From positions 1 to 33,380 of the IMG/VR virus record IMGVR_UViG_3300011115_000910: 33,380 bases of DNA. The stretch is one strand, 5' to 3'. Of the stretch, positions 1 to 33,380 are shown one piece after another (within the stretch, counting starts at the first letter, position 1; every line of letters begins with the position of its first letter). This stretch comes from a virus. The notes under the pieces are model-generated. The model ran no database searches. It saw nothing but the letters and a program-made list of their open reading frames with translations, and was not told the origin of the DNA. The translations under genes and the position numbers were made by a program.

Positions 1-157
1 CTGAAGGCTGCAGGGGGGCAGCCGCTGCAGCCTTCAGCCTTCAGCCTTCAGCAGACTGGCAGGCCCTGAAGGGCGGGGGCTTTGCAAAACTGGGCCCCTG
101 CTAAGCCCTGCAGGCTGCAGCCTCTCAGGCCCTGCCTTTCTAGGTGGGGCCTTTCTA
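1..157. repeat. G+C-rich palindromic and tandem-repeat stretch, no gene
   Basis: Positions 1-13 (CTGAAGGCTGCAG) and 25-37 (CTGCAGCCTTCAG) form a perfect 13-bp inverted repeat with an 11-nt loop. The right arm runs into three tandem copies of CCTTCAG (31-37, 38-44, 45-51). Further short palindromes follow, such as GCCC-TGAA-GGGC at 63-74 and GGCTGCAGCC near 111-120. I see no credible open reading frame. It could be a terminator of an upstream operon outside the window or part of a structured non-coding locus; the left edge cuts it, so its full extent is unknown. Confidence 0.6.
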
Positions 158-264
158 TTGCGCAGACTGGGAGAGAATTCAGCATCAGACGGCCTGAATT
201 TTGTCTGTATCAACCAATACCGTATCAGGATCGCTGATCAGTTGCAAAACTTAACAGGGAGCAG

Positions 265-280
265 TAGTACGGGCGTACTA
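265..280. promoter_or_regulatory. Operator-like 16-bp palindrome (TAGT...ACTA, copy 1)
   Basis: TAGTACG-GG-CGTACTA has perfect 7-bp arms around a GG centre. It lies in a gene-free stretch. The TAGT/ACTA outer half-sites recur in palindromes at 481-494 and 1732-1749, which suggests sites for one dimeric regulator. The regulator is not identified. Confidence 0.45.
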
Positions 281-388
281 GCGCGAGGGGGCGGGGGCTA
301 CCCCTTCCAAGTGCGACGTACTTTTTCATCGAGTTTTCATTTTCCCACTCGCATTCTCGATAATTGCCATTTATCAGGATTACGACTA

Positions 389-439
389 TTTACTAACAAT
401 TTACTACGGTGTCCGTAAATTTACGAACGTGCTCGTAAA
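389..439. repeat. Phased TTTACTA repeats and CGTAAA palindromes
   Basis: TTTACTA occurs at 389-395 and 400-406, exactly 11 bp apart. CGTAAATTTACG (414-425) is a perfect 12-bp palindrome. TTTACGA-ACGTGC-TCGTAAA (420-439) is an overlapping inverted repeat with 7-bp arms. ACTACGGTGT at 403-412 recurs at 491-500. Helically phased repeats plus overlapping palindromes resemble an iteron array or multi-site operator. No gene is seen across 158-1059; short start-to-stop stretches there have non-ATG starts and no recognisable protein character. Confidence 0.5.
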
Positions 440-466
440 AGCAATGGCGGCTGACCGAACGATTGC

Positions 467-495
467 ACAGTTACGAACTGTAGTGAGGTCACTAC
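467..495. promoter_or_regulatory. Two abutting palindromes, operator-like
   Basis: ACAGTT-ACG-AACTGT (467-481) has 6-bp arms. GTAGTGA-GG-TCACTAC (480-495) has 7-bp arms and a GG centre like the palindrome at 265-280. The two overlap by two bases. Tandem dyads of this size are typical repressor operators; the binding protein is unknown. The XRE-type protein encoded at 17407-17703 is a candidate by guilt only. Confidence 0.45.
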
Positions 496-543
496 GGTGT
501 GATCCTCGCACTTTCTTTTCCATTGTCTAGGACGCATCGAGCT

Positions 544-900
544 GGCTCAGGAGCCAAAGGCTCCGTCAAGAAGGTCGCTACGAGCAGGAAGCCCTCAAGG
601 CGATTATTCCTGCGACCTTCTTCCCAAGAGCGTCAATTATTGCGTCCTTTCTTCCTCTTCTCTATCGTTTTAACTTCTATTTTTCCTGGCCGTGTGCGAT
701 CACAATTTCAGCGGGTTAAGCTCTCGCTAAAGAAGTATTGAAAGGATGGTTAGGAAGGAGCCCTTATTTTCGTAGGCGCTTGGGGCTCTGCTCGCAGGGC
801 TCCTTTGCAAAGGTTACTTAGTTAAAAGTAAACATAAAGGAAGGGTGGAGCAGAGCCGCTTGGGAATGATCGCCTTGGGGGCTCCTGAGCGTAGCGGCTC
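544..900. other. Non-coding region rich in long inverted repeats (possible structured RNA)
   Basis: GGAGCC-AAA-GGCTCC (550-564) is a small hairpin. AAGAAGGTCGC (568-578) is the perfect complement of 612-622, and the inner GCAGGAA (584-590) matches TTCCTGC (607-613), giving one stem of 9 + 7 bp with a 7-nt bulge. AAGGAGCCC (755-763) matches 797-805. GGCTCTGCTC (784-793), inside that loop, is complementary to 848-857, and GAGCCGCT (853-860) to 893-900. The last two pairings compete for the same bases. No gene is supported here. On the plus strand this could be a regulatory RNA or leader; whether it is transcribed is unknown. Confidence 0.45.
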
Positions 901-959
901 GTGAAGGAGAGTGAACTGCTCGTAGGCGTGTGCATCTCCTTTACCTATCGTAAATCACA

Positions 960-995
960 GTCTCATGAGACGTGAGTGAGACTCAAATGAGACTC
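960..995. repeat. TGAGAC iterons with 11-bp period
   Basis: TGAGAC occurs at 966-971, 977-982 and 988-993, exactly 11 bp apart, so all copies face the same side of the helix. An inverted copy (GTCTCA, 960-965) abuts the first and makes the 12-bp palindrome GTCTCATGAGAC. The 8-mer TGAGACTC is exact at 977-984 and 988-995. The array lies 65-100 bp upstream of the first gene (1060), as an operator or replication iteron might. A second palindrome, AAGCTTAAGCTT, follows at 1010-1021. Confidence 0.55.
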
Positions 996-1059
996 TAGTT
1001 ATAGCTTGAAAGCTTAAGCTTGTGCCAATTGACAAACTGGCTAATAGTATGATTTGACG

Positions 1060-1314
1060 ATGGGCTATTACGATTCTCAGGAAACCGTTGTCACAGTCAT
1101 TCAGCACTGGCATGTGCGCGTGGCTGCAAGGCGCTATTTCAACCAAGCAATAACAGAAATCAAAGAGAGGCTTCAGCCGGAGCATAAATGCTTCTGGAAA
1201 GCTTCTGGAAGCAAGTTCAATGGTTATCAGGCAGACCTAGCTTCTTTTACCATTGACTCTGCCCCTGACCCTGCCCTTGACTCTGCCCTTGTCACTAGCT
1301 ATCCTGACTGGTGA
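1060..1314 (+). CDS. Hypothetical protein, 84 aa
   Basis: I do not recognise this protein. It is a plausible small gene: ATG at 1060 (a TTG six bases upstream is the alternative), mixed charged and aromatic composition, a predicted helical middle (AARRYFNQAITEIKERL) and a low-complexity acidic/proline C terminus. The C terminus is encoded by three 12-bp tandem repeats (1255-1290) giving DSAP-DPAL-DSAL. Its stop overlaps the GTG start of the next gene (GTGA), the coupling used elsewhere in this window, and this is the main support for it being real. It is the first gene after the repeat-rich leader. Confidence 0.5.
   Translation: MGYYDSQETVVTVIQHWHVRVAARRYFNQAITEIKERLQPEHKCFWKASGSKFNGYQADLASFTIDSAPDPALDSALVTSYPDW
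1255..1290 (+). repeat. Three 12-bp tandem repeats inside a gene
   Basis: GACTCTGCCCCT, GACCCTGCCCTT and GACTCTGCCCTT lie head to tail, in frame with the gene ending at 1314, and encode a 4-residue repeat (D-S/P-A-P/L). It is a likely slippage-prone length-variable tract. Confidence 0.75.
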
Positions 1315-1730
1315 ATTACCGTTGTCTCATGCGCCCTGCCGAAGATCTTGAAGCCCCCTATGCTCCCTTTGAGAGCTATGGCACGTTCAATGAATTTAGT
1401 CGCGTGGTGACCAAGCATGTACTAGGCGGCCAAGAACGGTTCAATGAGCTGAAACAGCGTCTAGAAATGTGCGAACACGCCAATAGTAAAGCAGGCGCCG
1501 CTGCGCTTGGTTATTTAATTGCCATGGAAGAAAAGAACGATGGCAAAAAAACTATTTACGACTTGGTGCTAGAGCAAGTGGAGGATGATGTAGATAGCCT
1601 GAGTCGCACTGATGCAATTTTCACTGTCATTTACAAATGGTTGGACAAAGCGCTCGCGGAAGAGGGATACGAGGACGATGCTTACCTTCGAGAATTCATT
1701 GTCACCATGTTCAGCCCCTACATGCCTTAA
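1311..1730 (+). CDS. Hypothetical protein, 139 aa
   Basis: No family is recognised. The protein is soluble and acidic, with alternating charged and hydrophobic residues consistent with helices over roughly residues 25-135. It has no signal peptide or membrane segment. The GTG start at 1311 overlaps the previous stop (GTGA), implying translational coupling; an ATG at 1329 is the alternative. A hairpin (1732-1749) directly follows the stop codon. Position upstream of the nrd genes suggests early or metabolic expression, but function cannot be inferred. Confidence 0.65.
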   Translation: MNYRCLMRPAEDLEAPYAPFESYGTFNEFSRVVTKHVLGGQERFNELKQRLEMCEHANSKAGAAALGYLIAMEEKNDGKKTIYDLVLEQVEDDVDSLSRTDAIFTVIYKWLDKALAEEGYEDDAYLREFIVTMFSPYMP

Positions 1731-1731
1731 T

Positions 1732-1749
1732 TAGTAGCATCTGCTACTA
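1732..1749. promoter_or_regulatory. TAGT...ACTA palindrome after the 139-aa gene (operator or hairpin)
   Basis: TAGTAGCA-TC-TGCTACTA has 8-bp arms. As RNA it would fold with a 4-nt loop and is followed by a weak T-containing tract, so it could terminate the upstream transcript. Its outer half-sites match the palindromes at 265-280 and 481-494, so it may be an operator for the promoter-like sequence just downstream (1757-1784). Confidence 0.45.
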
Positions 1750-1756
1750 CAATTTC

Positions 1757-1784
1757 TTTACCATTGTCTCTAGCCTTCTATAAA
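1757..1784 (+). promoter_or_regulatory. Candidate sigma-70-type promoter for the nrd cluster
   Basis: A -35-like TTTACC (1757-1762, 4 of 6 to TTGACA) and a -10-like TATAAA (1779-1784, 5 of 6 to TATAAT) are separated by 16 bp. It sits between a palindrome and the start of the TTG-start gene at 1810. This is a consensus match only. Confidence 0.4.
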
Positions 1785-1798
1785 GCAGGAGGCTTTTT

Positions 1799-1849
1799 AG
1801 GAGGAACATTTGCAATGTTCCGACGGAGCCTCCGTTACCCAGAGGCTCC
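1799..1849 (+). promoter_or_regulatory. Ribosome binding site embedded in tandem hairpins
   Basis: AGGAGG (1799-1804) lies 5 nt before a TTG start (1810). Hairpin 1, GGAACATT-TGC-AATGTTCC (1803-1821), covers the end of this ribosome binding site and the start codon. Hairpin 2, GGAGCCTC (1825-1832) with GAGGCTCC (1842-1849), follows with a 9-nt loop. Hairpin 1 should hide the start codon, so translation may be conditional or attenuated. Confidence 0.45.
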
Positions 1850-2034
1850 TTGTGTTTGACGATCTCCCTTGTCCTTTCATGGTTGATGGCATGAAAGTGT
1901 GGCCTTGTGCTAGCCGACCAGGATTTCAGCATTTCATTGCGCATGGTGGAAAGCCATTTTACTTTCGCTCAAAAGCGGAGGCTGTGCTGTTTGTTAAGAC
2001 AGTGCAGGGTCTTACTGAAGGAGGGGATGACTGA
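1810..2034 (+). CDS. Hypothetical small protein upstream of nrdA, 74 aa
   Basis: I do not recognise this protein. The reading frame begins at TTG 1810 with a strong AGGAGG site 5 nt upstream; ATG 1879 (51 aa) is the alternative without an obvious ribosome binding site. The central part (VDGMKVWPCASRPGFQHF) and the following GKPFYFRSKAEAVLFVKTVQ look like a compact fold with a basic helix. Its stop overlaps the nrdA start (ATGACTGA), so it is translationally coupled to nrdA and may belong to the nucleotide-metabolism unit. The first 15 codons double as RNA hairpins, which is unusual and makes the exact start uncertain. Confidence 0.5.
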   Translation: MQCSDGASVTQRLLVFDDLPCPFMVDGMKVWPCASRPGFQHFIAHGGKPFYFRSKAEAVLFVKTVQGLTEGGDD

Positions 2035-3520
2035 GCTACAATGGGAAGTGTTCGTTCAGCCCGCTCGATGCGGGCTTTGTTGTCTCATGATTCTCAAAGA
2101 AGGTGCAAAGTGCGAAAAGATTGCACGCACAGGCAGGGTTGAAAGCTGGTTGCAAGATCCTGAAAGCAGGCTTCCTGCTTCTTGCACTACATTCGTCGTA
2201 GAAGATTCAATGGAAGGGCCCAATGGCATTGAAGCTTCCTGGCGGTTTGTTTCTCATGGTTTGCGCAATGGCGCAGGCGTGTCAGTGCATCTTTCTAAAT
2301 TGCGCGGAAAAGGGGAGAGCAATGGCAAAGGACTAGTCGCGAGTGGTCCTGTTAGTTTCGGCAAAATCTATTCCACACTAAATGAGATATTGCGGCGCGG
2401 GGGTGTCTATAAAAATGGGGCTGTAGTCCTGCATCTTGATTATGATCATGCAGATTTGTTTGATTTCATTACTGCTAGTAGGGCAGAACTTCCTTGGGCA
2501 AAGCGCTGCGTCAATGTAGAAGAAGGCTTCCTTGATAAACTGCCTTCTGAAACCATTGCAGCCCTAATTAAAGGCATCTCTAATGGTGATATTTGGCTCA
2601 TCAAGAAACGCTTCAATGCAAAAGGAGAACGCATTTATGGCAATGTTTGCCTAGAGGTGTTTCTACCGTCTCGTGGCACTTGCTTGCTCCAGCATATCAA
2701 CTTAGGCGCCTGTTCCATTGAAGACATTGACCTGGCTTTCGTTGAAGGCATGATTCAACTGTGCGAGCTCCACCCTCATACGGGCGTGGGCAACACTGGC
2801 GAATACCTTTCCCCTGATAATGATAAGCAAGTGGGCCTGGGAATGCTTGGGCTGGCTAATTTCCTTGCCATTCATAAGATTTCGTACAAAGATTTTGGCG
2901 AAGCGCTAGATGCTTGCCTAATGGAAGATCCCCATCCATGGTGCCATTATTGGGGCGACCAGCCCGCAGGAAAGGCCGTGGCTGCCATTGCAAAGGGCAT
3001 TACAGACGCTGCTGCCGTCGCTCGCGCCCATGGCATGGAACGTGCTTTTTGCATTGCTCCCACGGCTTCCTGCTCCTACCGCTATTTGGACACTTTAGGG
3101 TTTACCACTGCGCCAGAAATTGCTCCCCCCATTGACCGTCTTGTGGATCGCGATAGCGAAACGATGGGCGTAGAGCGTTTTAACTATGGAGAAGTAGAAA
3201 CTGCTGAACAAGTGGGCTGGGAAACTTTTCGTAAAGTGGCAGATGGCATTGTTGGTTTATACCAACGCACGGGTCTGTTCCATGGTTATTCCATGAACTG
3301 GTGGTCTGACCTAGTTGTGTGTAATGAAGAATTCATTACAGAATGGCTAGATAGTCCTCAAACTTCCATTTATTACGCTTTGCAAGTGCAATCGGGCACA
3401 CAAGCAAAGGATGATGTTGGGGTAGAATTGGGAGAGAGTCTGAATGACTTTTTCAATTTAGAAGACGACGCTGAAGCTTGCTCTTTGGATGCTGGCTTTT
3501 GCAGTAGTTGTGCTGAATAG
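2027..3520 (+). CDS. nrdA: Ribonucleotide reductase, class I alpha subunit (compact phage form)
   Basis: It reduces ribonucleotides to deoxyribonucleotides for phage DNA synthesis, working with NrdB. Active-site features seen: redox Cys in ASCTTF (C53), the N-x-C-x-E radical motif NVCLE (N206, C208, E210), a second redox Cys only 11 residues later (C219 in GTCLLQ), the IAPTAS loop, a Tyr-Tyr radical relay (SIYY), and the C-terminal CSSC swivel arm. At 497 aa it is much shorter than the approximately 760-aa enterobacterial enzyme and has no N-terminal ATP-cone, so allosteric activity control is probably lost. The short C208-C219 spacing resembles class II enzymes, but the adjacent nrdB supports class I. 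ATG 2027 follows a GAAGGAGG site and overlaps the upstream stop; the same frame is open 120 bp further upstream, which I excluded. Confidence 0.93.
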   Translation: MTELQWEVFVQPARCGLCCLMILKEGAKCEKIARTGRVESWLQDPESRLPASCTTFVVEDSMEGPNGIEASWRFVSHGLRNGAGVSVHLSKLRGKGESNGKGLVASGPVSFGKIYSTLNEILRRGGVYKNGAVVLHLDYDHADLFDFITASRAELPWAKRCVNVEEGFLDKLPSETIAALIKGISNGDIWLIKKRFNAKGERIYGNVCLEVFLPSRGTCLLQHINLGACSIEDIDLAFVEGMIQLCELHPHTGVGNTGEYLSPDNDKQVGLGMLGLANFLAIHKISYKDFGEALDACLMEDPHPWCHYWGDQPAGKAVAAIAKGITDAAAVARAHGMERAFCIAPTASCSYRYLDTLGFTTAPEIAPPIDRLVDRDSETMGVERFNYGEVETAEQVGWETFRKVADGIVGLYQRTGLFHGYSMNWWSDLVVCNEEFITEWLDSPQTSIYYALQVQSGTQAKDDVGVELGESLNDFFNLEDDAEACSLDAGFCSSCAE

Positions 3521-3578
3521 ACCTTGAAAAACGAGGGGCAGCTTTGCTGTCTGCATTATTTCCCATTGCTTGTAAGAA

Positions 3579-4313
3579 ATGACCACAAAGCTTGATTATT
3601 TTTCCGCTGTTGCCAAGAAGCGTCCGTGGCAGGCCATGCCTGTTACTAGCGGGCAATTCGTTGATGGTGCTGAAGAAACCATTTTCCGCGCCCTTGCCAT
3701 TCGCCACCTAGAACTGCCCGTGAAGGACATGCTGCTAGAAGGACTTAAGCGCGACATGCCAAATACGCCTGGCTTAGTTGCTTCCATTGAAAGCAACATT
3801 CTTGACGAAGAGCGCCATGACCTAGCTCTTAACTATGTGGCACAAGTCCATGGCATTGATGAAAAGGCAGAAAAGGAAGCATTGCGCATTCGCCAGGCAT
3901 GGATTGATCACCCTGCTTTCCCCATTGCCAAAGTGGCTGTTCTTGAGCGGAGCCTATTTTTTACTATTCTTCCGTTCTTTCGTTTCAATGGCGACAAAGG
4001 ACTTCGCACCGTAGCAAGTGACATCAGTCGTGATGAAATTTGTCATGCTTTTTGCCACACTCAAATTTGTGAAGAAATGGGAGAGAAGTATGGCGAAAGT
4101 CTGAACAAACTGCGCAAGATGACAGCGCTATGGATTTATGACAAGCTTGGTAAATCGTCCAACAAGTATTTGGACAAAGATTTCTGGCTGCGTCAAAGTG
4201 ATAGTTTGTTCCTTAGTGGCAAGGCTCCTGAACTTAATGGTACTACTGCCAGTGTCATGCCAAGTTTCTTTGAAACAAATGCGCTAAATCTTCCGGCATA
4301 CGGGCGGGCTTAA
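3579..4313 (+). CDS. nrdB: Ribonucleotide reductase, class I beta subunit (ferritin-like)
   Basis: This is the radical or metallocofactor subunit of class I ribonucleotide reductase, partner of the NrdA encoded 58 bp upstream. The carboxylate/histidine ligand set is visible: E77-x-x-H80 in DEERH, E123 in VLERSLFF, and E153-x-x-H156 in DEICH; the first carboxylate is probably E45 or D50. In the classical enzyme the radical Tyr lies four residues after the first ligand His; here that position is L84, and the nearest Tyr is Y86, two residues on. It therefore looks like a Tyr-less beta subunit. Its 244-aa length is short for the family (about 320-375 aa), as seen in reduced phage versions. Confidence 0.9.
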   Translation: MTTKLDYFSAVAKKRPWQAMPVTSGQFVDGAEETIFRALAIRHLELPVKDMLLEGLKRDMPNTPGLVASIESNILDEERHDLALNYVAQVHGIDEKAEKEALRIRQAWIDHPAFPIAKVAVLERSLFFTILPFFRFNGDKGLRTVASDISRDEICHAFCHTQICEEMGEKYGESLNKLRKMTALWIYDKLGKSSNKYLDKDFWLRQSDSLFLSGKAPELNGTTASVMPSFFETNALNLPAYGRA

Positions 4314-4375
4314 CGCTACAGTAACAGCACAATATCCCCTAAGCCTCTTAACAATGCTCAAACAAGGGGATCACT

Positions 4376-4443
4376 GGCACTGAAGTGTTGGCACACGCCA
4401 GGCTCATAGCCTGGAATGCTGGGTTCGATTCCCAGCAGCGCCC
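4376..4443 (+). tRNA. tRNA-like gene, anticodon CAU, shortened D-arm
   Basis: Acceptor GGCACTG (4376-4382) pairs with CAGCGCC (4436-4442) at 6 of 7 positions. The D-arm GTGT-TGGC-ACAC has a 4-nt loop. The anticodon arm is CCAGG-CTCATAG-CCTGG with U33 and anticodon CAU. The T-arm CTGGG-TTCGATT-CCCAG is canonical. CCA is not encoded. At 67-68 nt with a tiny D-loop and one acceptor mismatch it is smaller than ordinary elongator tRNA-Met or tRNA-Ile(CAU), so it may be a minimised functional tRNA, a decaying copy, or an att-like tRNA remnant. It lies between nrdB and the phosphoesterase. Confidence 0.65.
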
Positions 4444-4496
4444 TTGATTTTTGCCATTGTCCTTGGTAAACTGGAGCGTTGCCCTAATGAGCTTTC

Positions 4497-5069
4497 ATGA
4501 GCGCTTTCGTCATCGCAGACACCCACTTCGGACATGCCAAAAGCTTGTCCTTTATACAGCCCGATGGTTCGTCATTGCGTCCATTTGACTCTGTTGAAGA
4601 AATGGATGAAACCATGGTGGAACGATGGAATAAAACAGTAGGGAAGAAAGACACTATCTACCATCTCGGTGATGTAATCATCCCTCGCAAAAGTCTTCTC
4701 ATTCTTGAAAGGCTCAATGGCAGGAAGGTTCTCATCAAAGGCAATCATGACCAGCATGTAAAGCTTTCAGAGTGGGCAAAGTATTTCGAGGACGTGAGAG
4801 GTGCTTTCTTCCACCCTGGTGATTCCACCATGCGAGGCGGGCTCATCTTCACGCATGTGCCCGTGCATCCATCGTGCTTGTCTGGGCATTACTTAGGCAA
4901 TGTGCATGGCCATTTGCATTGCCATGAAATCATTGACGATGGCAAGGTGGATAGAAGGTACTATAACGCTTGCGTCGAAAGACACAATTTTTATCCTGTA
5001 GCATTAGAAGACATAAAAGCCTTCTTTAAGGGCCATGACCGAACGCAGGACGTTCAATACTCCCATTAG
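4497..5069 (+). CDS. Calcineurin-like metallophosphoesterase
   Basis: All signature motifs of the calcineurin-like phosphoesterase superfamily are present in order: DTHFGH (D8, H10, H13), GD (D59), GNHD (82-85), H120 in FTHVPVHP, and GHLH (138-141). These bind two metal ions and hydrolyse phosphomono- or diesters. At 190 aa it is a minimal single-domain enzyme without signal peptide, similar to small cytoplasmic phage or bacterial phosphodiesterases. The substrate is unknown; cyclic nucleotide, nucleotide or RNA ends are all possible. It overlaps the next small gene by 35 bp and follows the tRNA-like gene. Confidence 0.85.
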   Translation: MSAFVIADTHFGHAKSLSFIQPDGSSLRPFDSVEEMDETMVERWNKTVGKKDTIYHLGDVIIPRKSLLILERLNGRKVLIKGNHDQHVKLSEWAKYFEDVRGAFFHPGDSTMRGGLIFTHVPVHPSCLSGHYLGNVHGHLHCHEIIDDGKVDRRYYNACVERHNFYPVALEDIKAFFKGHDRTQDVQYSH

Positions 5070-5232
5070 GGAGCCATGGAACCCAATTATTTATAGTTTG
5101 CTTAAAGCCATTGATAATCACATGGCCCTTTATCTTCGCCATCGTGATCTCTGGCACTTAAAGAAAGCAGCCATGTTGCGAGAGTATGTGCATGAAATAA
5201 AAGCTTACATTCTCCGCCTAGAAGAACTGTAG
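5035..5232 (+). CDS. Hypothetical small protein, 65 aa
   Basis: No family is recognised. It starts at ATG 5035 inside the end of the phosphoesterase gene (35-bp overlap in another frame). The composition is that of a helical protein: an N-terminal proline-containing arm, then an approximately 40-residue amphipathic helix region rich in Leu, Lys, Arg and Glu (residues 20-65). It is the last plus-strand gene before the convergent minus block; a hairpin terminator follows at 5256. It is probably real given its protein-like composition. Confidence 0.6.
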   Translation: MTERRTFNTPIREPWNPIIYSLLKAIDNHMALYLRHRDLWHLKKAAMLREYVHEIKAYILRLEEL

Positions 5233-5255
5233 CTTTTTCTCATACAAAAAGGTGT

Positions 5256-5310
5256 GAAGCAGAGTTACGTCGCAATAGACGATTAGCTGGTGCGGCCAGC
5301 ACTCTGCTTC
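5256..5310. terminator. Bidirectional hairpin terminator between convergent operons
   Basis: GAAGCAGAGT (5256-5265) is perfectly complementary to ACTCTGCTTC (5301-5310). A nested hairpin GCTGG-TGCGG-CCAGC (5286-5300) abuts the right arm. On the plus strand TTTC follows, and on the minus strand a run of five T lies a few bases beyond the left arm. It separates the plus-strand gene ending at 5232 from the minus-strand genes ending at 5327 or 5442. Positions 5233-5441 contain no well-supported gene otherwise. Confidence 0.6.
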
Positions 5311-5326
5311 TTTCATCGTGGGGCCT

Positions 5327-5428
5327 TCATTCCCACTTTGAGAGCCAAACGGACCCCCTCGTTAAAAACCAGCAGGGACGAGGATGCTGGTAACCATCGG
5401 CGCCGATGGACTCCTGCAGAAGCTCCAA
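5327..5428 (-). CDS. Possible 33-aa microprotein (low confidence)
   Basis: Downstream of the 56-aa gene, this frame encodes a sequence with ordinary protein composition (ELLQESIGADGYQHPRPCWF and then a Trp-rich tail) ending at 5327. The only nearby in-frame start is a TTG at 5428. It could be an independent microprotein or the remnant of a longer gene, since the frame stays open upstream through the neighbouring gene. No ribosome binding site is convincing. Confidence 0.2.
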   Translation of the reverse strand: MELLQESIGADGYQHPRPCWFLTRGSVWLSKWE

Positions 5429-5441
5429 AAGCTTAGCACCA

Positions 5442-5612
5442 TCACAGGCGCTTGGTGAGCTCCAAATATTCTTCTTTCCACTGGTCGAAAGCGGCCTCTG
5501 CAAGGCGCACTTCCTCGCTGTTGGGGCCATATAGCCTGCCGCTCTGTTCAATGGCGCCAAAGGCGCTCATGATGTTCTCCCAGGCTTCTTCTATGGCGCA
5601 AGATAAAGCCAT
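5442..5612 (-). CDS. Hypothetical small protein, 56 aa
   Basis: The ATG at 5612 opens a 56-codon frame ending in TGA at 5442-5444. The sequence reads as two helices joined by a short loop: residues 4-24 (CAIEEAWENIMSAFGAIEQS), then GRLYGPNS, then EEVRLAEAAFDQWKEEYLELTKRL. This helical-hairpin pattern superficially resembles Spo0E-like or other phage regulatory peptides, but I would not assign a function. It follows the 60-aa gene at 5638 on the same strand with 25 bp between them and ends the terminase operon. Confidence 0.5.
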   Translation of the reverse strand: MALSCAIEEAWENIMSAFGAIEQSGRLYGPNSEEVRLAEAAFDQWKEEYLELTKRL

Positions 5613-5637
5613 GGCGAAATCAAGAAGTGCTAATAGT

Positions 5638-5820
5638 CTATTGCTCTTCTTTTGCTGGCTGTTCCCTTTTCAACGATTGCTGAAACTTCTTCAGACGAGG
5701 CAGAAGCGATGGTTGGTAAAAATGATCAGCAGCCAGTAGTTGCAAAGCAGTTTGCCTATCGGCTTCCAACAAGGCAATAAGGTAAGTGGCGTCTTGTGCC
5801 GATAGTTTGAACGGAGTCAT
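5638..5820 (-). CDS. Hypothetical small protein, 60 aa
   Basis: No family is recognised. It starts at ATG 5820, 47 bp downstream of the large terminase stop on the same strand. The sequence is helical throughout: SAQDATYLIALLEADRQTAL, a short turn, then PSLLPRLKKFQQSLKRE and a charged tail. A small basic helical protein next to terL could be a terminase accessory factor, but small terminase subunits are usually larger and upstream, so this is speculation. Confidence 0.55.
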   Translation of the reverse strand: MTPFKLSAQDATYLIALLEADRQTALQLLAADHFYQPSLLPRLKKFQQSLKREQPAKEEQ

Positions 5821-5867
5821 TTTTCACGAAACGAGGAAATTATCAAATCTTGAAAATTCTAATGGCA

Positions 5868-7247
5868 TTAACGCACTAAACTATTGAGCCAATCAATGTC
5901 CGAATCTTTAGACGCTTCCAAAATAGCTCCAGCAAGCGCAAATGCGTAATCGTCAATACCACTCTCCTTGCCACCAGTGACAGCCCATTGACCACTGCTT
6001 CTGTAGATAACACTAAGGTTCTTTAATTGCTTAACGGCTTTATCATGCGGGTATAGTTCAATCAATCCTGCGTTAAATAACTCTTTCATCTTTGAAAAAG
6101 CCTTCATTTTTGTACTAACTGACCAGGCTAATTCGGAAATAGGAAAATCTTTTGCCATCGCTTGAATGGTGCCAGAACTATTAAATTGGTCAAGAACTAT
6201 GCTTTCAAAATCGTATATACGATGATGCTCTTTGATCCACTCCTCTACCTTGGCAATGTTTACTTCCTTCTTTCCGCCAATGTCAAAGTCTGGATCGAAG
6301 GCGTGAAATTTATCAACTACCAGTCGATCCCCTTCATAATGAACAATGCAAGCCGTGTAGTCATCTCGCCCCACGCCACCACGCGCAGGGTCCAAAGCCA
6401 GCACATACGTGCCCATTAACTCTCGTTGCGGGAATAGTATTCCCCTGTCTTTGTTCACTGCCACATCAACAATCTCTGCGGCCAACAATGCAGAGTTATT
6501 TTTAGCAAATTGAGCGCCATATTCCACCCAAAATTTATCCGGATCGCGCTTAAGTTCAGCTTGCAAGAAGGGACAATCTAGGGGCAGGTTGGGGTTGACG
6601 GTCCACGTAGGTAGATTTTCCGCTTGCATGAAAGGATAGTTACCAGACGTAGCTTCGCAGTAATGTTGATAAAATAACCCGTCCGTCAAAAAAGGTGAAG
6701 ATAATTCAAGGATGCGACCATATTTACCAAATTGCGCGATAGATGGCGACAGTGCTTTATAAATAGCAGACGCACCTCTGTTGGCATCACCTTCCAAGGC
6801 GAAGCTCAATTCGTCCATGATGAGCATAACGACTGCTTTACCGCGAGACGCTCTAGCCGACGCCGGTATAGCCTGGAAAATACAATTATTACTGGTCCAG
6901 ATTTCAGTGGCTGTCTCTCTTGTCATCTCATCTGCCAACGGACTGTCCAGTAGCAATTGTCTAATGTTATTGAGAGCAAGTTTGGCCTGGCTCTGGTCGT
7001 TGGCAATGGTCAAAATATAAAACTTTTCAGACTTTCTGACGCGCCTCCTGTATTTTTCCTCTAGGACGAAGCAGGCATACAAAGCAGCAATTGAAGCCAT
7101 AAGCGTTTTGCCGCACCGTCGCCCCAGCGCCCACACTGCATGGGTTTTGTCGCCATCAAAATACGAATCAAGAATTCTCTTTTGTTCAGGCCAAAGCTCT
7201 AGCTGTAGAACTAGTTTTGCAAAGTCTGAACATTTAAGTGTCGTCAT
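5868..7247 (-). CDS. terL: Terminase large subunit (packaging ATPase-nuclease)
   Basis: TerL drives DNA into the prohead and cuts concatemers. The ATPase Walker A is GRRCGKT (42-48) and Walker B is MLIMDE (D145, E146). The RNase H-like nuclease has acidic residues in ALDPARGG (D286), VLDQFN (D353) and GIDDYA (D432/D433). The 459-aa length fits the family. The ATG at 7247 overlaps the stop of the upstream homing-endonuclease gene (ATGA). A clear small terminase subunit is not seen in the window. It is unusual that the terminase genes run opposite to portal and capsid genes, with a divergent start region at 8418-8463. Confidence 0.92.
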   Translation of the reverse strand: MTTLKCSDFAKLVLQLELWPEQKRILDSYFDGDKTHAVWALGRRCGKTLMASIAALYACFVLEEKYRRRVRKSEKFYILTIANDQSQAKLALNNIRQLLLDSPLADEMTRETATEIWTSNNCIFQAIPASARASRGKAVVMLIMDELSFALEGDANRGASAIYKALSPSIAQFGKYGRILELSSPFLTDGLFYQHYCEATSGNYPFMQAENLPTWTVNPNLPLDCPFLQAELKRDPDKFWVEYGAQFAKNNSALLAAEIVDVAVNKDRGILFPQRELMGTYVLALDPARGGVGRDDYTACIVHYEGDRLVVDKFHAFDPDFDIGGKKEVNIAKVEEWIKEHHRIYDFESIVLDQFNSSGTIQAMAKDFPISELAWSVSTKMKAFSKMKELFNAGLIELYPHDKAVKQLKNLSVIYRSSGQWAVTGGKESGIDDYAFALAGAILEASKDSDIDWLNSLVR

Positions 7248-7936
7248 CTAAGGCTCTCTAAAATTTCGACTCTCCATCCTTTGTGGTGCTTCCTACGTCC
7301 ACTTGCGACCAGGGAGAGGCAACCTTGGCGGAGATCGTGCTGGCTGGCAAATAGGGTCAAGCTGTGAGTTATATATTCCTCTCCAAAAGGTGAAATAAGT
7401 TTGTATTGATATACGGCGCTTTCAAGCGACCGTTTGCGCTTGAATTCGTCGGAATGCTTTCTGCCAAAGAAGTGATTGTTTTCCCCTTTTGACTTTTCGG
7501 ACATTTTTTGCAGTGTCTCTGGGGACTTTTTTCGTCCCCTTAACGCATCTCCAATCCTGCGCCTTGCTCCTGCACTTACTACTTTTCCCTTGTGAGCACG
7601 CGAAATCTTTTGCCTTCTTTCGTCTGTAATGACAACACCAGAAGAACCCTCCCCCCCATCGCTTTTATTGCGAAGACATCCAGTCCCTAAATCAATGCGC
7701 CCATACAAGGCAATGCAGTATCGCTCAAGATCAAAAGCCTGCTTTTCCGCAAGGCCTTCTTGAATATAAACCACCATACTTTTGTCTTTGGGCGGATTAG
7801 CGGCTCTGCCTTGGTTGCTTTTGACTCGATTACCGCTTCCTTTACCTATGTAATAAGGACTCCCTTTTTTACCGTGACTGGAATCCTTGATTCGCAGGTA
7901 CGCGTAAACATAAAATCGATTGGGGTCTTTATTCAT
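7244..7936 (-). CDS. GIY-YIG homing endonuclease with NUMOD3 repeats
   Basis: Residues 8-40 carry a GIY-YIG-type core (FYVYAYLR ... SPYYIGKGSGNR). Residues about 105-175 hold several NUMOD3-like DNA-binding repeats (ERRQKISRAHKGK; GDALRGRKKSPET; FFGRKHSDEFKRKRS). The C terminus is an IENR1/NUMOD1-like helix-turn-helix unit (FASQHDLRQGCLSLV ... HKGWRV). Such enzymes cut intron-less or intergenic target sites and copy themselves by repair. I chose ATG 7936 because it overlaps the upstream stop (ATGA); a start at 7963 would extend into the previous gene. It is a free-standing selfish gene wedged between the nuclease gene and terL, with 4-nt overlaps on both sides, so it has adapted to the operon. 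Confidence 0.85.
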   Translation of the reverse strand: MNKDPNRFYVYAYLRIKDSSHGKKGSPYYIGKGSGNRVKSNQGRAANPPKDKSMVVYIQEGLAEKQAFDLERYCIALYGRIDLGTGCLRNKSDGGEGSSGVVITDERRQKISRAHKGKVVSAGARRRIGDALRGRKKSPETLQKMSEKSKGENNHFFGRKHSDEFKRKRSLESAVYQYKLISPFGEEYITHSLTLFASQHDLRQGCLSLVASGRRKHHKGWRVEILESLR

Positions 7937-8418
7937 GACAAGGTTTCCATAGAGCGAAGACATTCTTTAGGCATGAAGTAAGCAGGTCGTCCTCTCGCCG
8001 GATCAGCCCAAAATCGCTCTTGCAAGGCTTCGTGTCCGTAGCACCAGCCGTGCAGCAAAGTCTGCTGGTTTTCAATAGTAACAAGAACAAACTTTCTCTG
8101 GGGATCGGAACCACGTTGAACGATTAAGTCATAGCACGCTTTACTGCGTGTTTTGACATCAATACCTGGCAAATCGTCGCTATTTTTCTTGGCCTCGGTT
8201 TCCCTGAACAATTCCCTTTTTAAGCCAAGATAGGAGGCGACGGCCATTTCCCCTGCCGCGCCAAGCAGGTGAATGTCCAGTGCTTTGCTGCCTTTCCACG
8301 CTCCGCCATTGCGCCCGCGCAAACCTTTGCTTTCGTTAAACCCTTGCCTACGCAGACCTTCTTTCACCGCTTGTTGACGCTCGTCTTCCGTGAAGACAAA
8401 TTCAATGGGAGTGGGCAT
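7933..8418 (-). CDS. Putative PD-(D/E)XK-type nuclease
   Basis: The 161-aa protein has the layout of a small restriction-endonuclease-like fold: helix with Glu (GAAGEMAVASYLGL, about 52-65), PGIDVKT (about 85-91) matching the D-x-K part of the catalytic motif, then KFVLVTI and WCYGHEA strands. Proteins like this are frequent beside terminase genes and could help mature DNA or degrade host DNA. The family match is by motif only, since the catalytic Glu/Asp spacing was not verified by structure. It is the first gene of the minus-strand packaging operon; its ATG (8418) is 45 bp from the divergent portal start. Confidence 0.5.
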   Translation of the reverse strand: MPTPIEFVFTEDERQQAVKEGLRRQGFNESKGLRGRNGGAWKGSKALDIHLLGAAGEMAVASYLGLKRELFRETEAKKNSDDLPGIDVKTRSKACYDLIVQRGSDPQRKFVLVTIENQQTLLHGWCYGHEALQERFWADPARGRPAYFMPKECLRSMETLS

Positions 8419-8462
8419 ACAGAAAAGAACGACATAGCCACTGTAGCCACTTGCTAGGATAA

Positions 8463-10322
8463 TTGCAACACATTGTAACGGGCAGAGTGGAAGACACTGT
8501 AAATCTTGGACACAACGGAAACGAAAGCTTGCGAGTGGATGGACTGGTCAATGCCCTTACCGGCATGAACACTGCCCGAGACAAAAGTCGCTACACCACT
8601 ACCACTCCATTGGTCTTCTTGGGTCAAGAGGAGCTAGAAAACCTGTATGGCATGTGGATTCCCCAGCGTATCGTAGACATCGTAGCTGAACAGGCTACAC
8701 GCAAGGGTTTCAAAGTGCTATTTGGGGGAGAAGGGGCGAAAGCGGAAGTGGTGGCCGGCATTGAGCAAGTGATTGAAGATTTGTACATTCTTGAGAATCT
8801 AGGTCTCGCCTGTAAAAATGCTCGCTTATTTGGTGGCGCCGTTATTCTTCTCTACATTGATGACGGACGTTCTGCTGATCAACCCGTAGACAGGCGCAAC
8901 ATTCGTAGTATTGAAGGGATGGAAGTGCTTGATCGTTGGCAAATTGCGCCAGTAATCAACGAAGATGCGCTTTACGACTATTCAAAGGCCACTCATTATC
9001 AAATCATCTCTGGTGACCTTATTAGGCAGCCGCAACTTACTTATATTCACAAGGATAGGATTTTAAGATTTGACGGCAAGTGGCTTCCTTATCGAATTAG
9101 GCAGAGAAACTATGGATGGGGAATGAGTGCGCTTCAGCCGATCTATGATAGCTTCCGTTTCTATTCAACTGGTATCAGTTCGGCTGCAACGTTGCTAACT
9201 GAATTTGACATCTTTGTGCATAAACTTCGCGGCCTTTCATCCATGCTTGCCGCCGGGAAAGAAAAGGATGTGCGTGATCGCCTGGTGCTGAATGACATGA
9301 GTAAAAGTGTTTATCGCGGTTACGCAATCGACGCCGAAAAAGAAGAATTAGAGTTTATTAGTCGTAATTTTGGTGGTATAGGAGAAATCCTAGAAAAGCT
9401 TCGCATTGATATTATCGGGGCGTCACAAATTCCGCATACTATTTTATTTGGCGAAAGCCCTGGTGGGCTTGGCTCCACTGGTAGAAGTGAAGAGCGTGAT
9501 TTTGCCAAGATGCTTGGCGATTATCAAAGCGCCCATTTCAAACGTCCCATGCAACAGTTGGTCGAAATGATTATGCTCAGTAAAGATGGCCCCACTAATG
9601 GCAAGGTGCCAGACTCTTGGAGAGTGGATTTTAATGACTTGTTCGAGCTAAACGAAAGGGAAAAAGCAGACGTAAGAGCTCGCGTGGCAGCCGTGGACGG
9701 GCGTTACATTCAACTTGGCGTTCTGCATCCACAAGAAGTGGCAGATGCCCGCTATGGCGGCTCTGAATGGTCAATGGAACTCACTCTTGACCCATCGCTC
9801 CCTCGTGAACTGCCGCAGGCGCCAGGACAGAAAGCAGTACCTCCTGGCGGGCGCGATCCATTGAATGAAGAAAATGGCACACTGCCCATGGACGGCACTA
9901 GGGAAGTGGAAGACAGCGCGGGATTGTACCTTTCTGGAGACTTAGAGCACAAGCAAGGAGAAGAGAAGGAAGATGCAGAATTCAAAGACAAAGCTCTTCA
10001 CCAGCAAGCTATTGCTGCCGCCAAGAGTAAGTTCAAAGTGTGGCCAAGTGCCGTTGCTGGCGCCTATGTCACGCAAAAGTACAAGCAGTTGTACAAGAAC
10101 AAGCATGGTTCAATGGAAGGTGCCTTCAAGGGAAAGAAAACCACTGCTGAATACTTCAAGAAAGAAGATGCCATTGTTCCCATGAAAGTGGAAGGGCTAA
10201 TGCTTGGCGACGTTGACGAGGCTGCTTTCATTTCGGACGAGGACATTGACAAGGCCATGAAAGAATGGAAAGAAGAAGCGCCAGTTAAGTTCAAGGAGTT
10301 GCTAGAGGCAGATAATGAATGA
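8463..10322 (+). CDS. Portal protein (DUF1073-type) with C-terminal extension
   Basis: It forms the dodecameric ring through which DNA is packaged. Residues about 35-470 follow the DUF1073/HI1409-type portal family, for example FGGAVILLYIDDGR, a DRWQIAPV strand, and the GASQIPHTILFGESPGGLGS loop preceding the ERDFAKMLGDYQS helix. Residues about 510-570 add a separate module (AAKSKFKVWPSAVAGAYV ... KYKQLYKNKHG) of the KFKVxPSAxA type that I associate with cyanophage structural proteins, then a charged acidic tail. The start is uncertain: TTG 8463 has AGGA at 8455-8458, GTG 8487 or ATG 8565 are alternatives. It overlaps the minor head gene by 8 bp. Confidence 0.85.
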   Translation: MQHIVTGRVEDTVNLGHNGNESLRVDGLVNALTGMNTARDKSRYTTTTPLVFLGQEELENLYGMWIPQRIVDIVAEQATRKGFKVLFGGEGAKAEVVAGIEQVIEDLYILENLGLACKNARLFGGAVILLYIDDGRSADQPVDRRNIRSIEGMEVLDRWQIAPVINEDALYDYSKATHYQIISGDLIRQPQLTYIHKDRILRFDGKWLPYRIRQRNYGWGMSALQPIYDSFRFYSTGISSAATLLTEFDIFVHKLRGLSSMLAAGKEKDVRDRLVLNDMSKSVYRGYAIDAEKEELEFISRNFGGIGEILEKLRIDIIGASQIPHTILFGESPGGLGSTGRSEERDFAKMLGDYQSAHFKRPMQQLVEMIMLSKDGPTNGKVPDSWRVDFNDLFELNEREKADVRARVAAVDGRYIQLGVLHPQEVADARYGGSEWSMELTLDPSLPRELPQAPGQKAVPPGGRDPLNEENGTLPMDGTREVEDSAGLYLSGDLEHKQGEEKEDAEFKDKALHQQAIAAAKSKFKVWPSAVAGAYVTQKYKQLYKNKHGSMEGAFKGKKTTAEYFKKEDAIVPMKVEGLMLGDVDEAAFISDEDIDKAMKEWKEEAPVKFKELLEADNE

Positions 10323-10989
10323 TCTGTCTTCGCTCAGTGCTGCCATATTGTCCACGAGGATGGACGCTGAATGGTCTTATGACCGCAATAGTGGACGTTA
10401 CCGAGATGCAAAAGGCCGCTTCCTGAGCAAGGAAGCCGTGGGGAAGATTGTTGATGGTCGCATTGGCAAACTTGAAACACAACTCAAGCAATTCACGCGC
10501 ATGTTGGGCGATGGTTCTATCACACTGGACCAATGGCAGGGAAGCGTGAGGGAAAGCTTGAAAGCGGCTCACATTCAAGCCGCAACCATTGGCTATGGCG
10601 GCAGAAGTGGCATGGGCAGCGCAGAGTATGGCCGCATCGGGCAACGTCTGCGGGGCGAATATGCCTACTTGCAAGGCTTTGTGCGCGATCTTATTGATGG
10701 TCGTATTTCAGCGCCCATGGCAGTGGCGCGTATTGGGCTCTACGCACAGAGCGTGAGAGGCTCCTATTGGCAAGGCACGGAAATGAAGGAGCAACAAAGA
10801 GGCTTTTCTTTAATGCGCCGCATATTGGACGATCAGGCCGTGCATTGCGCCAGTTGCTTGTCTTATGCAGCCCGTGGCATTGTGCCTATTGGCAGCGTGC
10901 CCATGCCTGGCGTACGTTGCGAATGTGGAGCACGTTGCAAATGCAGCGTGAGGTATTTCAGACAGCAGGCGCCTGTGGTTCCCGTTTGA
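10315..10989 (+). CDS. Minor head / head morphogenesis protein with Cys-rich C terminus
   Basis: The position directly after portal, the all-helical body (residues 20-165) and the C-terminal Cys/His segment (VHCASCLSYAARG ... PMPGVRCECGARCKCSVRYF, about 179-217) match SPP1 gp7/Mu F-like minor head proteins, whose C-terminal part often binds zinc. Seven cysteines are clustered, in CxxC and CxC pairs. An alternating YDRNSGRYRDAKGRFLS segment near residue 23 resembles a domain often found at the N terminus of phage head proteins. The start at 10315 overlaps the portal stop. Confidence 0.7.
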   Translation: MNDLSSLSAAILSTRMDAEWSYDRNSGRYRDAKGRFLSKEAVGKIVDGRIGKLETQLKQFTRMLGDGSITLDQWQGSVRESLKAAHIQAATIGYGGRSGMGSAEYGRIGQRLRGEYAYLQGFVRDLIDGRISAPMAVARIGLYAQSVRGSYWQGTEMKEQQRGFSLMRRILDDQAVHCASCLSYAARGIVPIGSVPMPGVRCECGARCKCSVRYFRQQAPVVPV

Positions 10990-11025
10990 TTTTGCCATTA
11001 TCATCGGGAAGATTCCGTTTTTCCT

Positions 11026-12249
11026 ATGGCGAAGATACTGTATTGTGGCGACAGCTTTGTCCAGACGGGCTTTGGGCGAGTGGCTGAATACTTGCTACCA
11101 GCTCTAGCCAAAGAGCATGAAGTGCATGTGCTGGCCGTTAACTTTCACGGCGACCACGACGAAGAAGCCATTAAATACAAAACTTACCCTGCCATGATTC
11201 ATGGCTCCGACCCGTTCGGCTCTCATCGCATTGGCGAGCTAGTGCAAACCATCAAGCCAGACTTGGTGTGGGTAACAAATGACTTATGGATTGGCATTAG
11301 CTTGTGGAATGCCGTGAAACCTTTCAAGGAGAAGATTGGCTTTAAGTTTTTTGTGTACACACCTATTGATAGTTATGGCATCTTTCCTGAACTTAACGAG
11401 CAAGTGAAGGAATGGGATGGACTTGCCACTTATACAGAATTTGGCAAAGAAGAGCTAATCAAGATGGGCTACGAAAAGCCTATTTCCGTTATCCCGCATG
11501 GCACGGACTTTAGTAAGTTCTTCCCCATGGACCCGCTCGAATGCCGCAAAGAATTGGGCGCACCAGAGGATGCTTTCATTGTTTTCAATGGCAATAGAAA
11601 TCAACCGCGCAAGCGCATTGACCTGACCATTAAAGCATTCATTAAATTTGCCAAGGATAAGCCTGATGCGCGATTGTGGCTCAATATGGGCGGCAAGGAC
11701 ATGGGATGGGAACTCATTCCATTGTTCAAACGAGTGGCGCGTGATGAAGGTTACAATCCAAAGGGCAAGTTAATTCTTACCAGTCCGCAGTTCTCTACAC
11801 ATAACTGTCTTCCCATTGAACAACTTAATAAAGTGTATAACGCTGTAGACATTGGCGTGAACACTTGCATTGGCGAAGGATGGGGCCTGGTAAATACTGA
11901 ACATGCTGCCACTGGCACCGCACAAGTGGTGCCTGATCACACAAGCTTGAAGGAGATTTTCAATGACATTCCACGAGCTGCTTGCAATGGTGCCGAAACT
12001 GATAGGAACTATGGCCTGGAGCGCTTGCTGCCTGATCCTGACAGCGTGGCTGACCTTCTTGATTTTTACTACCGAGATAGAGATGCTTTGAAAATTGATG
12101 GCGAATGGTGCCGTAGTCGCATTAATGAAAAGCAATTCACTTGGCCAGTAATTACCAAGAAAATGTTAAACATTGTAAACGAAGTGCTCAATGCAAAAGA
12201 AGAACAGCCAGAGTTCAAGGGCTTTGGCACCCCTGCAAAAATTGTTTAA
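11026..12249 (+). CDS. Glycosyltransferase, GT4-like (GT-B fold)
   Basis: It transfers a sugar from an activated donor to an unknown acceptor. The N-terminal half has the GT-B opening (ILYCGDSFVQTGFGRVAEYL). The C-terminal half carries the donor-binding signature: VIPHGTDFSKFFP, FNGNRNQPRKRIDLTIKAF (about 190-210), and the E-x7-E region GEGWGLVNTEHAATGTAQVV (about 284-305). The protein is soluble and has the usual family length (407 aa). It is the first gene of a six-gene sugar cassette inside the head operon. The 36-bp gap before it contains TTTGCCATTATC (10991-11002), one of several similar intergenic sequences. Confidence 0.88.
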   Translation: MAKILYCGDSFVQTGFGRVAEYLLPALAKEHEVHVLAVNFHGDHDEEAIKYKTYPAMIHGSDPFGSHRIGELVQTIKPDLVWVTNDLWIGISLWNAVKPFKEKIGFKFFVYTPIDSYGIFPELNEQVKEWDGLATYTEFGKEELIKMGYEKPISVIPHGTDFSKFFPMDPLECRKELGAPEDAFIVFNGNRNQPRKRIDLTIKAFIKFAKDKPDARLWLNMGGKDMGWELIPLFKRVARDEGYNPKGKLILTSPQFSTHNCLPIEQLNKVYNAVDIGVNTCIGEGWGLVNTEHAATGTAQVVPDHTSLKEIFNDIPRAACNGAETDRNYGLERLLPDPDSVADLLDFYYRDRDALKIDGEWCRSRINEKQFTWPVITKKMLNIVNEVLNAKEEQPEFKGFGTPAKIV

Positions 12250-12254
12250 TCATC

Positions 12255-12965
12255 ATGCAAATCTCACAAATCTTTCTTTCTGATGCCGGCACGGAACTGT
12301 CGCCGTTCCTGCAACATGCTACGGGCACAGTGCGACAAGCATTCCCCGAAGCGCAACATATTATTTACAACGAAGAAAGCCTCCGTGCCTTCATTGCAGA
12401 GAACTATGGCGCGGAAGTAGTTGGGGCTTATGACAAGCTCAAGCCCTATTCATACAAGGCGGATCTTGGTCGCTTCTGTCTGTTGAATACGCTTGGTGGT
12501 TGGTACATGGACATTGCCGTGAGAGTGGTCAATCCAGTGGAAGTTGGGCCTCGAATTAAATTCTTGGCCTTTAGAGACATTCAACGATTTAGTTACACTT
12601 CCTGGGCATGTGCCACTACTGTTTTGTATTCACAGCCCGACAATAAAGCTTTGCAGATTGCCATTGAAACCATTGTCCATAATTGCAAGGAAGAATACTA
12701 TGGCATCACTCCATTGTGCCCCACTGGCCCCACTCTTCTTGGCAGGGCGCTAGCAGCGCATGGCGGGCAGTCTGATTTCATCTACGGCGACTACCTAGAA
12801 CTGACTCCCACTTACGAACAGAAGAATCGTGCATTTATCTTGCCCGATGGCAGCATCATGGCATGGAGCAAGCCTTCTGGCGGCGGTGACCTAACTGGTC
12901 TTGGAGCCAAAGGCGTTAATAATTACAACGAACTTTGGGCGGCGAGAGAAGTTTATGCAGTCTAA
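12255..12965 (+). CDS. Glycosyltransferase, GT32-like (DXD sugar-binding domain)
   Basis: Residues 67-91 have the hallmark of the Gly_transf_sug/GT32 family: YKADLGRFCLLNTLGGWYMDIAV, where K-x-D, the G-G and the DXD region align. The second Asp of DXD is Ala here (D86-I87-A88), so metal coordination may differ or D86 alone may suffice. The 236-aa length fits. ATG 12255 is 5 bp after the upstream stop; the frame is open further upstream, but that region lies within the GT4 gene. The gene overlaps the next by 11 bp. Confidence 0.75.
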   Translation: MQISQIFLSDAGTELSPFLQHATGTVRQAFPEAQHIIYNEESLRAFIAENYGAEVVGAYDKLKPYSYKADLGRFCLLNTLGGWYMDIAVRVVNPVEVGPRIKFLAFRDIQRFSYTSWACATTVLYSQPDNKALQIAIETIVHNCKEEYYGITPLCPTGPTLLGRALAAHGGQSDFIYGDYLELTPTYEQKNRAFILPDGSIMAWSKPSGGGDLTGLGAKGVNNYNELWAAREVYAV

Positions 12966-13677
12966 AAATTTTCCAACTATTTATGCAGTGGCAATGGCCG
13001 ACAAGCCAATGCGCTACTCGTCTGACTTTCCATTGAAAACCATTATTGCACATGCGTGCAGTCTTTCCCCCGAAAAGCGTTTGGAGCTCGCCATGGAGGG
13101 ATGCTTCTTTGATGATGACTGCGATAACAATATTTCTGCGTTGAATCCATGGTGGGGAGAATTGACGGCCTTACACTGGCTAATACAGCAATCGTTGGAT
13201 GGCATTATTGGCAGCGCCCAGTACCGTCGTTTTTGGCCTGATGATTCCCTTTTGACCGTCTCCCCGAATGCTCTATACCTTTCGGAGCCATGCCTGTTTC
13301 CCTGTTCAATGGCAGATCAATTCAGGGGAGGTCACATGTTTCCCGGCGTAGAGTTGACAATGGAAGTGGCAAGGCAAAAGGACTTTCCTTTCACGGAAGC
13401 GGAAATGGCTCAGGTGTGGAGCTCCAACCGCTTCCAAGGAGGCCCCATGGCAGTTGGTTCGTGGCCGCTTTACCAGAAAATAATGAATGTATTATTTGAT
13501 TGCCTGTGGCCGATATGGCGCACTTATGGAAGCGCCATTCAAACTTTACAGGGCTATGATCAGCGAGCCATGGCTTTTCTCTCGGAACGCCTGCTTTCTG
13601 GCATTGTCCTAATGCAGGATAAATTTTTACCAGATATAACTTTGCGAACCATTCCCCTTCATTACATTGCACCTTGA
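12955..13677 (+). CDS. DUF4422-type glycosyltransferase-like protein
   Basis: Residues 55-95 match the DUF4422 family seen in capsular polysaccharide loci: DNNISALNPWWGELTALHWL (a conserved N-x3-GELTxLxW core) and GIIGSAQYRRFW (the 'HYRR' block, with Q in place of His). The family is believed to act as galactopyranose-type or related glycosyltransferases. ATG 12955 overlaps the previous stop by 11 bp; the longer frame from 12901 was rejected because it lies deep within the previous gene. The 240-aa length is typical. Confidence 0.7.
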   Translation: MQSKNFPTIYAVAMADKPMRYSSDFPLKTIIAHACSLSPEKRLELAMEGCFFDDDCDNNISALNPWWGELTALHWLIQQSLDGIIGSAQYRRFWPDDSLLTVSPNALYLSEPCLFPCSMADQFRGGHMFPGVELTMEVARQKDFPFTEAEMAQVWSSNRFQGGPMAVGSWPLYQKIMNVLFDCLWPIWRTYGSAIQTLQGYDQRAMAFLSERLLSGIVLMQDKFLPDITLRTIPLHYIAP

Positions 13678-13679
13678 GC

Positions 13680-14837
13680 ATGACGCGCACTCTTCTGGAC
13701 CTGGGCACGCAGCCACTGGTAAACAATTTGTGTCTTAGCGAGCGGGAATCAATGGAGGCAGAACAATTTCCATTGAAAGCCATCGTCGAAGAAGATTTGA
13801 CCATTCACTTGGATTATTCAGTCGATCCAGAGATTTTATACAAACACTATCTCTACAGAAGTGGAGTGAGTCAACCATATATTGACCATTGCAAACAACT
13901 CTATAAAAGTCTTTACCATCTCAATCTGTCAACGGTTATTGACGTGGGCGGTAATGATGGCACGCTATTAAACGCTTTCCGTGAAGCATCCAAAGAGAAT
14001 GAGTTTTGGAGCGGGACAAAGCCAACGCGCTTTATCAATGTAGATATGGGACAAAACTTGCGAGAGATGAATGAACTGGCAGGAAATGAATTTGTATGTG
14101 GACGATTTAACGATCAAATGGACCTGCCAAAGGCAAGTTTAATCGTCTCCACTAATGTATTTCAGCACACTAAAGATGTTCATGCTTTCATGCGTGGCAT
14201 TGTTAAATTTCTAGATGGTGTATGGGTGCTGGAATTTCCTTATACCTTGGAGACTATTGCCACTGGTCAGTTTGATCAATTTTACCACGAACATTATTAT
14301 TACTGGCTCATCTCTCCGTTGGAAAAACTGTTCCAAGAATATGGCCTAAGAATTATTGGATTTTTTCCACAGTCTATTCATGGTGGCACAATGCGACTTT
14401 GGATGACCAATAGAGAATTTGGCCCTCCAGCTATAGATTTATCTGCAATTCTAGAAAAAGAGCAAAAGGCTATTGATCTGTGCAATTTTGATCAAACCAT
14501 CGCTAATTTGCGCTGTTACTTTGATCGTATTTTGGCCACTAAAGAGCTTGGAAGAATTTGCTTCTTTGGCGCCGCAGCGAAGGGGTGTGTATTTCTCAAT
14601 GCCCTTAATATAAATGTCAATACGATGGGCAAGACAGTAGTTGTTGACGACACTGTTGAGAAGCAAGGACTGTATGTTCCTGGCACTGGCTTTCAAGTGG
14701 TTGATAGAAGTGCGTTAAAAGATTACGATACAATTATCATTCTTGCCCATAATTTTGCGGATTACATTGAGGCATCTTTGCGGAAAGATTTTAATGGTCG
14801 CATTATGACCTTACTTCCCATTGCAGATGACAAATAA
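13680..14837 (+). CDS. Sugar C-methyltransferase-like protein (SAM-dependent)
   Basis: Domain order matches NovU/TylC3-type nucleotide-sugar C-methyltransferases: a short N-terminal domain, a SAM-binding domain with VIDVGGNDGTLL (86-97), an EHYYYWLISPLEKL segment, and a C-terminal Rossmann-like half (FFGAAAKGCVFLNAL ... VVDDTVEKQGLYVPGTG). The N-terminal domain normally binds zinc through Cys pairs; here the expected cysteines are absent, leaving LLDLGTQPLVNNL and a degenerate remainder. ATG 13680 is preferred over TTG 13674, which overlaps the previous stop. It likely methylates a sugar or sugar nucleotide used by the neighbouring transferases. Confidence 0.78.
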   Translation: MTRTLLDLGTQPLVNNLCLSERESMEAEQFPLKAIVEEDLTIHLDYSVDPEILYKHYLYRSGVSQPYIDHCKQLYKSLYHLNLSTVIDVGGNDGTLLNAFREASKENEFWSGTKPTRFINVDMGQNLREMNELAGNEFVCGRFNDQMDLPKASLIVSTNVFQHTKDVHAFMRGIVKFLDGVWVLEFPYTLETIATGQFDQFYHEHYYYWLISPLEKLFQEYGLRIIGFFPQSIHGGTMRLWMTNREFGPPAIDLSAILEKEQKAIDLCNFDQTIANLRCYFDRILATKELGRICFFGAAAKGCVFLNALNINVNTMGKTVVVDDTVEKQGLYVPGTGFQVVDRSALKDYDTIIILAHNFADYIEASLRKDFNGRIMTLLPIADDK

Positions 14838-15447
14838 GGAACTAATCATTGTCTACCACTTGTTCCAATCTCATGACTGGGAGCAATTATTTAGCGAGCA
14901 AATAGGACTGCTTTTTATGAGCGGATTAATGGATAATGCGCGTTTGACGATTTCAATTAACGGACAGTCTCCAGTGCCTGCAATTGGCCACGAGACAATT
15001 TACAGAGCAGAAGGTTTCTCCGAAAAGCCATCTTTGCTGTTAGCCAGGCAATACGCGGAAGAATTTCCTAATTCGCAAATTCTTTATTTTCACAGTAAAG
15101 GCATTTCGCATCCCACCAAGAATCAAGATGATTGGCGTATGATGATGCAGCATTTTATCCTTGTGAAATGGCGGGAGGCCATTGCGTTGCTTGACAATCA
15201 CGATGGGGTAGGTGTAAATTGGAGAACATTCCCCGTTCCACATTCCTCTGGTAATTACTGGTGGGCGAATGCTTCTTTCCTGCGGCAACTGGACCCTGGT
15301 TTTCTAAACGATCATGACCGCATGAGTCAAGAATTTTGGATTGGCTCTGCAGGCGGCAATATTGCCAACATGTATGAGAGCAATTTAGACCACTACAATC
15401 AAGCTTGCCCATCCAGCAGCTATTGCCCTTCTTATTTCACACCATGA
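14827..15447 (+). CDS. Glycosyltransferase-like protein of the HSKG type
   Basis: The sequence has the block ILYFHSKGIS (about 80-90), a W-x3-M helix, VGVNWRTFPVPHSSGNYWWA (about 130-150) and RMSQEFWIGSAGG. This pattern recurs in uncharacterised glycosyltransferase-like proteins beside sugar genes in phages and marine bacteria. I cannot name a CAZy family. ATG 14827 overlaps the previous stop by 11 bp and the gene ends in an ATGA overlap with the following methyltransferase. The 206-aa protein is soluble and has no membrane anchor. Confidence 0.55.
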   Translation: MTNKELIIVYHLFQSHDWEQLFSEQIGLLFMSGLMDNARLTISINGQSPVPAIGHETIYRAEGFSEKPSLLLARQYAEEFPNSQILYFHSKGISHPTKNQDDWRMMMQHFILVKWREAIALLDNHDGVGVNWRTFPVPHSSGNYWWANASFLRQLDPGFLNDHDRMSQEFWIGSAGGNIANMYESNLDHYNQACPSSSYCPSYFTP

Positions 15448-16025
15448 ACCTTCGCGAAATTATTGCCCATTATGACATCAATGGCCACGAAAAAGATGGT
15501 GGCACGGACAAGGATACTTTCCATTCATACATTGAAATGTATGAACGTTTCCTTGCGCCATTGATTGACAAGCCTGCTGTTGTTGCAGAAATTGGCATTC
15601 AATATGGCGGGTCTATGTTGCTATGGCAAGATTACTTGCCACTGGCAAATTTTATCTATTTAGACAATGTGGACGCCATCCATGGCAAGATTCGCGAACA
15701 TCTTGACTTGAAGCGCTCTAAACTCTTGTTTGAAGATGCTTATACGGAAGCGGCGGCTGCAAAGGTTCAAGCATTGGCGCCTAAAGGTATTGATTTAATC
15801 GTGGACGATGGTCCCCATACGCTGGAGAGTCAATGCCAATTCCTTTCTCTTTATTTGCCATTGCTTTCTAAAAAAGGTGTGGCAATTATCGAAGACGTGC
15901 AAAGCGTTGATTGGCTGGCACCCTTGGAGCAGCGAGTCCCAGAGGGATTTGCTTTTGAAATCATTGACCTGCGTGACATTAAAGGGCGTTATGATGATTT
16001 GGTATTTGCAGTGACCAAACAATAG
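15444..16025 (+). CDS. Class I SAM-dependent methyltransferase
   Basis: The SAM fold is indicated by VVAEIGIQYGGSMLLW (motif I, about 44-59), FIYLDNVD (acidic end of strand 2), LIVDDGPH (about 117-124) and VAIIEDVQ. The DDGPHTLESQ block resembles the metal-dependent MycE/cephalosporin-hydroxylase group of sugar O-methyltransferases. At 193 aa it contains only the catalytic domain. It closes the sugar cassette and is translationally coupled to the previous gene by ATGA. It probably methylates a hydroxyl of a phage-attached glycan; this is inferred from context. Confidence 0.7.
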   Translation: MNLREIIAHYDINGHEKDGGTDKDTFHSYIEMYERFLAPLIDKPAVVAEIGIQYGGSMLLWQDYLPLANFIYLDNVDAIHGKIREHLDLKRSKLLFEDAYTEAAAAKVQALAPKGIDLIVDDGPHTLESQCQFLSLYLPLLSKKGVAIIEDVQSVDWLAPLEQRVPEGFAFEIIDLRDIKGRYDDLVFAVTKQ

Positions 16026-16041
16026 TCACTGCCTAATAATT

Positions 16042-16755
16042 ATGGAATGCCCCAGCGCAACTATTGACGGCCAAGTAAACCTTAAAAACCATCTCTATAC
16101 CATTCGAGTGGCTGGTCTTGGTCCTCCCAATTCCAATAATCCCAGTGATGTTTTTTGGGCAGACAAGGCAAGGCGGTGGGAAGTTGGAGACGCTGAGGCA
16201 CGATCACGCTTGTGCAGCAACTGTGGGCATTACATCTTTACTGACAAGATCAAAGAGTGCATGGCGCAACATGACAATATTACGCCTGACATGGTTGGCC
16301 CAGGATGGGTGGACACTCATGACTCCGGAGGCTGGTGCAATCTTTACAATATCACTTGCACCGCCCATCGAACTTGCGTAGACTGGGAATCTGGTGGTCC
16401 CGTTACAACGGAAACTGAAATGGAAAATCGCAATGACGCGGTAACGCCTAAATCCCAAAAGGCGAAGCAGGCCAAAATCGCCAAAGTGATGCGCGAATTC
16501 AAGGCGGGCACACTTAAAGGTAGCGGCGGGGAGGCGGTGAAAAGTCCTAAGCAGGCTCTTGCCATTGCTCTCTCCGAAGCTGGCATGTCCCGCAAGCCCA
16601 AGGCGGATATGAGCGACGAATATTACATGGGCTTTTTCAAGGAGATTGCAGGAGGAGAGGAGGAGAATGGAGAAGAAGAGGCAATGGATGAAAGCATTGG
16701 TGAGAAGCGTTGTAAGGCATATTTGAGCGCCGTCAAGGAAAACAAAAAAAAGTAG
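16042..16755 (+). CDS. Cys-rich (HiPIP-like) plus DUF6496 protein, zero-frame product
   Basis: The N-terminal third has six cysteines (C58, C61, C73, C99, C106, C112) in CSNCGH ... WCNLYNITC ... RTCVDW, resembling small iron-sulfur or zinc modules in phage structural proteins. Residues about 135-185 match DUF6496: QAKIAKVMREFKAGTLKGSG ... VKSPKQALAIALSEAG. The tail is acidic, then a KAYLSAVKENKKK end. The frame stops at TAG 16753-16755 immediately after an A8 run. A -1 shift at A AAA AAG (16746-16752) would bypass the stop and append 117 residues, giving a 354-aa protein. It sits between the sugar cassette and the capsid genes. Confidence 0.75.
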   Translation: MECPSATIDGQVNLKNHLYTIRVAGLGPPNSNNPSDVFWADKARRWEVGDAEARSRLCSNCGHYIFTDKIKECMAQHDNITPDMVGPGWVDTHDSGGWCNLYNITCTAHRTCVDWESGGPVTTETEMENRNDAVTPKSQKAKQAKIAKVMREFKAGTLKGSGGEAVKSPKQALAIALSEAGMSRKPKADMSDEYYMGFFKEIAGGEEENGEEEAMDESIGEKRCKAYLSAVKENKKK

Positions 16756-16784
16756 ACAGGGGCGACGCTGAATCGTTTGCCCCT
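16735..16784 (+). promoter_or_regulatory. Candidate -1 programmed frameshift signal
   Basis: The elements are arranged like those of bacterial dnaX. An internal Shine-Dalgarno-like AAGGA (16735-16739) lies 6 nt before the slippery heptamer A AAA AAG (16746-16752), which is in the correct zero-frame phase. Then come a 5-nt spacer (16753-16757) and a hairpin. Its outer stem AGGGGC (16758-16763) pairs with GCCCCT (16779-16784), and its inner stem GACG (16764-16767) pairs with CGTT (16774-16777, one G-U) around a 6-nt loop, with one bulged T (16778). The zero-frame stop directly follows the slip site. Confidence 0.65.
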
Positions 16785-17105
16785 CCATCGTCTGTACGGG
16801 CCGCAGCGCGTCGTGGGCTAGAACTGCGCAAGAAGCATGGCAAAGGCGGCCTGACGACGCAGGAAGCTGGCAAGCAGGGCATTGGTAGCGGAGTGGCCAG
16901 GGCTGGAGACTTAGCAGGCGGAGGGAAAATTAGTTTCGCCACAATTAAGCGCATGGTTGCATTCTTTTCTCGTCACGAGAAAAACAAGAGTGGTGGCGAA
17001 GATGATGCTGGTTACATCGCCTGGCAATTATGGGGCGGAGACGCTGGTAGGTCATGGGCCAATCGCATCATTAGGATGGTGGAAAGTCGCAAGTCCGACC
17101 AATGA
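16752..17105 (+). CDS. Frame -1 extension: RxAARRGLxLR ... FFSRHE domain
   Basis: This frame is open from 16716 to TGA 17103-17105. It encodes a domain commonly fused into phage head-associated proteins: SSVRAAARRGLELRKKHGKG, then GVARAGDLAGGGKISFATI, RMVAFFSRHE and AWQLWGGDAGRSWA. No ATG, GTG or TTG occurs in frame before GTG 16893, which would cut the domain in half. The domain therefore most likely arises by -1 frameshifting from the upstream gene (117 added residues). The alternative is a single-base error or mutation in the A8 tract. The next gene starts at 17102 with an ATGA overlap. Confidence 0.7.
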   Translation, partial: VDRGDAESFAPPSSVRAAARRGLELRKKHGKGGLTTQEAGKQGIGSGVARAGDLAGGGKISFATIKRMVAFFSRHEKNKSGGEDDAGYIAWQLWGGDAGRSWANRIIRMVESRKSDQ

Positions 17106-17410
17106 GCGAATACGTACGGGTGATTGAAGAGGAAGAAGAAGGCATTGGCATTATGAAAGCCTTGGCCATCCTTTCATCCAACGAGCATCGCAACACTTCG
17201 CAATGGCGTCTTGTTGAAGAACAGCATTTCAAGAATGGTCGCCTTGATGAAACTCACATTTATGTTGTGAATTATTACGACAGGCCCGACGAGCACTTTG
17301 AAGCTACCAAGTTTCTGATGTTTGAAGCAGAAGCAATGGCGAAAGCATACATTATGGAGAATCTCGAAGAGACTATTCGCTCCATTCAAGACGACGAAGA
17401 CGATGACTAA
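17102..17410 (+). CDS. Hypothetical acidic protein, 102 aa
   Basis: No family is recognised. It begins MSEYVRVIEEEEEGIG and ends in an acidic IQDDEDDD tail, with a central beta-like segment (WRLVEEQHFKNGRLDETHIY) and a helix (FLMFEAEAMAKAYIMENLEE). ATG 17102 overlaps the previous stop by four bases. The gene overlaps the convergent XRE gene by four bases at its end (17407-17410). Confidence 0.65.
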   Translation: MSEYVRVIEEEEEGIGIMKALAILSSNEHRNTSQWRLVEEQHFKNGRLDETHIYVVNYYDRPDEHFEATKFLMFEAEAMAKAYIMENLEETIRSIQDDEDDD

Positions 17411-17703
17411 TTTTCTATTGCGGAAACCACAAACGTAGGATAACCGAGGAGGTACAAAATAGAAAGCTGAAAAATAGAACTAAGAATACGAATTTGAGCG
17501 CAGTCAGGGGAGATTTGTCCACGTTCCATTCGTGAGATGGTGGTTTGGTCGCAATGGAGAATTCCTGCAATGTCCACTTGCGACAAGCCACAGTTTAGAC
17601 GTGCCTCCTTCATTCTTTGGCCAATAATTTGCCTACTTTCTTGAATGGTGACAATTGGCGCCTTGAGGCGAGTGGTGAGACGACGATGTTGAATGTTCTG
17701 CAT
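17407..17703 (-). CDS. XRE-family helix-turn-helix regulator
   Basis: Residues about 27-80 form a Cro/CI-type helix-turn-helix: IGQRMKEARLNCGLSQVDIA, then GILHCDQTTISRMERGQISP and LSSIFQLSILYLLG. The 98-aa size with no dimerisation or protease domain is Cro-like rather than CI-like. It lies alone on the minus strand inside the plus-strand head operon, divergent to the protease-scaffold gene, with an operator-like dyad between them (17730-17755). It may repress the downstream capsid genes and itself. No integrase is in view, so it does not prove lysogeny. Confidence 0.85.
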   Translation of the reverse strand: MQNIQHRRLTTRLKAPIVTIQESRQIIGQRMKEARLNCGLSQVDIAGILHCDQTTISRMERGQISPDCAQIRILSSIFQLSILYLLGYPTFVVSAIEN

Positions 17704-17729
17704 TTCTAGGCAGTATAGCCTAAGTTAGT

Positions 17730-17755
17730 CTATCACGCATATTATCGTTTGATAG
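17730..17755. promoter_or_regulatory. Operator-like dyad between XRE and protease genes
   Basis: CTATCA (17730-17735) is repeated in inverted orientation as TGATAG (17750-17755), a 26-bp dyad. It lies in the 61-bp divergent intergenic region. On the minus strand TATACT (17717-17712) is a possible -10 element for the XRE gene. Autoregulation by the XRE protein is an inference from position. Confidence 0.45.
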
Positions 17756-17764
17756 AGTATTGGC

Positions 17765-18958
17765 ATGAGCGACACATGCTTTCGTTACGATGTAGCGCCG
17801 ATTGACAGGTACGAGCTAACCCCTGAAGGTTATCTCCGTGCTTGGGCAACCATTGCACGCACTGGTGTTCAACATTACACCGCTGCCGATGGTTCCATTC
17901 GCCGTGAATATCGTCCCGAAACTGAAGTGGCGTCTCCCGAAAGCTTGGCCTCATTTGCGGGCAAAGCAATCACTCTTGAGCATCCTCCCGTCCTTCTAGA
18001 TAGTGCCAATACAAAGGACTATCAAGTTGGATTTAGTGGCACTGAAGTGGTTTATGACAACGGCTTTGTCCGTGCCGTCATGACCATTACAGATAAAGAA
18101 GCCATTGAACGTATCATGCGTGGTGATGCAAAAGAGGTCAGCGCTGGTTATCGCGTCAATTATGAAGCGATGCCTGGCGTAACTGACGGTGGTGAAAATT
18201 ACGATGGCATCCAAAAGGAAATCAGCGGAAATCACATTGCCGTGGTTCGTCGGGGCCGCGCTGGCCCGCAAGTGAAGCTTCATCTAGATCGTCTAGATGC
18301 TGCCGATCCTTCTCTAATTTCTCCTATTGAGGACCCATCTATGACTGCGAAAGTCAATTTTGATGGCGCCGAGTTTGAGGTGACCGAGAGCGTAGCTCTA
18401 GCAGTCACTAAAGAACGGGAAGACGCCAAAAAAAGCTACGAGGACATGAAAAAAATGTACGACGAGATGCTATCCAAAGCTTCCAAAGCAAAGGAAGAGA
18501 TGGATGCCATGGGCAAGGAAATGAAAGGCAAATGCGACTCCGCCGAAGGGCGTGCTGATGCACTTGCTGAAGAAGTGGAAAGCCTTAAGGCTTCCCTCGA
18601 ATCCGCCCAACTCGTGAATGTGGATGGCCTTGTCGAAGAGCGCATTGCTCTCATCGACAAAGCTCGCACTTCCCTGGATTCTGCTTTTGACTTTGCGGGC
18701 CTTTCAGCTCGTGAAATCATGGAAGCTTCCATTAAGGCTGTGCGCGGTGATGCTGATCTATCGGAGCGTTCCGATGATTATGTGACCGCCATGTTTGACA
18801 CTCTGGCCGAATCCGCCCCTCGTGGCGATTCTGCTTCCACTGAAGAACTGCGTAAAGCCGTTGCTTCCATTGTCTCTCCAATGTCTGCTCCTTCGTCCTA
18901 CATGGACAAGTTGCAGAATGCTTGGAAATCCCCTCTCTCCGTCTCTAAGGAGCGCTGA
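17765..18958 (+). CDS. Prohead protease (DUF2213-like) fused to scaffold
   Basis: Residues about 1-190 match the DUF2213-type phage protease: ELTPEGYLRAWATIARTGVQ, GKAITLEHPP, VRAVMTITDKEAIERIMRG, VSAGYRVNYE and HIAVVRRGRAG. Residues about 193-397 are an acidic, Lys/Glu/Ala-rich coiled-coil scaffold (REDAKKSYEDMKKMYDEML ... ADALAEEVESLKASLESA) with a short basic C-terminal end, where scaffolds contact the capsid. The protease removes scaffold and matures the capsid. The ATG at 17765 is the first after the divergent promoter region. An in-frame internal start at 18341 could give scaffold alone. Confidence 0.85.
   Translation: MSDTCFRYDVAPIDRYELTPEGYLRAWATIARTGVQHYTAADGSIRREYRPETEVASPESLASFAGKAITLEHPPVLLDSANTKDYQVGFSGTEVVYDNGFVRAVMTITDKEAIERIMRGDAKEVSAGYRVNYEAMPGVTDGGENYDGIQKEISGNHIAVVRRGRAGPQVKLHLDRLDAADPSLISPIEDPSMTAKVNFDGAEFEVTESVALAVTKEREDAKKSYEDMKKMYDEMLSKASKAKEEMDAMGKEMKGKCDSAEGRADALAEEVESLKASLESAQLVNVDGLVEERIALIDKARTSLDSAFDFAGLSAREIMEASIKAVRGDADLSERSDDYVTAMFDTLAESAPRGDSASTEELRKAVASIVSPMSAPSSYMDKLQNAWKSPLSVSKER
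18341..18958 (+). CDS. Possible nested scaffold protein from internal start
   Basis: ATG 18341 is in frame with the protease-scaffold gene (codon 193) and sits exactly at the domain boundary. GAGGA (18329-18333) precedes it by 7 nt, a good ribosome binding site. The product would be 205 aa of scaffold without protease, as in lambda C/Nu3. The start is inferred from the sequence and is not shown by expression. Confidence 0.45.
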   Translation: MTAKVNFDGAEFEVTESVALAVTKEREDAKKSYEDMKKMYDEMLSKASKAKEEMDAMGKEMKGKCDSAEGRADALAEEVESLKASLESAQLVNVDGLVEERIALIDKARTSLDSAFDFAGLSAREIMEASIKAVRGDADLSERSDDYVTAMFDTLAESAPRGDSASTEELRKAVASIVSPMSAPSSYMDKLQNAWKSPLSVSKER

Positions 18959-18961
18959 CCC

Positions 18962-19522
18962 ATGGCCGTATCTTTTACCACGTCAGGGACCGCTTCCGCT
19001 GGTGGTGTGCAACAGAGCTACGCTCTGACTCACGCTGCGCTTCTGGAAGGCCAACTCTCTGATCTTCGCGACAATACCATTGGCACTTATATCAACGAAA
19101 CTGGCGCCGTCTTGGCTTTCGGTAACGTTGTAGTGTACAACTCTGGCGGCACCGTCGCCAACTCTGCCAGGACCATCTCTGGCACCACTGGCACTGTTCA
19201 AGGCGTAAACATCCTCACCTATGTGGATGAAACCGCCCTTGATGCCAACAGCCGCCCAGGAGTAAAAGCCCAGCAAGTGCTGAACGTCGCCAACGAAGGC
19301 GCCGTCGCCATGTATGTGCATGGTTCGGTCACTCCAGCCACTGCTGTGCGTGTCATCCACACCACCTCTGGCGTGCAATATGCAGGTCAGCTTCGTTCTG
19401 CTTCCGTTAGTGGCAGGACCGCTACCCTCTCGAACGCCCGTTTCCTCTCTTCTGTCACTGGCTCCGGCTTGGCGATTGTTGAGCTGAACGGACCTTCGTT
19501 CACTCTCACCGCTGACACCTGA
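18962..19522 (+). CDS. Putative head decoration / structural cement protein
   Basis: The 186-aa protein lies between protease-scaffold and major capsid protein, the usual place for decoration or cement proteins. The sequence is beta-rich, low in Cys and Trp, and Ser/Thr/Gly/Ala/Val-heavy, with a GAVAMYVHGSVTPATAVRVI segment like DUF2190/structural cement proteins. I do not see a decisive motif. AAGGAG (about 18947-18952) precedes the ATG at 18962. Confidence 0.6.
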   Translation: MAVSFTTSGTASAGGVQQSYALTHAALLEGQLSDLRDNTIGTYINETGAVLAFGNVVVYNSGGTVANSARTISGTTGTVQGVNILTYVDETALDANSRPGVKAQQVLNVANEGAVAMYVHGSVTPATAVRVIHTTSGVQYAGQLRSASVSGRTATLSNARFLSSVTGSGLAIVELNGPSFTLTADT

Positions 19523-19536
19523 TAGGAGGCCCTACT

Positions 19537-20451
19537 ATGTCTGATTTTCGTATGGACGACGCGGGTCTATTCCTCCAGCGTCAGCTTGAGTACATCCGCC
19601 CCCAAGTATTTGAAACTGTTTACGCAGACATCAAATACCCCACCCTGCTGCCTGTAACCAGCGAAGCTGGCCCTGGCGCACAAACCTTCACCTACCGCAT
19701 CATGGACTCCACTGGAGAGTTCAAACTGCTTGCGGATGCTGCTGACGATCTGCCCCGTGCCGATGTCAGCCAAGTGGAGAAGAGCATCAACATCCGGTCG
19801 TTTGGTGGTTCTTTCGGTTATACCGTTCAAGAACTGCGTGCCGCTCAAATGGCCAATATGGCCCTTGAGCAACGTCGCGCTGCCGCCGTTCGTCGCGCTT
19901 ACGAGGAGAAAGTTGAATCCGTTGCTATGTTCGGTGAATCCACCGTTGGCATGGCTGGCTTCTTCAACAACTCGACTGTTGACATCATCGCTGCCGATAA
20001 GTGGTTCACCGCCGCCACTATCACCGCTCAGGAAATGCTGGAACTGTTGAACTATGGCGTTAGCGCCATCATCAACGCTTCCTCCATGAAGGAGCAGCCC
20101 GACACCATCCTGCTGGCTTACGAGGACTACAGCGAAATCAGCACCACTCGCAATTCCGATTCTTCGGACGTGACTGTGCTGGAATACTTCCTTAGGACGA
20201 ATCCTTACATCCGTAACGTTGAGCCAATCAACCAACTGACCAAGGGCAAGAATAGTGGTCGTTTGTTCACTAACCGTATGGTGGTGTACAAGCGCGATCC
20301 TGAGAAAGTGCAACTGCACATTCCCCAGCCGCTGGAACTGTTCCCGCCTCAACAGCGTGGTCTTGAGTTTGTCGTGCCTGCTCACGCTCGCGTGGGTGGT
20401 GTGGCGCTCTACTACCCCAAGAGTGTCATCTACGTTCAGGCTTCGTCCTGA
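19537..20451 (+). CDS. Major capsid protein (DUF2184-like, HK97 fold)
   Basis: The 304-aa protein follows protease, scaffold and cement genes. It opens with a helical N-arm (DDAGLFLQRQLEYIRPQVFE), then AGPGAQTFTYRIMDSTGEFK, a long helix region (QMANMALEQRRAAAVRRAYE) and the P-loop-like GFFNNSTVDII. The ending LEFVVPAHARVGGVALYYPK is typical of DUF2184-type capsid proteins. GGAGG (19523-19527) before ATG 19537 is the strongest ribosome binding site of the region, fitting the need for hundreds of copies. Confidence 0.85.
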   Translation: MSDFRMDDAGLFLQRQLEYIRPQVFETVYADIKYPTLLPVTSEAGPGAQTFTYRIMDSTGEFKLLADAADDLPRADVSQVEKSINIRSFGGSFGYTVQELRAAQMANMALEQRRAAAVRRAYEEKVESVAMFGESTVGMAGFFNNSTVDIIAADKWFTAATITAQEMLELLNYGVSAIINASSMKEQPDTILLAYEDYSEISTTRNSDSSDVTVLEYFLRTNPYIRNVEPINQLTKGKNSGRLFTNRMVVYKRDPEKVQLHIPQPLELFPPQQRGLEFVVPAHARVGGVALYYPKSVIYVQASS

Positions 20452-20501
20452 GCCTAGACAAGCAAAGGGCGTTAAGCTATCTAGCAGTTCTAATTGACAA
20501 A

Positions 20502-20888
20502 ATGTTAATTGCTTATCGCCCTGAACTTGAAAATCCGCCTCGTGAAGGAGGGTTTGGCATTATCACTGATGGAGGAATGATTCAACTGGCGCCTGGTCTT
20601 AACCAAGGAGTGCCAGAGGATCAATGGAAGAAAGCCCGTGACAATTCAACCGTTAAGCGGATGATGACCATCGGCGCCATTGAAGAAGTGAGGGAACAGC
20701 CCACTGTGGAAACCATTCCGCATGACGTTCAGACCCTTGCCAATTTGCCCATCATTGAAGCTTCCCGCACCATTGAACTCATTCACGATCCAGATCAACT
20801 GGCCTCGTGGAAGAAAATCGAAGGGCGCGTGAGGGTGCGTAATGCTATTGCCAAACGTCAAGAAGCAATTAAGGCAGGAAGGGCTTGA
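20502..20888 (+). CDS. Hypothetical protein downstream of major capsid, 128 aa
   Basis: No family is recognised. It is a basic protein with a proline/glycine-rich start (RPELENPPREGGFGIITDGG) and a helical C-terminal half (DQLASWKKIEGRVRVRNAIA). The context, between the capsid and a DUF4054-type connector, suggests a head-tail joining or capsid accessory role. The stop overlaps the region before ATG 20891 of the next gene by only a few bases. Confidence 0.6.
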   Translation: MLIAYRPELENPPREGGFGIITDGGMIQLAPGLNQGVPEDQWKKARDNSTVKRMMTIGAIEEVREQPTVETIPHDVQTLANLPIIEASRTIELIHDPDQLASWKKIEGRVRVRNAIAKRQEAIKAGRA

Positions 20889-20890
20889 CC

Positions 20891-21205
20891 ATGACTGTCA
20901 CTTATGCAACTTTCCTTGATCGTTTCCCTGAATTTACTCCCCATCCATCGGGAATTGTGAACGGGGCAATCACTGAAGCAACAGCGGATGCAAGTGAAGA
21001 TGTTTTTGGGGATCAAACTGATCGCGCCGTAAAACACCTCGCTGCACATATTATTGCCATTCAACTAGCACAAATGGGCGTTCAAATTGGCGCCACGGAA
21101 GGCAAGGTGTATGGCAAGGGACTGGAGGCCACGCAATATGGCCAAGAGTTCAAACGAATGCTTGAAACCGTCGCCGGTTCTCTTTCCATTGGTTTTGTCG
21201 CATGA
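20891..21205 (+). CDS. DUF4054-like head-tail connector
   Basis: The pattern of a small helical head-tail adaptor is visible: TYATFLDRFPEFTPHPSGIV, TEATADASEDVFG, AVKHLAAHIIAIQLAQMG and EFKRMLETV. This matches DUF4054 connector proteins (often annotated gp15- or HK97 gp6-like). ATG 20891 is preferred over TTG 20885, because the latter overlaps the previous stop. The gene is coupled to the next by an ATGA overlap. Confidence 0.7.
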   Translation: MTVTYATFLDRFPEFTPHPSGIVNGAITEATADASEDVFGDQTDRAVKHLAAHIIAIQLAQMGVQIGATEGKVYGKGLEATQYGQEFKRMLETVAGSLSIGFVA

Positions 21206-21591
21206 TTAACGGCCTTTCACCATTAGCAAATGCCACCCTCGTGTGGTCAGTGGCTCTTGGTTATGCCGTTGATTCTGAAACTGGCAATTACGTGGGCCTT
21301 CCATCAGGCGTCACTTACTATGCCAGTCTGAGGCAGAAGCGCAATCCACAGTACGATTACCTCCTAGGAGCTGACAATACTGCGGTGTACATGGAAGGAC
21401 GCTTGACGGGGCCCCTAGCCCTCTCTGGCGTCACTCCTGGCAGCTCTGCTGCTGCCACCATCAATGGAAGGGAAGGACGCTTTGAGCTATTGCCAAATGA
21501 ACAAATTGCTGAGCATTATTGGCAGTTCATTGGCGCACCAATCAGAGGCATCTTTAGACTGGTTGGTAAAGGAAGCGTACAGAACGTCTGA
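21202..21591 (+). CDS. Putative head-closure / neck protein, 129 aa
   Basis: No motif is decisive. It lies between the connector and the tail tube, in the usual place of head-closure proteins. The protein is beta-rich (VTYYASLRQKRNPQYDYLL; TAVYMEGRLTGPLALSGV; RGIFRLVGKGSV) and 129 aa long, comparable to head-closure proteins of siphoviruses. Function rests on context and size. Confidence 0.5.
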   Translation: MINGLSPLANATLVWSVALGYAVDSETGNYVGLPSGVTYYASLRQKRNPQYDYLLGADNTAVYMEGRLTGPLALSGVTPGSSAAATINGREGRFELLPNEQIAEHYWQFIGAPIRGIFRLVGKGSVQNV

Positions 21592-21632
21592 CGCTTAACC
21601 ATTTTCTCTCTCTCCATTGCTGAGGCATTCTC

Positions 21633-22211
21633 ATGCTCTACCACCCCACAGAACTGGTTAAGAGCCAAGACGTAATTGTACGTGTTGGTTCTATTAGCGG
21701 CACCGGCCGTCCAGTGATCACTCAATCTGGCGCCACCTTTAGTGTTAGCGGCGCTCCCACTCTTTATACGTTGCAAGCAGCCACCACGGCTTCTGTTGCA
21801 TTCAACGATGGCAACACTGAATTTTACCTGCTTGGTGGCGGCGGTTTTGCTGATAGCGTGATCGTTACCAGCCAAGCTACGGCTTCCGTCACTTCTTATT
21901 TCCAGAAGGACGTGGATGGTACGGTGTTTGTTCCTAATAGCTTCGACGAAGCTTTCCAAGTGATCAGCGCCGTTCGTTACGACAAGAACCAAGAAGTGTA
22001 CGTTGAAATCAACAAGCAACTTGGCGTCAGTGGCACCACTTTCTACTATGACCGCGTGGCTTACGTGGCTACCGTGATGAACTACAACGAGAGCTATCCT
22101 GCTGACAACCTCGTTGAATGCACCTTCGACCTCATCAGCCGTGGTCGCATTGGTGTTCACCAGAGTGCCACCAGCACTGGCAGCATCATCCCGACTGCTC
22201 CTAACTCCTAA
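21633..22211 (+). CDS. Major tail tube protein
   Basis: The 192-aa beta-rich protein has the typical tail-tube ending: YDRVAYVATVMNYNESYPAD and then NLVECTFDLISRGRIG, corresponding to the conserved 'f-A-x-V ... D-x-V ... l-G-i' pattern of siphophage tube proteins. It precedes tail-terminator and HK97 gp10-like genes and is followed by a strong intrinsic terminator, which suggests its transcript is made in excess. ATG 21633 has no perfect ribosome binding site; GAGG lies about 10 nt upstream. Confidence 0.7.
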   Translation: MLYHPTELVKSQDVIVRVGSISGTGRPVITQSGATFSVSGAPTLYTLQAATTASVAFNDGNTEFYLLGGGGFADSVIVTSQATASVTSYFQKDVDGTVFVPNSFDEAFQVISAVRYDKNQEVYVEINKQLGVSGTTFYYDRVAYVATVMNYNESYPADNLVECTFDLISRGRIGVHQSATSTGSIIPTAPNS

Positions 22212-22263
22212 ACCATTGCTTAATGGTTTTCTGTTAGCCTCTCCTTACGGGGAGGCTTTTTAT
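22210..22263 (+). terminator. Tandem hairpins ending in an intrinsic terminator
   Basis: AAACCATT-GCTT-AATGGTTT (22210-22229) overlaps the tail-tube stop codon. AGCCTCTCC-TTAC-GGGGAGGCT (22236-22257, one T-G pair) is followed by TTTTATT. It is a textbook rho-independent terminator. The 3' arm GGAGG (22251-22255) also forms the ribosome binding site for the GTG start at 22265, so read-through messages have that site locked in the stem. Confidence 0.85.
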
Positions 22264-22264
22264 T

Positions 22265-22675
22265 GTGGACATTGCTCAGCTTCGGGACACCATTGTTACT
22301 TTGCTTTCGGCATCGCCTAATTTAATTGGCTCCTACACGCTTCCAAACGGCACTAGCATTCCTGCTGTTTATGTGGTGGGACAGAACAGCGTGCCCACCG
22401 AATGGAAAGCAACTGGCCTGGAAGTGACCATTAGACAATACCCTGAACTGGTAACTAGACCAGGCGTAGGCATAGCAAAAGTGCTGCAACAATGGGAAGT
22501 AATGGTGGTTCAATATAATCCCAATGGCAAAGAAATTGTCACTGTCATGGACCGCATGGCAAGGCGCTTCCCTGATGCTGCATCTAGATTCACGCCGGGA
22601 AATGACATCGCCTATGAACGCTGCCGCTTTATTATTCCTGATATGACTATTCGCCGCCTTTATCCTGGTCCCTGA
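22265..22675 (+). CDS. Putative tail terminator protein
   Basis: Residues show the tail-terminator pattern: an N-terminal helix (DIAQLRDTIVTLLSASPNLI), a beta core (GTSIPAVYVVG; QQWEVMVVQYNPNGKEIV), and the helix plus ending MDRMARRFPDAASRF ... AYERCRFIIPDM. Lambda U-like proteins of about 130-140 aa have this layout and cap the finished tail tube. The start is GTG 22265, within reach of GGAGG 22251-22255. The order tube-then-terminator is reversed relative to lambda (U before V), so the assignment is probable, not certain. Confidence 0.6.
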   Translation: MDIAQLRDTIVTLLSASPNLIGSYTLPNGTSIPAVYVVGQNSVPTEWKATGLEVTIRQYPELVTRPGVGIAKVLQQWEVMVVQYNPNGKEIVTVMDRMARRFPDAASRFTPGNDIAYERCRFIIPDMTIRRLYPGP

Positions 22676-22677
22676 TT

Positions 22678-23148
22678 ATGCCAGTCATTAATGCAAGAAT
22701 AATTGGAGCAAAGCAAATTGAACAGGCGCTAATCAATGCGTTTGAAAACTGGACCAAGGAGGAGATTAACGAAAAGCATTGGGACTCGCAATTTGGGGAT
22801 AGAAAATGGAAGTACGAAGCTGTAACTGTAAGAAAAAATAGGGAGACGGTGGGCCCAAGCCCTCGTGACATCTACGACTTGGGTGAGCTTTATGAAAGCG
22901 GAATTAAAAGTTACAAATTTACAACAGGGGCGGGCAGTGCCGAAGCAAGCTGGCACTGGGATGCTAAAAACAAAGGGAAAACTCCCGAAGAATACGCATG
23001 GTATGTTCACGAAGGAGAAGGGACCAACATCCAAGCGCGCAAATTTACAGACCAAGTTTCTGATGCAAAGTTTTCCTTTATGAATGACGTTGGTTTGAAT
23101 TTGCTGGATAGAGTGCAAACAGCGTTAAATGGGCTCCATGCAAATTGA
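22678..23148 (+). CDS. HK97 gp10-like tail-completion / neck protein
   Basis: A conserved C-terminal block, SWHWDAKNKGKTPEEYAWYV followed by HEGEGTNIQARKFTDQ, is the signature of HK97 gp10-like neck or tail-completion proteins. The 156-aa size fits. The N-terminal helix (GAKQIEQALINAFENW) is also typical. It starts 2 bp after the tail-terminator gene and overlaps the next small gene by 11 bp. Confidence 0.7.
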   Translation: MPVINARIIGAKQIEQALINAFENWTKEEINEKHWDSQFGDRKWKYEAVTVRKNRETVGPSPRDIYDLGELYESGIKSYKFTTGAGSAEASWHWDAKNKGKTPEEYAWYVHEGEGTNIQARKFTDQVSDAKFSFMNDVGLNLLDRVQTALNGLHAN

Positions 23149-23377
23149 CTACCTATGGAGCTCAGACGGACGCTGCCATGCCATTAATTGTCTTTACGAA
23201 GGAGCAAGCCTTGAAACTGGCATCCTTTGCCTTATGGCATTTCCAGAAGAGACTATTAGAATTGCAAACGAAGATCACTCTTTTTTAGTTGAAGTGCCTA
23301 AGGAATTTCGCTCTCAAAGCGAAAGGGTGAAGGTATTCAACGCCATCTTGAACGTCCTCGATCATGAGCAAGTATAG
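23138..23377 (+). CDS. Hypothetical protein, 79 aa, between neck and chaperone genes
   Basis: No family is recognised. It begins MQIDYLWSSDGRCHAINCLY and ends in a helix (ERVKVFNAILNVLDHEQV). ATG 23138 overlaps the previous stop (23146-23148), and the gene itself overlaps the chaperone start (23364) by 14 bp. The sequence appears protein-like and the overlaps argue that it is translated. Confidence 0.6.
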   Translation: MQIDYLWSSDGRCHAINCLYEGASLETGILCLMAFPEETIRIANEDHSFLVEVPKEFRSQSERVKVFNAILNVLDHEQV

Positions 23378-23909
23378 TTTCCTCCTCCAAAGCGAAGAGC
23401 CTGAATTTTTCGAGCTAACGCCGAAAGTGCGTTTGCGCAAGCATGGCGGATGGCTCGTTGCGGAAGGCATTGAGCAGGAAGAGCTGAGCAAGGCTCAAAG
23501 CCAAGCCACCATTCGCGCAGTGCAACTTGCAAAGCGCATTGCCACGGCCAAAGGCATTGCCCTTGACGAAGCCTTTGCTTTGCTTCAAGGCGGCGCTGAT
23601 ATGAGCGAGATGGAACTGCTCAGTGATTTCACTGAAGAAACCCTGGGCATGATTAACAGTGGCGGCAGCGTTGAAATTGGCAATGCACGCATGGTCACTG
23701 TTTTCATTCGTTGCCGTGGTGAAGGGCTGATTGAGGACGAATGGCAGTCCCTTGATGACTGGTCCATTGAAGACACTAAGGCCATGGGGCGACGAGTGAT
23801 CAGCAAGGGCATGGAATTCATCATGAGCGAGCAGGAGGCTGAGGCGAAAGAAGCGGGACAAGCAAAAAAAGCGCCCCGCAGGACGAAGGAAGTGTTGTCG
23901 AGCGACTAG
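23364..23909 (+). CDS. Tail assembly chaperone, short form (lambda G-like)
   Basis: It sits immediately before the tape measure gene and has the features of tail assembly chaperones: a small beta start (MSKYSFLLQSEEPEFFEL), a helical body and a charged tail (EQEAEAKEAGQAKKAPRRTK). The family typically produces a short and a frameshifted long protein, both of which bind the tape measure protein. Zero-frame GCA AAA AAA GCG at 23862-23873 contains the heptamer A AAA AAA in the correct phase. Zero-frame product 181 aa. Confidence 0.75.
   Translation: MSKYSFLLQSEEPEFFELTPKVRLRKHGGWLVAEGIEQEELSKAQSQATIRAVQLAKRIATAKGIALDEAFALLQGGADMSEMELLSDFTEETLGMINSGGSVEIGNARMVTVFIRCRGEGLIEDEWQSLDDWSIEDTKAMGRRVISKGMEFIMSEQEAEAKEAGQAKKAPRRTKEVLSSD
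23864..23870 (+). promoter_or_regulatory. Slippery site A AAA AAA for chaperone -1 frameshift
   Basis: The heptamer is phased X-XXY-YYZ relative to the G-like frame. After a -1 slip the ribosome enters a frame that stays open from 23870 to 24337. This corresponds to the conserved G/GT frameshift of long-tailed phages (lambda uses GGGAAAG). An obvious downstream hairpin is not seen. Confidence 0.75.
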
Positions 23910-24340
23910 AAAAACAGGCGCGGCAGTTCTTGAAAAGTTTGACAAAATGGGACGAGATTTACTTTCGCCTTAATGCTTCAGACTTAAAGGACAGACGATG
24001 GGAGGCAAACAATTTTGGCAAGCAGCGCGTGAAAGACGTGGTGGTTGCTTTGAAGTGGCTAGAGAAATATGACATCACGAAATACAATATCAATAGCATT
24101 TCTACGGCAAAGCTTGGCACCGTAGTAGTGGGAGCATTGGGCGGGAAGAAGGCAAGGGCGTCTGTTGATGATTTCCTGCCATTCGACACCAAGAAGATCA
24201 AGAAAGAGAATGGTCTGTCTGATGAAAGCTTGACAGTTCTTCAACGACTAATGCGCTCTAGAAGGATGGACGGACGAGTGATTGCCTTGCTTGCAGAAGA
24301 ATTAAAAACTGCATCATCGCGTGAACAATCCAGCGATTAG
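23870..24340 (+). CDS. Tail assembly chaperone frame -1 extension (lambda T-like)
   Basis: Read by -1 frameshift, this adds 156 residues to the first 169 of the G-like protein (325 aa in total). The junction reads KK-SAPQDEGSVVERLEKQARQF, continuing into LKSLTKWDEIYFRLNASD. The independent start available is only TTG 23930, without a ribosome binding site, which supports production by frameshift. The C-terminal part is helical and basic. The stop (24338-24340) lies 33 bp before the tape measure ATG. Confidence 0.75.
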   Translation, partial: SAPQDEGSVVERLEKQARQFLKSLTKWDEIYFRLNASDLKDRRWEANNFGKQRVKDVVVALKWLEKYDITKYNINSISTAKLGTVVVGALGGKKARASVDDFLPFDTKKIKKENGLSDESLTVLQRLMRSRRMDGRVIALLAEELKTASSREQSSD

Positions 24341-24373
24341 GCTACACTACAACAATAGGAACATTGTGCAAAT

Positions 24374-27300
24374 ATGGCTGCTCCTGAGCTAAGGCTTGAA
24401 GTATCTCTGAATCTTGCGGGCTTTCGCAATGAGGTGAGAAAGCTTACGCAGATAGCTCAAAGCGAGTTTGTGCCTAAAATTAATGTAAAATTTAATAGGC
24501 AAACATTAGACGCCGAATTAAATAATTTACAGCGTGCAATCAAGCGTCGCGTATATCGCGTAGAAATTGGCGGTAATATTGACTCACTGCCAGGCAAGAT
24601 TAAAGCCCTTAAGGAACAGTTAGCGTCCATTGAAAGCCTTAAAATTGACCTGGGTATTGGCGCGGTTAAGTCGCTCTCCAAGAAAGATGCCAGCAAGATT
24701 AAAAGTGATTTGCGTGCGGAAATATTGGGAGAGCAAAAAAAGTTATACATTCCCACGTCAATACAGGCCAAAATTAGTCGAGATGACGTTCGAAATTTTA
24801 AGAATGCTGTCAAGTCTAAACTTACTGGACTCTCTGTAGACGTAAAAGTCAACGCTAAGGGTGGTGGATTTGCTGGTTCCGAGCAGGGTGCTGCAGGGCT
24901 GATGCAATATATGCGTAGTCAGGGGATGGTCGGTAAAACCGCCTCTGGCATGGAAATGCGGCTGGGCAAAGGCGGCGATGACATAAAGCAGCAGCTTAGT
25001 GATGCTGTGCAATCCGCTGAAAAAATTAAGTCTGTTTTCGATGGCGTGGCTAAAAATATCGCCACCACCGGCAAGTCCATTGCAAACGTTCAAGGCAAAA
25101 GGCTTAGCTTGGCGAATGTTCCGCTCATTGCTGGATCAGTAGAAAAAAAGGTTGAACGCTCTGCAGAAGCAATCGGAGGAACAATGTCCCCTGATGCGCT
25201 GAAAGCCTTATACCCAGAAATAAACAAAACTATTGCTTCATTTGCCAGTCTTAAAGGGCAAATTCAACAAAACACTTCTAAACTTTCTGGTTTCAGTTTG
25301 ATAATTGGGCTAGCAGCTTTTGCAGGCGTTCCATTAGCTAAGAGCATTGTCAAACTCACAGGAAGCACTGACAATTTTGCAAAATTACTGGACAAACTTG
25401 GACCAAAATTAGAGGCAGCATTTGCTAAAGCTACTTCTGGTATCCTCAATAATGCGTCTAGTAGATTATTAAGTGGAGGCAGGCCAGCCGGCTTGCTACC
25501 TGCGGCTTATCGAGGCATCGGACCGTCTGCAGAGCCTGCAGGCTTATTGCCTCCTGCTTATCGAGGAATTGGCCCAAGTCGCAACGCCGGATCGCTTCCT
25601 GGCACTGCATTCGGAGGACAGAAATATCTCCCCACCGCGCTAGGAGAAGAACTGAAAGAGGTTTTGAGAGGTGCTGCGAATGCTTTCCTTGATTCGATTA
25701 GGCAAAATATTAGGGCTGTCACCGTAACCGACATGGGGGCGCCTCCGTCTCGGCAGGGCCTGCTGCAAGGCGGTTCTGTGGCGGGCTTTCTACCCGGAAG
25801 GGCGTCTGCTGCCAGCGTCCTGGAACTGAATAATATCCTGGCTGGAGCCATTCGCGAATACTTCAAATTGGTGGCTAGGGAAATTGAATACAGGTCGGGC
25901 TCAATAGGAAAAACCCCCTTATCTACCACCCCATTGCTAGAGCCGTCTCGCATCGCGGGATTGCTGCCCGGCAGGCCATCTGCCGCTAGCGTTTTAGAGC
26001 TGAATAATATCCTTGCGGGCGCCATTCGTGAATATTTTAAGGCAGTGGCAAGGGACGTGGCGGGGGCAGGAAGGGCGCCCATAGCGACCACCCCATTACT
26101 CTCCGCTGCCTCTCCCCGGAATCAATTGATGCTTCCTCCGGCAGGAGGAACGACCGCCAATTTGAATAGGCCGCGCACCACCACGGGAAGTTTCACGGGC
26201 AGGGGCTATGAGCCGCCAGGGGGATTTGCTTCCGATGGAATGCTAGGAGGAAGACAGGGGCCGGCAACGTTCATCGGAGCGGGCAGTCAAATGGAGAAAT
26301 TCAAGACTGTACCAGACGTGGCCACTGCCTCCACTCAAAACTTTAGAGCCAGTCAAATTCCTTTGATTGGCGGCATTAAAAGTCTTGCCGGGGAATTTGG
26401 AGAAGCCACAAAACAAGTGCTTTTGTACGGCACTGCGTATAAAGGACTGGCTTTCCTTATCAGTCTTCCGGGGCAAGTTCTCAACGCGGCCAAGAGTCAG
26501 CAACAATTCAACAATGGATTAAAAGTTGCCACTCAGGAAACGGGCACATTTGCCAAGGAACTTTTGTACGTGGACAATGTACAACGTGCATTCGGCTTAA
26601 ATCTTGAAACCACTCGCACGGGATTTACAAGGCTATATGCCTCCATGGCGCCAACGGGATTTGATTCTGGCTCCATTGAAAAACTCTTTACTGGCATAAG
26701 CGCAGCCACTGCATCCTTGCAACTGACACCAGACAAAGCTGAGCGCGTTATTTATGCCTTTGGGCAAATGGCAAGCAAAGGCCAAATCATGGCCGAAGAA
26801 CTGAAGGGGCAGTTGGGAGACGTTTTGCCAGGCGCCTTGGCAATCTTCTCTAGGGCCGCTGGAATGTCCGTCAAGGAGTTCAGCAAGGCGATGGAGGATG
26901 GGGAATTTACTGGCAATCGCTTTAGGGAGGTGTTTGCGAAAGTAAGTGACGAATTGATGAATCGCTTCGGCACCGGAGCACAGGTGGCCGGGAGATCGCT
27001 ACAGGGCTTAATTAATACAGTCGGAGGCGACTTCCAGCGCACGCTAGAAAGCTTTGCACCTCTCGCAAATGCCGCTGCTCAAGCAACACTAGGCCCTCTC
27101 ACGGGAATGCTGAGGGAAGTCTCCATGGCGGCGCAAATTGCCATGGGTGAGCAGGACAGAGTACGGAAACAATTGGAGGCAGCGCAAACAGACGTTTCTA
27201 CGCTCAAGGCCGGCGGCGCTGATGCAAAAGAAATTAAAGCTGCAGAGCAGAATGTTGCGGCGTTGGCGGCTAAGTATGAAGTGTTAAATGAGGCAGCCAG

Positions 27301-30013
27301 AGATCCGGCTATTGCTCGGCAAGTTAAAAACATTGAAGCGTTTGTGGCCGAAGTGCAGAAAGCTGCCACGTTCACAATGAATTTTGCGGGAGTAATTGGA
27401 AGCGTATTGAGTCCATTGTTTACTATTTTGGGAGGCAATCTTACGTCTGTTATTGGCAATCTTGCGCTTTTAGTGCTGGGCTTTAACGCAGCCAAGTTGG
27501 CCGCATTGTTAATGATGGGAGTAATGAATACAATGAATGCAATTCAAGGTATTACGGCGACCGGCGCCGCTGGCACGACCGTGCTTGCCGGCGCATTTAG
27601 ATTGCTTGGCACACAAGCCACTGGGGCACAAGTTGCCACTGTTGGATTCGGGGTGGCAATTAAAGGCTTGCTAATTAGCACTGGCATTGGAGCCGTAGTC
27701 GTATTACTTGGATCATTGGCGGCCGCCTTTCTTTCTGTTGGCAATAAGGCCAAAGAGGCGGCAGATAGAGCCAAGCGGTCCATTGATTCCATGGCAGATG
27801 CGGCAAGGACCGGTAACGTTTCCTTGATTGAGATGGAGCTATCCGTTAACAAAGCTGATAGGCAAGATGTAGAAAATTTGATTAAAAGCGTTGAGCAGTT
27901 AAAAGGAAGGACGGGCGGCAAGGGCGTGCAACTGATCACCCTGACACCGGAGTTAAAGAGAGAAGCAAAGCGTTTAGGCGTTGAGGTTGCGGGCGAAGTC
28001 AGCAAGGGCTCTGTGCTGAGGTCTTTGAAGATCCTTAGAAAGCCTTTGCAGGAAGCTGCGGCTGAAGGAGTTCAAGATTTAGCTGCCGCAAGGAAGAGGG
28101 CAGAAGCCCTTGGAATGAATAAGCCCGACCCATCTGCTGCTGCCGCTGGAGAGGAGGCCGCCGGCACCGGCAAACCGCCCAAAGAGCAAAGCCTCGAAAG
28201 CTATTACAGTTTGCAAGATCAACTGGCGAAAAATGCCACTGATTTTGCAGCAGCGCAGACCGAAGAAGAGTTTCGTCACAAGATAGAGCTTCTTGAAATG
28301 TATTATGATATTCAAGAAACACGCGCTAATGCTTATCAAAAGGATGCTATAAGATTTGAGCGTGAAATGGTAATGATTGAAGAAAGGCGCCAAGAAGCGC
28401 GATTAAAAGCGCAATTAGAAGTACAACGGGCGCAGGGAAGCGTTGCAGGCGGAGCCGGAGGAGGAGGAGAAGCCGGAAGCGGAGGTAAGGGACTTGGTGC
28501 TGGCATTGCTCAATATATCACCGGAGATCCATCTAGTCCTTTTTACAAGGCTGACCATGGTGGCGGCAATTATCACGAACATCTTGCCTTCGTCAGCCGG
28601 CAAGCGGCGGAAGAAGCTTACAAAAAATTGACAAGTGCAGGGATACAGGTAACAGAATTCAAGGGCAAGAGTCGAGTGGGAAGGCACACGCCAGGTTCTG
28701 CTCATTATGAGGGTCTAGCTTTTGACGTGCCCGGCGCACAGGTGCCAGTGGGTCGCGAGCGGGAATTAACAGCCCGTGTTCAGTCAACGCTAGGAATTGG
28801 TGGAGCACGTCCCACACCAGTGCCTGCCAGTCAAAAAAGAGATGCCGTCGCGGAACAAAATACGCTTCAAGCTTCCATCGCTGAAACAGCTACAAAAAGA
28901 AGAACCGATGTAAAGGCAGTGGAGGAGCAGATTGTAGCCTTTGAAAAATATCGAGCGGCTGCGTTTCCGACTGTTGAGCAAGAAATACAAAATAAACTTC
29001 TCCTTAAGCGCAATGAGCTTTTCAGGAGCGGAATGACGGACGAACGGATTGACCAAGAAATTAAACTTTACGAGAATCAGGAGCGAGGCGCAGCAGGCTT
29101 GGCTGCCGTAAACAGACTGTTGGCTAAAAAAATTATCAATGACGCGCAAGCCGCTGCCATGACGAAAGAATTAAACAAAGATATTGCTGCTCAAAATATC
29201 CTGCTGCAGCAAAATGCCACTGCAATGGCGCAAGCAAAATTTGACCAAACCATGAAAGGCATTCGGGATCAAGTGGAAATGGCAAGATCCATTACGCCTG
29301 ATCAAGAAATGCGCACGCAAATCGCGCAAGAAGGCTATGTTGGCAATCAAGCGGAATCCATCTTCCAAGAGCGCAAGACTTTGCAAGGAGCGCAAAAGCT
29401 AAAAGAAGACATGCAAGGCATTGCCTCTTCCATTGGCAATTCTTTTGGCGAAGCGTTCAAGGGCATCATCACTGGCAGCATGACTGCCCAAGAAGCCTTG
29501 GCTGGCATGTTCCAAAGCATTGCTGATCACTTCGCGGACATGGTGGCGCAAATGATTGCGGAATGGTTAAAGGCTCAGCTTATCAAGGGATTCATGAGTA
29601 TCCTTGGTATGCTTGTTCCTGGTGGAGGTGGAGTTGGTGGCGGATTGGGAAGCATGGATGCAAACATAGCTCAATACGCTCCGCTCCCAGCCGGCTATGC
29701 CAATGGCGGCATTGCCCCTGGTGGCTTCACTGCCTTTGCCAACGGAGGCATGGTTACAGGCCCCACCATGGGCCTCGTAGGCGAAGGGAGATACAATGAA
29801 GCTATCGTGCCCTTGCCCGATGGTAAGAGCATCCCCGTGGAGCTTGCAGGCGGGGGCAGTTCCTCTCCCACGGTTATAGTAAACGTAGACGCAAAAGGCT
29901 CGCAGGTGGAAGGCAATGAGCAAAATGCTAATCAACTTGGTCGCGTGATTAGTGCAGCAGTGCAAACTGAACTGATTAAACAACAACGACCCGGTGGTCT
30001 TCTTGCACGCTAA
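24374..30013 (+). CDS. Tape measure protein with embedded M15-like peptidase motif
   Basis: At 1879 aa this protein sets tail length and threads the tail. Order: basic coiled-coil start (1-300); hydrophobic segment near 305-328; Pro/Gly-rich repeats (about 370-560); tape-measure domain (about 710-895, with KAERVIYAFGQMASKGQIMA and QLGDVLPGALAIFSRAAG); two hydrophobic regions (about 1003-1060 and 1092-1125); a long helical stretch; a domain near 1390-1460 with GNYHEHLAF and S-x-H-x2-G-x-A-x-D in SAHYEGLAFDV, the zinc site pattern of M15-type peptidases; and a membrane-interacting C-terminal region (ITGSMTAQEALAGMFQSIAD; AGYANGGIAPGG). The peptidase could open peptidoglycan at infection. Roughly 0.15 nm per residue would imply a tail over 250 nm if all helical; this is an upper guess. 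Confidence 0.93.
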   Translation: MAAPELRLEVSLNLAGFRNEVRKLTQIAQSEFVPKINVKFNRQTLDAELNNLQRAIKRRVYRVEIGGNIDSLPGKIKALKEQLASIESLKIDLGIGAVKSLSKKDASKIKSDLRAEILGEQKKLYIPTSIQAKISRDDVRNFKNAVKSKLTGLSVDVKVNAKGGGFAGSEQGAAGLMQYMRSQGMVGKTASGMEMRLGKGGDDIKQQLSDAVQSAEKIKSVFDGVAKNIATTGKSIANVQGKRLSLANVPLIAGSVEKKVERSAEAIGGTMSPDALKALYPEINKTIASFASLKGQIQQNTSKLSGFSLIIGLAAFAGVPLAKSIVKLTGSTDNFAKLLDKLGPKLEAAFAKATSGILNNASSRLLSGGRPAGLLPAAYRGIGPSAEPAGLLPPAYRGIGPSRNAGSLPGTAFGGQKYLPTALGEELKEVLRGAANAFLDSIRQNIRAVTVTDMGAPPSRQGLLQGGSVAGFLPGRASAASVLELNNILAGAIREYFKLVAREIEYRSGSIGKTPLSTTPLLEPSRIAGLLPGRPSAASVLELNNILAGAIREYFKAVARDVAGAGRAPIATTPLLSAASPRNQLMLPPAGGTTANLNRPRTTTGSFTGRGYEPPGGFASDGMLGGRQGPATFIGAGSQMEKFKTVPDVATASTQNFRASQIPLIGGIKSLAGEFGEATKQVLLYGTAYKGLAFLISLPGQVLNAAKSQQQFNNGLKVATQETGTFAKELLYVDNVQRAFGLNLETTRTGFTRLYASMAPTGFDSGSIEKLFTGISAATASLQLTPDKAERVIYAFGQMASKGQIMAEELKGQLGDVLPGALAIFSRAAGMSVKEFSKAMEDGEFTGNRFREVFAKVSDELMNRFGTGAQVAGRSLQGLINTVGGDFQRTLESFAPLANAAAQATLGPLTGMLREVSMAAQIAMGEQDRVRKQLEAAQTDVSTLKAGGADAKEIKAAEQNVAALAAKYEVLNEAARDPAIARQVKNIEAFVAEVQKAATFTMNFAGVIGSVLSPLFTILGGNLTSVIGNLALLVLGFNAAKLAALLMMGVMNTMNAIQGITATGAAGTTVLAGAFRLLGTQATGAQVATVGFGVAIKGLLISTGIGAVVVLLGSLAAAFLSVGNKAKEAADRAKRSIDSMADAARTGNVSLIEMELSVNKADRQDVENLIKSVEQLKGRTGGKGVQLITLTPELKREAKRLGVEVAGEVSKGSVLRSLKILRKPLQEAAAEGVQDLAAARKRAEALGMNKPDPSAAAAGEEAAGTGKPPKEQSLESYYSLQDQLAKNATDFAAAQTEEEFRHKIELLEMYYDIQETRANAYQKDAIRFEREMVMIEERRQEARLKAQLEVQRAQGSVAGGAGGGGEAGSGGKGLGAGIAQYITGDPSSPFYKADHGGGNYHEHLAFVSRQAAEEAYKKLTSAGIQVTEFKGKSRVGRHTPGSAHYEGLAFDVPGAQVPVGRERELTARVQSTLGIGGARPTPVPASQKRDAVAEQNTLQASIAETATKRRTDVKAVEEQIVAFEKYRAAAFPTVEQEIQNKLLLKRNELFRSGMTDERIDQEIKLYENQERGAAGLAAVNRLLAKKIINDAQAAAMTKELNKDIAAQNILLQQNATAMAQAKFDQTMKGIRDQVEMARSITPDQEMRTQIAQEGYVGNQAESIFQERKTLQGAQKLKEDMQGIASSIGNSFGEAFKGIITGSMTAQEALAGMFQSIADHFADMVAQMIAEWLKAQLIKGFMSILGMLVPGGGGVGGGLGSMDANIAQYAPLPAGYANGGIAPGGFTAFANGGMVTGPTMGLVGEGRYNEAIVPLPDGKSIPVELAGGGSSSPTVIVNVDAKGSQVEGNEQNANQLGRVISAAVQTELIKQQRPGGLLAR
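25484..26056 (+). repeat. In-frame internal repeats of the tape measure gene
   Basis: PAGLLPxAYRGIGPS occurs at 25484-25528 and 25535-25579 (51-bp period). A 34-residue unit, AGxLPGRxSAASVLELNNIL and continuing to AIREYFK, occurs at 25781-25882 and 25955-26056 (174-bp period). The DNA copies differ mostly at third codon positions, so the duplication is old and protein-selected. The AGxLP motif recurs five times. This is probably a linker or length-adjusting section of the tape measure. Confidence 0.85.
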
Positions 30014-30354
30014 TGGCTAATTTCCCTTCCATTGCTCCCACGTTTAATGCTGTTAAAAGCAGCCAGCCCGCCATTAAAACTACTAGGTTTGGCGATGGCT
30101 ACGAACAACGTACAACTTTTGGGCTTAATCAAAACCCTAAGGAATGGTCCCTCACTTTTATGGTGAACACAGCCGATGCTGCCACCATTGAAACTTTCCT
30201 TGATGCTCGCGCAGCGGATGCAGCTAGTTTTGGATGGACGCCCCCCGATAGTACAACAATGTACAGGTGGAGGTGTGACCAATGGAGTAAAGATTTACTA
30301 GGGGATAGATTCTTTAAGATTAGTGCTACCTTTAGACAAGTGTACGAACCGTAA
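30013..30354 (+). CDS. Minor tail protein M (lambda gpM-like)
   Basis: The 113-aa sequence shows the phage_min_tail (gpM) pattern: KTTRFGDGYEQRTTFGLN, then EWSLTFMVNTADAATIETFL, AASFGWTPP and WRCDQWSKDLLGDRFFKISATFRQVYEP. gpM helps attach the tape-measure-initiated tail tip. Its start overlaps the tape measure stop by one base (TAATG), and its stop overlaps the next start in the same way. Confidence 0.88.
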   Translation: MANFPSIAPTFNAVKSSQPAIKTTRFGDGYEQRTTFGLNQNPKEWSLTFMVNTADAATIETFLDARAADAASFGWTPPDSTTMYRWRCDQWSKDLLGDRFFKISATFRQVYEP

Positions 30355-31757
30355 TGGCTGTACCTGTCTCAGACCTGCAGCAGATTGCGCCTAGCGCCGT
30401 CATTGAGCTATTCCAACTAGAGCTTAATGCAGCGCAACATGGCGTTAACGAGACATATTATTTCCACGCTGGCGTTAATGCAACCAACAGCGGCGACATC
30501 ATCTGGAACGGCCAAGCGTATCTAGCCTTCCCGATTGAAGCGACAGAGTTTGAATATACGGGCACTGGTTCATTGCCACGGCCAAAGTTGCGCATCAGCA
30601 ACATATATGGCACCATCACTGGCCTAATACTTAGCCTCCCCAATGGTTTAGAAGGCGCCAAAGTTACGCGACTTCGCACGCTGGCACGCTACATCGACGG
30701 TGTTAATTTCCCCGGCGGCACCAACCCCCTTGGCACGCCAGACCCTACAGCAGAGTTTCCGCGTGAGATCTATTATATCGACCGCAAGGCTACAGAAAAC
30801 CGCGACCTAATCGAATTTGAACTAGCCGCTGCATTTGATCTCGTTGGCGTAAGGGCACCAAAGCGACAATGCGTCAGCAACGTATGCCAGTGGATATATC
30901 GCGGCGCCGAGTGCGGTTACGCCGGCAACGCGTATTTCAACTTCAATGACGTGCCAGTTGCAGCAATCGGCCAAGACGTATGCGGCAAAAGACTGCGCAG
31001 TTGTGAGTTGCGATTCTCCCAGCAACGCTTTGTAGGCGCTGTAACAACAGGCAGCAATATCATCACACTGCAACAAGCCGTATCATTCAGCCCTGGCGAT
31101 CCCGTAACGGGCTTTGGCCTACCTACTGGCACCACTGTATCCAGCGTTAGCAGCAACTTGGTAACCGTCAGCCAAAATGCCACGGCAACCAGCAACAGAA
31201 CCACAACTGGCACCATCCAAAGCAACTTAAATCAAATCATCGTTGCTAGCGCCGCTGGTCTAGGCGTTGGCATGACCGTCACTGGAAACTACCTGCAACC
31301 CAACACTCAAATAACTGCCATTGCTGGCACCACTATTACGCTAAGCGTTGCAATAGACCCTACGCAATTCTTGACGGTAGCGGCAACATTTACAGGCTAC
31401 CCCAATCCATATCACTCCATTCAAGGCGGCGGCAATGCCACTGCTGCAGTGTACATCTTGATTGCCATAGCCCCAACCGTCCCATACGCCGTAGGTCAAT
31501 ACATATCTAGTTCACTTGTTCCATTGTCATCCAGAACTAAAATTAGTTCTATTGGATCCCGCACTGGATGGGTTGTTCTTAATTTAGACAAAACATTTAC
31601 ATACAGCAAGCTTCCAATCACATGGACACTTTACAATCTAGGTGCTATTCCATTCGCGACTTACGCCTTCACTGTGACTGATCCTAACTACACATTTCGT
31701 GCCAACAATTCTATACCATACGGCTCCTATCCAGGCATTGGAGCCTATTTCACATGA
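30354..31757 (+). CDS. Minor tail protein L (Fe-S) with large C-proximal insertion
   Basis: Residues 1-222 match lambda gpL. Cys178, Cys187, Cys210 and Cys217 have spacings 9-23-7, the same as the four cluster cysteines of gpL as I recall them (173, 182, 205, 212); an additional Cys lies at 173. The usual end, a '(L/I)PFG-x-(F/Y)PG' block, is present as [14 protein letters not shown] at about 453-466. Between them are about 225 extra residues (225-449) of Ser/Thr/Gly-rich beta repeats ([40 protein letters not shown]). The insert could add a surface domain for binding or decoration. The 467-aa length is twice that of lambda gpL (about 232). Confidence 0.85.
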
Positions 31758-32458
31758 CCTGGCAAGATGACGCGCTAGTCCACGCTAAGGCTGAAGATCC
31801 CCGCGAAGCCTGCGGATTGCTCATCGTGCGCAAAGGACGCCGCAAGTATTGGCCATGCCAGAACCTGGCCACCAGCCCAGATCAGTTCTTTGCGCTGGCG
31901 CCTGATGATTGGGCTGCTGCTGAAGATGTGGGCGAGATCATCGCGGTGGTGCATAGCCATCCCGTCACGCCACCCGTGCCATCACCAGCAGATCGCGCCG
32001 CCTGCGAGGCCAACGGGCTCCCTTGGTACATCGTCAACCCAAAGACTGAGCTATGGGGCGACTGCAAGCCCTGCGGCTTCAAGGCGCCACTTATTGGTCG
32101 CGAGTGGGTGTTTGGCGTGCATGACTGCTGGACACTAGCCCGCGACTGGTATGCCGAGAATGGCCTTGCATTGCGCGACTGGGAGCGTTGCGCCAGCCCT
32201 GAGCAATTCCAGGCAAAACCATACTTTGACCGCTGCTGGAAAGAAACCGGTTTTCGTGAGCTGGAGGAGGATGAAGAGCTGGCGCCTGGTGACTTGCTGC
32301 TCATGAGCATCAGCAGCACCGGCCTCAACCATTGCGCGGTGTATCTAGGAGAGCAGATGATCCTGCATCATCTCCAGCATCGCCTGTCATCTCGTGACCT
32401 CTACGGTGGCGGTTGGCTACTAAAATGTACAGGAAGAAGGTTGCGTCATGCTGCGTAA
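31754..32458 (+). CDS. Tail tip protein K: JAMM plus NlpC/P60 domains
   Basis: The N-terminal JAMM (Mov34-like) peptidase site is visible: E18 in REACG, and [14 protein letters not shown] giving H67, H69 and D80. The C-terminal NlpC/P60 domain has C125 in HDCWTL and H193 in NHCAVYLG. This is the lambda gpK layout; it acts in tail tip assembly and may cut peptidoglycan or process a tail protein. ATG 31754 overlaps the gpL stop (ATGA); the gene overlaps gpI by 11 bp. Confidence 0.9.
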
Positions 32459-33044
32459 AATCAAGCTGTACGGCAAGCTCGCAAAGTTCATCGGCCACCG
32501 CGTGCTGGAAGCGGATGTGGCTACTGCCGCCGAAGCAGTGCGGTTTTTGCTGGCCAACTGGCCGGAGCTAGAAGCGCACATGAGCGATCAGCACTACCGC
32601 GTCAGCATCGGCACCTACGACATCGACCTAGAAGAGCTGCATCATCCGGCCGGCGCAGCACCCATTAGCTTTGTGCCCGTGGTGACTGGTGCTGGTGCAG
32701 TGGGGCGAATTATTGCAGGCATTGCTTTAGTTGCATTTGCAATTTTGTTTGCACCCGCCGGGGCGCTGGCTGGGGCAGCGTTTACCTTGGGAGCGCAAGC
32801 CGTAACCGTTATCGCAGGCATCGGCGTCAGCCTGCTGCTCGGCGGCGTCGCCCAGCTCCTAACGCCAACGCCAAAGGTGCCGCAAGGCTCAGACAACCAA
32901 GACGACCCACGCAAGAGCTACAGCTTCAGCGGCATCCAGAACACCAGCCGTCAGGGTGTGCCGGTGCCAATCGTCTATGGCGAGACGCTGGTCGGCAGCG
33001 TGGTCATCTCGGCTGGCATTGACACCGTGCAGGTGGCCGCATGA
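32448..33044 (+). CDS. Tail assembly protein I (lambda gpI-like)
   Basis: The N-terminal ubiquitin-like part ([20 protein letters not shown] ... [17 protein letters not shown]) and the long hydrophobic middle ([20 protein letters not shown] ... [13 protein letters not shown]) followed by the [20 protein letters not shown] block are characteristic of lambda gpI. The ending [20 protein letters not shown] resembles the start of the tail hub and is typical. gpI functions in assembly of the tail tip with K and J. It ends in an ATGA overlap with J. Confidence 0.9.
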
Positions 33045-33380
33045 CTGCTTTGATCGCTGGCGCTGGTGGTAGCGGCGGCATGGGCAAGGGCGGCAGCGGC
33101 GGCGCTGCCCGCACCCCAACAACTGCCCGCGACAGCCTCGACTCACGCCAATATGCCGAGCTGATCGACCTAATCAGTGAAGGTGAAATACAAGGATTAA
33201 AAGATGGCTTCAAAAGCATCTACCTAGATAACACTCCGCTGCAAAACCCAGATGGCACATACAACTTTCAAAATGTAACGGTATACACCCGCAATGGCAC
33301 GCAAAACCAAGATGCCATTCCCTTTGCTGGTGAAATTGAAGACGAACGTAGTGTAGGCGTAACCGTACGCAATGATGGCC
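33041..33380 (+). CDS. Tail fibre/host-specificity protein J, N-terminal part (truncated by window)
   Basis: 113 codons are open to the window end. The Gly-rich start and RDSLDSRQYAELIDLISEGE, IQGLKDGFKSIYLDNTPLQ and DGTYNFQNVTVYTRNGTQNQ match the lambda J N terminus. J forms the central tail hub and, in lambda, the receptor-binding tip. The remainder is outside the window, so receptor-binding domains cannot be examined. Confidence 0.9.
   Translation, partial: MTALIAGAGGSGGMGKGGSGGAARTPTTARDSLDSRQYAELIDLISEGEIQGLKDGFKSIYLDNTPLQNPDGTYNFQNVTVYTRNGTQNQDAIPFAGEIEDERSVGVTVRNDG

Follow-up and report, generated by a model that had tools for sequence, protein, structure and literature searches.

As judged from comparative sequence analysis, a cyanophage-like family of aquatic viruses very probably carries a programmed −1 ribosomal frameshift cassette in one of its head-module genes. 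Programmed −1 ribosomal frameshifting is strongly supported here by heptamer conservation, stem covariation, natural fusions and synteny. The heptamer, the covarying stem, the fused relatives and the head-module synteny also uphold the original prediction that such a shift joins a DUF6496 protein to a downstream domain.

Frame layout in the source window

The window analyzed in this study is an IMG/VR virus record, taken over its whole length of 33,380 bases, and the nearest cultured relative found was Synechococcus phage S-CBS4. The zero-frame ORF (16042..16755, + strand) encodes 237 aa—a Cys-rich N-terminal part spanning residues ~1-126, DUF6496 at residues 139-180 and a Glu/Lys-rich tail—and ends with the codons AAC AAA AAA AAG TAG. 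The slippery heptamer A AAA AAG (16746..16752, +) lies in phase within a run of eight A (16744-16751) and is directly abutted by the zero-frame stop TAG (16753..16755, +); one sense codon separates the two in most relatives. Both the terminal TAG and the in-phase heptamer had been claimed from the letters of the window, and the coordinates of the ORF and the slip site agree with that claim. The −1 frame, reading VDRGDAESFAPPSSVRAAARRG...ESRKSDQ, is open from 16716 to 17105, and its earliest ATG, GTG or TTG is the GTG at position 16893, 49 codons beyond the heptamer, as expected from the proposal of an open frame lacking an early start. The extension that would be added by a shift (16752..17105, +) thus has no early start codon; it comprises 117 residues plus a stop and is predicted to be all-helical and phrog_2859-like. 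The expected products are therefore 237 aa (zero frame) and 354 aa (237+117, shifted), and the ORF coordinates give the same lengths that had been put forward for the two predicted forms.

The assignment of the upstream protein to DUF6496 was equally sound, with a PF20106 match of 36.4 bits against a Pfam cut-off of 24. In most relatives, the zero-frame part measures 67-115 aa and begins with DUF6496; the Cys-rich N-terminal part (~126 aa) was seen in the window and in loci L082/L083 and L084. This part resembles phage proteins annotated as 'high potential iron-sulfur protein', has no Pfam match and was modeled with low confidence (pLDDT 44.5). The structure model of the 237-aa zero-frame protein, with a pLDDT of 44.5, was unusable and was set aside.

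Distribution of the split and fused layouts

To place the window among its relatives, 160 loci were gathered by similarity to the −1 domain using the window and S-CBS4 as queries, a further 4 were reached through similarity to the upstream part, and annotated phage records were added; 117 non-redundant loci were left once duplicates had been removed. The split layout—a DUF6496 ORF with the domain in the −1 frame—occurs in 90 of the 117, and both parts are fused in one frame in 19. Two loci have the domain in the +1 frame, owing to single-base differences at the slip tract, and the DUF6496 part was not detectable in the remaining six. Cultured phage S-CBS4 carries the split layout as gp018/gp019, which GenBank annotates as two hypothetical proteins, the second ORF starting inside the domain. 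A scan of genome contigs for cellular or prophage homologues returned only two MAG contigs (L173 and L174), and the former repeats the A AAA AAG/TAG layout. Alignment of the homologues thus bears out what the original prediction had anticipated, as the heptamer, a 6-nt spacer and the stem are kept in split relatives and fused homologues exist (19/117).

Conservation of the slip site

An in-phase X XXY YYZ heptamer was found at the frame junction in all 90 split relatives, with the composition A AAA AAG in 67, G GGA AAG in 18 and C CCA AAG in five. The zero-frame stop follows at a distance of 0 or 1 codon in 88/90 of these loci (directly in 8, one codon later in 80). As a background, in-phase heptamers occupied 13 of 8,711 codon positions within the 300 nt upstream of the sites. 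We also scanned viral contigs with a pattern that fixed only AAAG within the heptamer and some of the stem region, which yielded at least 120 stretches. Among the matches listed, a homotriplet XXX preceded AAAG in 88 of 89 unique stretches, where chance would give 1 in 16, and the stem had 7/7 pairs in 82 and 6/7 in 7 of the 89; since these loci overlap the first locus set, the figures represent a less biased count and not an independent sample. Most A-type sites hold only six A. All three heptamer types share an invariant Lys codon, AAG, in the A site, which fits the expected tandem slippage with its move from AAG to AAA; in E. coli, this property is what renders A AAA AAG so prone to slip (PMC5009743).

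A few loci depart from this scheme. The slip tract is one base shorter in L115 (near 2480-2501) and in L165 (near 2230-2249), and L272, which the pattern scan recovered, shares the short tract of L115. Together with L005, a fusion described below, these loci may represent either sequence errors or natural variants.

A covarying stem-loop downstream of the heptamer

In the window, the predicted stimulatory stem-loop (16759..16783, +) pairs positions 16759-16765 with 16777-16783 after a 6-nt spacer. A hairpin of 10 pairs with one bulge, starting 5 nt downstream of the heptamer, had been described for this region; a stem is indeed present, but only a 7-bp core is conserved, the extra pairs are not, and this core begins 6 nt past the heptamer. 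Across 40 representative sequences, 99.3% of the cells in the 7-bp stem were paired and its covariation score was 0.214, as compared to 0.007-0.096 for slid controls, and RNAalifold recovered the same stem unaided. Folded from the window alone, the hairpin has an energy of −17.3 kcal/mol and is only moderately better than shuffles (z-score −1.7), so the stem becomes convincing only through comparison.

Central to the covariation is the pair that a Gly codon, through its silent third base, forms with the opening base of an Ala/Ser codon; it is C-G in 48 cases, A-U in 29, U-G in six and G-U in one, with six unpaired. Gly GGC co-occurs with Ala GCC (46 cases), and Gly GGA with Ser TCC/TCT (29). 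This tracking between codons is the mark, at the level of sequence comparison, of RNA-level selection acting via a silent site. In locus L112, a G-C stem pair has become A-U even though two amino acids change as a result.

The Shine-Dalgarno (SD)-like AAGGA proposed as an upstream stimulator is present in the window (16735..16739, +), 6 nt 5' of the slip site, but it is probably incidental and is not conserved among relatives: an SD-like 5-mer occurs 3-14 nt upstream of the site in 30 of 90 relatives, compared with 23 of 90 in a control placed 15 nt further upstream. Glu-rich coding (GAG GAA) probably explains this background. Hence, of the dnaX-type stimulators that had been invoked, the heptamer and the stem are conserved and the upstream SD-like element is not.

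In-frame fusions as a natural control

The in-frame fusions are a natural control for the RNA-level signal. The 19 fused relatives code for nearly the same amino acids at the junction (RGDAESFSPP), and the slip tract is absent from that junction in all of them but L005. Most have also lost the stem, some of its pairs forming in only 6, 10 and 8 of the 19, and the median minimum free energy is −4.7 kcal/mol in fused relatives versus −15.7 kcal/mol in split ones. The exception, L005 (near 2988-3001), has one extra A and an intact stem. On a tree of the domain DNA, the fused and shifted states need at least nine changes, four of which are forced by well-supported branches; the heptamer types also interchange on this tree, which is only partly resolved.

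Coding selection and occurrence of the −1 domain

Within the −1 frame, ahead of the usual first start codon, heterozygosity at codon positions 1, 2 and 3 was 0.106, 0.042 and 0.504, respectively. Such position-3-heavy variation indicates selection on the encoded protein already in this early stretch, and the first −1 start codon lies more than 15 codons beyond the heptamer in 65 of 90 loci.

The domain matches the profile phrog_2859 (E 1.8e-15), and its model is all-helical with a pLDDT of 90.3. A fold search of the PDB gave no significant Foldseek match and a best VIA Z of 4.4, and nothing was found by sequence search of the PDB or in NCBIfam. Other Foldseek matches of the domain were to prohead protease, XkdF and portal proteins. 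Profile, sequence and fold comparisons show that the domain is also appended, in other phages, to prohead proteases, XkdF-type proteases, portals and capsid proteins, with carriers that include Limnohabitans DC31, Vibrio 1.270.A, Roseobacter CRP-811, Actinomycetia DSL-LC01, haloviruses, S-CBS1 and S-CBS3. These matches on protease, portal and capsid proteins, together with the head-module synteny described below, substantiate the suggestion that the start-less domain is head-associated. As a separate observation, the domain behaves as a promiscuous helical module, which we also encountered on Dps-like and ParB-like phage proteins (one example being L086, 6001-6345).

Genomic context

The order of genes is the frameshift gene, a small ORF, a DUF2213 protease, cement and major capsid. 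The small conserved ORF (17102..17410, +) overlaps the end of the −1 domain, with a median offset of 0 from the domain end across 273 loci. The head-module context is provided by the DUF2213 head maturation protease/scaffold gene (17765..18958, +) and the major capsid protein (MCP) gene (19537..20451, +); among loci with enough downstream sequence, the DUF2213 gene was present in 154/158 and the MCP gene in 40/40. The tape measure gene lies at 24374-30013, with the frameshift gene 7 kb upstream and so not directly adjacent to it.

We also observed a further candidate slip site at 23864-23870 (+), upstream of the tape measure gene, where A AAA AAA followed by G stands in phase with the ORF 23364-23909 and the −1 frame is open into 23930-24340; by its sequence and position, this is likely the conventional tail-chaperone frameshift site of the window itself. 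Other features of the window include ~5 kb of glycosyltransferase- and methyltransferase-like ORFs (11026-16025, +) inserted after the portal/MuF-like genes and before the frameshift gene, a shorter version of which occupies the same place in S-CBS4. An XRE-type regulator-like ORF (17407-17703, −) sits within the head module, and gp021 of S-CBS4, labeled 'transcriptional regulator', is found in the same place. Further upstream, an abiF RNA (RF03085, 48.2 bits against a cut-off of 37) at 4335-4371 (+) is directly followed by a tRNA-Met (CAT) at 4376-4443 (+), and no Abi gene was noticed adjoining this pair of abiF RNA and phage tRNA. A GIY-YIG homing endonuclease-like ORF (7244-7963, −), judged by eye, adjoins a terminase-like ORF (5868-7247, −).

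Proposed mechanism and alternative explanations

Most ribosomes would halt at the zero-frame stop and release the short DUF6496 protein. Some would pause at the 7-bp stem-loop located 6 nt downstream of the heptamer, move back one base on X XXY YYZ and enter the −1 frame—thereby adding a helical domain of ~115 aa to the DUF6496 protein. In the resulting long form, DUF6496 and the added domain would work together in a single chain, while its more abundant partner, or a means of dosage control, could be the short form. The cis signals and their conservation are observed; the slippage, its efficiency, the abundances of the products and a role in head assembly are what we infer.

Could the fused product arise by other means? 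Transcriptional slippage, in which RNA polymerase would add one A on the A8 run and produce an in-frame fusion mRNA, is suggested by the A8 tract of the window, by L005—where one more A makes a natural in-frame fusion—and by the known slippage of runs of ~9 A in bacteria (PMC5009743). Nevertheless, the heptamer is GGGAAAG or CCCAAAG, without a long homopolymer, in 23 of 90 relatives, and most A-type sites have six A; such slippage, moreover, needs neither a strict codon phase nor a stem that covaries and keeps a constant distance of 6 nt. Because the GGGAAAG and CCCAAAG sites share phase and spacing in spite of lacking a long homopolymer, and because the stem is selected, the shift appears to be ribosomal rather than transcriptional, and we consider the transcriptional explanation very unlikely, even if the A8 tract might add some transcriptional slippage in the window. 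Less probable still are two separate, translationally coupled genes, with the domain starting independently at an internal GTG or at a non-standard codon such as a CTG near the stop. Such an arrangement would suit the annotation of S-CBS4 as two ORFs, the second beginning within the domain, and the many A-type sites that read GCG CTG AGG in the −1 frame right after the slip. Yet the window has GTA GAC AGG and no CTG, the conserved RGDAESFxPPSSVRAAARRG precedes any ATG, GTG or TTG in 65 of 90 loci, and the natural fusions show both parts working as one protein; coupling, besides, requires neither the heptamer nor its phase.

Homopolymers are error-prone, and L005, L115 and L165 differ by single bases at the tract, as a wrong A8 length in a gene of one true frame—or decay of a frameshifted gene—might produce. 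Against this, the same frame break recurs in 90 distinct loci from many samples as well as in cultured S-CBS4, and neither error nor decay would yield a stop 0-1 codon past three heptamer compositions or variation at codon position 3 in the −1 frame. The same slip signal in ~90 different relatives must therefore be real, and error or decay, to which we assign practically no chance, is already refuted for the family.

With programmed −1 ribosomal frameshifting as the preferred explanation, the long form would most likely act as a minor component of head assembly or maturation, on the basis of the gene position and of the domain being appended to head proteins elsewhere; this assignment is less certain than the frameshift itself. 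A more specific scheme, which we regard as possible and advance tentatively, would make the gene a head-assembly counterpart of the tail chaperone pair G/GT: the short form would be in excess, the long form would carry a domain docking to the procapsid (via protease, portal or MCP), the frameshift would set their ratio, and lineages would have switched repeatedly between such ratio control and a plain fusion.

Comparison with known recoding systems

The earlier view that the known phage frameshift sits in tail chaperones proved too narrow, as cases in head or tail-shaft proteins have also been reported, namely gene 10 of T3/T7, Lactobacillus phage A2 and Listeria phages A118, A500 and PSA (PMC5009743). 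The gene family studied here is similar to these in that a shift near the end of a head-region gene would give a minority of the protein copies an additional C-terminal domain. The shifts are −1 in T3/T7, A2 and A118/A500 and +1 in PSA (PMC5009743). In T3/T7, A2 and the Listeria phages, however, it is the major coat protein that is extended, often by an Ig-like part; here, a small DUF6496 protein is combined with an all-helical, phrog_2859-like domain. The resemblance to the T3/T7 and A2 extensions and to lambda G/GT draws on the Hardycor1 paper (PMC7911831) together with PMC5009743.

Lambda G/GT likewise involves a late-module phage gene with a shift near its 3' end and both short and long products; unlike lambda G/GT, the gene described here is located in the head module, before DUF2213, cement and MCP, and not beside the tape measure gene. 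The G GGA AAG heptamer used by part of the family is also the lambda slip site. The likeness to E. coli dnaX extends to the A AAA AAG heptamer, to tandem slippage in phase and to a hairpin that follows after a short spacer. In dnaX, the shift makes a shorter product and the upstream SD is a major stimulator (PMC5009743), whereas in the present family the shift would lead to a longer product, the SD is not conserved and the proteins are unrelated. The cso2 (csoS2) gene offers another example of a stem-loop-stimulated −1 shift without an upstream SD, with only some species predicted to frameshift (PMC5009743); it differs in being a cellular gene of the carboxysome operon, and no sequence relation is to be expected.

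No earlier description of a frameshift between DUF6496 and the −1 domain was found in the open-access literature searched, and while frameshifting in phages is well known, the DUF6496 gene family appears to be so far undescribed as a case of recoding. More than 100 viral contigs contain the family, and in S-CBS4, the cultured phage in which it was found, this locus has been annotated as two unrelated ORFs. Three interchangeable heptamers, a stem covarying through a silent site and fused sister lineages form a clean natural data set, which bears on how frameshift signals evolve and on which parts of the signal are needed. The family also gives a handle on DUF6496 and on a widespread helical domain of phage head proteins, for which no solved structure was found. 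Set beside these known systems, the mechanism is that of an ordinary −1 programmed frameshift cassette whose signals are of the phage type, placed in a gene different from the known ones.
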